A DNA stretch of 64,000 nt from Scolanthus callimorphus (taxonomy: Eukaryota > Cnidaria > Anthozoa > Actiniaria > Edwardsiidae), in the NCBI GenBank assembly GCA_033964015.1, contig CM066918.1:26681387-26745386 (forward strand). The letters run 5' to 3'. A program made the position numbers and the translations under genes. Positions 1-64,000 of the stretch are shown piece by piece. Within the stretch, counting starts at the first letter, position 1, and each line of letters starts with the position of its first letter. Below the pieces are notes generated by a model that searched no databases, had not been told where the DNA came from, and saw only the letters and a program-made list of their open reading frames with translations.

Positions 1-202
1 ATACCAATATCAACCATTTTAGGAACAAGTACCAAACAAGACAATATCTTACCTGATCATTATTTTTTTCTTGTATCTACCTCATAGACTTCAATAAAAA
101 GCACACGTACTATTTCGTGCCGATATCTAAAAAAAAATATATAGTTATTTTCCTACCACAAGTTTAGCTAAGAAATGAACATTTGAATGTGTAACTACTT
201 AC

Positions 203-497
203 GCACAAACAGGACTTGGACATTTAAAGTTGGTTCTCTGCAGTTCATGCCCATCGGCACAAGACCGGTGAAACGTGTGTCCACACGGACACAACGTTAT
301 ATATTTAGGAGTACCTTTCTCCCCAGTTTTCTGCTCATTGCACAGACCACATTCTATAAAAATATATATGTATAACTTAGTTAGATAAAACATCAGAAAA
401 CAAAAAGTGCTCAACAGTATATCAAGATCAGTGACTTACTCAAATACTTACTCAAGTCAATCATTAGTTCCATTTCCATGGGATCTTCGTTTGGCAT
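203..497 (-). CDS. RING-finger protein, two exons, 3' end off window
   Basis: Two minus-strand exons are supported. The upstream one (497 down to 452) begins MPNEDPMEMELMIDL and ends at a consensus donor (gtaagt, 451-446). The downstream one (353 down to 203) follows a tttatag acceptor and ends at gtaagt (202-197). Joined in phase 1 they give a C-x2-C pair (CGLC), then CPCGHTFHRSC, then CPSPVC: a RING-type zinc-finger spacing with the central C-x-C-G-H-x2-H-x2-C. RING domains usually act as E3 ubiquitin ligase modules, but the substrate cannot be told. The Met at 497 follows an in-frame stop, so it may be the true start, although an acceptor-like atag just upstream leaves an internal exon possible. 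The rest of the gene lies left of the window. Confidence 0.6.
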
Positions 498-895
498 TTC
501 AGCTATGTTACAGTATTACTGTTCTTTGAATTGCAAAAATATTGGGCAGAGAACGACATTTGTCGAATCATGGAGATATTTAAACTTATTGGATGAGGTT
601 GAGCATGATAGTGAGATTTGGCAACGCCGAGGTTTGTGTTATCTGCCGAAGCGATGCTGAGGCTAGGAAAATACTGGATTGAATAGAGAGATTTTACCAG
701 TTACTCAAAAGTTTGAAATTTCTTGGCTTGATATTGGTTTATTTTGGAAGAACTACATGTAATCATTTACTTTGGTTAGCGAAATACTCATAGAAAGCGG
801 AGAAATTAAACTTCAAATTTCACCACCTGGAGTACTCTAACAGTAATGAAATTCTATAGGATTATTCAAAGCTTCAGGAGGCTAGATTACGCTAA
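498..895. other. intergenic, no gene seen
   Basis: No exon with supporting splice sites. A short plus-strand frame near 606-683 contains the RING-like string EVCVICRSD but has no donor after it and stops quickly. Confidence 0.4.
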
Positions 896-974
896 GAAAA
901 TAGCACGAAAAAAAGCGATATCGCACGAGTCGCGCAGCGACGAGGGCGATATCGCCTTTTTGAGTGCTATTTTC
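896..974. repeat. imperfect palindrome 1 of 3
   Basis: Arms gaaaatagcac...cgatatcgc and their reverse complement flank a loop with gcgcagcgacgag. Same architecture as the palindromes at 1076 and 1330. Confidence 0.7.
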
Positions 975-1075
975 GGCGGAATCTACCGACTGAACGCTTT
1001 CAATAGACTTGAATCCTATGATATCTCGTCCTCAATTTACACAAAAAAGATATCATAGGATTCTATAGAGAATAC

Positions 1076-1195
1076 TACATGGGCGCGCAGGGATATGGAA
1101 TTTATCTTTAAATTCATGAGTGAGCGCAGCGAATGAGTGAGATATCAAATTCGAAAACGAAAAGATAAATTCCATATTGTCTAAGCGCCCATGTA
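1076..1195. repeat. imperfect palindrome 2 of 3
   Basis: Arms begin tacatgggcg and end gcgcccatgta, with a matching inner block (ggaatttatctt against aagataaattcc). The loop carries gagcgcagcgaatgagtgag. Confidence 0.7.
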
Positions 1196-1329
1196 TTATT
1201 CTGTTTACTAAATCATTGTGAAAATGTTTCGATTTGATGAATTTCGCGACAGTGGGCATTTATCGGCGTAATTTTTCACACGTGCGAATTACGATATTTC
1301 ACAGTGGCAGAAATATAGATATAGAGGAT

Positions 1330-1477
1330 ATTACACGGTGGCGCGAAGATATGGATTTTATTTTCGAGTGGCAAGAACAATATTTTACAATATTTTACGA
1401 ACGAGCGCAGCGAGTGAGTAAAGTATTGTTTTTGACACGAGAAAATGAAATCCATATCTTCAAGCCACCGTGTAATG
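1330..1477. repeat. imperfect palindrome 3 of 3
   Basis: Arms attacacggtgg and ccaccgtgtaat, with an inner gatatggatttt against aaatccatatc. The loop carries gagcgcagcgagtgag, the same loop as palindrome 2. Confidence 0.75.
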
Positions 1478-2577
1478 TTCTTTTTATTATATGGATTAGA
1501 ATTGACATAGCGGCAAAATATTACAAATTGAACAACTCACTTGGTAAAGTCGAAAGTGTTTATTTGTGAAATGCTCCCTCAATCTTTCTGATTCCCAGTG
1601 TCGTTAAGAACTAATTTCCCTTTTTGTGTTGCTGTAGCTTTCTCTGCCATAGTTGAAATAAGGTTTTTCTCTTTAGAACTAGAACAAAACTTAGTTTTGT
1701 GGCTTAAAACTCGTGTGACCGAGCGAGCGAGATTTCACTGCAGACGAAGTCAGGAAAACAAACACTCCAAACGTGCACATCCGGGACATTTGGTACATAA
1801 CTTTTTCATATTTTCACTAGTGAAGATATGGAAAATACGAGTGTCTTAGTTTCCGGTAAAACACTGGCATCCATATTATAAAATATACTATCTTGCTATA
1901 GATAAATAATTAGATAAATTAGATAAATAATTTTATTTTTTTAACGGAACTTACAAGAGTTACTTGTACTTTAATGTATGCCTTTGAAAAGATGCTAAAA
2001 CAAAGATACCAGGTTTCGTACTTTCGTAACCAGATTTTTGGCCACACGATGCTCTGTCGGTACCACTTATATGTTTCTGCTAGTATTCAACAAGGAAGTT
2101 TTCTTAACACTAGAATTAGTAACGCTGTAAAGTGTTGTAATGACGTTTAATACAAATTGTATATTTACACACTTAAACTTTGCCAAGATACAATTGGCAC
2201 TTACTAACTTCTCCAGCCCCTTTCCTCAAAGTAATTCTCACCCTTCTTAATCCCCTTTCCCTGTATCTGCACTTCCTTGACGGATAACAACCCCTGGCTA
2301 TTTATCTCAAACTTACGTGTACTTGTATTATATCAGAACAGAATTATCCTCAGCAATGAAATTTTAGCTCGAAATCAGCGCAACAAATTGCTAGGAAACA
2401 AGATCTTGTTGTATAAACATTTGAGGACAGTTCCAACAACAACGCTCTCTAAAGTGATAAGGTTTTACATGTGAATGTGCTATCCGAGAAAGGTGTTCAA
2501 ACAAAAGCACCCTGAAGTTATTGCAATTGCAGGTGCGCAAGAAGAGAGCCGTTTTCGATATCAAACACAACCGCAAA
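1478..2577. other. intergenic upstream of GPCR
   Basis: AT-rich, with short stops in all frames. No exon, repeat or clear promoter element could be supported. Confidence 0.4.
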
Positions 2578-3556
2578 ATGATAGTAAAACTGAACTCTAC
2601 TGATCGGTGTTCTCGTCAGGCGTATATCACGTCTACACACTTCGCCCTTGTATTTGTGTACAGTGCAGCAACTGCCGTGGTAGCGATCATTGGGAATATT
2701 ACTGTTCTCCTCGCGATATATCGGACGCCTTCACTACAGAACCTTTCTAATTACTTTGTCGGATCACTAGCGCTTGTTGGGATTTATTTAAACGTTATAT
2801 TTCTACCCTTTTGGATGTACTTCTTCTATGAATATTTTGGGCAGTTGAAGGAAAATGATCTCCGCATCCAAGAATTCGCAGTTATACACATGTGTGTTTT
2901 GAGTTCGTACACTATGGGCGTTATCACAATAGACAGAATGTTATCTATAAAATACGTCTACCGATACCCCAATTTCTTAACTAGGAGGTGTTGCTACCTG
3001 ACTATTGCCTCCGTGTGGTTATTCTCAATTCTTGCTTCATTGCCGCGGCTAATTCTCGTTAACTATAACTCCCAAGCACACCATTTCATCGCTATTATCA
3101 TCATCCTGGCTGCTCCATTTGTTGCTATTTGTTATTGCCACTGCGAAATATTAAAAAACCCGACGCCACCTTCGTCGGATTGAGTCCACGTCGGTTAGCG
3201 ATGCTACTGTTGTTTCAGCTTCGAGAAACAGAAAAGCCGTACTGACTATTGGCTCTATCATTGCCTTCTATGTCGTTCTCGGTGTACCACTGATAGTAGT
3301 CGCAATCCTGGACGTCGCATACACGCACTTGTATCCCTGTAAGGCGAAGGAACTTCGCGTTGGCTGGTTGTGGACACAAGCGCTTTTCTTCAGCAATTCC
3401 GCCTACCACCCGTTCTTTTACGCGGCAAAAAATAGAGATTTAAGAAAGGCAATACGTAAAATGCTTGGCTTGAGAATGTCGACTGAAGACTCTATCATTA
3501 TTCCTTCATCTGTCCGGGGAAAAGGAGAAAGATCGAGAGAAAAGGGGAACAGCTAG
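2578..3556 (+). pseudogene. divergent class A (rhodopsin-type) GPCR, one frameshift
   Basis: Intronless seven-helix receptor of about 325 residues from ATG 2578; the open frame extends 19 codons further up without another Met. TM1 has GNITVL (Asn40 = N1.50). TM3 ends in TIDRMLSIKYVYRYP (D119-R120, a DRY variant). TM4 has Trp147. TM7 ends NSAYHPFFY, an HPxxY variant of NPxxY, followed by a basic helix 8. After CHCEILK the frame stops (tga 3181-3183). The +1 frame carries on without loss through the third loop, TM6 (RKAVLTIGSIIAFYVV), TM7 and the tail to the stop at 3554-3556. One extra A in the A6 run near 3151-3157 explains the break. Conserved activation residues are changed: Gly68 at 2.50 in place of Asp, no Trp in TM6, His at 7.49. 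The ligand is unknown. The break may be a sequencing error rather than a real pseudogene. Confidence 0.8.
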
Positions 3557-3647
3557 TGTGGTAATATATCTCGTTAGTGTAGACTGCTAGCAGCCCCTAC
3601 TTTGGCGCGTTTCCAGAAAGCGAGCGCGAACCCCCGACGAACGCCAG

Positions 3648-3758
3648 AGGAGCCAAAGCAACCTCGCGCGCCAGGGTCCTTCCCTCACCACCCCCCCAGT
3701 TCCTCTGTCCCCTGGGGGAGGTGAGGGAAGGACCCTCTGGCGCGCGAGGATGGAGCCA
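3648..3758. repeat. GC-rich palindrome
   Basis: Arms contain ccagggtccttccctcacc and ggtgagggaaggaccctctgg around a short C/G-rich centre, extended by cgcgcg and gagg...agcca on each side. It begins about 90 bp after the GPCR stop and would fold into a very stable hairpin. Confidence 0.8.
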
Positions 3759-3831
3759 AAACAGGGGCTGATAGCACTCTACGGTAGTGCAGTTTTCATA
3801 ATTCGACGAACTCTGCATCGACTAAAATTGT

Positions 3832-4040
3832 GCCTAGTACATACGCCGCTCTTATCATGAGCCGATCCAGCCTGTTGCCGTAAAATACACGATAATCGGG
3901 CAATTTAAATGGATTCTACATTACCGGTATGATTTAGAATAGTCTAGGTGACAGGCAGACCAGAGATGGACGAACAATATTGTTTTATCGAGCTTTTGCA
4001 ATTGGATCGGCTCATGATCAGAGCGGCGTATGTACTAGGC
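3832..4040. mobile_element. MITE-like element, 38-bp terminal inverted repeats
   Basis: Left end 3832-3869 (gcctagtacatacgccgctc) and right end 4003-4040 (gagcggcgtatgtactaggc) are near-perfect inverted repeats around about 130 bp of unrelated sequence. No coding capacity. Confidence 0.75.
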
Positions 4041-5137
4041 CTAAGCAGCATTTGCAACACCTCAGAGTGATGTTTGTAGTCGCTAAGTGTTGGCTGTGCG
4101 ATCGAAGGAAGCTGCTAAGCCAATATCCTCCTATTATATAGTTTTGGGTTATACAGGCAATTGTATGAGTTCAAAGGCTACCCCCGTAGGAGATTCACCC
4201 TGCCCTCTAACCTGGGTAATCCTCCTAGGAGACCTCAGCTTCGACTTATTGAAGTTCGTCAGTGAATACCAAGAGAAGGTTATGCGCAGAGCTATTATAA
4301 TTGATATAGTTGACGTTCGCGGGCGTAATTATGTTTTCGGCCCGGCTCAAGGTCAAAATGACCCCCGAGAAAGGCCAACACCATATTTACGCCCAACAGC
4401 GCTAACTATATTACTATTATAGTAACTTTAGAGGACATGCAGTTTCAAAATAAATAAATAAATTGAGCGATATCTTGATTCGCTCCGAGTAGCGGGATAA
4501 AACGTATAAACGGCTCGTGATAAATCCGCTCAATCCAGTCCATTTAAGCCTGCGAAATAACCAGCAATGGCCGACAAAGTTATTATAATACGATATCAAA
4601 AAGCAAGTTACTATATTCAAACGCTTATCTTGCCTAGTAGGGTAATCTTGTAAGGTTACCTCAGAAAAAAAAATCTGAGTAAATTATATCTGGTGACATT
4701 ACTATCCACAGCGGTTCTAGATAGTAAGATTGTGAGATAACATAGAAGGTGGCATAGAATCAAAAAGGGAATCAATTTATTTTATTTATCTTTTCACACA
4801 GCTAGTACGTTTAATTAAAAATATTCTTGTTTTATTAAGGTGGCAGGTGCAACAAGTTAATAGGCATCGGCCGAGCTGTATTCTAAAACATGCTGCTTTT
4901 TCCATGTCTATATTATCTTAACTCTTTATTGGAATGATTATTATTGAAAGAATTGTGTGAATAACATTAAAAAAGGGTTTCCTAGAAAGCAAATGAAAGT
5001 TTCTGCGCAAAGCTTATTTGCTGCCGCCTCAAAATACATGCTAGGTTGGAAATGGCGACCACCTTTTTGCCTGTGCGACAATATATCTCGGTCTGGCGAC
5101 AAAACTTGAATTGGCTGTTGCAAATGGCGACCGAGAA
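4041..5137. other. intergenic, no gene seen
   Basis: No supported exon. Contains short AT-rich stretches and scattered tggcgacc motifs that recur at 5.2, 5.6 and 32.7 kb. Confidence 0.35.
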
Positions 5138-5690
5138 TTTTTTCAGCCCTTATCTTCAATGTCAATAAAATAAAGCACCACCAAAATTACGCTTTGGCGA
5201 CTTTTAAGATCGCTAAAAAAAAACTTCTTCTACATACACTTGTAAATTTCAGACTCTTGGATTGGTTTGATATTCAGATTATATTTCAATTATTATTCAT
5301 ATTAAGTCAATAAATAACGAAGCATCATGGATACAGGGTTTGGCAAAATAACCCTGGATCGATGGATCTGACCATCAGAAATATTCCCAGAAAGAGAAAG
5401 CGTAGGAATCTGAAATTTAGTAGATTGATTGTTTGGGCACTTTAATTATTTTATGCTAAGTATTTTGTTGATATGTGCATTATTTTCGCAATGATTTCAC
5501 CTCGCATTTGCAGAGTCTATGTGGGGTTTTGTATTTCTTGTCTACTCAACAAAATGGCGGCGGAAACCGTGATAAGGCCTGTAATCATTTTTTTTTTTTC
5601 AGCCCTTATCCTCAATGCCCGGAAAAAAAATGGCACCACCAAAATTACGCTTTGGCGACTTTTAAGATGGCCCATCGCTAAAAACAAAAA
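5138..5690. repeat. direct repeat pair (5138-5222 and 5588-5690)
   Basis: Both copies run from tttttcagcccttatc through caccaccaaaattacgcttt to ggcgacttttaaga and then an A run. About 370 bp separate them. They are diverged copies of one unit of unknown class. Confidence 0.7.
5221..5390 (+). repeat. dispersed repeat copy A (inverse copy at 19.9-20.0 kb)
   Basis: The block acttcttctacatacacttg through gatacagggtttggcaaaat to catcagaaatattc recurs in reverse complement at 19,884-20,032. Confidence 0.7.
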
Positions 5691-5982
5691 AACACAACCT
5701 AAAAGTAAATCGCTCATGTTACCTGTCTCCCTAACTCTGCACTACAGAAGCAAATCCTGTTCTGAACAACAAAAAGCCATATAGCCGAGATCCTTAGAAA
5801 AAAATACGAATCATTGACAGGCCTTCCCAAGATACAGTTTCAATGAGAAATGCAAGACAAGGAAAGGTTCCTGCCGATGATCACAAGAATGCTCGGCACC
5901 CCCACCTGCTGAAGCAGTGGAGGGGGAAACCTGATGATGATTATTATTTACTTAGAAGAATACGGCAAAATGTCAGATATTT

Positions 5983-6232
5983 ACACCTATTTCAATTAAC
6001 ATTGCTCTGCAAAACGTAAAACCATGAACCATGTTTCATAAGTCGTAATGGTAATTCCTGCCTAAAACGAAGCGGTTCACGCCTAATTGTGTCTCAAAGT
6101 AGTAAACAAAGTGGTGGTTTTAGTTTAGTTTGGTTTGCCAAACTCGAGGAAAATACGAGAAATAGCATCTTCATTATGATGCATGGTTCATGGTTTTACG
6201 TTTTGCAGAGCAACGTTAATTGAAATAGGTGT
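5983..6232. mobile_element. 250-bp MITE with 52-bp inverted termini
   Basis: Left terminus 5983-6034 begins acacctatttcaattaac. Right terminus 6181-6232 is its reverse complement with about two mismatches. The interior is about 145 bp and non-coding. No clear target duplication. Confidence 0.85.
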
Positions 6233-6587
6233 ACTATAAGAGTGCAATAAAGGGCTCTTTGCACAAAATACTTATTAGAATATATGCTAAAAAAGTTGCA
6301 GGTACCCTAAAGGGATGCAAACTACCCTAAAATACAAGAACCGGTTCAGCCTGACCTTGAAACTTCTACTAGTTTTCATATGCGGGCTTTTACTGTAGCT
6401 TCACGTGTTTCAATAACGGATGAGTGTTTTAAAGCGTGTTTTGGATTGTCTAGGAGCACCTGTCTGAATAGCCTGGGTATACAATAGAAAAGAATAGCAC
6501 ACCATATACGATTAGCCCAAAGAAAGACTAACGGCTCATTACAGTAACACAACTGCAGATCACACTATCCCTGGCAATACTTTTAAT

Positions 6588-8160
6588 TAGTCCGGCGGAT
6601 TAGAGCAAATTTTTGAGGAAATTGCGCATTTTAGGCTAAAGCCCCAACTTTTTGCAATGTATTTTTAACTCGTAGATATGGAGGCACGCTATAATTCTTT
6701 CGTAGCGAAAGCTAGAGAGGTGAACTATTGTTTAGCTCAATAGCAGCCATTTCGAATCCTTTGTTATTAATGAGGTTTAGAGCTTTTCAAACGTCGCGCC
6801 AACGTCGTGCCGAACTCAATTCTATTTGGTTCGACGTTAGCGCGACTCTGGCACGACATTGGTTTCAAACGTCGAACCGAAATGCGGGCGGGCACATGGC
6901 CAACGGGCGAAACTTGAATTTGTTTCTCAATTGAACAAAGGTATAACGCCATTCACCATTATTTTGTGCCTTCATGTCTTGAAAACGTTCCCGTAAAGTT
7001 CTGTATTTTTGGAGTTTTTCGTGTTCTGAAAAATGAGTTCCGTTGTTTGCAATAATATCTGCTACATCGTCTACTTCCTTCATTACAATACAATACAATA
7101 AACTGTATTTCACGAGTCTTTCATAATAACCATACAGTAGTTTTCTAACTTATGGCCCTCAAATTTGAATTGTCCACACACTTCTATGGCCCTTCTTGTT
7201 TTATCGCCTTTCTTTTGGTTCTCCTCTAAGGAGAAAGATTCAGAAGATTCAGACGAGTCCGCAATCTTTCTTTCCTTTTTATCCTATCTCTTTTTTGCGA
7301 CTGCGCACAACCCCTCTCTCTTTTTTTGCGACTGCGCACAGCGACGTATAAACCGGTTTGGTAAGTTTTTAATTCATTCTGTAATTTATGCATTGAGTTC
7401 GACACGACGATAGCACGACATTTGAAACCAAGTCGCGCTTCAGTCGGATAGCACGGCAACACATGTCGAGCCAGAGTCGTGCCTAATAGAATAGTCGAGC
7501 CTAATTCAAATTTGGTTTCAAACGTCGTGCTTGAGTCGCGCTAACGTCGAACCTAATTGAGGAATTGAGTTCGGCACGACGTTGGCGCGACGTTTGAAAC
7601 GGGCCTTAGCTTTGTGAACATTCAAGTTGTTCTCTAGACTGCACAGCCATAGCAGCTCAACATTTGCTAATTCTGAACTATGGATTGAGCTGACTGACTT
7701 CGGATGAGCGTCTCCTTAGTTTTTGGTGATTTATTAAATGTCACGACCAGTTTATTGTGAATGTTTATAATTTATATTGTAAAACACTTGCCTGACTGAG
7801 ATTTGATGAAATGTTTCAAGAATGACCAACAAATTCTAAAAAAGATCGAGATAATTGGTACCTCATGTGTCGAATGTGTAAAAGAAGCTTGTAACAAAAA
7901 TTTTGGCATGATATTCGTTCCTAGTAGTGTGCTATACTCTATAAACACGGTGCCGAAGAGCTCATGAATAACAAAGGATTCAAAGATGGCTGCCAATGGT
8001 AAAACCATGGTTCACATTAAAACTGTTCTAGCTTACGCTACGAATAAAATTTAGCGTGCCTCCATATCTTATCTTCAATAAACTACTAAAAACTATTGAC
8101 ATGCAAAGTTTGGTGTCTTTAGCCAAAAGTGCGCAATTTTTACGCTATTCCGCAGGACTA
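6588..8160. mobile_element. 1.57-kb non-autonomous DNA transposon
   Basis: Ends are tagtccggcggat (6588) and its diverged complement attccgcaggacta (8160). Both are flanked by aat, a possible 3-bp target duplication. A second inverted block, gatatggaggcacgct (about 6672) against agcgtgcctccatatc (about 8072), extends the arms to about 130 bp. No transposase was found. One minus-strand frame (7113-6865, 82 residues) with an Arg/Lys-rich WRYTFVQLRNKFK segment is weakly like a Myb/SANT-type transposon DNA-binding remnant. Confidence 0.7.
6782..7602. mobile_element. nested inverted-repeat element inside 6588-8160
   Basis: Left arm (caaacgtcgcgccaacgtcg, tgccgaactcaatt) and right arm 7562-7602 (aattgagttcggca, cgacgttggcgcgacgtttg) are inverse. 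Further cgtcg/cacgac copies lie between them, so the interior may hold several related palindromic insertions. Confidence 0.65.
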
Positions 8161-8195
8161 AATTACATTACTTCAAAAAATAGCACCACCCCATC

Positions 8196-8516
8196 TCCCC
8201 ACTAACCACGAGAGCTTTAGATTTGAATGCAGGTATAAAATAATGGGTGACAAGATCTTCACGTACGTGAGTAGTCCAAACAATGTAATAAAAGAAAAGG
8301 GATTGCCACTCGATCCATCAAAGTCAGAACGCATCTCATCTCCTCACTAGCCATGAGTGCTTTAGATTTGAATGCAGGTATAAAATAATGAGTGACAAGA
8401 TCTTCACGTACGCGAGTCTTTCTAGTGCAGTCTAATAATACTCGATAGACCAAACAATGAAATAAAGAAAAGGGGTTCTCACTCGATCCATCAAAGTCAG
8501 AACAGCGTCTCATGGC
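8196..8516 (+). repeat. two-copy tandem repeat of about 150-170 bp
   Basis: Units at 8196-8345 and 8343-8516 share gctttagatttgaatgcagg, ataatg(g/a)gtgacaagatc and actcgatccatcaaagtcag. The second has a 24-bp insertion. A third decayed piece lies at 8755-8810. Confidence 0.75.
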
Positions 8517-8973
8517 CTTTAGCGCCCGAGTCTTTGGCTAGCCGAAAGACAATAGAGTGTGCAGCAAAGCAGAGGCACATTCTGGGAACATTAACGAAGG
8601 TAGACATTTCTTAATTTCGCTTCTGAACCGTCCTCAGAAAGAACTCGAAGTTCATTCTCCCTCTTGCGCATTCGTTCGAGGGCTGTCTTAAGTATTCGGT
8701 AAAAAGAGTGTTGCCTACGTGAAGGTGTTACTTAGTTTACTAGACAGTAAAAAAGAGAGACAAAAGGGGTTTTCACATGATCCATCACATGTCAACGGAG
8801 CGTCTTCCTCCAATACGTTCTACCCGTCTTGACATTACAAACTTGCAAACTCAAGAACTCGTCTCCAGTCAAGACTTCGATGTATCTTTAATTGGTTTTA
8901 TGTCTTTTATTAAGGGCTTTGCCCCTAGCAAAGTCCGATGATTGAGTAAGCTGAATTGTGGACACCAAGGGTA

Positions 8974-9974
8974 ATGCACCAGTCAATTGTAAGCACCACC
9001 CCCCCAACCTCGGGGGAGGGTGGGGGCAACGTGGGGCATTTATACGTATCGGTCAGGTTTTGGTCCCGACTACATGGGGGATATTCTTGTCATGGACCCC
9101 CCACCCCTGAGTGTGGGGGATTAGTTGGGAACATATTCCCAATACTCTCTTCGTCTTGGAAATACATCCACCTCAGGAGCGCCCGAATTTTGATAAACGC
9201 ATTTCATCAAGCCTCAGGCCCTGTCCACACTAACGCGTTTTCCAAAGTATTCGTTTTCAAACTCACGGATTCGATGAAAACGATCAGCGTGTTAGTGTGG
9301 ACGGAAGGCCTAAACGTATCAAAAGGTATACGGATTCAAACGAAATCGCGTTAGAAAATCACGTGTGGACGGGGTCTCAGAGAAAGTGTAGATGAACGTT
9401 CCGTTTTTATGTATAGTAAACAAATCCTGTAGGTTTTATTTTTCATGCGCGAAATTGAGCGCCGAAATGACGAAATTAATATTATTCATTTGCGTGAAGC
9501 GCAGCCCAAATGACAAATTTCTGTAACGTCGAGCTCACGCTTACTCTTCTTTCGAACAGTGACTGCCCGCCAGGCCTATCACTGCAGAGCATTTTTGGTT
9601 GGGTTAGTTTTTCCTCGCCAAGATACACTTGTTCTTGTGAACGATGCGAAGGTAGTGTCTTCGTTGCACGAGTTGCCAAAGACTATATTAGATGATATTT
9701 TTATTACGTATTGAGTGAAGTGAAGTAGAAAAATGCAAATGATAGAGAATTTGTTGGAATAACTACTTAGAAAATTTCTTATAGGTGAAAGGACTCAATA
9801 TATATTGGCATGGTAGCATTGAATCACTTCTATCCTTGCCCCGCAGGGTGGGGGAATTTCCAACACATTTCGCCTCAGGGGTGGGGACAAAAATCTAGTA
9901 TGGCGCAGCTGAACATCCATGTCCCCACCCTTCCCCGAGGTTGGGGGGGTGGTGGTTACAATTGACTGGTGCAT
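8974..9974. mobile_element. 1-kb Harbinger-like MITE with TAA flanks
   Basis: Perfect terminal inverted repeat atgcaccagtcaattgtaa (8974) against ttacaattgactggtgcat (9974), followed inside by C-rich/G-rich inverse blocks. With the terminus read as tgcacc...ggtgca, both flanks are taa, the 3-bp target preference of PIF/Harbinger. A related element lies at 20,443-20,871. Confidence 0.7.
9229..9377. mobile_element. short MITE nested in the Harbinger-like element
   Basis: Ends ccctgtccacactaacgcg and cgtgtggacggggtc are inverse, with inner gtgtggacg copies. The style resembles widespread hAT-derived MITEs of marine invertebrates, by recall only. Confidence 0.55.
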
Positions 9975-10630
9975 AAGGCTATTCAATACAAGAATGGGGA
10001 ACAAAGCGCAGAGATTGCCAATCAATCCATCATGCAATTTTTCCATGTGGCTGATCTAATTTTCGCGTTTTCTATCACGTTCGTGTGCCCATTCGGCACG
10101 TGAGAAGTGAACGGCGTAGACATGCGACACGACAGAGAAGAAGGGCGTAGCCATACGAGCTGTAAGTCACACGAAAAACACTTTTGCCCCGCTACGGCCA
10201 GTTACTCCAGAAATACTCCATGTTTGCGAATTCCAGAATGGACACGTAGGACCTGATCCGGAACCGCCTAAACTCCACTGCTACACGCCCTCGTTACTCA
10301 GAACTCAATTCTAATTTGCGAATGCTCATTCTTCAACAAATCGTATTACAACAGCCAAATGTCTTTTCAAAAATAATTTTGCCCTGCTACCACCAGCTAG
10401 TAACTTCAGTTGTATTTGCAAGTGCTCGTTTTTCAAGTCGTCGTATCCCATACTGGTCACCTAATGGGACTTAAATCACCCCTCGGCTTGTGGGGAAAAC
10501 TATTCACAAATAAGTGACTATTGCATCAGTAGCTTTAACAAACAAAACAACAATTTAATTTTAAGTGATAAAAACATGAACGTTGACCTCTCAAAGTGTT
10601 ATAGACGCATGCGCATAATAACTCCATGCA
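9975..10630. other. no gene seen
   Basis: Short frames only. No repeat structure was recognised. Confidence 0.35.
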
Positions 10631-10781
10631 TAGCCTACTAGCCGGCTCTCTCCAGTGGTCTTTTTTGGCGCGCGGTATTCCTGTGTCGCGGGGTTAAAGA
10701 AGTGACACAGGAATCCCGCGCGCCAAAAAAATCAAATATCCGAAAAAAAAAAAAAACACTAGAGAGCCGGCTAGCAGGCTA
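10631..10781. mobile_element. 151-bp palindromic MITE with 9-bp flank duplication
   Basis: Arms tagcctactagccggctctc and gagagccggctagcaggcta, then an inner ggcgcgcggtattcctgtgt against acacaggaatcccgcgcgcc. Flanks ctccatgca (10622-10630) and ctccattca (10782-10790) match at 8 of 9 positions, consistent with a Mutator-type 9-bp target duplication. Confidence 0.75.
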
Positions 10782-10790
10782 CTCCATTCA

Positions 10791-12779
10791 TAGACACCGG
10801 GAATCATTTAACAACTAGAAAGTGTTTTTTTTTTCCTTCGCTTAGCAGTAACATATTTTACTGTCGATCGCGTAGGAGCCGCGGATTTTTTTTCTAAATA
10901 CAAACAAAATATTTTTATTTCCACTAATGTAGTCGATTTACAGCTTCTTAGCATCACGTTAACAGCTTTCTTAGATTTCCCACAAAAGGGGACGTCAATG
11001 CCTGCCCAACAATAGGAAATAACTGCCGTGCCTTTATGTTTAGCGTTAGAAATAACACAGAAACGGAAACATGAAGTGTTTGCTTATTTAGCTCAGCAAA
11101 ACTGCAAAACCCTTGTTTATAGCAGGATGAGGAATGTACACTTTGACCCGAACGAAATAGAGAAAACTCGAATATTCCACTGGGTGAGCATGATTAGACA
11201 TGTTAGGCTTGTTTGAACTTGTTATTCTAAGTGCAGAAACAGTGATTCCCTGCAAACCCAATCATTATACCAAAGTTTATATCTCATACCCATGGGGGTT
11301 TCCCACTGCTGTGGTCACAAGCCTGGATAATAAAAATTTTCCAAGAATTTTCCTGCGGTGAGGGCTATTTTCGAACAAGATGTTTTTCTCCCACGTAAGA
11401 GTGTTGTCGCCGCCACTTCAATTCATTATCTTTTTTTGCTGATCGAGTGCTTTTTAATTAAATTAGCAATAGATTCTTGTCGTCGAATTTTATCAAAGCC
11501 GAATTTAGAAAATAGGGGATGTTGATGCATTCCAATAGAGACAAGCCCAGTGAGCAGGAAACCCAACAACATCAGTAATAAAATAATAAAAATTCATCAG
11601 ATAATTTTGGATCAAATTATCAAGAAATGCTGAGAGAGCGAAAGATACACCGCGGAGACAATTAAGGGACAAACCCCGGCCCGGGGAAAATAAGCTCCTT
11701 TATTGTCTAAACGCGGGTAATGAGTCATTTACAAAAAAATCACATGAATTCCTACCTATTAACTCAAATTCTTTAAATAGCTCCCATTTTGTCTGCTGCG
11801 AAGCAATGTTGTTGTCATTTTGCAGCAGGCTTGCGCTGTCAAATCCTTTGGAGCGGCCCGCCGAGGATTACGAAATAAACAAGATTATCCCGAGGCATTT
11901 CATTTATTTTCTCCCAACCTCATGCCGAACGTGTTTTGTACATTGAAGTCATGTTGCGTTGATATTAACCCGCCAAACCCCATACCCATCCCGGACAGAT
12001 AACTTTAGTCAAAGTAATGGTGTACTAAATTTGGTTACAATTGTTCATCTCATCTACACAGGAGCGAAATTGCTTGTTCTTTTATATTCTCAATAATAAA
12101 AATCACTTTGTGTACCCAGAGAAGGCGGGGCAAAAATTATTTAATCACATCACTGCGTTTCGGTATAGGATTATTAAGTAATTTCATTACGTGAAGCTAC
12201 GCGAGAATTATAATCTCATTTCTAATAGAATAGAATTTTTATTATGAAAGCATTCCTCGTCCAATTTGATGTGGAATTTCGCTCCTAGAAGCTGTTTTGT
12301 GTTGGTCGAAAAAGCAGGAAATATTTAATGCTCGGTTAATTTCCCTGGAAGTGCCAATATAACGGCGTTAGGCTCGAGTGTTGACGTGTCTAGGTGTCAG
12401 CGAGCTGTCAAGAGCGCCCGCGGGGCTTTGGTATGTGAGTGGATTGTGTTATTCTTTGTGGGGTTATTTTGCGGGCCCCTGGGGGACAATGACAGGCCAA
12501 TCCGAACGCGTTTTTGACAACTGACTGTGTGCTGAGGTGTGCAACATTACTGCGATCCAAAGCAAAGTTGCTCAATTGCTGACAAGATTTCGTCGCGTGA
12601 GGAGCAAATGCCTGTTGCAGAGGCAAAGTAAGCTGGCAACCAGAAACCGCCGAGGGAAAGATTTAGACCAAGAAAGACTGTATGGAACTGTATGAAACTG
12701 TACAAGTAATTCTATTAAGCAAGTTCACAGTATTTATTTTGACACAGAGACGTGAAAGTGCAACAAAAGCAGCGGAACA
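10791..12779. other. upstream of the 12.8-kb gene, no gene seen
   Basis: No exon is supported. A weak acceptor-like tttgacacag lies 47 bp before the ATG at 12,780, so the gene may have an upstream non-coding exon here. Confidence 0.35.
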
Positions 12780-14408
12780 ATGCTGTGCGGCCCGGTGTCG
12801 TCCAACACCAAGCTTCCAGTAGCGATGCCAAGACATTATCTAGGACTGGACGCCAGAAATATGTACAGTGGCCTTCAAACACCACACATGGATACCAAGC
12901 AGATCTATTTCGCGCCTGAAATAGGTCTCAAGAGGAACAGCAAACCGGATTATGGACGTCCTATGGCGATCGTAGTAACCAGAAGTGGCAACTCTAAAGT
13001 GGCTCACATCAGGATGCTGCAAAAAAGATTTTCAGCACTTGGAGGGTTTCAGGTTATTAGTGAGAGTGATGCATATGATAGGCCAGATGCCATTGGCCTG
13101 CGGCTAAAGGACGCAGCTTCGAATAAGGAAACATGCTCAGCAGTCGCGCAACCGGTAACCATTGGTACCGCGAACAAAAAAGCTCGCTCCGAAGTTTCTT
13201 TATTCCTGACTCGACAGCCAGGCCTATTCGAGACCAATACAAAAGATGACGGGAGAACCGCGGTCGAGCGACCAAGCGAGGAGATCACTGACATAAACAC
13301 CAACACTGAATTGAAAACAAGCGCTTATCGTGTTGAGAAGCCACGTCGGGCTTCTGTTCAGCATATCGGCTCGTATGAACAGATAAACACAGAGGCAAAG
13401 TCAAGCAGACGGAAGATGAGTGTTCCTGCGCGATCGGGAACGTTACTCGTGAACCACAGTCGATCTGCCTCTCTAGATTCTCTCGGCAATAAAAGCAGGG
13501 ACAATCACATTCAAAATACACACTGGAACGCGCAGGATGATACTGATCTGCAATGGGAAAGACTCGTTGCTCGAGCTCGCAGTTTTCAAACTCTGGCCTC
13601 TTCGCCTATGCCGGAAAGAGCACATCCAAGATTTGACAGGAAAGATAATAACGCGAGAAAAGCAGAACCTTCTTCGCGAATTCAGCCAGTGACTGAGGAT
13701 GACGATGTTAAAAGCGATGATGGGTCTGAAATAAGCGATGCCGGTAGCGAAACATCACATGCTTCGACTTCTTCATCGTGTGCGAGTGCTTCGACAGGGA
13801 CCGGAGAGACAACGAAATCCGCGACGAGAAGCGCAAAATCTGACCTATTATTTAACGACAAACAGATCATCGATCACAGGGAAACCACCGAGAACGAAAC
13901 AGATGAAAAGGACATTGTTACTACTTCCATTGACAATGAGAATACTGTGAAAGACAATAAATCTGTCGAGAATAACAGTCTACCAAACCACAGGCGGTTT
14001 TCTCTCGCTACATCTCGACCGCAAACACAGTCTGTGGAACGTATATCTGGGTACAGCACGCACGGCGCTCTAGAATACGCGAAAAAATTACTGGGAAAGA
14101 TTCAGGAGGAAGGAAAGTCAAAGTCAAAGAAGGATAGACTTCTAGACATGAGCAGAGCTTTAAAGCTGGTCTTAGAGGAGCTAAACAGAATTGAATCGCC
14201 TGACAGAGAGCTAGTAAGCTTGTTTATTAGTTTGAGAGCGAAAATAGTGAACTTAAAAGCGGAGCTAAAGAACGAAGAAAGCGATTGTTCCGAGGATGAG
14301 AAACAAAATGAGATATCTCGGTGTGGAATGTCAAAAACATTGCCATCTTCTGCCTCAGGTCACGATAACCCTGAGTCGCCTCACGCGAGGAGGTTTAGCT
14401 GGTGTTGA
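12780..14408 (+). CDS. hypothetical 542-residue Ser-rich phospho-site protein
   Basis: Intact single-exon frame from ATG 12,780 (context aacaATG) to TGA 14,406-14,408. No family recognised. Seen in the sequence: a neutral N-terminus (PRHYLGLDARNMYSGLQ); a Ser/Asp-rich low-complexity centre at about residues 312-355 (SDDGSEISDAGSETSHAS); a charged, probably helical region at about 430-500 (KDRLLDMSRALKLVLEELNR); and a C-terminus ARRFSWC. Five basic RxxS sites occur: RRAS at about 190, RRKMS at about 212, RSAS at about 229, RRFS at about 406, RRFS at 538-541. They fit basophilic kinases such as PKA, and the last two resemble 14-3-3 sites. No signal peptide or membrane segment, so probably cytosolic or nuclear. 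A lineage-specific scaffold or kinase substrate is the simplest guess. Clean open length well above chance supports a real gene. Confidence 0.75.
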   Translation: MLCGPVSSNTKLPVAMPRHYLGLDARNMYSGLQTPHMDTKQIYFAPEIGLKRNSKPDYGRPMAIVVTRSGNSKVAHIRMLQKRFSALGGFQVISESDAYDRPDAIGLRLKDAASNKETCSAVAQPVTIGTANKKARSEVSLFLTRQPGLFETNTKDDGRTAVERPSEEITDINTNTELKTSAYRVEKPRRASVQHIGSYEQINTEAKSSRRKMSVPARSGTLLVNHSRSASLDSLGNKSRDNHIQNTHWNAQDDTDLQWERLVARARSFQTLASSPMPERAHPRFDRKDNNARKAEPSSRIQPVTEDDDVKSDDGSEISDAGSETSHASTSSSCASASTGTGETTKSATRSAKSDLLFNDKQIIDHRETTENETDEKDIVTTSIDNENTVKDNKSVENNSLPNHRRFSLATSRPQTQSVERISGYSTHGALEYAKKLLGKIQEEGKSKSKKDRLLDMSRALKLVLEELNRIESPDRELVSLFISLRAKIVNLKAELKNEESDCSEDEKQNEISRCGMSKTLPSSASGHDNPESPHARRFSWC

Positions 14409-14451
14409 AATGAACTTCTCAGTTTGATAACTTGTCTGTGTTCGATTCTAT

Positions 14452-14724
14452 TGCGATTTTTGTAATTCTGCGAACTTCCACGTTTGACATTTCTGCACGC
14501 CAAACTACGTTTTGGCCACCGTTCATCAAAACTTTCAGATCCTTTAAAGACAGGCGAATGGACATTGTTTCTCTGCATTTTATGGTGGAAATTTGGTTTT
14601 GAAGCCTAAAAAAAAACTCAAAATCTGCGTAAAATCACCCAGAGCTGTTCACTCGTTTGATTGACGGAAGCCAAACCGCGGTTTGTTAGTTCGCGTAGAG
14701 TTCGCAGAATTATGAAAATTGCAG
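14452..14724. mobile_element. TA-flanked MITE just after the 12.8-kb gene
   Basis: Termini ttgcgatttttgtaattctg and cagaattatgaaaattgcag are inverse and flanked by TA on both sides, as in Tc1/mariner-type elements. It starts 44 bp after the stop codon, so it probably lies in the 3' UTR. It shares blocks (caaactacgttttgg, aaatcacccagag) with the larger element at 21,871-22,530. Confidence 0.75.
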
Positions 14725-14977
14725 TAAATTGTCGACAGCTCACTACATGAATGCTATGAAAAATTCAGTATCACAAAGCTTTTAAAGTTAAGTGATTACC
14801 AAATGCAAATATCGTAGGTAACTAAAGAAATGACAAATGAACTACCGGTAAAGTAACATTTTAGCAGATGCTGTTTTGAATTAAAGGGACAACGCTGTCA
14901 TTATTGTACGATATGTTCGGTATTATCGGGTATTATAAATGTTATTTAACAAGAGAAATATAAAAAATTATAAGTTA

Positions 14978-14983
14978 AATAAA
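14978..14983 (+). promoter_or_regulatory. possible polyadenylation signal AATAAA
   Basis: First AATAAA downstream of the 12.8-kb gene, about 570 bp after its stop and beyond the MITE. Confidence 0.35.
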
Positions 14984-15225
14984 AGAGGATTTTATAAAGA
15001 AAAATTGTACCGCGATTCTTTTTTTTCAGTGATGCGAATCTGCCGACTCAGAGAATTGACTCATAAGGAAATTTCAGCAAAACTTGTCAAGCATTGAAAA
15101 TAGAAAGTGTCAAATACTATGTTTCAAGGCGGAAGAATTAACAAACTAGGCCGGGGCGAAAAGCGTTGGCTGGATTTCCAACGAGACCGTTATTTATTTG
15201 TGGGTGGTATGGTAAAAAGGTCTGC

Positions 15226-15341
15226 GTAGCAAGCGTTCGAGTGGAGTTTTAGGGTAGATACAAAAAATCTCGCTCACCGGGTTCTCTTCAGTTTCTCCGG
15301 CGGATTTATCTGCCCTAAAACTCTACAGAAACGCTTGCTTA
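15226..15341. repeat. imperfect palindrome
   Basis: Left arm 15226-15260 (gtagcaagcg, ggagttttagggtagata) pairs with right arm 15307-15341 (tatctgccctaaaactct, cgcttgctta). Confidence 0.7.
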
Positions 15342-17045
15342 CCCTGGATGGATGGGTAAGCAAGCTGGATGGTAAAAAAAACAGCCTTCTTGCTCGCTCC
15401 CATCAGGAGACTGCAAGCGCAAGTATAAATTAGCGCCTACCAAAACTACAGTGCCATGATAGATCTGAGATAAAAAGAAGTGGAGTGTTGAAAGAATACT
15501 ACTTCTTTTCTGAGAGCTACATCAATTCGATTAGTACACGTATTTTGTGTAGTGAAGATAAAAATCATGAAGAATCTTACATCACAATCTCGATATCACA
15601 CCTTGAAGAAAATGCATCAAATTTTGGGTGTGTTAGACTAAAACGCATATTTCATCTTCACAAGTTAGGCTGTTTTCCGACAACAGAAGCGCGCGAAGTA
15701 ATGGGCCCGCGATAAAGACAGTTCGAGAAACTATGTCGGCAAATAAACAAGCGGTACTCTATCTTTTATGTTTCCTGATCTGCTGGTGTGGATATTCTAA
15801 AAGTGCAGGGTTATTGTCAACAACATAATGTTTTCACGATAAGAAACGCCCCAAGGAAACGTCAAATGATAAGATATTCCTATCAGAAGGAAACGACGGA
15901 GAACGCATTTGGTTTGTAAATCAAGGGTAAACAAATCTTATGTTGTGGTTTGGTGAGTAAAATCAATGCAACAGACAGGAGAGAGTCTTGAGTCCAGTGA
16001 ATGAGAATTCCGGTGCTCACTTGCGCACAGTATTTTCTACAGCGCACCTACGGCATAATTTCCTATATCGACCCTTATCAATGTTAATCGCCTGCAGAGG
16101 TTGGGTGGAGCAGGTCAAGGAGTACCTTGTTGAGGAGAGAGAACTTAAGTTCGATACTCCGTCGAAAAATTTGTGCAATATTTCCTAGAAGGGACTTTAC
16201 ACTGTACTATTTGAGGCGAGGACGGGAGTATGGAGCTCCAAAATCGGTGATCGTCTTGTTTATCACGTCATTCAACTCTGAATAAAGCGCGGTCATATCT
16301 ATAAAACCGTTCTCACATCCCGAATTCACATTTATGTGTAAACATTGGCTTTCTTTTAATTTAAAACGATTTTGGTATCATTTTGGTAATATGACCATTG
16401 TAAAAACATGTTTTCCCAAACTGATTATTCCATGCACTCAAATCCTTTCTCTTGATCCTCCTTTTACAAAAATATTTTTACAAAAACTATTTTTACAAAA
16501 CTATTTTGACAGTTTGGATCCTATTGTTTGCATACCTGTGCCTTGTGGAAAAAGATCGTTCAAATATTTGACTTTGCTCTCGCATTCTTGAAAGCAAAAG
16601 TAAACACGATCAACTCTCATAACAAAACTTAATAAAATTTAGATAAACGTTTAATAGACCTCACGTACCTTACCAAGCGAAGGGACAAAAGCGGCGATAA
16701 ATGAAAAACAATTCCCTGCAAAACTTGATTGAATTTGTATGAAGCTCTTACATAGAAGAAACAAAAGAATCAATAGCCTTGCATGCGTTGACGTGTTATG
16801 ATTTATTTTGAAGTTAAATGCGTTTTTTTAGTCTGCAAACAGAGTAATCTCTCTTAAAGATCCGACAAATCCAGTACAAATCATATCATCAAAACCGCGT
16901 AGAAAATGAAAGGTTATATTGTGCTGCCTTGTAGTGCCATTCAGGCGCATGATTGTTCAACAATACACTCTTCTTTTTTATAGAAGTACGCCAATTTTCG
17001 AGGCTGGGCAAAAATCGAATTTTCTTAAAGGGAGCCTGTCACGTT
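15342..17045. other. no gene seen
   Basis: Only short frames without splice support. Confidence 0.35.
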
Positions 17046-17572
17046 CCCTGCTAGCAGAGGCCACTTCAAGAAGTGGCCTCTGCACACAAATGTCACAACC
17101 TCGTCCAGGATCGTGGACGTACTTGACTGGTTTTACAAGAATGGCGTCAGTGTTTTTTTGCTTTGAAAACAGTGCGCGCTTTCTCGAGTGATTTCTCGTT
17201 CAAATGACCAACACACAACATTTTGCTCAAATTTCGATAGAAAATAAAACGATCCTCAGCGAATTGACAAATGCAAACTTTAGGATGAGTATCGGAGCAG
17301 CGTTTAAGAGCCTGTAAATAACGAGCCATCTAAAGGCCACAAAAAGTGATTTTAGGTAAGTTGTAGAGCAAAGATTAAAATTGTTATTTTCTTGTTTGCG
17401 CACAAACTTGATCGACCAGTTTCTCCAAGCTCACGCCATTTTCTCACACATGCGCGACAGAGAAATGACAATTGTGTGCAGAGGCTACTTTTGCGTAGTT
17501 GAAAAACACAAGAAAACATTAGTAAAAGTAAAAGAAAATGTAGGGAGATAAAAAGTAGCCTCTGCTCGCAGG
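17046..17572. mobile_element. inverted-repeat element with terminal hairpin
   Basis: Left ccctgctagcagaggccact, right aagtagcctctgctcgcagg. The left end also forms a perfect 30-nt hairpin (gcagaggccacttc, aa, complement; 17,054-17,083), and another gcagaggctactt lies at 17,478. No coding capacity. Confidence 0.65.
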
Positions 17573-17847
17573 TCACCTGTCAACGTTACGCGCATGCTCC
17601 AGGAGCGATGTAAAAACTGTAACTCATTAGGCCATCCTATTAGATAAGTATTTATCCGATGGATCAAGAAATAACGAGATTATATACGATTCGTTTTCGA
17701 GGTTTTTAGCCTTCGTTACGAGAAAATGACACGTCCATAAACCCGCCACTTTTTCAGGAACAGGTTTGCCGAATTTTCACAGATTCGATACAGATTTTCT
17801 ACCACATAGTAGAAGCCCTGGTGTTATCGAAATACCCGTGTACCTGG

Positions 17848-19183
17848 ATTAGAGCTGGGAGAGGACAAAACATGGAGTACTACTCCATGGAGTACCATTT
17901 GGAGTACCTAAAATGGAGTACCCCTGAAAAGTGTCCGTGATCATTTCCATGTACGCACCTTCGTTTATTTCAAGCGTGAAGGCTCATCGATGTTCAAGTA
18001 TTAAAGTTCAGCGATTTTGGCCGCCATCTTGAAATTTAGCGGTTGGTACTTCAAGTATGCATCATGTTAGTGTATCATGTTAGTATCGGTTAGTACAACA
18101 TCCACATACATCTTCACACCTATCCACACCATCATATGCATCATCATTAAAAGGGGTTCTCGCATGCTAAAATAAGTAAAAATACAGTAAAAACACAGCA
18201 CATTTGCCCGTAATAATCAAAATAATCCTCCAGGTTGATAGAAAAACCTTTTAAGTGTTAGACAAATGCAATTCTAGGTTGTTTTGACCTGTTATCATCA
18301 CCTATTGACACAATCAACAGCAATCCACACACCATCATCACCTATCCACACCATCAACAGCTATCCACACTATCAACAGCTATCCGCACTATCAACGGCT
18401 ATCCACACCATCATCCGCTACACACACCATCATCTGCTATCCACACCATCATCACCTATCCGCACCATCATCACCTATCCACACCATCGTCACCAATCCA
18501 CACTATCATCGTCACCTTTCCGCACCATCACCAGCTATCCACACTATCATCACCAATCCACAATATCAACAGCTATCCACACTATCATCACCTATCCACA
18601 CCATCATCTGCTATCCATACTATCATCACCTATCAATCAATCAATCAATCAATCAATTTTATTTACTCATAAGGCTGTTGTCAGTTTGAGTTATACACAG
18701 AGTATAGGTTTGGAGTGAGTTTATATTTTAGTAGAAAAAAAAGTGCGAGCAGGGAGACCATCATCACCATCATCACCTATCCTGGATGGTGATAAAATGG
18801 ATAGCTGGTGATGGTGTGGATATAGGTGATGATAGTGTGGATAGCTGGTGATGGTGCGGATAGCTGGTGATGGTGCGGATAAGCTGGTGATGGTGCGGAT
18901 AGCTGGTGATGGTGCGGGGTCGGGGTTTACTTTGACTGGTGTATAACATGATACACTTCAGTTCAGGATCCGTACTTGAAGTACCAACATCTAAATTTCA
19001 AGATGGTGGCCAAAATCGCTGAATTTTAATACTTGAACATCGATGAGCATTCACCATTGAAATGAATAAAGGTACGTACATGGAAATGATCATGGGCACT
19101 TTTTAGGGGTACTCCATTTTAGGTACTCCAAAAGGGTACTCCATGGATTAGTACTCCATGTTTTGTCCTCTCCCATTAGAGCT
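17848..19183. mobile_element. 1.3-kb foldback element with perfect 9-bp TSD
   Basis: Element 17,857-19,174 begins gggaggagaggacaaaac-like (gggagaggacaaaacatgga) and ends with the inverse. It is bounded on both sides by attagagct (17,848-17,856 and 19,175-19,183), a perfect 9-bp target duplication. Arms of about 250 bp match in order: ggagtac blocks, the block around gatcatttccatgtacg, gccatcttgaaattta, and atgatacac. Inside them, short tandem repeats run in opposite orientations, as in foldback elements. The 9-bp duplication points to Mutator-like transposition. It carries no transposase, so it must have been moved in trans. Confidence 0.85.
18284..18905. repeat. subterminal minisatellites in inverse orientation
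   Basis: 18,284-18,630 is a run of about 20-bp units like ctatccacaccatcatcacc. 18,775-18,905 holds the opposite-strand form (gatagctggtgatggtgcg). Between them, (tcaa)n and an AT-rich stretch at 18,630-18,670 look like the reversed tail of a retroelement (ttgattgattg). Confidence 0.8.
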
Positions 19184-20442
19184 GCTTGTTCGTCTGGGAT
19201 GACAAAGCGGCCTCGGCCGAGGCCACAAAAAACGCTTGGATGACATACATTTATTGTCATTCTCGCTACCCTCCCTCTCCACTCCATTTAATTTTATACA
19301 GTTGCGACACCTCTGCTGGAATTTTCAATTTGATCCCACACTCCGACTCCACACTGTGTTCCCGGCTCAATCGTGCTCGCACGCACGTGTTCGCATATTT
19401 GGAATACAAATTCACCTTTTTAAGAGGCAAACTTTCCATAAATAAATCTACATTACCTTGTTTATTCCTTGCGCATTCTGTATTGTGGGTCTTGGCTTCT
19501 CTTTCCTCCTGTATTCCGGTGAAAATGTAGACATTTTCTCACCAATGTTGACCTGTGATTCAAACAACTCTTCGTCTCGAATTTCAGTTTTCGCGCTTCA
19601 GCTTTGAATCAGATCACCGCTGATAGACCGCAGGCTCAGTAGCCCTTGCGCGCCAAACACAAACACAAGAACACGACGAAGAATCTGTTGTTGTTTACGC
19701 TGGTGATTTCTTCGATTTCTTGCCGTTTATGCAAGAGAATGGAACAGACAAGGGGGTAAGTATATTAAGCTATGCTATTGACGATAAAATGCCCCTTCTC
19801 CTGGCAAATTGACTCGGGATATTGTTGATTTCAAACCTCAAGTGACATGATATGATAGGAGAATCAGCCATTCTTTCTGAATGTTTCTGATGGTCATATC
19901 CATCGATCCAGGGTTATTTTGCCAAACCCTGTATCCATGATGCTTAGTTATTGATTTGATATGAATAATAATTGCTATCAAACCTATCAAAAAGTCCGAA
20001 ATCTACAAGTGTATGTAGAAGAAGTTTTCCAGTAGTTTAGTAATTTGACATTAGGTATTAAGTAAGTAAGTTACTAGCCATTTGGCAAAATTGGTGTTGA
20101 GCCACCCTTTGCATGACAAAGGACATTGATTACACTCTGTACATATATCCCTGGTCCAAATTATCCTGCGTGGCAAGGGAAAGAGACTGGGACAGACCCT
20201 TTGTTTTACTGATTTCATATGACAGTAGTGAAACCAATCGCAAAGTGATTACACCAATTCTGAACAAAACCTATAGAAGTGATAACAAATTACTAATGAC
20301 AGTTATCTGAAATCCACTCTATATACAAAATTCCCATTGGGAATTAACTTGAACTCTTGACTTGTGACTGGTGTCAGTAATGAACTTCGGAAAACATTAC
20401 AAGATCTCTAAATTCAGTAGAATTCATCCAATATCAATGTTA
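19184..20442. other. no gene; inverse copy of the 5.2-kb repeat at 19,884-20,032
   Basis: attttgccaaaccctgtatc and caagtgtatgtagaagaagt are the reverse complement of the block at 5221-5390. No exon supported. Confidence 0.5.
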
Positions 20443-20871
20443 TACACAAGTCAATATAAATCCCCACAACCCCCTCCCCTTACTGCGCCAAGCAGGGCAT
20501 TGCAGGGTTTTAGAAGGTTTTTTGAAAGCTCAAGAGGATGCGATACCCAGGGCTATTGGCATTTCACTCCAGAACAGCCAGGTCTGGATGCGGGGACTTA
20601 GGCCAAGATTTGCCAACCACAGGAACCCTGAACAAAAAAGTGAGAGATAAACAATGTGTTGTGAGAATATTATTAGGTAATTGCAGCACCTGTGCTGACA
20701 AAGGATGATCAGCACTTCTGCAACAATGTAACTTTGTAACTTGTCTGCATAGAGCAGGTTTTCAAGGAAGGTGCCCCTTTGGCATTTATGTCAATCCCCC
20801 CCCCCCCCAAGAAAAAAAAATGCCCTGCTTAGTCCAGGCTGGGGGTGTGGGAGTTAACATTGACTAGTGCA
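20443..20871. mobile_element. 429-bp MITE related to 8974-9974
   Basis: Left tacacaagtcaatataaatc and right gttaacattgactagtgca are diverged inverse termini; the arms go on for about 60 bp to agcagggca and tgccctgct. The right terminus matches the end of the 1-kb Harbinger-like element. A C10 run sits near 20,800. Confidence 0.65.
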
Positions 20872-21870
20872 TAAGCCTTTCATCCTACAGGACAGCAGGA
20901 TGGACTGTAGGGTCACACCAGTGGTTAAAAATTATGCCTAGTTGTGTTTTATTAATATATTTAGACTGGTCAGGCCTGGAGGCATCCAGTTCTCTTTACT
21001 TATGAACAATAAGGAGAAATAATGTACCTGTTAAGTAATTTGTTTTATCCTTAATTATTAAAAAAAGATAACAACTTTATTTAACTGTCAAAGTATTTAG
21101 CTCATAGAGCTAAACAATAGGGGGCACCAATTTGACAAAGATAAACAAAGAGGAAACTCAAACAAACTGATTATGGAAGAGGCATAGCAGTGGGCTATGA
21201 ACAAACAATTTACCAGTGGCTAGAGCAGGACTAGTTGAACTTGGCATCTAATTATTGAATTGAAAGTGGAAATGTATACACTCTTTTCTTCATATTATAA
21301 GAAATACTTTTATAAGAATGCTGAGGCTTAGATTTGGTAAACATTTAAGAACATAGGAATTCAGCTTTTAGAATGTTTGAATTCAAAGTTCTCCTTTCTT
21401 GTTTCCTCAATTTTAATTTCACATGATCTATTAAAACACTTATATACTTCCACTCATCTTTCAAAGCTTAAAAATCGAGCATTGAGCAAAGGCAAGTGTG
21501 AAAAAAAACGTTGCTTGCTTAATCTTGAGGTTTAATTGACTGAGCGAGTTTATTTCCCTGGAGATTTATGGTGAAAACCGGAAGACCAGGAGATCTGACT
21601 CAAAACCGGGAGTCTCCCGCATAAACTGGGAGAGTTGGTAGGTATGTATTGTCAAGTTTTTGTGCAGGAGATCACCCGGTATTTCATTGGTGTATTACAT
21701 AAGCGTTGATAATTAAAAACAGAACACCTTTCTACAATCCCTGCCTGTAGTTTTTAGTTGCCGCAGTTTTGTGCACTATGGATAACCAGGAAAGTGAAGT
21801 GTCGCACTTCCCTGAGTATAGCACAAATTGCATTGAACTTGAACAAACAAATTTTTGTTTTCGTTGTTTA
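20872..21870. other. no gene seen
   Basis: AT-rich. No supported exon or repeat structure. Confidence 0.35.
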
Positions 21871-22530
21871 CTGCGATTTTCATAATTCTGCAAACTCCCA
21901 CTTGACATTTCCGAATGCCAAACTGCGTTTTGGCTTCCGTCAATCAAACCTTTTAAGTCAAGTCCACGCGGCAGAGCGGAAATGACCTGCTTAGACCACT
22001 AAATTTCAGATAATAAGGTCAGGTTGACTCAGAGAAACTTGATTTTTTGCATACAGACTCCTTGTCTGATTAAAAACAAAATATCAAAAATTACTTTTTT
22101 CTAATGGATCCGTCTTTGAGATATTAGTCTTTAAACTTTGGTTTCTGCGCCATTTTATGGGAGAATTAGTACTTTGATCAGGAATTATGCAAACTTTGCT
22201 CAATCATATCTAAAATTCATATTCTTTAATTTTCTTAAAAATTTGGAATTAAGCTTTTAGCCATAGAAACTCTTTGTATAAGGAATCTTGAGCTTATATA
22301 TTGAAATATGGCAAAGTTAGACATTTCATTTTTGGTCATTTCCGCTCTGTCAGTCCACGTATGTTTTCTGAGTTTGGTTTGCATTTTACAGCGAAAAATT
22401 CTGTTCTGAAGCCTAGCTGGCCCCTTTGAGATCACAAGATCTATCAAAGCCTCCGGGAAATCACCCAGAGTTGTTACTTCACCCGTTTGTTGGTCGGTGT
22501 CTAGTGTTCGCAGAATCATGAAAATCGCAG
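21871..22530. mobile_element. 660-bp TA-flanked element, larger relative of 14,452-14,724
   Basis: Termini ctgcgattttcataattctg and cagaatcatgaaaatcgcag are inverse and flanked by TA. Subterminal blocks (caaactgcgttttgg; aaatcacccagag) match the 273-bp element at 14.5 kb, so the two are one family with different interiors. Confidence 0.75.
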
Positions 22531-22818
22531 TAATGTATCATACACTGTAAATAGACTACACACGCATGCTTTACCTGAAAGGGATGGAGTTTTACAACTG
22601 TAAGTGTCACACCTATTTCAGCCAGGGATGCGTTTGGAACTCGGTATTGAATAGAACTAAGAGTATTTTCAAGCTCTATTCTCAAAAAAAGCATTTAACT
22701 AGTGAGGAATTTCAGTTTGAATTTTATAGACTTTAGCACGATTCCTGAACGAGATTGCCAGAGGTACTATAGGAAAACTATTTGCCCAAATTGGTATGAA
22801 AAAGGAGTACATTTAACC

Positions 22819-22851
22819 ATAGTTAGTAGAGAAGTCTCCTCTACTAACTAT
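22819..22851. repeat. 33-nt perfect hairpin
   Basis: Arms atagttagtagag and ctctactaactat with a 7-nt loop. Not followed by a T run. Confidence 0.6.
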
Positions 22852-25129
22852 ATCGTTTTGTCGAAATTGGTATAATCGGTGACGATTTTAAATAATTTTT
22901 TCCCCTCTTTTCTGGTGTCCTGCAATGAGAAAGGTTGTTTGTCAAGGTTTATTGACAGGGCTGCATGTCGCGCCTTCCCACGCAGTTTAGCTACTTTTAA
23001 AATTTGTTTTTACAAATAATAATGATTTCTAGTACAAAACGTCTTGCTAAAGTAACTTCAGACGGCCCAGGAATAAGCTGTTTCGTGAAACCGTGCGTGC
23101 CGGAATGAATTCACAAGACTGGGCGCGAGATGTTTGTACGCCTTTTCTGCGATTAATAATTTATGTCTTACGTCTCAAATTCGTGCAGCGAAAGAAAAGT
23201 CCCTCCTAAAGGCCAGAGAGAGGCAACAACGCCAACAACCGTGAGAAAAACGCTTAGAAAACGCGCCCGTCTTACTATGTAACGTGACCCCGTCGACTAC
23301 TGGACAATAAGTGGTGAGTATGGCCCGTTTACGCGAGTATGTGCCCGGCGAAATGTACACTGTTGAAGTTGATAAGGTACCTGCTAACTACTACGGGTTC
23401 GACAGGTTACTGCATGTATGATGTCATGAACAAGCTCGCCCAACGCCTTCAGCTCGGATACCTTGTTCGCGGATGGTCTTTATTCGGTACATGTTAAAAT
23501 CAAAGCTACACCCACGCGAGTCTTTGCTCTTTCCATGGGCAGACTATCACTCAGAGTTGACCATGGTCGCGCGCCCGACACATAGCTCAACATGCAGCCA
23601 ACTCTCTGCCAAATAAATTCGAACCATAATCAAATTTTTCAATAAACATTTTATTGTGGAATTTAAAACAATTTCATTGTTTTAAAAGACACATCTTTTT
23701 ATCTATACGTTAGTACATTTATTAAGGAACCCCTTTAGGGATTTCTCTTTTCTAGCGTTCAAAGTATGGGAATGTTAAACTTTGTTTTGTGCGTCGATTG
23801 TGGGCAAAGATGAAAGATCATTTGCACAAACTGAATGGCGTAGACGGGAGGCGCCTTTGACAATATCAAATTTTGAGTTCTCGAGTGGAAAGCACTTGTT
23901 AAATTAATGGGAACACAAGATTGTTAAAGAGGAGGAAAAAATATGTCGCATCTACCAGTTTGCTAATCATGAATAGATTCGGTAGACTTTGGAAGCAATG
24001 AATTCTTTAAAATGATATAACTTCATTTTTACGTGGGTTTTTCGGCTGCAAATGAGAAATAAATTCCGCCCTATAAAAGAACATATTTTCTTGCTAATCC
24101 ACTGACATGCTTATGCACGAAAGGGTTTGTTTTTTAGGGAGAAATTCAAGCATTCTTGATGAGTGAAGGCACACGCTGGGCATCCCTGATTCACATGAAA
24201 TAAGGTAACGCTCAGAGAAATGTTCTAATTACCTGCTCACGTTAAAAATGAGTCGTTTTCGACTTTTTTCGTGCACTTTTGCACTCAGAAACAAACTTCA
24301 ATACCCAATGACAATGCGCGCGTTTTTAAGAGGGTGTGAGAGAGTTTTCTCGTTGTTAGATTATAGTAAGCAGGTTTGATGGACAAGAAAAATGAAATGA
24401 TAAAATATTTAACGTTAAAGTATCTTCTTTGGATGCATTTACCTCGTATCTAGACCTTATTGTGCCAGTGTCATTTGCATTGTAATAATGTCGCTAGCTT
24501 GCCTGATAAGAATGGAATCCTCTACTTTTTGTAAGGTTACGTATGATATCCATCTTGTTTAATCCTTTGGGGTAAATATAGATTGCAATTGTGACCCTTA
24601 AAGTTATTTTGAAATAGATAACATTAGCTATATTGACTGATATCTCAGTGCCTTGTTCTTCTGTTGTCGATAGTAATCTAATTTTGTGTGAATGCATACA
24701 GGACGCTGCTTAGTTGATAAAGCTTTCGCAAACCAATTCTTCGAGTGTGATAAATTCATGTTACTCTGTTACTCTTGTAAATGTTACTCTGTGAAACTGT
24801 ATTACGCAAAAGTATTTATTCATCCAAGTATTTACTATCTGCGGTCATCGTTTGTAATAGAAATCATGTGACTAAATCGTGGAGAATTGTCAATATCTAG
24901 TTTGCTCATATGGCAAACATGGCTCAAATCCACAGGAAAACTTGACTCAATTTCACACATTTGCAGCATCCTTTTGGGGATACGGAAACACAAAATTTAT
25001 TTTTACATTTTCTATGCATTACCTACAACACTAACCCCCACATATTTATCCGAGGAGAGGCCATTTGACAAAAGAACTCTAGATTGTCCGTAGCTATTAC
25101 CCTGCCGTTTCTGGGACATTGCCAATGGG
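22852..25129. other. no gene supported
   Basis: A CpG-richer patch at 22,960-23,580 includes a frame MARLREYVPGEMYTVEVDK (from 23,320) without clear splice support. It could mark an unseen first exon or promoter, but nothing firm can be said. Confidence 0.3.
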
Positions 25130-25445
25130 ATATGGCAGGGAGCATATATGCAGGGAGCATAACAGAATTTAAATCTAAGCTGAAAACTCATCTTTTAGGC
25201 TCCATTTTAATTAGTATTATCTTAGTTTTTTATGATTTTTACTTATTTTTCCCCTGTTTTTACCTTATATTATTTTACACTTCATGTAATTGCCATTTCT
25301 CTTTTTTATTTTATTAAGTGTTACGATTTTACTCATTTTTATTTTGTTTTAACTATATTATAATTTTTCATTTTATTTATGTCATTCTAGTTGTAAAGCG
25401 CTTAGAACGGTCGTATAAGCGCTATATAAATGTATATTATTATTA
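25130..25445 (+). mobile_element. 5'-truncated LINE 3' end
   Basis: The frame at 25,140-25,200 reads SITEFKSKLKTHLL, a string typical of the C-terminus of reverse transcriptase ORFs of CR1/L2-like LINEs. A T-rich 3' region follows, then gtaaagcgcttagaacgg and gcgctatataaat with an ATT-repeat tail, a common LINE 3' terminus in marine invertebrates. Most of the element is missing. Confidence 0.65.
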
Positions 25446-25749
25446 TATGATCACGAAATTAATTGAACTTGTATTTTAAAATCACCCTTTACCACCATAG
25501 TTTGCTTGTTCGTTAAGCGCAATAGTCTTATCTCTTATCGTTTATGCTTGCGAAAAAAGTTTGTTTGGAGTTTTCTGAAACCGTCGAAATGGGAGAAGAC
25601 CGAATTCCCTTTATTGTTTCTGTTAGTGGAATAGCAAAGCCAAATACATGCCCGAGGAAATAGTACTAATGCTGTGTCTATATGATATAAACGATAACGG
25701 ATGAATGGCGGTGTAACATAGATTGCAACGTAAAGAGCCTTGTTATGCA

Positions 25750-25965
25750 GTATCCCGGCCTTTGTTATTGTTTTCGCCCTCGATATTCAAGCCAAAAATT
25801 ACGTGTTGAAATTTCAAAATAACCATCTACAGATAGAGTTTTATTATTCATTTACCGAATTCAATCTAAAAATCGCCCACTATATTCTCTAAATCAGCCG
25901 ATGGAAATGGATGCTTCCTCTGACTTGGTTTGTCGCACTAGGCTGATAAAATGGCGACTGTAGTG
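25750..25965 (+). repeat. dispersed repeat, second copy at 34,470-34,690
   Basis: The block tatattctctaaatcagccg, atggaaatggatgct and aaaatggcgactg recurs in the same orientation at 34,610-34,690, with weaker upstream similarity. Confidence 0.65.
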
Positions 25966-28900
25966 ACATCGAGGCGCTGCATGCTGCATCTCTATTTTAA
26001 GATCATTACTGAACTAAATTGCGCACCACAGTTTGGTGAATCAGATTGTGGACTTGGATTGCGACCAGCCGGTTGCCGGGGCAACCAGCATCTTTATCCG
26101 AAGTAAAAATATCACCTAGTTTCAGACTGATGATCTTTCTGAAGCAGCGAAAGTAAAAGACTAGTAAAGTGAATTTACTGTGGAATTTCATTCATAGAAA
26201 TTTCATTCAAAAAGTTACTTTCGATTTGTTTCTCGAAAAACTTCAGTTCAGCCGGAGGCTATGTTTGATGGCGCCAGTTTTGTGTTGATAATCCAGAACA
26301 AATGATAGCTCCATCGGACAAACCCTATCTATTGATAGTAAACCGTAAGGACTAATGACTCATAATAAAAAAAATGTATTTTAGACGATTTTTCATTTTT
26401 CTCTCATATTTCCATATCAGTTTGCCGTACCTGTTTCGATTTTTTTTTAAAGTATCAAATTACGCATCTTCGCATTTTATTATCCGATAGCTTTACCATG
26501 GATGGTATGATGTTTCGTGTTTTATATCGTCTGCAAGGAAAGATAAATATCTGTGAGATTGGATACACCTTGTATAGTGATATCAAAGCCTTGTGAGCAA
26601 AACCTGACACATCCCCACAATGCGCGCCAGTGACAAACGCGATGATGCGAAAATAGTCCAACGTAGTCTGACCACAGGCTAACCGCAAATAGCGCTCGCG
26701 GAAAACGCCAATTTTCATTTGCACCAGATATGCAAATCATGGCTTCAGCAATCGCGATTTTGCCCCAATTTGCATCTCGATAAAGAAAAGAGGATCACTT
26801 TATATATTATTTGTCGCCTTAAAACCCGTCGTTGTCTTTCAATGCGAGCAGATGGCATAAATTCTCGTAACTAATAATGCGAGCATCGCTCAAATTTATG
26901 CGAAACGCGCTAGCAGTGCAATTAGCATAAAATTCTGTTTTCCTGCCACCTGTCCGCTGCCGTATACAGACTCAAAGATCAAATTCGTAGAACTAAATTC
27001 ACAAGAGAAATTGTTCAGCACATCGCAAGCTACAATCTTGCTACCAAGGTATCAGAGATGCATTTCTCGAGTTTATTTATCAACAAATGGGAATTTCCCT
27101 TCCATATTTACGTTGATGCAAAGACATGACAAGTCCAGAAGAGTATTTCGAGGATTTCCACGTTGGCCTAGTTTCTTACATTTGCATGATCTTTCCTATG
27201 GGCCAGCCTCCAATTCAGCGCTTTCATGAAGATGTAATTTGTTTGAAGGGGAATATCTTGTTCTTGATTTTTTGTTGCCTAGAGGAAGGAAGGAGTTTGA
27301 GTGTACATGTCTGAATGCAGAACCACTATTGTGTGCTCTTCGACACACCACGAACTAGCTGTCAAACTTAGACTTATTATTAATTTTTCTTTTTACGCAT
27401 AATACCAATGATAAATACTACCAAATGATGACCACAAGAAAGAACTATATGTATTTTATAAATTCTGTGTGTTTGAAGTACCGAAATTGAACGAAACTTA
27501 TGTTTTCTTTTTTTGTTGTTTTCAGGAAACCTATTTTCCACGCGCGGTGTTTTCAATTCAAGTAAACATGTGAATTCTGGGTTATGATCATTGATCATTC
27601 GAGGCAGATCAACTGGAATTTGCCAGCCATGTTGGAACCATACCTTATCAAGCGAATTCGTGAACATTAGCCCTGTTGTTCGCAAGATCTTAAACTCTAA
27701 TGAACACCCCGACCCAGGTACGTATTATGCGCAGTTAAAGATAAAATACTGAGTTTATTTACATTGTCGTGAATGTCATATTATATTGTGGTATTGAAAC
27801 CTGCTTTCCATTCAATCCTGATTCCCATTTCAAAAAAACAAATAACACGGCAAAGCTGACGAGTATCGAGGAATTTAGGCACTAGCTCGTTTTGAGAGAA
27901 ATTGAACGATATTTTTGTTAGTTTTCAATGGCTTTTATGTAGGCGACCGGAATTCCCCATAGAAAGTCATTATACCATCAATTTTGCTAACATATTGGTG
28001 AAAATTGTCACAAGTGGGAAAAATGGTTTAAAGTGGAGGTGAATGAAAAAGCGGAGTAATTTATAGATTTGTTGACTCGCATTACCTTGAAACTAATCGA
28101 GAAACGAAGAAAGATAAAGAAGAAATGTATAGAGGCGCAATAGAAAGAGAGTGAGATCCTCATGGTGATTTCGACTTGAAGAAATCTAAACAGACGAGAC
28201 AAAACAGTGTCAATATCCGAAATGATAAATCGCTTTTGTTTTTCTCAATCCTTTAGTAAATTTCTTTGCAAGTCTCATGATATTTTAGTGTTAATTTTGT
28301 CTAAAGTTCTATTTGTTTTCCGTTGAAATATTTAAAAGGCCGCACGCTTTGTTCGCGTCTTTTTTTTTAATTTCTCTTTTTCTCTTTGATTAAACCGGAA
28401 ATGTTGAGGGAAGTCTTGGATTGATTCATAAATGACCCTCATAAAGGTACAACCTTTTTCTTGCTTTAAATTTCGTCTTTTCTGCAAAGTATTTCTAAAT
28501 AGTAAAGGCCTTTTATTCTGCGGGATTGCTTGGTTCTAATGACACGAATTATAGGGTAACAACCTTAATACGATGTGGAAGAATTGAAGAATTTCAAATA
28601 AATACCTTTCATAATTTTAGTTCAGTTGTTTCTAACGATCACGGATCTTTTAACGTGTTGCATACATACGAGCTACCAATTTAAATCTGATGTCAAATCT
28701 GAACTTGTATATGATTAACTAAGATAATCTACAGAATTTGGAGGCCAAAGACTTATTTTGTCGATCATGATTTCCTATTTTTTTATTAGTTACAAATTGG
28801 TTTTGGTAATAGCATTATAGGCAATGCGTCCCTTGTTTTAAACTGCTGCTAAGTTCGACGATGTTCCTTACTTAATTCAGTTATTACAGTTAATCAAGTA

Positions 28901-29221
28901 TATCAGGGACAGATATCTCGGGATAGCATTGCTCCATTGTGTTAGGTTTTGATACTCACTGAATGAAAACCTTCAGTTTTGTCTATTTTGCGAAGTAATT
29001 GCTATGTTTGCAGCATAATTGAGCCAAATCAGCGGTTCTGTGCCCTAATGACTAGCAAACAAACCTCTATCCTTGCCTAATACTAGTTAGTTTCTATACT
29101 TTTAGTTGTAAGGCCTGGGGCCTACAACAATTGCTTCATGAACAAGCTTTCACAACCCGACGGAAATCGGTGAATATTTTTCAATGCATGTCCAGCGATG
29201 TTTAACGTTGTTCACATGGAA
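25966..29221. other. no gene seen over 3.2 kb
   Basis: AT-rich sequence with short frames only. I found neither supported exons nor inverted repeats. Confidence 0.35.
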
Positions 29222-29355
29222 TTTCTGCAGAAACCCACCCATGGGAAAGGCTGAATTTCACATGGATAGCCATGGGAAATCCGAACACTTCACATGCTTC
29301 TGCCATGGGAAATTCAGCTTTCCCATGGATGGGTTTCTGCAGAAATTCCCTGTGG
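29222..29355. mobile_element. ccatgggaaa palindromic MITE, copy 1
   Basis: tttctgcagaaaccca...tgggtttctgcagaaa ends enclose inverse ccatgggaaa blocks (catgggaaaggctgaattt against aaattcagctttcccatg). Copies 2 and 3 are at 40,733 and 43,347. Confidence 0.8.
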
Positions 29356-29800
29356 TTCAATGCATGTGTATCGTTATGTTCGGAAATTGAATCTTGTTGA
29401 ACACCGTGGTGAATCTTGTTCCAACATTAGTGAAAAAGATCTGTTATGTAAAATGATTCAAATCTTCATAAGTGCTATCTCTTAGCCATCGCTATCAACT
29501 GATTTGAAAATTGCTGAGTATCTACTGAGCATTGCTTGAAACTTTGCTGTTTTGGACCCAGCATAATTTGACCAGACATAACTCTCCTCGCCTGTTTTGG
29601 AGGGGGTACAATTAACCCCTTTTATAAAATATGAAGTGGGTAGCCCTATAACCACAATCGTGATCAACCTGTTGAGACTGTCTGTACCTTAGGTGTGACT
29701 GTCTGTACGTCAGGTGCCGCGAAATTTTGCTTTTCGAGAATGACAGTTCAGGTTATCGCGCATTTTCAAAACGTTGCTTTAGGATTTCTTGTTTTTCTGT

Positions 29801-29953
29801 TTCGCCAGTCAAACCATCTAAGCCAATCAGATCCTTGTCCTGTTTCGCCTAGTGCAGTAAACTGGCTTTCTGTCGACGCGACCAAACCCAGTCGACTGCT
29901 CAATGTGACACAGGGCAAGGATCTGATTGGCTTAGATGGTTTGACTGGCAAAA
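29801..29953. repeat. inverted repeat with about 43-bp arms
   Basis: ttcgccagtcaaaccatcta through gccaatcagatccttg (29,801-29,842) pairs with caaggatctgattggc and tagatggtttgactggc (29,911-29,953). Weaker complementarity extends outward to about 29,750 and 30,020. Confidence 0.75.
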
Positions 29954-30827
29954 CAGAAAAAAAAACGGAAAAACCCAAAACAAACCACGTTGAAAATTGC
30001 CAACGCGAAACAACGGTTTCGCGAACGAAAATTAATTGGAAATGTCAACGTTTCACAAGGCATTAGGACTTTTCTTCTACCGAGTTTTGAAGCGTCTCTG
30101 TGCGCTTATTATTTTGCGAGACTAATAGCGAGAGACTAACAAGCGAATAGAAGAGGTCAACGCAAGCAAAAGAGATCAATTAGACGCTCTAAACCTCAGT
30201 ATGAGACAACAAAGTGAACGAGTAGGTTTTCAGTACTTTTTACAAGTCCATGCCTTTGGTTTCTATGTAGTTATATCCATCATTGCAGATTTGACAGGCG
30301 GACCTAAGAACGAAGCAAGAAAGAATCAGGGGCGGATTTCAGGGATTTTTTTGTCATTAACTCTCGAAAATGTTAGTGGGCTACAGGCAGAATGTATCCT
30401 AAATCCACCCTGAGTATGATCTAGTCCGCGCTGTATAACTTGCTCATAGGATAATAATCCTAACCCACGTTTAAAACTCTTTCAAAAAGAAAACAAAAGA
30501 AGAAAGGGAAATATAGGAGGTCCCCCCAACACAGCTGTTGTTCAGCTTTTGATTTTGTCCAAGTTTCACCAAGTTTAACCATACAGAAAGTAGGAATCAA
30601 CATAGAAACTAGCGTAAAAATTGTATCCATGATCCCTTGCGGGTTTGGTGCGTACATCCTGATTTGAACGTGGACTGAGCAGCCTTGTAGTGGCCTGTTC
30701 AAAAACAAAAATGCATCGGAAGACAAGCTCTTCTACTGTTATACGAACTGAATCGAAACCAGCTGGTCCGTCTTTAAGGGGCCAGGCCGAGATATCGAAA
30801 AATATCCCGCTCGTTTTTAAGGCTGCC
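29954..30827. other. no gene seen
   Basis: Short frames only. Confidence 0.35.
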
Positions 30828-31275
30828 TAAAGCCGGGGAAATACGAGGCACAAAATCCCTCAACTTGTCGCGCAGCATTGCTGCGTTGCAAATCTAATGT
30901 TTGTTGCTCGTGTTTACATCAAATTCACAACTTCTCGCGCAACATTTTGTTTTGATGATCACACATGCGAGATCAAGGCGAATTTGGCCCCTTAGCACCT
31001 CATTTCTATTGACTAATCAACTTGAATTGTAGGCAAAATGTTGCGCGACAAGTTGCGTGTTTGATGAAAAATGAGCAACAAAGCCAGAATGTGTGTCTCA
31101 AAGTAGACCCGCGCTCTGCTTCGCGCAACAAGTTTTCACAACCTGCAACAATTGTTTTTGTTGCGCGACAAGTTGTGGCGCGAGATGAAAACGAGCAACA
31201 TCGAACATCAACTTGCAACGCAACAATGTTGCGCGACAAGTTGAGTGATATTGTGCCTCGTATTTCCCCGGCTTA
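30828..31275. mobile_element. caacttgtcgcgcaaca MITE, copy 1
   Basis: About 62-bp termini: taaagccggggaaatacgag and its inverse ctcgtatttccccggctta. The core caacttgtcgcgcaacattg recurs several times in both orientations inside. The reverse-oriented copy 2 is at 38,283; a relative is at 42,273. Confidence 0.85.
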
Positions 31276-31714
31276 AAGGAATGGAATTCATAAACGAGTC
31301 AGAATTTTATCATTAATGCAAGCTTGGGGTCCGTCGGCTGAAACCTTTGAAGAGGTAATCGAGGTTAATTTTCACATAACGTTAATTACTTCTGAGACTA
31401 CAAGCCTACATCTTCCTATTAAAAATGATCGAACAGACTGTGCTTTGGAAAGTTATCATTAATTGGAGTTTCCATTTTTACATAACAAAGTCTGACCATC
31501 TCTTCAAGGCTAAAGAGACAAAACAGTCTCAGAAGTTTGATTTTTCGATTTTAAACACAGCTAGTGAAAATAAATTGTAGGAATTAATGAATAAAGTTGT
31601 GAGTGATGTTTTAGTCAATTGCATTATACATCTGCGCGCAACCTGAATAGCTCTGAGCCAACGAAGATGGTATCTGGAATATAACGTATCTGTAGGGAGA
31701 ATAAACGAGACTTA
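31276..31714. other. no gene seen
   Basis: No structure recognised. Confidence 0.35.
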
Positions 31715-32172
31715 GACCCCGGTTACACGGGTCCGGACGAATATTTGACCGGGCGAATTCTGACCCACTTACGGCTTCTGTTCACACGGGTCCGGCGGAA
31801 CTGGACCAATTTTTGCACGGCAAAGTGTGCAAGTTTGGGACCTGCAAAAAACAGGTACAACTTTTGACCGGTACGGTTCCGTTTTCGTACCGGACCCGTG
31901 TGAACACCGGAACCGTGCAAGTTTTGGCACACTTCCACGGTAATGGCCTGGAAACTAGCCCTCTTCAGGCGAGGATGCTAAGCTACTTTCAACCTTCAAC
32001 CAATCAGAGAACGAGACTGAAGAAGCCATGTTAGTGTTAGTTCAGTTGCACGGACCCGTGTAAACACCTCTGCAATGTGGAACAAAACTTGCACGGTACC
32101 GTGTAAACAGGTGTTCCAGGTACAAAATTCGCCCGGTCAAATATTCGTCCGGACCCGTGTAACCGGGGTCTT
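31715..32172. mobile_element. 458-bp MITE with repeated cccgtgtgaac/gttcacacggg motifs
   Basis: Ends gaccccggttacacgggtcc (31,719) and its inverse, ending ggggtctta (32,172). Many inner copies of acacgggtccgg or ccggacccgtgt. Confidence 0.8.
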
Positions 32173-32396
32173 AGAAGTGTGCCAAAACTTGCACGGTTCC
32201 GGTGTTCACACGGGTCCGGTACGAAAACGGAACCGTACCGGTCAAAAGTTGTACCTGTTTTTTGCAGGTCCCAAACTTGCACACTTTGCCGTGCAAAAAT
32301 TGGTCCAGTTCCGCCGGACCCGTGTGAACAGAAGCCGTAAGTGGGTCAGAATTCGCCCGGTCAAATATTCGTCGGACCCGTGTAACCGGGGTCTTA
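32173..32396. mobile_element. second, inverted 224-bp piece of the same MITE
   Basis: This is the reverse complement of 31,719-31,943 with only about one deleted base, lying directly after the full copy. The pair forms a large palindrome with arms of about 225 bp. Confidence 0.85.
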
Positions 32397-32814
32397 AAAT
32401 GCTATTCAGGACATGACACTCAGACCAAGAGGTCTCTGTTGCAAAAGAAAAGTCATTTGTAGGAAATGTGTTACTAAAAATAGCATGGTTAAATTCGCTG
32501 TGACGCAAATGTTTGTACAAGCTAGACGCACCGGGATGGGCGTCTGTTTTACACACAGGCCCGATATTAACTTTCTTCGAGATGTGCCATCGGCGCCTAA
32601 ATAATAAATTCTAGTCGCCAAATAGTGAAGTTTGGTCGCCATGATTGTAATCTGGTCGGCATCTTTTTCACCCGAATTAATACTGTTGACAGCTAATTTG
32701 AGATGGGCATTTTTGGAAAAACGTACAAAAAAACGTACAGTCGTCACTTGGCGACTGGGTTGAACATTTCGCTTGCCAAACTCCAATGTAGTCACCATTG
32801 GCGACTTTATGGTC

Positions 32815-33059
32815 ATAGAGCGGATTTCACATGACCGTCGTGTTTGCAATTGGTTTGCTTTCTCATTGGCTGCTTATTTCTATCAACCAATCAAATTGCG
32901 AACTAATTACAAGCAAGGAATTACTAGCCAATTGGTTCGGCTCCTGATTGGCTGGGCTGGAAACCATTCAGCAGTAAGTTGTAATTACTCTTGTTTCTGA
33001 TTGGCTAGTGATTGAACAATTGCGTTTACTTTCACGATGGTCATGTGAAATCCGCTCTA
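32815..33059. mobile_element. 245-bp MITE, TIR gagcggatttcacatgaccg
   Basis: Termini tagagcggatttcacatgac and gtcatgtgaaatccgctcta are inverse over 27 bp. The interior holds several ccaat/attgg inverse motifs. Related ends occur at 47,317-47,750. Confidence 0.8.
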
Positions 33060-33567
33060 ATGTCGGGTTCTGGAATACTTATGAGGACTGTCGAATCTGG
33101 AGTTCGAGTTTTCCTCAGTTTATCAAAGCTACCAGAGCACGCTGTCCTAATTTAGGCCCACTATCGTTTACACTGTAGCTTGATTATAAGACGTTTCAAA
33201 ACTTGAGCCCGCTTCAGTTCCTATTTCCCTATTTGGACAAAGTCACTTACCAGTCGTCCGTGACATCATCGCCTCTAAAATGCTAAAAGGCATTTTCATA
33301 TTTTGTGATAGAGCAGATATCGTGTTACTGTTATAAAGTTACGGCGCGTCACGGTATTGACACGTGCTGTGTCTACGCATTTTGATTGGTTGATCAGTAA
33401 TTTTGCGCGATGTGATTGGCTTAATGTTCACGAGACGCGTGGTTCCATGCAGTGCTGTGACCGTTCCTTGTTCCGTGCCTTGTTACACTAATCATATGAA
33501 ATCTGCTCTTTGACATTGAAGTTGATCAGTCGTGGAGAGTGAGAGCGAGACAGTGCTATCAGAATAA
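33060..33567. other. no gene seen
   Basis: A lone catatgaaatctgctcttt near 33,495 may be a decayed end of the preceding MITE family. Confidence 0.35.
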
Positions 33568-33627
33568 GCCGGAGCTCCGCCGTGGTTCCGCCGGAGCTCT
33601 GCCGGAGCTCTGCCGGAGCTCCGCCGG
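33568..33627 (+). repeat. 12-bp tandem repeat gccggagctc(t/c)(g/c)
   Basis: About five units of gccggagctctg/gccggagctccg. Confidence 0.8.
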
Positions 33628-33639
33628 CTACTTAACGCT

Positions 33640-33735
33640 ATTTTTAGTAGAACAATTATTGTAAAGCGCTATTGGATTTTTAGTAGAAATGGCGCTATAT
33701 CAAAATTTATATTATTATTTATTATTATTATTATT
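33640..33735 (+). mobile_element. LINE 3' tail remnant
   Basis: ttgtaaagcgctattgg and ggcgctatatcaaaattt followed by (att)n match the tail seen at 25,390-25,445. No coding part remains. Confidence 0.6.
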
Positions 33736-35220
33736 TTACGTTTCACTGCCGGCTACTTTTCATCGGAACCCAGACAAAATCATAATTGAGTCACTGAAAT
33801 TAGCCAAACTGGGCCGGCTATTTTTTTTGAATAACCGCCTGCTTAAAAACATTCTGACAGCACTGGAGAGAATTGAGGACTTAACTATCGCGGCGTTCGC
33901 GCCTCAGAACAGACCAGGTGCTATCATGACGCCCCAGAAAGGCAGTACTTATCGAGTATGCGCACCTTGTACCTCATGTGGCGTCCTGTTTTTGTAAAAC
34001 TCTTTTTTCCACTTAGTTTTTAAGAGAAAATATTTAGAAAACTAATGCATAACACACTGCCAAAAGATCTTGCTATATCTTTATTCTCACTTTTATAGGT
34101 GCGATTAGCCCGTGCTAATGAAAACAGCACTTAGGCTTCTAATCCAAAACATATCATTAGTGATGCAGAGCATAGTGCTGTTTGTCCGCGATAGATTAGC
34201 TGTCTAGACGCCATTCACTTTTAGTAGTTTTTCCCTGTGCCTTAAACTATATACCAAGATAGAATCCGCTATTGAAGGAATCGATTTGATAATATGAGAA
34301 TAGTGTTTATCAATAATATACTCATACTGCGCGAGTATCTCAAGCTAATGTACGCCGAAGAGCTGTACACTAAATTCATTAAAAGCCTGAGTTACTGCCG
34401 CCATTTTGTCAGCCTAGCAACATACAGAGTCAGGGAAAGTATCCTTTTAAACGTACAGTTTGACTTTGTTTAAGGAGCCGTGCCAGCCACTCCTTTGTTG
34501 TTGTTTTCGTTGCGATATTAGAAGACGAATGACGTGTATAAATCTCTTAATAAACATCTAAAAACAAAGTTTCAGATTTGATTTACCAAATTCAATCAAG
34601 AACATTGCTTTATATTCTCTAAATCAGCCGATGGAAATGGATGCTTTCTCCGACTTGGTATGTTGCTATGCTGTCAAAATGGCGACTGACACAGGCTCTT
34701 TTAAAGCAGACCGCCTCGTTGCGTGTGCATGCGCACGTCATGTAATCGTTGTCTCGTTTAATCCCGTCCCCTGCTGAGCTTTCCTGACGTATGCGCCGGA
34801 ATGCGACGAGCAAAAGGCTCTGGCATTCTCGATCCCTGAGCTTCCCCGCTCCTGAGAATTCGCAAAGGAGACTTTGATAACAGCCAGTGACGCATGCTCG
34901 AGATATATTGCACATCCCTTGAACTAAACAACTTTCCCCAATGTTCAAATTCAACTAATCAGCGATTGTCTGCAAATGGCTGTTACCAGAGTCTGTCTTG
35001 CGGGGTCTCAGAAGCGGAGCAGCTCTGGGTTCGAGAATGGAGGCTCTGGGCAAATCCGAATTTTTTAAGTATGCGCAGAAGATCAGAGGAATCTGAGACT
35101 GACAAAAACAGATTTGTCCGTAGCTTTTGCCTCGGTAGGTACTTGATATACATCGTTCTGTAATTCGTTTGTATCTCTACCTAGTCAATGTCTTATAGAA
35201 CGAGGATGCACAGAGTACTT
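33736..35220. other. no gene; repeat copy at 34,470-34,690
   Basis: Holds the second copy of the 25.8-kb repeat. A 102-codon frame from 33,689 starts inside the LINE tail and is not supported as a gene. Confidence 0.4.
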
Positions 35221-35320
35221 TATCCTGCGAGATTGCGAAGAATATCTGATACTTAGCCGACGAGGGACGCAGTCCCGAGTTGGCTAAATCAGACGATATT
35301 CTGCAAAATCGAGCAGGATA
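35221..35320. repeat. 100-bp palindrome
   Basis: tatcctgcgagattgc and tagccgacgagggacgc pair with gcgtccctcgtcggcta-like and gcaggata arms (gacgcagtcccgagttggct). The loop style recalls the palindromes at 0.9-1.5 kb. Confidence 0.75.
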
Positions 35321-35454
35321 ATGGTTTGGCAGTGCATCGATGTGCTGAATACTAACTGATAAATTAGGATGTACCATACATGAAGTATCCGTGTAGGTTT
35401 GGCTCTACGACCGCTTTTGAACGAATCGATTTAATAATATGAGAGTAGCGTTCT

Positions 35455-35486
35455 ATCGAGATTCGTCTCGTCTCGTCTCGTCTCGT
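35455..35486 (+). repeat. (tcgtc)n microsatellite
   Basis: About five tandem ctcgt units. Confidence 0.7.
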
Positions 35487-36672
35487 TATTTCGTTCTTCC
35501 TCCCATGACGCACTGCGGGCTACAACAGACAGTTGTGGCGGTTCAACCTTTTTAAAATAGGTGTATCCGCAGCTGACTCCGGAAAAGGTACTCTAATGTA
35601 GTGTCTAGTGAAAACATGGTAATACAAATTATAGGCATAGACTTGTCACAACCCAAACAGCGCCCTTTGGCAGACACCCAAGACGAGTGCGCATGCGCGC
35701 AGCCTCTGGGGTCTTCTGGTTTCATTTCAAGTAGACACTTACTTAGACGCCAGGCTTTCCTTCACCCGCGCAATCTTGTCAGACAGCTCTGTCTGTATCG
35801 GTAATAACCCGAGGCGTTCTAAGCTGTGCCAAATTTCGTTGTTAAAAAATAAATACCCATTAAGTTGTTGATTAAGCCTCCAGTATCGTTTCATTTTGTC
35901 TGCCTTTTTAACTTTTTAAGTTACGGAACCTCTACTATACGTCCCGTTTCTTGAAGGCCTTTGGACACCGCCCTGCTTGATGCCGCGATCTATTGCAACA
36001 TGACCAACTTTCCTAACAACTTTAAGTGACTCTTAATTAGCACGGGATTATCCAAGGCTTCGCATTCAGTGCTTGGACATACTGCACTGAATGACTCCAG
36101 CCAAAGTGTGGAGTCTTTTCACTTCCTTTTCCTTTGTTTCGTCGACTTTTAGATGCACGCGAATTACCAACGCAAGATATCAGTTGGCGTTTTCCTGACA
36201 CCCTTTTTCTTCCGCCTTGCCTCGGGTCCATCTGAAAAGCAATTCGCAGTCATTGCCTTCTGCCAAAGCTTTCCTCAGCTTCAGGTCTCATAATCCTTGA
36301 TAAGACTTTGAACAGATTGACTGGCGAGAGCCAAATACAATCTCAAAAACAGCCAAAGTGTGACAGATATATCTCTTCATTTCCTTTCCTGTTTTCTCCT
36401 GCTGTTTTCCCACCAAATTGCGTTGTAAATACGTGAATATAGTCTAATTTGGTCGTTTGGCTGGACCACCACCTGCCTGGCTAGCCACGTGAGTTGTGCT
36501 ACAATACAAAAGAACTAATTACCCGATTCAACACGATTCCTATAGCCGACGACAAAGACCCAAACGAACCAATCACTGCACTTCTTTTTGTGACGTCACC
36601 AATACCGATTTCGGGTTTTATCTCTAGATATTTATAGTTTTTTCCTGCTCAATGCGATGTAGGAATGCAGAT
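35487..36672. other. upstream region of the FERM gene
   Basis: No exon or repeat supported. Probably holds the promoter and 5' UTR of the FERM gene. No TATA box could be assigned with confidence. Confidence 0.35.
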
Positions 36673-36753
36673 ATGAACGGAAAATGTCCAGTTTTATGTC
36701 TCGGAGTTGGTCGTTCAGGAGATCCGGCTCGTTTAGCTCCGCGAAAAGTCTAA
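36673..36753 (+). other. overlapping upstream ORF
   Basis: An ATG 11 bp before the FERM-gene start opens a 26-codon frame that overlaps exon 1 in a different frame and stops at 36,751-36,753. If the transcript starts upstream, it could reduce initiation at 36,684. Confidence 0.35.
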
Positions 36754-36809
36754 AATCGGAACTGAGTTACGAGGATTTTGACACCGAAAAGAAAACATCG
36801 AAAACACGC
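36684..36809 (+). CDS. FERM gene exon 1 (N-terminus)
   Basis: 42 codons: MSSFMSRSWSFRRSGSFSSA, then a Lys/Glu-rich end before gtgagt. Basic and serine-rich, unstructured. The phase-0 end matches exon 2. This start is chosen because only this frame joins the FERM frame; there may be further 5' exons. Confidence 0.65.
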
Positions 36810-39800
36810 GTGAGTAAAACCCGTGAACATGGCCCCTGCATTGCATCTTATGACTCGGCATGTAGTAAACAAAGCACAATGGTTCCCTTTTTGGCTTTTA
36901 TCTGGGAAGTTTGCAGGTGAAATTAAGGAGAAGATGTGGGCATTTGGTGAAATTTGCTTCGAAAAAGAAACTGTAAGAAAGTAGGAAATAGGTTCAGGCG
37001 TGAAATAACGAATTTAGAGTTTTCCGATTGACAGAAATGTTTTGCTTTACGACAAAAACGAACTTCTGAAAATATATTTGACAGTGCCATTTAAACAGAT
37101 TACTACAGCTTTTTCTGACATTTATTTCTCAGCGAAGGCTTTTGGGGATTGGAGCCACGTTTTGTGGCCTCAACGGAAACATCTAACATAACATTTTAAT
37201 ACTATTTTAGACAAGCAATTACAGCAGTTGTCATTTCTGGTTGATTTATGTAGTCTGTTGTTGTTGCTCATTTTCAGTTCAATAGTGAAACTAACAACTA
37301 TTGTAATGTGATTCTTTGTGATTTTTTTTTCGCCGTGGTATTTTCCTTACTAGCGCAACTTGCATTAGAGTTCTGTAATATGGATTCGTAAAAGCCATAA
37401 CAGCAATAATATACTGAAATCCTCTCAGGTACTAATCTCCATAGCTTATTATCAACGCAATTCCTCTTACAGGAAATCATTTTTCATAGATGCGCATAGT
37501 AGTAGTAGCAATTTATTTCATTTTTCGGCAAAATCTATACCTTAACTAAATATTGCTCATGCTCTGTTGTCTGTCTTTTCTACAATGATAGGATTTTTGC
37601 CAAAAATATTGTACTTACAAGTTACTTTTTGCATATTTTTTCGAAATCACTTTCTTGATCTACTGATTTTGGCTCAGTCGTGTTGTTGAACATTCATATC
37701 AACTTCCTTTCCTTCTTTGCATAACCCCCACAGGCATGGCCCATTTCTAGAAAGCTTTATACATGATTATTTTAAGGAAAAAAGTACAAAAACCTATAGT
37801 GCTGAGATATAGAAGCAATATCTTCACAGTTGTGATCGATTAGAAGTTCCTAGAGGATATAAGTGGATCATAGTGATTCTAAACTATATACCGCATAAAA
37901 AATAATATCAATAAAAATGCCGGAATCTCCGAACCCTCTGTTGCTGATTCCACGAAAATCATAACAGTCAAATTTATATTTCTCTCCTGTGAGGTCTTAG
38001 TTCTGTTAAGCTTGGAAAAAACAAACTCCAGCTGCAAGTCTTTTCATTTTTTCATTAATAGAATGCTTAACGAATATATTTCGATGGGAACACTAGTGAG
38101 CTAAGTTTCTAAGCCGCGTGATATCCGATATGGAATATTGCTTCTGTTGCAGTTGATTGTAATCTATGTTGCAGTTATAAATATGCGATATATGAAGAAT
38201 CGCATGCTACATTGCATGATGCATTTCTTATTACTTGTTATGCCTGATTCACTCAGGGTGATTTTGTCGGGCTGATTTCTTGTAAAGCCGGGGAAATACG
38301 AGGCACAAAATCCCTCAACTTGTCGCGCAACATTGTTGCGTTGCAAGTTGATGATCGATGTTGCGCGTTTTTCATCTCGCGCCACAACTTGTCGCGCAAC
38401 AAAAACATTTGTTGCAGGTTGTGAAAACTTGTTGCGCGAAGTAGAACGTGGGTCTACTTTGAGACACAAATTCTGGCTTTGTTGCTCGTTTTTCATCAAA
38501 CACACAACTTGTCGCGCAACATTTTGCCTACGATTCAAGTTGGTTATAGAAATGAAGTGCTAAGGGGTCAAATTCGCCTTGGTCTCGCATGTGTGATCAT
38601 CAAAACAAAATGTTGCGCGACAAGTTGAGAATTTGATGAAAAACGAGCAACAAACATTAGACTTGCAACGCAGCAATGTTGCGCGACAAGTTGTGCCTTG
38701 GTGTAAGATAATCGTACGAGAGATATTAATGTTGTTGCTTTGCATTTCAGGTATCGTATTCCTCCCACTGTGACTGCTATGACAAATAAACTGCCCTGCT
38801 TTGTCTTCTTATTCTACATGACTAACTTCCATATTTACATTACCAATGGACGATTCCAGCTATAACGATAGGACGCGCGTTGCGTTACATTTCACGAACT
38901 TGTGCCTTGTATGCGTTGCATCCTGGTAGTTGTGTTAAGGGCCGTTCACACGGCGCGATCTCAGCGGCGATCTGAGGTGCGATTTCTGCGGCGATCTAAC
39001 GGCGATGTAAAATCGCGCGGTGTGAACGGCCGACGATTTCACTGCGATTTCACCGGCGATGTCGCCGCGACGTCGCAGGCGTTTTGAACATGTTCAAATT
39101 TCACTGCGATGCGTGTGCGATTTCTTCAGATCGCCAACGAACTGGCAAATATCGCAGGGCCAAATCGCCGCCCGTTCACACCACCGCGATATGACGTCGA
39201 CGATCGCCGCAAAAATCGCACCTCAAATCGCAGCTGAAATCGCGCCGTGTGAACGGCCCTTTACATTCCAAAGGCACTTCTCAAGAAAGAAGAGCGCGCG
39301 CTTATAGCTGGAATCGTCCATTACGTTTTCATATATTTGACTGTCTCCCTTGAATGTTTCCATTTCTCTCATGCTACTGGCCTCTTCAATTCCCACCGAT
39401 TTTCTAATTTTCCGCCTTTTTTGGTACTCTGTTTTTCTCGCCTTTTCCGGCTCTTTTTCTCTCCATAATTTCCCGCCTTAATTGAATCCCCTCTTTTAGG
39501 TCGCTTTCCTGTTTTCCCGTCTTTGAAGCCCCGATTTTACCGCAGTCGCCTTTTTGCTTGTTCAATCGCCGCTTGTTCAATCGCTTTCCCAATTTCCCGT
39601 CATTTTTGTGAGCCCCGTTCGCTCTCGCGTTCCAATTTTCCCGCCTTTTTGACTCACTCGCTTGTCCCGCGTTTCCTGTTGACTTAGGGCAGTCGACGTG
39701 CCGACGATAGGACCGAGGATGCCGCCGTTGTGGTACTTTCTCATTATTTTTTATTTGATAATTGCTTTTTAATGCAATGTCAATGTCTTGAATATGCTAA

Positions 39801-42800
39801 TACATTCGTACATAATCACGCTAATCCGGCTAACATTCACTTAGTGTACACAGGTAAAACTCACAATTAAAACAAACTTTCATCTATATTTTTAGAATAA
39901 TTGTCAGAATTTCCTCTAACTGTCTTCAAATATTAGATATTCTTCAAAAGGAATAATTAATTCACAAGACACCGATAATCTTCCACCAGAAAATCTCAAA
40001 TCAACAGCTCTAATGGGGTTTATAAAAGGGGCTATAACGCAGAACGAGTCTACAGGGTATTGCTTTGGTGATTTTCACATGATTTTAATTCATTTAAAAG
40101 TTAACATTCATACATACACTTACACTAGTTAAAAACGTAAGGAAGCAATCTAGTTTCAGATTTACAGCGATACAGCACTAGCAGTGACTTTTTCTTTTCC
40201 AAACTAAAACAGTTCTCTGTCCCAACTTTTTCATTCACTACGCACCTTCCATTAGACCACAGTATGTCACAGTCTCCCACCAGCACTCTTGCATGACGTC
40301 ACAACCGACGCAATGACGTCATAGTTATACTGATACTGCCGCGCCTGTTGATTGGTTACAGATCGGCGACGGAGATAAGCTGATCAATGTTGTGTTGCTG
40401 AATGGAGAACGCCTCAATGTCAGAGTTCAGGTAGGTACATACATTTCAGAGAAGGTTGCACCCGGCGGCGTGACGCGTTTGACGCTTTTTGCGTCATGAC
40501 TAAGTTATATGTTTACGGTCATGTGAGAGCTCTTTACCATATTTACGAGCCAAACGTTTGAAATATAGGGGCTTGTTAAATAGTGTTAAATAATTCTTCT
40601 TCATTTGTAACTTTGCATCTTTTGTCCAGTCGGTTGCAACGGGCCAGGATCTGTACAACACAATCTCCGAGCACCTCGGACTGTCGGAAACCATCTTCTT
40701 TGGGCTTATGATCATAAAAGGTAAGAAGTAGACATGGGAAAAGCTGAATTTCCCATGGTAGAAGAATGGGAAGTGTTCGGATTTCCCATGGCTATCTATG
40801 TGAATGCCGAACACTTCCCATGCGTGTACCTTGGGAAATTCAGCTTTTCCCATGGATGGGTTTCTGCAAAAAATCCCTGTGGTACATGTACTGCCAGCTC
40901 CCCTTGCCTTTCAAAACGCGTCGTTAACTATTGATTTTTGCAAGGAACATTGCAAAATCAGTTATATTTTCAACTGCTATCGTAAGTCAGTCGAATTAAG
41001 GCAATGTAGTTGATGATGATGATGAGGAGGAGGAGGAGGACAAAAGTCATGATGCTGTTGTTGCAGAGGATGATGATTATGATGACGATTTCGTATAGGC
41101 CGTGTCTGTTCTTAGAATAGGTAATTTGCAATGATAACTACCATTGGACTGATTCTCGTTTATAGATGGCGAACATGAGTTCCTGGACCTCAATGATAAG
41201 CTCTCAAAACTCGCCAAATACGCACCGCACTTATGGAAGGATGATGTAAGTACAGTAAGGACGGAAGACTCTGCTTTTCAAAGGAACGACGGAGCGCAAC
41301 GTTTTAAACGTGCTAGTCAGGATACATACATTTGAGCACAGAGAGTGCTGCTGAATACATGAATTAATTATCGTGGTGACTGAGCCTTTTCGTTGATTTA
41401 TTTCCAGGTATCTTGTAACTCATCCCTTGTATTCACTATTTTCTTCCGGGTGAAATACTATGTGGAAAACATCTGCCTTCTACAGTAAGTCAAACTCTAG
41501 TGTGTTTAGTTTCACTGAGATATGAACCTGTCTCGATCACGACTCGAACAGAAGAGAATATCCTCTGCCCGAGCCGGGATTCGATTCCTGGACCACAGCG
41601 ATGAGTAGCGACCCTGCTCCTTTAACAATGAGCCAACCATGCTTCCCTGATCCTGACCTGGAATTCCTTGTATCTGATTTTCTAGACAGCAAAGCACACG
41701 GCACTTGTACTACCTGCAGCTGCGCAAAGATGTTCTGGAGGGGGCAATCTTTGTGCATGAGGAGACGGCCATGCTGCTTGCCTCGTACGCGCTACAGGCG
41801 GAGGTCGGGGACTACAATCAGTCTGTCCACGGCAACGACTACTTCGTACCCGAGCACTACCTACCACAAAGGGTAAGAACCATCTCACTTTAGCTCTTAG
41901 AGTGGATACGAGCTAAAGCATTAGCTTTAGGAAGCCCCCAAGTCGATCTTGTAGCAGTGGCGTAGTCAGAGCCCTTAGTTTAGTGTAGGTAAAATATAGG
42001 CAATCAACTTAGGCAATTCGCTTTAAACTCAAGAGATTTTTCACATACTTTTGTGTAGGCAAATGCCTTTTTACCTAGAAATAGCTACGTCACTGAGTAT
42101 TAAGCGCATAATGTATTTTTTTATGCCTGGCACGTGATGTCAGGGATTTTACTGGCTAAAGAATTACGTGCTTGGATTTAATTTCAAGTCTGCTCTCTCC
42201 GTATGGAATGGACAACGCCATTTCATAACTTTTTCCATTCATCGCGAGATTTGACTGATAACATTCGTTCTATTAAAGGCGAGGTAAAAGGGCAACAAAA
42301 ACGCTCAACTTGTCTCGCAACATTGTTGCGAAACGAGTTGAAGATTGAATGCTGCGCGTTTTACCACCTGACCAAAACAACTTCTCTTGCAACAAATCGG
42401 CATGTTGCAAGTTGAAAAATAGTGTTGCAGAAAGTACATTGTTGCAAAACAAATGTTGCGAGACAAATTGAGCGATTTTGTTGCCCGTTTTACCTCGCCT
42501 TAAACCCGCATCTGCCTTAGTGGAATGTCCCCTAGTAGTATCTGAAATATCAAATTGATTAAAATAGCGAATATGCCTGTCGCATTAAAACTGAAAGACT
42601 CGTCAGCAAACCTGAATGTATATTTGCACGTGGCGACGCATCCCAACAACAAAAAATAGCGCGTGTAATGTGTTGCTTGTTTCTTACCAGACCCTTGATA
42701 TTATCAGTTTGCGTGTATCGTCATCGGCTGGTGCGCCTCGTGACCATACTGTTAGTGAGCGAGTTTTTATTGTGCACTTCGCACTGTAGGTTCGTTTTCG

Positions 42801-45800
42801 AGCTGTGACGGTGCTATCGACTCCTCTCATCACTTTCCCACATGTTTTTTTGTAGATGATTTGTCTGGAAGCGTTGCGTGACCGACACAAAGCCCGGATG
42901 TGTCGGGAAGCTTTGCGTGACGACACAAAGCCCGGATGTGTCGGGAAGCGTTGTGTGACGACAGAAAGCCCGGATGTGTCGGGAAGCGTTGCGTGACGAC
43001 ACAAACCCGGATGTGTCGGGAAGCGTTGCGTGACTGACACAAAGCCCGGATGTGTCGGGAAGCGTTGCGTGACTGACACAAAGCCCGATGTGTCGGGAAG
43101 CGTTGCGTGACTGACACAAAGCCCGGATGTGTCGGGAAGCGTTGCGTGACTGACACAAAGCCTGGATGTGTCGGGAAGCGTTGCGTGACCGACACAAAGC
43201 CCGGATGCAAGGGAACCTAATTGGTGTAGAGGGGTCGTGATTTCCAGCCGTCCATTCACTCTCGATCGTGCTTCACTTTGAGAAAAGAAACGTCTGAATT
43301 CACAACGAGATTTTTCTGACAGCATTTTCAAGACAACGTACGCCACAGGGAAATTCTGCAGAAACCCATCCATGGGAAAAGCTGAATTTCCCAATGCACA
43401 CGCATGGGAAGTGTTTGGAATTCACATGGATAGCCATGGGAAATCCGAACACTTACCATTCTTCTACCATGGGAATTCCAGCTTTTCTCCGCGCCTGGGT
43501 GTCTGCCTTTTTTTTTTGCTTGAAAGAGCGTACGCTGTCATGGAAGACGAAACCATGTTTCTTGCTAACCTGACTGAGAATGACTAAGAATGACTAAGAA
43601 TGACTAAGAATGACCAAGAATGCCAAGAATGACCAATAATGATCAAGAATGACCAAGAATGACCAAGAATGACTAAGAATGACTAAGAATGACTAAGAAT
43701 GACTAAGAATGCCTGAGAATGCCTGACAATGACCGAGAATGACCAAGAATGACTGAGAATGACTAAGAATGACTGGGTCAGTGATTACGTAATGAATGAG
43801 GAAATCTTGTGGTTAATTCAGACTTGTCCTTTCGCAAAGTCAGGTACGGTCAGAGTGAATGGACAGCGACAGCCGAAATTCAGGCTAGTGGGGGGAGGCG
43901 AGCGGAGGTCTTGTAATGACAGCGACAGCCGAAATTCAGGCTAGTGTGGGGGAGGCGAGCGGAGGTCTTGTATGGACAGCGACAGCCGAAATTCAGGCTA
44001 GTGTGGGGGAGGCGAGCGGAGGTCTTGTAATGGACAGCGACAGCCGAAATTCAGGCTAGTGTGGGGGAGGCGAGCGGAGGTCTTGTAATGGACAGCGACA
44101 GCCGAATTCAGGCTAGTGTGGGGGGAGGCGAGTGGAGGTCTTGTAATGGACAGCGACAGCCGAAATTCAGGCTAGTGTGGGGGAGGCGAGTGGAGGTCTT
44201 GTAATGGACAGCGACAGCCGAAATTCAGGCTAGTGTGGGGGGCGAGCGGAGGTCTTGTAATGGACAGCGACAGCCGAAATCAGGCTAGTGGGGGAGGCGA
44301 GCGGAGGTCTTGTAATGGACAGCGACAGCCGAAATTCAGGCTAGTGTGGGGGAGGCGAGCGGAGGTCTTGTAATGGACAGCGACAGCCGAAATTCAGGCT
44401 AGTGTGGGGGAGGCGAGCGGAGGTCTTGTAATGGACAGCGACAGCCGAAATTCAGGCTAGTGTGGGGGAGGCGAGTGGAGGTCTTGTAATGGACAGCGAC
44501 AGCCGAAATTCAGGCTAGTGTGGGGGAGGCGAGTGGAGGTCTTGTAATGGACAGCGACAGCCGAAATTCAGGCTAGTGTGGGGAGGCGAGCGGAGGTCTT
44601 GTAATGGACAGCGACAGCCGAAATTCAGGCTAGTGTGGGGGAGGCGAGCGGAGGTCTTGTAATGGACAGCGACAGCCGAAATTCAGGCTAGTGTGGGGGA
44701 GGCGAGCGGAGGTCTTGTAATGGACAGCGACAGCCGAAATTCAGGCTAGTGTGGGGGAGGCGAGCGGAGGTCTTGTAATGGACAGCGACAGCCGAAATTC
44801 AGGCTAGTGTGGGGGAGGCGAGCGGAGGTCTTGTAATGGACAGCGACAGCCGAAATTCAGGCTAGTGTGGGGGAGGCGAGCGGAGGTCTTGTAATGGACA
44901 GCGACAGCCGAAATTCAGGCTAGTGCGGGGGAGGCGAGCGGAGGTCTTGTAATGGACAGCGACAGCCGAAATTCAGGCTAGTGTGGGGGAGGCGAGCGGA
45001 GGTCTTGTAATGGACAGCGACAGCCGAAATTCAGGCTAGTGTGGGGGGAGGCGAGCGGAGGTCTTGTCACGCCACAACAGCGACAGCCGAAATTCAGGCT
45101 AGTGTGGGGGGAGGCGAGCGGAGGTCTTGTCACGCCACAACAGCGACTGAAAACCGAATCTTGTCGCGCACTATCACCACGATGCTTTCTTGCACATTCA
45201 CCCCTTAACGTCGGACAAAATGCAATCTGCTTGGCACTTCTTGATTTTGAGTAATAAGAACTGGTTCTCTATCATTTATAAACTATCCCATGTGTTTTTC
45301 CAGGCCATCGCGAAGCTGACTGCATCGTACATCCGTAACACGTTACCTCAACTCCATAAAGCTCATACAGGAATCAGTGACGCGCAAGCGGAAATCGAAT
45401 ACCTCAAGGTGAGAGAAGATGATGATGTTGATGAAAACAGTATTGCATTTTCCTTCCTCGCCGGGGGTTCGAGGACCCTGGAAAATTCCAGGGGAGGGGT
45501 CTGTCTAAGCCCTGGAAATTACAAGGGGAGGGGGTCTTTCTAGGCCCTGGAAATTCCTAGGGGCAGGGGTCGAGGACCCTTGGAAATTCTGGAAATTCCA
45601 GGGGGAGGGGTCTAAGCTGTGGAAAAGGGGGTGTTTAAGCCACTTGGAAATTCCAAGGTTATGACGATGGATGTTCACAATTTAGCAACGATTATTCCTG
45701 ATGTCTTTTCCGTTAAACTGTTAACCGTTCTTCTTTCGATGTTATTTCCATTTGCTTCTCCTAACGCGCACTTCGTTCTTATTTCTGCAGGAGGCGCAGA

Positions 45801-48800
45801 AGTTGCAAGAATATGGAATTATTTTCAATAAAGTATCAAAGGTGAGTTCTGTTCCGTTCTGTAAGTACTAGAATCGTTGTGATTATGGTCCATACAGGAG
45901 TTTGACTCATGTCCTGATCTAGTATTTGTTTGTCCCTTTCAGTACAAGAAGGACAAGCGAGGGAGTTACAGCCTCGGCATCAGTGTTCGTGGGCTAATCG
46001 TATACGAGGTTGTAGTATTTGATAATAATATTGAGATCTCACCCACCCGCACTAGCTCGGTAACCATGGTTACCCGCACAGTAAGCACCCAGCACCAACA
46101 AGGGCCTTAGGGACATTTATTGTTGTGTTGTTGCTGAGAGCTATAGAGACCAGCAGCTCTGTACCGCCACTCGTAAGCACGAGTGGGCTTCGGGAATTTG
46201 AGTCGAGCGCTTCCGAGCGGCTCAGTTCGGGAATTTGAGTCGCGCGCTTTCGAGTCGCTTCGGGAATTCGAGTCGGGCGCTTATGAGTGGTGCCACAGGG
46301 TTGCTTGGCCGGCGCTTATCTCTCAGTTTGCCAAGCCAAAATTTCACGTGACAAAGCAAGGAAAGTATAACTCGATCGTAAGCGCTTCAAAAATACAACA
46401 ATAATTGTTCCTACGGCCCGTGCATCCAGCGCCGCCTCTGCGTGAGCTGAATAAATGTCAAGCACCCCGCGATAGAGGGAATTGTGTTAGCGGCGAGAAA
46501 AAGCAGCGGGGAAAGGGCTGTATTTAGTTTAGTTTTGTCTCTAAATGACAGTTGACACTTGCAATTCCAACTCGCTAGTGTAAACGAGATGCAAATCCAG
46601 TAGGATTGCTCTGCACGTTTTTGTCAAATGGCATGAAGTTACAAATTGAAACCAGTGCAACATCGCGCGACAAAAGTCGCCGAGGTCGCTCTGAAATCTT
46701 GTTTACACTAGCATTTTTATAGTTGCAGCTTGTGCGCGAGAAAAATCTATGTGACAGATGCCACAATAATTGCAAGTGTAGACAAATAAAAATGTAGTTA
46801 TCATTTCTATTCGCTGACAGTCTTATTTGATGTTCTTGCAGGAGCGCGGGCTTGTCAAGAGTCCGGTGTTTCGTCACCCATGGCAGAACATCAAGAGAAT
46901 GGCCTTCCACGTGAGTAACGCTAAGATAGGTAACGCTACTAGATAGGTAACGCTAGATGGAAAACACTATCGATGGTTCCAGACAGCTACGTTTCAAGAG
47001 GCTCCCCAAACCCCTCCCTGTTCCAGACGTTTGTTGAAAAATCTTGTGAAGCCTGAAATGAGCCCGTGACCTTGTAACGAAAAAAGAAATCTGAAAGATT
47101 TGTTTGTCACGGGCTTCCTGTGTCGATACGCGCGCGCCAAAAATGGCGGAAGCATTTCATCCAATAAGAAACTGCCCTTGCAGATCAATCGCGGCGTAAT
47201 AATATTTCCTCTCTTCTTTATTTCAGAGACGTAGATTTTTCATCGAAGCGCACGGTCCACCCGATACGTCGAAAATCGTCTTATACACAATTAGCTATAA
47301 AAAGTAAGTCAGCAACGAGACAGATTTCAGATGACTGTCGTGAGTAATTCGCAATCGCTTTGTAATCACTACCGTCGATTGCATCTACAGTTCCACACGC
47401 TGGACCAAAATATGTTCTGTCGGCAGTTGAACTTCAAAGTTTGACCGCCCATGCGTGAAGCTTTGTGACGCTCTTGACTGGAAAAGGTAAAAAGTTCATT
47501 TGCTTTATTTCTTCCTGACCAGAAAAACCATGAAGCTACCAGCATATTAACTATTTTTCAAAGATTATTATTGAAAAGAAATTGCGGACTTCAGTATTGT
47601 GATGAAAACGTTCAAGTTTTCCGTCGAAAGTTTAAAATTTCACGTGCCGTTTTTTTTCGAGCGTGTGGACGGGTAAATGCAATCGACGGCATAGGTTTTT
47701 TTCAGAATCACTTTGCGACTGGTTTCACGACAGCCATTTGAAATCCGCTCATGAAATACGATGGACTCGAGCGCGTTGCTAGGACACCAAATTACTTGAA
47801 ACTCATCATTTCACCATAACAACTTTAAACGATATAGTAAATGAAAATTCGTTATCGATTCACTTCTGTTTTTTTTTTTCAATTTGCTTCTGATATATTA
47901 AGAAAACATATCGATCTATATATATGAGATCTATATACTCATACAAAACTGAGATCCGATCATTCACTCGGGAAATACCTTAGGAATTATGAAAAGGATG
48001 ACGTGTTTTATACAATGCGCGGGTTTATTTGGTGAGTATCAATTGTGAGAGTAAGGGTTTGTTTTCATACGACATAAGCGACGTAAGCATAAGAAGAACG
48101 GAAGCCTTNNNNNNNNNNNNNNNNNNNNNNNNNNNNNNNNNNNNNNNNNNNNNNNNNNNNNNNNNNNNNNNNNNNNNNNNNNNNNNNNNNNNNNNNNNNN
48201 NNNNNNNNATACCTAAAGAATCTAGTAGCAGAAAGACGAAACCACAGAGACGAACAACTGACAGCAAGTATAAAACTCAAGGATGGGAGAAAGTGAGAGA
48301 AGCAATTGAAAGAGGAACGTTCAGTGGTCAACCAAAAGACGACAAGAAAAGTTTCAAACCGCTTGAAAGACAACTGCCTAAGGATCAACAAAGTACTGAC
48401 CGATCCTCTGGATGGAAAAAGGTCTTATCCGCCATCCACAAAGGCAAAATTAAAGAACAGGACGATAAGGAAAAAGACAAAACCATCAAAGAAAAAGCAG
48501 CAGGACAACTCCTTCAAGATTGAAAAAGCTAAAGGGCGCACTGCCAAAGAGAATGTTTGGAGAACAGATCAGTGACCAAAATGTGAAGGTTGCTTGTAGA
48601 CCTAGGTCCGTTGGGTGGCATAAAGTTCGTGCAGCAATTGACCAAGGGAAATTCCGATCATATGTTTTGAAAGAACAATACCGAAAAAGACACATCTTGT
48701 TGCTCGCGAAAAAGCGAAAAGAACGTCGACTTGGTTGTTATGCTCGATCTCCAGGGTGGAAAAAAGTTAAATCTGCGATTGTTGATGGCAAATTCAAAAC

Positions 48801-51800
48801 CTACAAACTGCAACAAGAAGAAAGATCAAGAAAAATCATGATATTTATGTCGAAACAGCAGGAGCGTCGATTAGCTTGTAATGCACGTTCTTCCGGTTGG
48901 AAGAAAGTCAAGTCTGCAATTGCACGGGGTAAATTCAGGGCGTATATCTTTAAAGAGCAAGAAAGAACTAAGAAAATAGTAGAATTCATCGAAAGACGGC
49001 AGAAATGGAGGGAACGGTGTTTTGCAAGATCTTCAGGTTGGAAAAAAGTCAAAGCCGCCATTGCATCAGGAAAATTAAGGGCGTATGTCTTGCAAGAGCA
49101 AGAGAGGACAAAGAAAATCCTGCAATTCATGAACAGACGGCAACACAAGAGGTCTCAATGCTGTGCAAGATCGCCGGGCTGGAAAAATGTCAAGGCCGCA
49201 ATTGCTCTTGGGAAATTCAGAGCATATGTCTTGCAGGAAGAAGAAAGAACAAAGGAAATCCTGCAATTCATGGACAGACGGCTACAGAAAAAGGCCCAAT
49301 GCAAGGCAAAATCTTTGGGTTGGAAGAAATTGAAGGGCGCTATAGCATTTGGAAAATTCAGAGCGTATATATTACAAGAAGAAGGCAGAAAAAAGGAAGA
49401 TTCTGGAATTCATGGAACGACGACAAAAGCAAAGAGCGCAATGCTATGCAAGATCGTCAGGCTGGAAAAAAGTTAAGGCTGCCATTGCGTGTGGAAGGTT
49501 CAGAGCGTATATATTACAGGAACAAGAACGAGCTAGGGAAATCCTAGAATTCATGCAAAGACGTCAGCATAAAAGGCACAGTGCTATGCTACATGTTCTG
49601 GCTGGAAGAAAGTAAAGTCTGCAATTGCTTTTGGGAAATTCAGAGCATATACCTTGCAAGAACAAGAGAGGGCACGAAAAATTTTGGAATTTATGGAAAG
49701 ACTACAGAACAATCGAGCACAATGCTATGCTAAGTCAACAGGCTGGAAGAAAGTCAAGTTTGCCATTGTTCTGGGGAAATTTAGCGCGTACGTTCTACAA
49801 GAACAAGAAGAACCAGGAAAATCATACAGTTCATGGAAAGACGACAGCAAGAAAAGTCCCAATGCAATGCAAGGTCTTTGGGCTGGAAGAAAGTCAAGGG
49901 CGCTATAGCATTCGGTAAATTTCGAGCATGTGTCTTGCAAGAAGAGGAGAGAACACGAAAGATTTTGCAATTCATGGAGAGACGTCAGCATAAAAGGGCC
50001 ACATGCCATGCGAGGTCGTCGGGCTGGAAGAAAGTCAAATGTGCGATTGCATTTGGAAATTTCGAGCGTATATGTTCAAAGAACAAGAGAGAACAAGAAC
50101 AATTCTCGAATTCATAGAAAGACGACAGAAGCAAAGAGCGCAATGCTATGCAAGATCGTCAGGCTGGAAAAAGGTTAAGACTGCTATTGTATTTGGAAGG
50201 TTCAGAGCGTATATATTACAGGAAGAAGAACTAACTCGGAAAGTCCTAGAATTCATGCAAAGACTTCAAAAGAAGAGAGCGCAGTGCAACGCAACGTCTT
50301 CTGGCTGGAAAAAAGTCAAGGCCGCTATTGCGTTTGGAAAATTCAGAGCTTATATAATCCAAGAGCAGGAAAGAACAAGGAAGATCTTAAAGTTCATGAG
50401 AAAACGGCAAAGGAAGAGAGCGCAATGCAATGCTAAGTCTGCGGGCTGGAAGAAAGTGAAGTCTTCAATTGCACTTGGAAAGTTTAGTGCTTATGTCTTG
50501 CTACAACGAGAAAGAGCAAGGAAAATTTGCAGTTTGTGGAAAGACGACAGAGGAAGAGGGCACAATGTCTGGCAAACTCCCCAGGTTGGAAGAAAGTCAA
50601 GTCTGCGATTGCACTGGGGAAATTCCGGGCATATATTTTGCAAGAGCAAGAAAGAAGTAAAAGAATCGTGGAGTTCATGAAGAAAAGACAATTGAAGAAA
50701 GCCAGATGCCGTGCAAGGTCGCGGGGCTGGAAGAAAGTGAAGGCCGCCATTGTGTTTGGGAAATTCAGGGCGTATAACCTGCAGGAACAAGAACGAACAA
50801 GAAAGATCCTAGAATTTATGGAAAGATGTCAGACGAAAAGGGCGCAGTGCTTCGCAAAATCGTTAGGCTGGAGGAAAGTCAAAACGGCGATAGCTCTGGG
50901 GAAGTTCCATGCACATGTCTTACAGGAACAAGAAAGAACAAAGAGAATCCTCGAATTCATGAAAAGGCGACAGCAAAAAAGGGCACATTCTATTGCCAAA
51001 TCTTTGGGTTGGAAAAAAGTTAAGGCCGCAATAGCACTTGGAAAGTTTAGAGCGTACATCTTGCAAGAAGAAGAAAGGACAAAGAAGATTCTGGAATTCA
51101 TGAAAAGAAGACAACAAAAGAAAGCCAGCTGCTTCGCGAAGTCGGAGGGCTGGAAAAAAGTCAAGTTTGCTATTGCTATGGGGAAGTTCAAAGCGTACAT
51201 CTTGCAAGAACGAGAGAGAACAAGAAAAATCCTAGCATTCATTCAAAGACGTCAGCGAAAAAGCGCGCAGTGTTATGCAAGATCGTCGGGTTGGAGAAAA
51301 GTGAAGGTCGCTATTGCGTTTGGAAAGGTCAGAGCGTATATCTTGCAAGAACAGGAAAGAACAAAGAAAATCCTTGAATTCATGGAACGACAGCAGTCAA
51401 AGAGGGCGCTTTGCTGTGCAACATCTCTAGGGTGGAAAAAAGTCAAGTCTGCAATTACACTGGGGAAATTTAGAGCGTACACTTTGCAAGAACAAGAGAG
51501 AACGAGGAAAATCGTACAATTTTTGGAAAGACGGCAACAGAAGAGGGCACAATGCGTCGCAAATTCTTCAGGTTGGAAGAAAGTCAAGTATGCTATCGCC
51601 CTTGGAAAATTCCGAGCCTATATCTTGCACGAGCAAGAAAGAACTAAGAGAATCCTAGAATTTATGGAAAGAAGCAAATGGACAGATCTAGATGCCATGC
51701 AAGATCACCGGGTTGGAAAAAGCTGAAAGCCGCCATTGCATTTGGGAAATTTAGTGCATATAACCTCCAGGAACAAGAGCGAACAAGGAAAATCCTGGAC

Positions 51801-54800
51801 TTCATGGAAAGACGTCAGAAGAAAAGAACTCAATGTTATGCAATATCGCCTGGATGGAAAAAACTCAAGACTGTAATTGCTCTAGGGAAATTCCATGCAT
51901 ATGTCTTGCAGGAGCAAGAAAGAACAAGAAGAATCCTCGAATTCATGAGAAGGCGACAGCAAAAGAGTGCACAATGCAATGCTAAATCTCTGGGATGGAA
52001 GAAAGTTAAGGGTTCAATAGCATTGGAAAATTCAGAGCCTACATCTTGCAAGAAGAAGAAAGGAAAAAGAAGATCGTGCAATTCATGAAAAGAAGACAGC
52101 AAAAGAGTGCGCAATGTAATGCCAAATCTCTGGGATGGAAGAAAGTTAAGGGTGCAATAGCATTCGGGAAATTCAGAGCATACATCTTGCAGGAAGAAGA
52201 AAGGACAAAGAAGATCGTGCAATTCATGAAAAGAAGACAAGAAAAAAGTGCACAATGTAATGCTAAATCTCTGGGATGGAAGAAAGTTAAGACTGCAATA
52301 GCATTCGGGAAATTCAGAGCATACATCTTGCAGGAAGAAGAAAGGAAAAAGAAGATCGTGCAATTCATGAAAAGAAGACAGCAAAAGAGTGCGCAATGTA
52401 ATGCCAAATCTCTGGGATGGAAGAAAGTTAAGGGTGCAATAGCATTCGGGAAATTCAGAGCATACATCTTGCAGGAAGAAGAAAGGACAAAGAAGATCGT
52501 GCATTCATGAAAAGAAGACAACAAAAGAGTACACAATGCAATGCTAAATCTCTGGGATGGAAGAAAGTTAAGACTGCAATAGCATTCGGAAATTCAGAGC
52601 ATACATCTTGCAGGAAGAAGAAAGGACAAAGAAGATCGTGCATTTCATGAAAAGAAGACAACAAAAGAGTACACAATGCAATGCTAAATCTCTGGGATGG
52701 AAGAAAGTTAAGGGTGCAATAGCATTCGGGAAATTCAGAGCGTACATCTTGCAGGAAGAAGAAAGGACAAAGAAGATCGTACAGTTTATGAAAAGGCGAC
52801 AAGAAAAGAGTGCACAATGCAATGCTAAATCTCTGGGTTGGAAGAAAGTTAAGGCTGCAGTAGCATTCGGGAAATTCAGAGCCTACATCTTGCAGGAAGA
52901 AGAAAGGACAAAGAAGATCGTGCAATTCATGAAAAGAAGACAAGAAAAGAGTGCACAATGCAATGCTAAATCTCTGGGATGGAAGAAAGTTAAGGCTGCA
53001 AACATTCGGGAAATTCAGAGCGTACATCTTGCAGGAAGAAGAAAGACAAAGAACGTGCAATTCATGAAGAATACAAGAAGAGTGCACAATGCAATGCAAT
53101 CTCGAAGAAAAATGCAATAGCATCGAAAAGACAAAAGAAGAAAGGACAAAGAAGACGTACATGAAAAGAAGACAACAGCGACGAGCTTATTGCAAAGCGA
53201 AATCCTCTGGCTGGAAGAAGGTGAAATCAGCTATATCTCTTGGAAAATTCCATGCCCACGTACTACACGATGAAGAAAGAGCGAGAAAAGTGGTTGAATT
53301 TTTGGAAAAACGAGGGTACCATCAGACAAAGTGCCGAGCTAAATCGGTTGGATGGTGGAAAGTGCGATCTGCAATTGACAGAGGACTCTTTAAAGAATTC
53401 CATAGAAAGACAGCGGAGAAAACAGATACTGTGTCACAATTATTTATTGACATGGGAGTGTCAGACAAATGGAAACAAGTAAAAACGGCAATGGAAAGAG
53501 GGACCCTTAAAGATCTAATGGATGACAAGGAAGTACCAGTTTCTCAAACTGATCAGACTAGCACTGAATCCAAACCAAGTACTCAAAAGCCAGAAGAAAG
53601 TATGTTTTCCAGATTTTGGTCTAAGGTAACAGAAAACACGGCAGATACAAAGCACGATAGCCAAAAGAACGAAGTATGTCTGACAAAACACAAACTGATG
53701 TACCACAGGCAAGTGTAGTTGCTGGAAGGTTGGGTGTAACGAAAGACCTTCATAAGGAGGGAAAACAAGAAACGAAAACCCAAGCACCGTCGACTGAGGA
53801 AGAAGAAACTTCCTTATCTTCTTTACTTGGTCGATTCAGATCCTCTTTCCTTTCGGACAAGCCTGATGCAAAGAAGCAAGAAAAGGCTAAATCGAAAGCT
53901 AGCATTGAAACAAAGCACAGATCATCTCCTAGAGATGCGCGAAGGAAGCGAAAAGATAACACAGGGAAATCAAGTAAAAAGCAGCCACCCTCATACGGGT
54001 ATGGATTTAGGACGTTTGAAATTAGACAAGATGCTATAAACCAGTTTGTTAACACAACTGAGCAACTGGTGCAAAAAATAGAAACTAAGGAGGAGAGAAG
54101 AGCAAGAAAAAGAGATGAATTAAGACAAAAATCTCAACCAAAGTCTGACATCAAGATGAGAAATGTTTCTGGCAAAGACAGATTTATTGTTATTGTGAAA
54201 AAAGTAATAAGAGCAAACAAAGTCGCCAAAATGGCTCAACCCGCTGAAAAATCAAATAAAATAACGGGTAAAGAAAAGTTTATTTTGGCCGTGAAAGCAG
54301 TAATAAGAGCAAACCGTATAGCCAAATCCAGTCAGAAAGGTCCAACCATCAAAGGAAAGGCAAGATTCATTGTTGTGGTTCGAGCGGTAATTCGAATGAA
54401 TCGCATGGGTAAAACTAGTCAAGGGGACAAGTTGCGTGGAAAAGCAAGATTTGTTTGGGCTATTAAGTCTGTCATAAGAGCAAACCGAATGGCCCAGGAT
54501 GGAAAGAAATTATGCGGAAAAGAACGAATTCTGTCGAGCTGTTATGAGCTGATGCGAGCTGTTATTAGAGCAATCGAATGAGCAAAGGAAGAAGGAACTG
54601 GGAAAGCCAGATTTATTGCAGCTGCTAAAACAATCATCAAGACAAATCGTTTAGCAAAAGCCGAAAGGGAGAAGAAGTTATCTGCAAAGGAAAGATTTAT
54701 TTCAGCTGTGAAAGCGGTTATAACAGCTAATAGGCTAAACAAGAAAGAAGGAAAGAAAGGAACTGGAAAGGCCAGATTTATTGCGGCTGTTAAAACAATC

Positions 54801-57800
54801 ATCAGGACAAATCGAATAACAAAAACCAGGAGGGACAAGAAAATATCTGGAAAGGAAAAGTTTATTTCCGCTGTGAAGACGGTCATAAGAGTCAACCGAC
54901 TGGAAAAGACTGAGCAAGGAAAGAGAGTAACTGGAAAGGCCAGATTTATTTGGGCTGTGAGGGCTATCATTAGAATACAACGCGCTGCCGCGAAAAAGAA
55001 GCATTCACATAAGCAAGTTGCTGCTGAAAGTCGGCATGCAAAACCACAAGACTATGAGTCTGGGTACAAAGGACCATACCAACGTCGTTTTGAAGCCAGA
55101 GAGGCCGAAAGATTGCGAAGGGACAATCGTAAACCAGAAGTCAAGTCTACGTTTAACATACAAGAGTCACCGTTGGACGGAATCAGCGAAGAGGCTCTGT
55201 TTGCAGTGGTTGAAGAAGATTCGAAAAAGGCTGCTGCAATGTTAGATTACAGAGGTCCTTATCAGAGAAAGTTTGAGGCGAGGGAGGCGGAACGAAAACT
55301 AAGTGCCACATTACGGAGGCAGAGAACCGAACAGCGTTTACCTAAGAAGAAAGGAAGTAAAGAAGCTGACCCGTGGTCTGAACGAATGGCCCGTATTAGT
55401 CAAAAGATGTATGAAGCGGAACGGACGAAGTCTGTAGATGTGGGCAAACAGGCTGGCAAAGAACCTGGCAAAGAACCTGGCAAGGGAAGTGAACATAAAG
55501 TAAGGAAACCTCTTCAACGCCAACCCTCTTCAAAAGAAAAGGCAACTGGAAAAGCAACGTTCGTCTTGGCTGCTAAAGCTGTCGCAAAAACAGAGAGCGG
55601 AGCTAGACAAGCAGGGTCTTCAGCTCAAGTGAAAACAGGTAGAGAAAGGGCAACCACAGGTTCTGCTGATCAATCAACCGCCAAAAAGCTACCGAAACTT
55701 AAAGAAACTGTTATACAAGCGGAGCAGCTAAAACAGCTTGCACATCAAGAATTTGTAAAGCAAGATATTTTACCAGGAAAGAAAGTGGATGCAACAAGCG
55801 CCTCTGGTTTTCCGAAAACTGTGGCAGAAAATGCTGAGTTTGAGGAAACGAAGAAGGAGAGACCACTAAGGCCTTCGCCTCTTCTACCGGAAGAGGTTCT
55901 GATATATATGAATATAAAGGACCTTACCAATTGCGATTTGAAGCAAAAGAAGCTGAAAGGCTAAAAAGAGAAATGTCGAAACATCAAGACAGTCGAGGCA
56001 ATCGTCAATCCCATGACAACGACAATGCCGTAGAGGTTGGAAAAGAAGAAGAACGGGAAACTCAAAGGTACAAAGGACCGTATGAAACACGCTTTGAAGC
56101 AAAGGAAAGACAAAGACAGCTTGCTAAATTGAAAGAACAAAATGCTGCTTCAAGTCGTCTAAAAAGAGGTTCCAGCCGAGACGAACATTCTGATGTGTGG
56201 TCTGAGAGAATGCTTCGAGTCAACAAAATGGCGAAAGAGGCGGAAAGAATGAAAGCTGGAGACTCTACGCAGAATGAAAAATCAAGTTCGCCTAACATAT
56301 CTCGACCTGTAGCAGCAACTCGGGAAGCAAGATTAGCGAGTCAGATTAGCATAAAGAGGGACAAGGACAAGAAAGACGAAAAGCAAGTAGTGGAACCCCA
56401 ATTAGTAAAGTTGAAAGAAAAGGAGCAATTGCCTGAACAGTCTCACTCGGAGCAAAGTACAAGGAGTGAGCTTGGTGTTGACTGCTCCAAGGCTGCTCCA
56501 AGTCGACTAAAAAAAGGTTCCAGCCGAGACGAACATTCTGATGTGTGGTCTGAGAGAATGCTTCGAGTCAGCAAAATGGCGAAAGAGGCAGAAAGAATGA
56601 AAGCTGGAGACTCTACGCAGAATGAGAAATCAAGTTCGCCTAAGATATGTCGACCTGTAGCAGCAACTCGGGAAGCAAGATTAGCGAGGCAGATTAGCAC
56701 AAAGAGGGAGAAGGACAAGAAAGACGAAATGCAAGTAGTGGAACCCCAATTAGTAAAGTTGAAAGAAGAGCAATTGCCTGAACAGTCTCACACGGAGCAA
56801 AGCACAAGGAGTGAGCTTGGAGTTGACTGCTCCAAGGCTGCTCCAAGTCGACTAAAAAAAGGTTCCAGCCGAGACGAACATTCTGATGTGTGGTCTGAGA
56901 GAATGCTTCGAATAAGCAAAATGGCGAAAGAGGCAGAAAGAAACAAAGCTGAAGTCTCTACGCAGAATGGGAAATCAAGTTCACCTAAGATATGTCGACC
57001 TGTAGCAGCAACTCGGGAAGCACGCTTAGCAAGGCTGATAAGTACAAAGAGGGAGAAGGACAAGAAAGACGAAAGGCAAGTAGTGGAACCCCAATTAGTA
57101 AAGTTGAAAGGAGAAGAGCAATTGCCTGAACAATCTCACGCGGAGCAAAGCACAAAGAGTGAGCTCAGAGTTGACAAAGGACCCCATCAACGCGAATTTG
57201 AGGCTAAGATGGCTGCATTAAAAAAAGAACAGCAATTGATGGCCACTACTTATCCTGAAGAGCGAAAGGGACAAATAAAAAAGCATCAAATTCATCAAGA
57301 GTCAAAAGATAGTAGTCAAAACTTTGTTAGAAAGCACGAGATTGATGACACATTTAAACAACAACAGGATTTACCAGAAGAGCAGCACCTAAGACAGCAG
57401 GAAGTGAGCCAAAGTTCACCTGAACAGGCTGGAATGTCTGGCACCACGAGAAGAGAAGCTGGACCGATAAGTAAATCTGGACAATCTTCGCAATCTACAA
57501 GCGTGCATGCAGAAAAAGGAATGGGATCTCCCCTTGGAGCAAGTGAGAATGAGGAGAAGCAGCCAAGTGAAACTGGGGAGGTGTCCAAGGAGAACGAAAA
57601 GGAAGATACAAAACCTCCGCCTAGTAAAACTGAAAAGCCTAAAGAAACTACTACATCGGAAACTGTAGCTGGGCTTATTAAGTGGGGGAGATCATGGTTT
57701 TCTTAGGATAGAAGTCATACCGTGATTGCAAAAAACAACAGGGTTTAAGCAGTCGCCCTTTCAGAAAAAAATAAATTCGAAAATCTGCGTCGTGGTTAGT

Positions 57801-60800
57801 AGTACCGCCAAGCGTACTTCACCAATGATCAAGGGAAGAAAAGTCGCGATTGTGGATTCGTTATGTTGCTATGACAACGAACAGCTCTACCCCTCCCCTC
57901 CTAACATCTCTGCAGCTGTCACGTGAACAAGTTGTTGTAGCAAATATCTGCTTTTATCATTGCGACTGAAGTTCGAGGTCATGCATTGCGTGTATGCGTG
58001 CGCTTACGGCGAGATTTAAAGATAGACCTAAAGAATGAACAGCGTGATAGAAAATCGCTTGAAGATGAGTCACTTTGATTCAGCCACGCAATAATATTAA
58101 GATTATAATGAACGTGCTGCTATAAAACCCGGTAAGCAGTGCTAGCCTTTTAGGGATATCCCATACTGTTTTTGGATCTCCCGCGCATACATATATATCT
58201 GAGAATGCAGTAAATGTAAATAGCGCAGTGACTATACCCGGTTAAAATATTTAAGATTGGAAGGTGAAAATTTTTTTGTTTTTATCTTCTTGTTTTGTTT
58301 ATATGTAAGTACACAACGTAATTTGGCATTCTTTAATTGTGATTTCTTAATATAAATAAAGCTATAGAAGTCTACAGAATGTAGTATTAAAACGAATCGA
58401 CGCCCCACAACTCAAATGCCTTAAGGGGTGAAATTATAAGATGTAAAAAAGTCGAATTATTTATTATGAAATGAAATCAACGGCTTCTTGCATCTTTCAT
58501 CTTTTTTTTGCAAGCGTTGTACATTGTAGTGGAGCTACTGCTCTAAGCTAATTATTCTTCAAAGAAATAAAAACAAATACAGAAATATGCAAGAGGCCGT
58601 TGGCTACTGTAAAGCTAAAAGCAAACATGTAACTTTGTAAATAAAATCTAGATGAAATTCATGCTTTCTTCTCTTTGTCGTCTTCTGGACAGTTTCTGTT
58701 AAGGTCCCCACCCAACAATAACACATCTGTTTATATTTCATTTCAAAGATTTTATTGCTTTTTATATTATTACATTTCAATGATAATTTACTAATGGCAT
58801 TTCCTAATGTGACAGGATTACATTCCAATTGAGATCCCAAAACTTAACGGAAGCTTTGGCCTCAATGTTACGGTAAGAATACTGAATACTAAAAGACACT
58901 TACGACTTATAATGAATACTTATACTGAATACTGAGTGAATACTGAATACTAAGGATTTGAATGCTAAGAAGGGTTCTTACTGCGTGGTTAAACCCACTA
59001 TCCCGTAAAACTACTTTAGTGACCTTTGGATTTGATGAATGCAGATTTGGCATTTCGTATTTTGTCTCGTGTTTTTCAGCTCTATTCATGCAGCAACTAT
59101 TACAAATGGCGAGTTAAAAGAAAACGTTTTTCAAGTTTGATAAAAACTGCAGCCCTTTAGGAACACTGGAAAATAAATAGCAATCTCAGAACTAATAAAC
59201 AAGTCTTCGTTTGGGTGGATCTTGTTTGTTTTACTCTAGTTGCGAATATTAAGATTAAAAAAATCGCTGAGGGATTCTTCCATTGTAAACAATATTATAC
59301 CCAATTATATTGTATTAAAGTGTCACCGTATTGTAAATTGAAACTAGCAGGGAAGAGAGAGGACTTACACAAGAAACAACATGCCAAATTAACAAGAATA
59401 TCAACAAAAGGAAATGGAAATTAATGTTTCAGGCAAATTGCTAGATGAATGAAACTTTGTCATTTACGAGGAACTCCAATCGATGAGATTTCCACAGCGC
59501 TTATGAATTATTAATTGGTACAAACACCTGCGTATAGGTATGAAAAACAAAGTTCTTCACAATTTCTAACTCCTTCGTTTGGATTCATTGCTCCATATCA
59601 GTGGGCAACGATGAAACTTACCCCCGATTTCGGCTAACGGAGATGGTAACACTGATTGGTTTAGTCTAGAACAAATCCAAGAAAAGCAAAACCTCTTATC
59701 AGATGATTCACTCCATATAATATCTTATGTGTCTGGAGTTACAATTCTGTTGATTCCGAGTTATTGTGTTTTTCAACAATTTTTCTCCATAGAATATTTT
59801 TTGAAAGCTTTAAAGGTTCTGTTTGTGAATATTTTTAATGATTACCTGAAAGGACCAACAGCTGCATTAGTTCTCGTTGCTGAATTATTAACAATGAAGA
59901 ATACGGAATGGAAAACATTCTGCCGAATTCACAACCTTATCTAGATCAATCGATAATTCCTTCAGTTATCAAATCAAGAAATTAAGAGGAAAATGATGAT
60001 TTATTATCAGAAAAAGTCATCAGGACTTAACAGCCTTGTGCGCTATAGCGTTTGACAAACATCGGAAACTTCAAAAACTTTGCTGTCAAAACTAATAACC
60101 TTCGACACCCCGAATTTTTGTTTGAAGTAAATATTTTGCACCCCAAAATGAATTGGAACTATCAGAAACTGCTACAATAAAATACATCATAATTTATCTC
60201 TCTTGAAGTTTTTGTCTAAAGAATTGTTGTTCTTCTATGTACGTTCTGTGTGAGTCATTGAAATAAAATTGGTCATCGTAAAATTTAAAAAAGCCATAAG
60301 GAATTCAATAACATGATTCGGGATTTGGATAGGTAGCAAATGAGGCAAAGACATTTCGTGTTTTCAGAATATTCCATCATTATGCGTTTTTGAGAAATAT
60401 CAGAGTTGAAAATGTAACTTTTTCTTATACGCTACTTTGAACGAATGACCAGCCTTTCTATCCTAAGATAGGTAACTATCTTTGTTATATCAACGGTAGA
60501 ATTTTGTGACTAATTGTTTCCTTTTTTCCTATAAGATCGACTAATTATGTTTGTTTTTAATACTCGGACTCTTGACAAGCATAAAGGACGCCTTCGAGAC
60601 TGAGCGATAATCGAAAATTGTGCGAGCAAATGAAGGGTTGTCATTTGTATATAAATGCTGCTGATTTTTGCAAATGAGATGGATGTCTTATTTTTGGCGC
60701 AACTCATTTGGTCGCCGCTATGAAAATACTCAAGAAATTTTGTTAATTGTCAGATGTTATCGACAATGTAAAATAAAGTACTCAAAGTCAACAGAATAAC

Positions 60801-61570
60801 AAAGTAAAAGTTTAGCTATGAGATCTGATCTATCGTTGAAGAGCCATAACAAAATACCATGCTGCATTCATCAAATGAAACATTTTCTTTGAAAACGCAA
60901 AAAAGGTTATTAAAGAGCTAGCCTCCTTGAGAATGTTTCTGAGATTCTGCTGAATTTTGCATCCGTTTTTAAGATTCCAGAGATCTAACGTTGACAATAG
61001 TATCATTTTTGGTTGACATTGCTGTCGGTGCTATCTCTTTCTATGTAATTTTACTTCCTTCTAATGTAAGACTAGACTGTGTTTTGAGATATTTTGTCCC
61101 AACGATCTCCTAAAAGACAGCTTTTGATGCCGTTTCAACAACAGACGTATCAGGCTCGACAAATCGCCTTAGGCAAATCTTAGCTTCAAACGAACACCTC
61201 TTTAGATCACCATTGTCAACAATAGTTTTTTTTTCCTACTCTCTGCTGTGTATTATGGAAAGTAAAATGTGCTGGAGATGTAAAACTTTCAAGAAGCAAC
61301 CCGGTGCTTCATTTTGACAATTTCTTATAACTTTGTGCGTATTCCAGCTACTTTAAACAAATACCCTTCCTACCTTTAAGAAATTCACATAACGTGAGAA
61401 GTAGAAGGGTCTACATCTATGCCCAGCACGTTTTACCTTAGTTACAGAACTAAAAGTAACTCTTCTTGTCTTACTGGTCCATTTTCAGGGAGGACATGAA
61501 CTCGGAGGAATCTTCGTCAAATCGCTTCTTCCTGGTGGTGCAGCAGAGGCATCTGGAAGAATAAAAGTTG
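36684..61570 (+). CDS. FERM-PDZ protein of PTPN13/FRMPD2 type with a giant repeat exon (locus)
   Basis: Multi-exon gene continuing off the right edge. Eleven exons with matching phases give a 42-residue Ser/Arg-rich N-terminus, then the FERM lobes: F1 (DKLINVVLLNGERLNV to HLWKDD), F2 (IFFRVKYY, YYLQLRKD, LLASYALQAE, HYLPQR) and F3 (EYGIIFNKV, SLGISVRGLIVYE, FRHPWQNIKRMAFH, RRRFFIEAHG). The F2 strings closely resemble the FERM domain of PTPN13 and FRMPD2, from recall. Two PDZ exons follow at 58.8 and 61.5 kb. Such proteins sit under the plasma membrane: FERM binds membrane lipids and receptor tails, PDZ binds C-terminal peptides. No KIND domain lies upstream within reach, and any phosphatase domain would lie off the window. 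A 9.5-kb repeat-coding block with its own stop sits between FERM and PDZ. It is either an alternative terminal exon of this gene or a separate nested gene. Confidence 0.75.
38283..38705. mobile_element. caacttgtcgcgcaaca MITE, copy 2 (inverted)
   Basis: Starts taaagccggggaaatacgag like copy 1, and its interior is the reverse complement of copy 1 (30,828-31,275). The right end has lost the terminal cccggctta part. Confidence 0.85.
38846..39322. mobile_element. nested pair of inverted-repeat elements
   Basis: Outer arms aatggacgattccagctata and tatagctggaatcgtccatt. Inside them, 38,937-39,262 has ends aagggccgttcacacggcgc and gcgccgtgtgaacggccctt and is packed with gcgat/atcgc words. The inner ends resemble hAT-type MITE ends. 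Confidence 0.75.
40362..40430 (+). CDS. FERM gene exon 2 (F1 lobe start)
   Basis: 23 codons, IGDGDKLINVVLLNGERLNV and so on, between ttacag and gtaggt. Phase 0 at both ends. Ubiquitin-like first strands of FERM F1. Confidence 0.8.
40630..40720 (+). CDS. FERM gene exon 3 (F1 lobe)
   Basis: tttgtccag acceptor, gtaaga donor. Encodes SVATGQDLYNTISEHLGLSE and TIFFGLMIIK. Ends in phase 1. Confidence 0.85.
40733..40886. mobile_element. ccatgggaaa palindromic MITE, copy 2, in intron 3
   Basis: Begins 12 bp after the exon 3 donor. catgggaaaagctgaatttc pairs with gaaattcagcttttcccatg; inner gaacacttcccat/atgggaagtgttc also pair. Confidence 0.8.
41008..41096 (+). repeat. gat/gag trinucleotide-rich tract
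   Basis: (gatgat)n then (gag)n in intron 3. It reads as an acidic Asp/Glu peptide ending at tag, but has no splice support. Confidence 0.6.
41166..41245 (+). CDS. FERM gene exon 4 (end of F1)
   Basis: tttatag acceptor, gtaagt donor. Encodes DGEHEFLDLNDKLSKLAKYA and PHLWKDD, matching the usual end of FERM F1. Phase 1 in, phase 0 out. Confidence 0.85.
41408..41484 (+). CDS. FERM gene exon 5 (F1/F2 link)
   Basis: tttccag acceptor, gtaagt donor. Encodes VSCNSSLVFTIFFRVKYYVE and NICLL, then two bases of a split codon. Confidence 0.8.
41556..41645 (-). repeat. tRNA-derived SINE-like fragment
   Basis: On the minus strand tggctcattgtt resembles an A box (41,636-41,624) and ggaatcgaatccc a B box (41,588-41,576) at tRNA-like spacing. 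The ends do not pair as an acceptor stem, so it is not a working tRNA. Lies in intron 5. Confidence 0.4.
41686..41872 (+). CDS. FERM gene exon 6 (F2 core)
   Basis: tctag acceptor, gtaaga donor, phase 2 in and 0 out, 62 codons. Contains YYLQLRKDVLEG, LLASYALQAEVGDY and VPEHYLPQR, the most diagnostic FERM F2 segment and the basis for the PTPN13/FRMPD2 assignment. Confidence 0.9.
42273..42503. mobile_element. relative of the caacttgtcgcgcaaca MITE
   Basis: Termini taaaggcgaggtaaaagggc and gcccgttttacctcgcctta are inverse. The interior has caacttgtctcgcaacattg, a variant of the core seen at 30.8 and 38.3 kb, but different termini. Confidence 0.75.
42870..43207 (+). repeat. 38-39-bp minisatellite, about 9 copies
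   Basis: Unit gcccggatgtgtcgggaagc + gttgcgtgactgacacaaa. Single-base length changes between units let it read through in several minus-strand frames. Confidence 0.9.
43347..43503. mobile_element. ccatgggaaa palindromic MITE, copy 3
   Basis: ttctgcagaaacccatccat and catgggaaaagctgaatttc at the left; the right arm (catgggaattccagcttttc) is more decayed than in copies 1 and 2. Confidence 0.75.
43562..43773 (+). repeat. 10-bp minisatellite gaatgac(t/c)aa, about 20 copies
   Basis: Long run of gaatgactaa or gaatgaccaa units with a few variants. Confidence 0.9.
43858..45148 (+). repeat. 59-bp minisatellite, about 21-22 copies
   Basis: Unit tggacagcgacagccgaaat + tcaggctagtgtgggggagg + cgagcggaggtcttgtaa. 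Units differ by G-run length and a few substitutions; the last two end cacgccacaa. Confidence 0.95.
45304..45408 (+). CDS. FERM gene exon 7 (F2 helix)
   Basis: tttccag acceptor, gtgaga donor, phase 0, 35 codons: AIAKLTASYIRNTLPQLHKA, then ISDAQAEIEYLK. Confidence 0.85.
45466..45660 (+). repeat. ggaaattccaggggagggg-type imperfect repeats
   Basis: About five copies of ctggaaattcc followed by a G-rich block, in intron 7. Confidence 0.7.
45791..45841 (+). CDS. FERM gene exon 8
   Basis: ctgcag acceptor, gtgagt donor, phase 0: EAQKLQEYGIIFNKVSK, the F2/F3 junction. Confidence 0.85.
45943..46008 (+). CDS. FERM gene exon 9 (F3 lobe)
   Basis: ctttcag acceptor, phase 0, YKKDKRGSYSLGISVRGLIV then YE. 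The donor gttgta is weaker than the others, but the frame fits exon 10. Confidence 0.75.
46183..46290 (+). repeat. tandem ttcgggaatttgagtcg repeat, 3 copies
   Basis: About 38-bp units with cgggaattygagtcg cores in intron 9. Confidence 0.7.
46551..46785. mobile_element. MITE-like element in intron 9
   Basis: Ends agttgacacttgcaatt and aattgcaagtgtagac are inverse; inner ctagtgtaaac and gtttacactag pair. Confidence 0.6.
46842..46910 (+). CDS. FERM gene exon 10 (F3 lobe)
   Basis: ttgcag acceptor, gtgagt donor, phase 0: ERGLVKSPVFRHPWQNIKRM then AFH. The FRHPW..IK pattern is typical of the FERM F3 (PH-like) lobe. Confidence 0.85.
47227..47303 (+). CDS. FERM gene exon 11 (F3 lobe)
   Basis: tttcag acceptor, gtaagt donor, phase 2 out: RRRFFIEAHGPPDTSKIVLY then TISYK. 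The last helix of the lobe should follow but was not found with confidence before the N gap. Confidence 0.85.
47317..47750. mobile_element. 434-bp MITE in intron 11, relative of 32,815-33,059
   Basis: Left gagacagatttcagatgact and right cagccatttgaaatccgctc are diverged inverse termini of the gagcggatttc...gtcgtg family. It begins 14 bp after the exon 11 donor. Confidence 0.65.
47984..48031 (+). CDS. possible FERM gene exon 12
   Basis: acctta g acceptor (tag at 47,981-47,983) and gtgagt donor. In the phase required by exon 11 it reads NYEKDDVFYTMRGFI. The peptide does not look like the expected last FERM helix, so this exon is doubtful. Confidence 0.3.
48109..48208. other. assembly gap (100 N)
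   Basis: Exactly 100 N, the usual placeholder for a gap of unknown size. It lies just before the giant repeat exon, so the frame cannot be carried across it, and missing repeat units or the end of the FERM domain may lie inside. Confidence 0.95.
48209..57706 (+). CDS. giant repeat-coding exon, Lys/Arg-rich, novel repeats
   Basis: About 3,160 codons with no visible intron, ending TAG after VAGLIKWGRSWFS. Order: (1) about 37 copies of a 47-residue unit (48,273-53,510); (2) an acidic/polar linker with EESMFSRFWSKVTEN and SLSSLLGRFRSSFLS (53,540-54,120); (3) about 10 copies of a 28-residue unit (54,150-55,000); (4) five GPYQ..FEA motifs and three 115-residue tandem repeats (55,060-57,180); (5) a Gln/Glu/Ser-rich tail. 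No family recognised. The chain is strongly basic and predicted mostly helical. Frameshifts at about 48,500, 49,390, 49,572, 49,812, 50,058, 50,525, 51,670, 52,025, 52,503, 52,590, 53,000-53,110, 53,690, 54,570 and 55,900 break it. In nearly all, one base is missing relative to neighbouring units, and the correct frame resumes at once, which fits sequencing error in a real coding exon. Confidence 0.7.
48273..53510 (+). repeat. 141-bp (47-residue) coding tandem repeat, about 37 units
   Basis: Consensus in two pieces: GWKKVKAAIAFGKFRAYILQ, then EQERTRKILEFMERRQ and KRAQCNAKSS. GWKKVK starts recur every 141 bp from 48,754 to 52,976 (31 units in phase), with diverged units before (GWEKVREAIERGTF, GWHKVRAAIDQGKF) and after (GWWKVRSAIDRGLF, KWKQVKTAMERGTL). 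The Trp, the AI..GKF block, LQE.ER, RRQ and a single Cys are kept throughout. Units at 51,990-53,000 are nearly identical in DNA; those near both edges are diverged, the usual pattern of unequal crossing-over. Confidence 0.9.
54150..55000 (+). repeat. 84-bp (28-residue) coding repeat, about 10 units
   Basis: Consensus GKARFIxAVKxVIRANRxAK plus a basic spacer. Unit 5 (GKERILSSCYELMRAVIRA) is damaged and includes a stop at 54,579. A lone later copy (ATGKATFVLAAKAVAK) lies at about 55,540. The aromatic-x2-AVK...IR pattern loosely echoes WKKVKAAI of the 47-residue unit. Confidence 0.85.
55060..57180 (+). repeat. GPYQ motifs and 115-residue tandem repeat
   Basis: YKGPYQRRFEAREAERLRR-like motifs at about 55,069, 55,247, 55,912, 56,068 and (DKGPHQREFEAK) 57,173. 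Three 345-348-bp units start near 56,168, 56,516 and 56,861, each with SSRDEHSDVWSERMLR, EAERMKAG, RPVAATREARLA and VVEPQLVKLK. An older WSERMARISQKMYEAERTK copy is at about 55,375. Confidence 0.9.
57770..57775 (+). promoter_or_regulatory. polyadenylation signal AATAAA after the giant exon
   Basis: AATAAA 64 bp after the stop at 57,704-57,706. Supports a transcript end here, upstream of the PDZ exons. Confidence 0.55.
57776..58815. other. between giant exon and PDZ exon
   Basis: AT-rich, no supported exon. A second AATAAA lies near 58,350. Confidence 0.4.
58816..58872 (+). CDS. PDZ exon 1
   Basis: gtgacag acceptor, gtaaga donor, phase 0: DYIPIEIPKLNGSFGLNVT. This is the first strand and carboxylate-binding loop of a PDZ domain (SFGLNV in the GLGF position), like PDZ domains of PTPN13-type proteins. 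Confidence 0.8.
58873..61488. other. intron between PDZ exons
   Basis: 2.6 kb. gaatact repeats at 58,878-58,950; otherwise AT-rich with nothing recognised. Confidence 0.55.
61489..61570 (+). CDS. PDZ exon 2
   Basis: tttcag acceptor, gtaggt donor, phase 0 in and 1 out: GGHELGGIFVKSLLPGGAAE then ASGRIKV. Directly continues exon 1: GGIFVK..LPGGAAE.SGRIK is a canonical PDZ core. The GD-(R)-(I/L) segment should come in the next exon, off the window. Confidence 0.9.
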
Positions 61571-64000
61571 GTAGGTGACATGCAACATAATCCCGGACCA
61601 GACAAAGCCAATGAATGGCATCCTCTATGCTCTCTTATGTTGCACAGGAAATGGTCACGAATTTCATCGAAACATTTTACTGCTAGACCTAACCCTCTTA
61701 GCGAAAACCTTCGAGTAACATAACCCCTTGAATAGTAATCCTCTTAGGGACTTACTGCTGTCTCGTGTTGTTTTTTTAAACGGGGAAAATTGAGGATAGC
61801 TATTCTGGCAGATCCTCAGTTGATGAGGTTAAATATTTGCGTAGCTGAGTAGCTCATCTTGGTGGTAGACGCCGCATTAGAGCGACTCACTAATAAGAAT
61901 TTTTCCTGCTGCGTTATCTATAGCGCACCCAATGTTCTCTGTGCAAGATGCATCTAAACATCGCGCATGTTGATTTGTTTATTGAGAGAGTGAGTGAGGA
62001 TTCGAGCCCAACTGCCGTAATTTCCGGCCTTCCTCCTCAAGGCAATACAACTAAACTTGTTCAATCATTGTGTGAAATTTATTTATTTATCTTAAGATTT
62101 TCGGAGTTTTCGTCTTTCATTATAGCCTTCTCAGAGGTCTTCTCTAGCATTTAAATAGTATATTCAATGGATTTAGGTTATGCGTTTTGTGGTATTTGAA
62201 CACCACTATAACCTCATCGTCGCAGGTGGATAAGATAGTAATTATATTCGAGTGCCGCCTGGATATCTGTAGTATGCTTAAAACCTTGGCTAGAAACGTA
62301 AATATTCTATTAAACTCGCTGCATTTGTAATGACTCTTACAAATTTTTGTTTTTCTCATTTCCTGTAGTTGTTATATTTGGTTTTCTTTGTTGGAACTTA
62401 CAGTACTACGAGAGCTGTAGTGTACTAATCGCTAACATATCTTTATGCTATTCAACTATCAATCGATTTGAGATTCAAAGATAGACCGGCTTTCCACTCA
62501 GAAAGTCTTCCAAGGCATTAGTTAATGTTATTAGTCCCTTTGGTCCAACCACAGTTTGTAAGGTTAAAAGGATTCTACTTTGAAGGAGCGTCCTTCGGAG
62601 CCGCTGCAATAACTTAATTTCTCATTGGAATTTCAACCTAGTGAAGTCTTTTTTCCGGCATATATGCTAAGTCATGGTAACAGACCATAAGGAATACTTT
62701 TATCTAGTGTTTTTTCTTTCTAATCTTCGGCGTTCGTGTTATTTCGAGGCAACAGTCGAGCCACTGGTAATCGTATATACGATTGACCTCAATTTCTTGC
62801 TCAAATTCATCTGAATTAAGTAAGTAGTCTGAAGGAAGCTTCACAAGAAGATCCAACATCCCCTCATTAAATATGAATGTGGTCAGGGAAATGCAAATAC
62901 TATATTCTTAAACACTTAAAAACTCTGGTCGCCCTCGAAGAATCCCATGTTTCGATTTCTCATCTTGATTCTGCTTCTTCACTTTTCAAGTGTCTTTTCC
63001 AAAAACTATAAATTCTGACAAAAGGGAGCAACGTGTTTGTATTAATATTTTGGAAGTTTCTCAACTACACAAAGTACTGCTTTTAATTTTTCAACGAAGG
63101 TATTTTTGTTTGCTGAGTTTTCCTTTAGTTTCCTTTCGTCATAGTGATCAAAATCGGACGTTTGGTCAGCAATCCAAGATAGCATATCTTCAAAGCAGTT
63201 TAGTTGAATATATTATTCCCCTTGAACTGTTTGGTGTAATTCAATGTGTTTGTAATACAGAGCACATACCAATATTAAAGTTGTCTCTGTACAGGAAATT
63301 AAGAAAACGAAGTTCCTTGGTTATGTACACATTTTCGTAGTTTTGTACTTGTATTATACATACAATGTTTCTTCCAAATCGTTTCGTTTCTCTTACTAAC
63401 TAGACAATTAAACAACACGAGTAAAAACTTCTGGCTTCCATGAATTGTGTTCTGAATCACCACCATGTCGAGTCGGATATTGATTATTCGGTACATCTGC
63501 TAGCTGTTTGCTCTGCTATATGTATATAACAAAACCCAATCAAAACTTTGGTAGGCCCTTTCTTAATGCTTTATCCAAAATATTCTCGCTGCGAAAGAAA
63601 GTAGAGTAATTTCCCCTCAAAGAAATGCAAAAAACATCTGCATTGTGGACATGAATTACTTTAATTCTAAGGAGGTGGACACATTAGAAATTCTCGTGAA
63701 AGAATGCAAGTTTCTTTAATAAAATCGTGCAACACACAATTATACAATGAATCATTTACCCAAGGCGAAGCATTTTTATATAATGTGCTACCATATCTAG
63801 GGCCTTCACGCTTCCATTATGGTTTTTCAGAGATAGGGAATCAAAACAAGTCGTGACGGTCGCTCGCATCGTAGCGAGAACGTGAAAACTTCCCGATGAC
63901 AGGCCCGAAAACTGCTTCGCAAAAGCACTAATTTTGGCCCAAATAGGGATTCACTTTTCAGGTGTTTAATTTTTCTAGTTCACCACACCGACATTACTTA
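61571..64000. other. intron to right edge, no exon found
   Basis: No continuation of the PDZ domain could be found before 64,000, so the intron exceeds 2.4 kb. No transposon ends recognised. Confidence 0.45.

What the first reader, a model, noticed from the sequence alone, without database searches (positions are those of the whole stretch)
48209..57706. Giant intronless exon encoding an unrecognised basic tandem-repeat protein
About 37 copies of a 47-residue unit with fixed Trp, GKF.AY, LQE.ER, RRQ and one Cys, followed by two other repeat classes, make a chain of roughly 3,000 residues that I cannot assign to any family. Each unit pairs a Trp-led amphipathic basic segment (GWKKVKAAIAFGKF) with a charged helix (EQERTRKILEFMERRQ). 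This recalls calmodulin-, lipid- or polyanion-binding helices. Joined to a FERM domain, it could be a long membrane-cortex or filament-binding tether. Sequence repeats are seen; function is inference.
Basis: partly seen in the sequence, partly recalled or inferred. Interest (0 to 1): 0.9.

Follow-up and report, generated by a model that had tools for sequence, protein, structure and literature searches.

The report
Giant basic helical-repeat exon, cnidarian genome
Inside a jellyfish-group relative of the PTPN13 gene lies a 9.5-kilobase coding block for a huge, strongly basic protein made of some 37 copies of a 47-residue unit with no convincing relative found; it looks real and long conserved, but its function and its link to the surrounding gene are unproven.

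Summary
The repeat array is real: about 37 Trp-led units at 48284-53500, 33 of them regular with a 47-residue period, followed by nine units of about 28 residues (a tenth is broken) and a 115-residue unit three times. It is not one open frame here: the stitched 3,168-residue chain needs 13 one-base frame changes, 11 of them losses, probably assembly errors. In 23 undamaged units all 253 pairs have pN below pS (means 0.195, 0.776), so the protein was held while silent sites saturated. No convincing Pfam, PDB or protein-database relative was found; both protein searches scored only about 8,000 candidates.

The surroundings are a medusozoan PTPN13-like gene: FERM exons upstream (61-64% identical to Clytia, Hydra, Rhopilema), PDZ exons downstream. 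Four related medusozoan proteins lack the repeats. Coding signal runs to a stop with no strong donor, so the block looks like a last exon, of a FERM-plus-tail isoform or a nested gene. A 100-N gap hides its start.

Best guess: a polycationic helix chain binding Ca2+/calmodulin or acidic surfaces; motif support is weak to moderate.

The parts
40362..41484 (+). FERM F1 exon pieces of the PTPN13-like gene: 40362-40430, 40630-40720, 41166-41245, 41408-41484
   Evidence: tblastn of related proteins; splice sites read by eye and donors scored; Pfam FERM_N E 0.0037, below the curated cut-off
41686..45841 (+). FERM F2 exon pieces: 41686-41872, 45304-45408, 45791-45841
   Evidence: Pfam FERM_M E 4.8e-14 and 0.011; tblastn; frames
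45943..47303 (+). FERM F3 exon pieces: 45943-46008, 46842-46910, 47227-47303; the last F3 helix is not found in the window and may lie in the gap
   Evidence: tblastn; frames and donors. The donor at 46009 is weak (score -4.3)
48109..48208 (.). run of 100 N (assembly gap, true length unknown) directly before the repeat block; the only N run in the window
48209..57706 (+). repeat coding block, 3,168 residues when stitched over 13 frame changes, to a TAG stop at 57704-57706
48281..53580 (+). class 1: about 37 Trp-led 47-residue units, 33 regular (48613-53349), degenerate at both ends
52977..53208 (+). garbled stretch of 232 bases inside the array: several indels against neighbouring units, perhaps a mis-assembled unit
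54171..55001 (+). class 2: nine units of about 28 residues (GKARFIxAVKxVIRxNRxAK); a tenth, near 54510-54590, is broken
55059..57255 (+). class 3: five GPYxxxFEAK-like segments (read by eye; two caught by pattern) and a 345-base (115-residue) unit three times at 56144-57175
57770..57775 (+). AATAAA, 64 bases after the stop codon (11 such hexamers in 57707-64000, so a weak sign)
58816..61570 (+). PDZ exon pieces 58816-58872 and 61489-61570; the second piece matches the second PDZ best in two of four relatives and a late PDZ in the other two, so which PDZ it is stays open

Best explanation
The block is a real, old protein-coding repeat array in a medusozoan cnidarian. It is the last exon either of an alternative FERM-plus-tail isoform of the PTPN13-like gene or of a gene nested in that gene's intron. 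It encodes at least 3,170 residues (about 368 kDa, net charge about +450). Shown: repeats, protein-level constraint, base composition, location, stop codon. Predicted: each 47-residue unit is mostly one long helix, ended by a short linker. Inferred: the chain is an extended multivalent scaffold. Each class 1 unit offers a 1-5-10 calmodulin pattern (V5, I9, F14 after Lys-Lys), and most class 2 units a 1-5-8-14 pattern. At low Ca2+ the basic helices would sit on acidic surfaces (phosphoinositides, microtubules or actin); at high Ca2+ calmodulin would take them off. If a FERM head is spliced on, it would hold the chain at the cell cortex.
For: 253 of 253 unit pairs have pN < pS in frame. FERM and PDZ exon pieces of one gene family flank it on the same strand, in the right order. 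Coding-like, purine-rich sequence runs to the stop: the last 161 bases are 0.65 purine (1 of 281 outside windows reaches this), and 57404-57703 is 0.627 (0 of 149). The strongest donor-like site in the block scores 4.0, against up to 8.2 in the FERM exons. AATAAA follows by 64 bases. The 1-5-10 pattern is at one column in 32 of 33 units (48 of 1000 column-permuted arrays do as well); with two Lys/Arg before it, 30 of 33 (3 of 1000). The 1-5-8-14 pattern is at one column in 6 of 9 class 2 units (0 of 500 shuffles; 39 of 2000 column-permuted arrays). The half-IQ pattern, listed as 'IQ-like' in PMC6245490, is in 26 of 33 class 1 units (shuffled mean 6.4). K[VL]K[AG]AI, as in the CaMKII peptide RRKLKGAILTTML (PMC2987815, table passage seen), is in 11 of 33 units, KVKGAI itself in 4. 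AlphaFold2: helices 2-10, 14-42, 47-89, 94-140. Of two class 2 stretches, one gives a weak Pfam hit to Spc110_C (E 0.0072) and one to PACT (E 0.49); calmodulin binding to pericentrin/PACT is described in PMC6559791 (passages seen).
Against: Calmodulin patterns are poor classifiers: 49-71% accuracy for the 14 known motifs in PMC6245490 (passage seen), the source of the definitions. The 1-5-10 signal is barely above column-permuted arrays, nine patterns were tried per class without correction, the version with two basic residues was made after looking, and the patterns that picked the units already ask for the residue classes at 5 and 9 (class 1) and at 1, 5 and 8 (class 2). Class 1 units hold no 1-5-8-14 pattern and no full IQ motif (0 of 33 each). 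Equally weak or stronger Pfam hits go to unrelated families, nine single class 2 units hit nothing, and PDB searches gave nothing credible. The model is poor (mean pLDDT 63.7, pTM 0.28). An in-phase donor-like site at 57404 (score 2.6, as weak as this gene's weakest plausible donors) would allow splicing to the PDZ exon. Four related proteins lack the repeats. No transcript data.
Confidence: 0.32

Rival explanations
1. Polyanion or filament binder without calmodulin: helices with about +9 per unit bind the acidic surface of microtubules or actin in tandem, like the trypanosome MARP repeat proteins (recalled).
For: Net +328 over the 47-mer part, pI 11.0. Exact 47-residue spacing and long predicted helices suit lateral binding along a filament. 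Charged positions are held as well as hydrophobic ones.
Against: No convincing relation to a filament-binding repeat in Pfam or the PDB. Held W2, V5, I9, F14 and F31 are more hydrophobic than a purely electrostatic binder needs (inference).
Confidence: 0.27
2. Structural self-assembling repeat (solenoid or filament), perhaps cross-linked through the one conserved Cys per unit, serving as a cell- or capsule-structure protein and encoded by an independent nested gene.
For: 14 non-polar positions besides Ala in the consensus, fixed length, Cys at position 42 in 29 of 32 units. The related FERM-PDZ proteins lack the array, which suits a separate gene.
Against: AlphaFold2 gives no confident packing (pTM 0.28), though the alignment had only nine rows. 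No start codon or signal peptide can be seen because of the gap.
Confidence: 0.2
3. Internal exon: the array is an insertion between FERM and the PDZs of one very large FERM-repeat-PDZ protein.
For: Same strand and order. Donor-like sites at 57404 (score 2.6, in phase with the PDZ exon at 58816) and 57543 (3.5, out of phase), within the range of this gene's weaker donors (2.6-4.2). Odds raised from 0.12 to 0.14 on re-checking, because the in-phase site had been overlooked.
Against: Coding-like sequence continues for 100 codons past 57404 to the stop. About ten donor-like sites of this strength are expected per 9.5 kb in 10-40 kb; the block has seven.
Confidence: 0.14
4. Decayed array (pseudogene): the frame changes are real and the protein is no longer made.
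For: 13 frame changes and one stop.
Against: 11 of 13 are single-base losses. Among three damaged near-identical units, two show a lost letter of a short run (GGG to GG, AA to A) and the third is unclear. The GPCR at 2461-3556 also breaks, beside six A. Decay should bring many substitution stops (expectation); one stop was found, and it appears to lie between compensating shifts. Constraint is seen in every pair of clean units.
Confidence: 0.06

Closest known systems
Medusozoan PTPN13-like FERM-PDZ proteins (Clytia P0001, unnamed P0002, Hydra P0003, Rhopilema P0004)
   Same: FERM 61-64% identical, PDZ exon pieces of the same kind, same order
   Different: They have only a short linker between FERM and the first PDZ and none of the repeats
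CaMKII-type (1-5-10) and 1-5-8-14 calmodulin-binding helices
   Same: Spacing of hydrophobic anchors and basic neighbours; K[VL]K[AG]AI as in CaMKII in 11 of 33 units
   Different: Here in dozens of tandem copies; no binding shown; the strict basic 1-5-10 (three Lys/Arg before) is not met because W2 takes the first place
Pericentrin/AKAP450 PACT and Spc110 C-terminal calmodulin-binding domains
   Same: Class 2 gives weak profile hits (E 0.49 and 0.0072, one of two stretches each)
   Different: Below Pfam cut-offs, no better than unrelated hits in the same list; tandem units rather than one terminal domain
Giant repeat proteins coded by one exon (AHNAK) and trypanosome MARP repeats (both recalled)
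   Same: Very long arrays of short charged units
   Different: Resemblance of plan only, from memory, not tested here

Membership tests
PTPN13/FRMPD2-type FERM-PDZ gene (surroundings) | FERM domain most similar to PTPN13 proteins | tested here: met
   1585 hits at E <= 0.001; of the 120 listed nearly all are named PTPN13, best 64% to Clytia; tree of 15 FERMs groups it with the four medusozoans, support 1.0
PTPN13/FRMPD2-type FERM-PDZ gene (surroundings) | PDZ domains after the FERM | tested here: met
   Two PDZ exon pieces on the same strand; any others lie outside the window or were not found
PTPN13/FRMPD2-type FERM-PDZ gene (surroundings) | N-terminal KIND and C-terminal phosphatase domains (listed for Montipora P0006) | tested here: inconclusive
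   No KIND in + strand frames of 3.5-12.8 and 14.3-44.0 kb, but a domain cut by introns could be missed; the C-terminal end is beyond the window; P0001-P0004 list neither domain
Repeat block as part of that gene's product | Repeats present in related proteins or spliced to FERM exons | tested here: not met
   0 of 120 fetched proteins hold the unit pattern (120 of 1585 fetched); splicing is not testable here
Calmodulin-binding helix, 1-5-10 | [FILVW]xxx[FAILVW]xxxx[FILVW] | tested here: met
   32 of 33 class 1 units at one column; permutation 48 of 1000; definition from PMC6245490
Calmodulin-binding helix, 1-5-8-14 | [FILVW]xxx[FAILVW]xx[FAILVW]xxxxx[FILVW] | tested here: inconclusive
   6 of 9 class 2 units; 0 of 33 class 1 units
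Calmodulin-binding protein | Ca2+-dependent binding measured | not testable with these tools
   Needs an experiment
IQ motif | [FILV]Qxxx[RK]Gxxx[RK]xx[FILVWY] | tested here: not met
   0 of 33 class 1 and 0 of 9 class 2 units; only the half-motif ('IQ-like') is common, 26 of 33 class 1 units
Known helical solenoid repeats (HEAT, ARM, TPR) | Profile match or packed model | tested here: not met
   No such family among the class 1 Pfam hits shown (one search shows 25 of 52 families); pTM 0.28
DUF7590, Spt5-NGN, SMC_hinge, M157 (Pfam hits that reach the curated cut-off) | Match over the domain | tested here: not met
   Whole-protein bits reach cut-offs and DUF7590 matches 9 of 9, Spt5-NGN 8 of 9 three-unit stretches at E <= 10, but best stretches cover only 33-42 of 84-130 profile positions (M157: 90 of 256), and scores are probably summed over repeats

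The most novel reading that the evidence does not exclude
A previously undescribed repeat family in which a medusozoan polarity-type gene (FERM-PDZ, PTPN13-like) gained an alternative giant last exon, so that one locus makes either a PDZ scaffold or a cortex-anchored tether with more than 40 calmodulin-sized basic helices, acting as a Ca2+/calmodulin-gated multivalent electrostatic switch and calmodulin store.
Probability: 0.1. Interest if true: 0.75.

Novelty: new variant of a known kind. Interest (0 to 1): 0.46.

Why it matters
The synonymous sites of most units are saturated while the protein is held, so this is not a young satellite that happens to be open but an old, constrained repeat with no relative found in two capped searches of a 5.8-billion-protein database. 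If it is spliced to the FERM exons, a conserved polarity-type scaffold gained a tail of about 370 kDa in one lineage. If it is a nested gene, it is a new giant cytoskeletal or calmodulin-binding protein. The two repeat classes suggest a simple binding test.

Tried and rejected
Rejected: reading the block as an intact exon; filing the units under DUF7590, Spt5-NGN, SMC_hinge or M157 (partial matches, though above cut-offs); IQ repeats; a solenoid family; NCBIfam (only far-below-cut-off hits); viral or prokaryotic origin (0 relatives from 46 and 73 pattern matches); the 550-residue open frame at 12756-14408 as the N-terminus of the FERM gene (P0001-P0004 begin at the FERM). Limits: searches scored only about 8,000 candidates each and only within set length ranges, so a relative could be missed; the FERM search with the same tool worked. 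The structure model was not sent to fold search because of its low confidence. A second model (class 2) could not be queued. Papers: no paper holds both PTPN13 and cnidarian; none holds KIND domain, FERM, PDZ and cnidarian; none holds tandem repeats with calmodulin-binding repeats or staurozoa with tandem repeat protein; PTPN13 with Hydra gave 39 papers, 20 listed, none on the animal's gene by title. Only the held library was searched. Odds changed on re-checking: best explanation 0.33 to 0.32 and internal exon 0.12 to 0.14, because an in-phase donor-like site (57404) had been overlooked.
Full report
What is there. Bases 48209-57706 on the + strand code for a repetitive chain, but in pieces. 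Stop-to-stop frames are at most 412 codons in the 47-mer array and 620 in the whole block. A codon-usage path that allows frame changes gives 3,168 residues with 13 changes (11 single-base losses, 2 gains) and one stop; the stop appears to lie between two further compensating shifts. Among the three damaged units of the near-identical stretch (51993, 52415, 52555), two show a lost letter of a short run against sister units and one is unclear. An independent gene in the window, a rhodopsin-type GPCR at 2461-3556, also breaks next to a run of six A. I therefore read the breaks as assembly errors; raw reads were not available.

The units. Class 1 has 37 Trp-led units (36 by pattern plus one inside a doubled spacing), 33 of them regular with a spacing of 140-142 bases apart from one garbled stretch, degenerate at both ends of the array. 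Class 2 has nine units of about 28 residues, GKARFIxAVKxVIRxNRxAK, and a tenth that is broken. Class 3 comprises five GPYxxxFEAK-like segments read by eye and a 345-base unit three times. The 47-mer part has pI 11.0 and net charge +328 over 1,642 residues.

Constraint. I compared the 23 units without a frame change; the other ten of 33 were dropped because their spacing is not 141 bases. All 253 pairs have pN below pS (means 0.195 and 0.776). With the reading frame shifted by one or two bases the pattern is lost (36 and 78 of 253). On average synonymous sites are saturated, so most units are old; a few at about 52-53 kb are near-identical and recent.

Relatives. Several Pfam families reach their cut-offs on multi-unit stretches (Spt5-NGN, DUF7590, SMC_hinge, M157), and DUF7590 and Spt5-NGN recur in 9 and 8 of 9 three-unit stretches. 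The matches cover a minority of each profile and are most simply read as scores summed over repeats. The PDB gives none (only chance hits). Two searches of 5.8 billion proteins, in two length ranges, give none at E <= 0.001 and 0.01, each limited to about 8,000 candidates. The same tool finds 1,585 relatives of the FERM, so animal proteins are in that database. Viral and prokaryotic contigs give none.

Surroundings. Ten FERM exon pieces between 40362 and 47303 join to a domain 61-64% identical to Clytia, an unnamed protein, Hydra and Rhopilema, and 41-49% to the ten other animal proteins compared. The tree groups the window with these four (support 1.0), outside them (their own clade 0.996). 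That fits another medusozoan line such as Staurozoa or Cubozoa, but the species is not identified. PDZ exon pieces lie at 58816-58872 and 61489-61570. The second piece matches the second PDZ best in P0002 and P0004 and a late PDZ best in P0001 and P0003, so its rank is open. The last F3 helix of the relatives is not found in the window. The four medusozoan proteins read have only a short linker between FERM and the first PDZ, and none of 120 fetched PTPN13-type proteins (of 1,585) contains the unit pattern. The repeat block and the PDZ pieces share one stretch without N, so the block is not merely a scaffold misjoin across the gap.

How it ends. Coding-like sequence runs to TAG at 57704-57706: the last 161 bases are 65% purine (1 of 281 outside windows), and 57404-57703 is 62.7% (0 of 149). 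AATAAA follows at 57770, but 11 such hexamers lie in 57707-64000. Two donor-like sites lie near the end: 57543 (score 3.5), out of phase with the PDZ piece, and 57404 (2.6), in phase with it. Using 57404 would make 100 coding-like codons intronic. Whether the first exon of this product is the FERM or something hidden in the gap cannot be told.

How it may work. AlphaFold2 on three units with nine rows gives helices over most of each unit with short linkers and no confident packing (mean pLDDT 63.7, pTM 0.28). The calmodulin patterns come from PMC6245490 (passage seen). The 1-5-10 pattern sits at V5-I9-F14 in 32 of 33 units, barely better than column-permuted arrays (48 of 1000). With two preceding basic residues it is 30 of 33 (3 of 1000), but that version was made after seeing the data. 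The 1-5-8-14 pattern is in 6 of 9 class 2 units (39 of 2000 permuted arrays). The patterns used to pick units already ask for some of these positions. Full IQ motifs are absent, while the 'IQ-like' half-motif is in 26 of 33 class 1 units. The core resembles the CaMKII peptide listed in PMC2987815 (table passage seen) in 11 of 33 units. PMC5898786 (two passages seen) associates 1-5-10 and 1-5-8-14 with Ca2+-loaded calmodulin. This makes calmodulin binding the most specific testable idea, not a finding. Binding to acidic filaments or membranes without calmodulin is nearly as likely.

Verdict. Real, old, constrained and unassigned, but broken in this assembly, cut off at its 5' end, and not shown to belong to the FERM protein.

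Noticed in passing
2461-3556 +: Rhodopsin-family GPCR (7tm_1, E 9.7e-19 for 2461-3180) in one block, split by one frame change beside a run of six A.
   Followed up: partly
12756-14408 +: 550-codon open frame with no Pfam hit at E <= 1; probably not part of the FERM gene, since the related proteins begin at the FERM.
   Followed up: partly
43858-45130: 58-base tandem repeat, 22 copies at 97% match, in an intron of the FERM gene; 44001-46000 is GC-rich (0.53) and G-skewed.
   Followed up: no
31723-32416: Inverted repeat: the same translated sequence on opposite strands; longest exact inverted match 200 bases, starting at 31736.
   Followed up: partly
P0001-P0004 (proteins): These medusozoan PTPN13-like proteins list no KIND and no phosphatase domain, unlike the coral Montipora P0006: loss in that line, or incomplete models.
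   Followed up: partly
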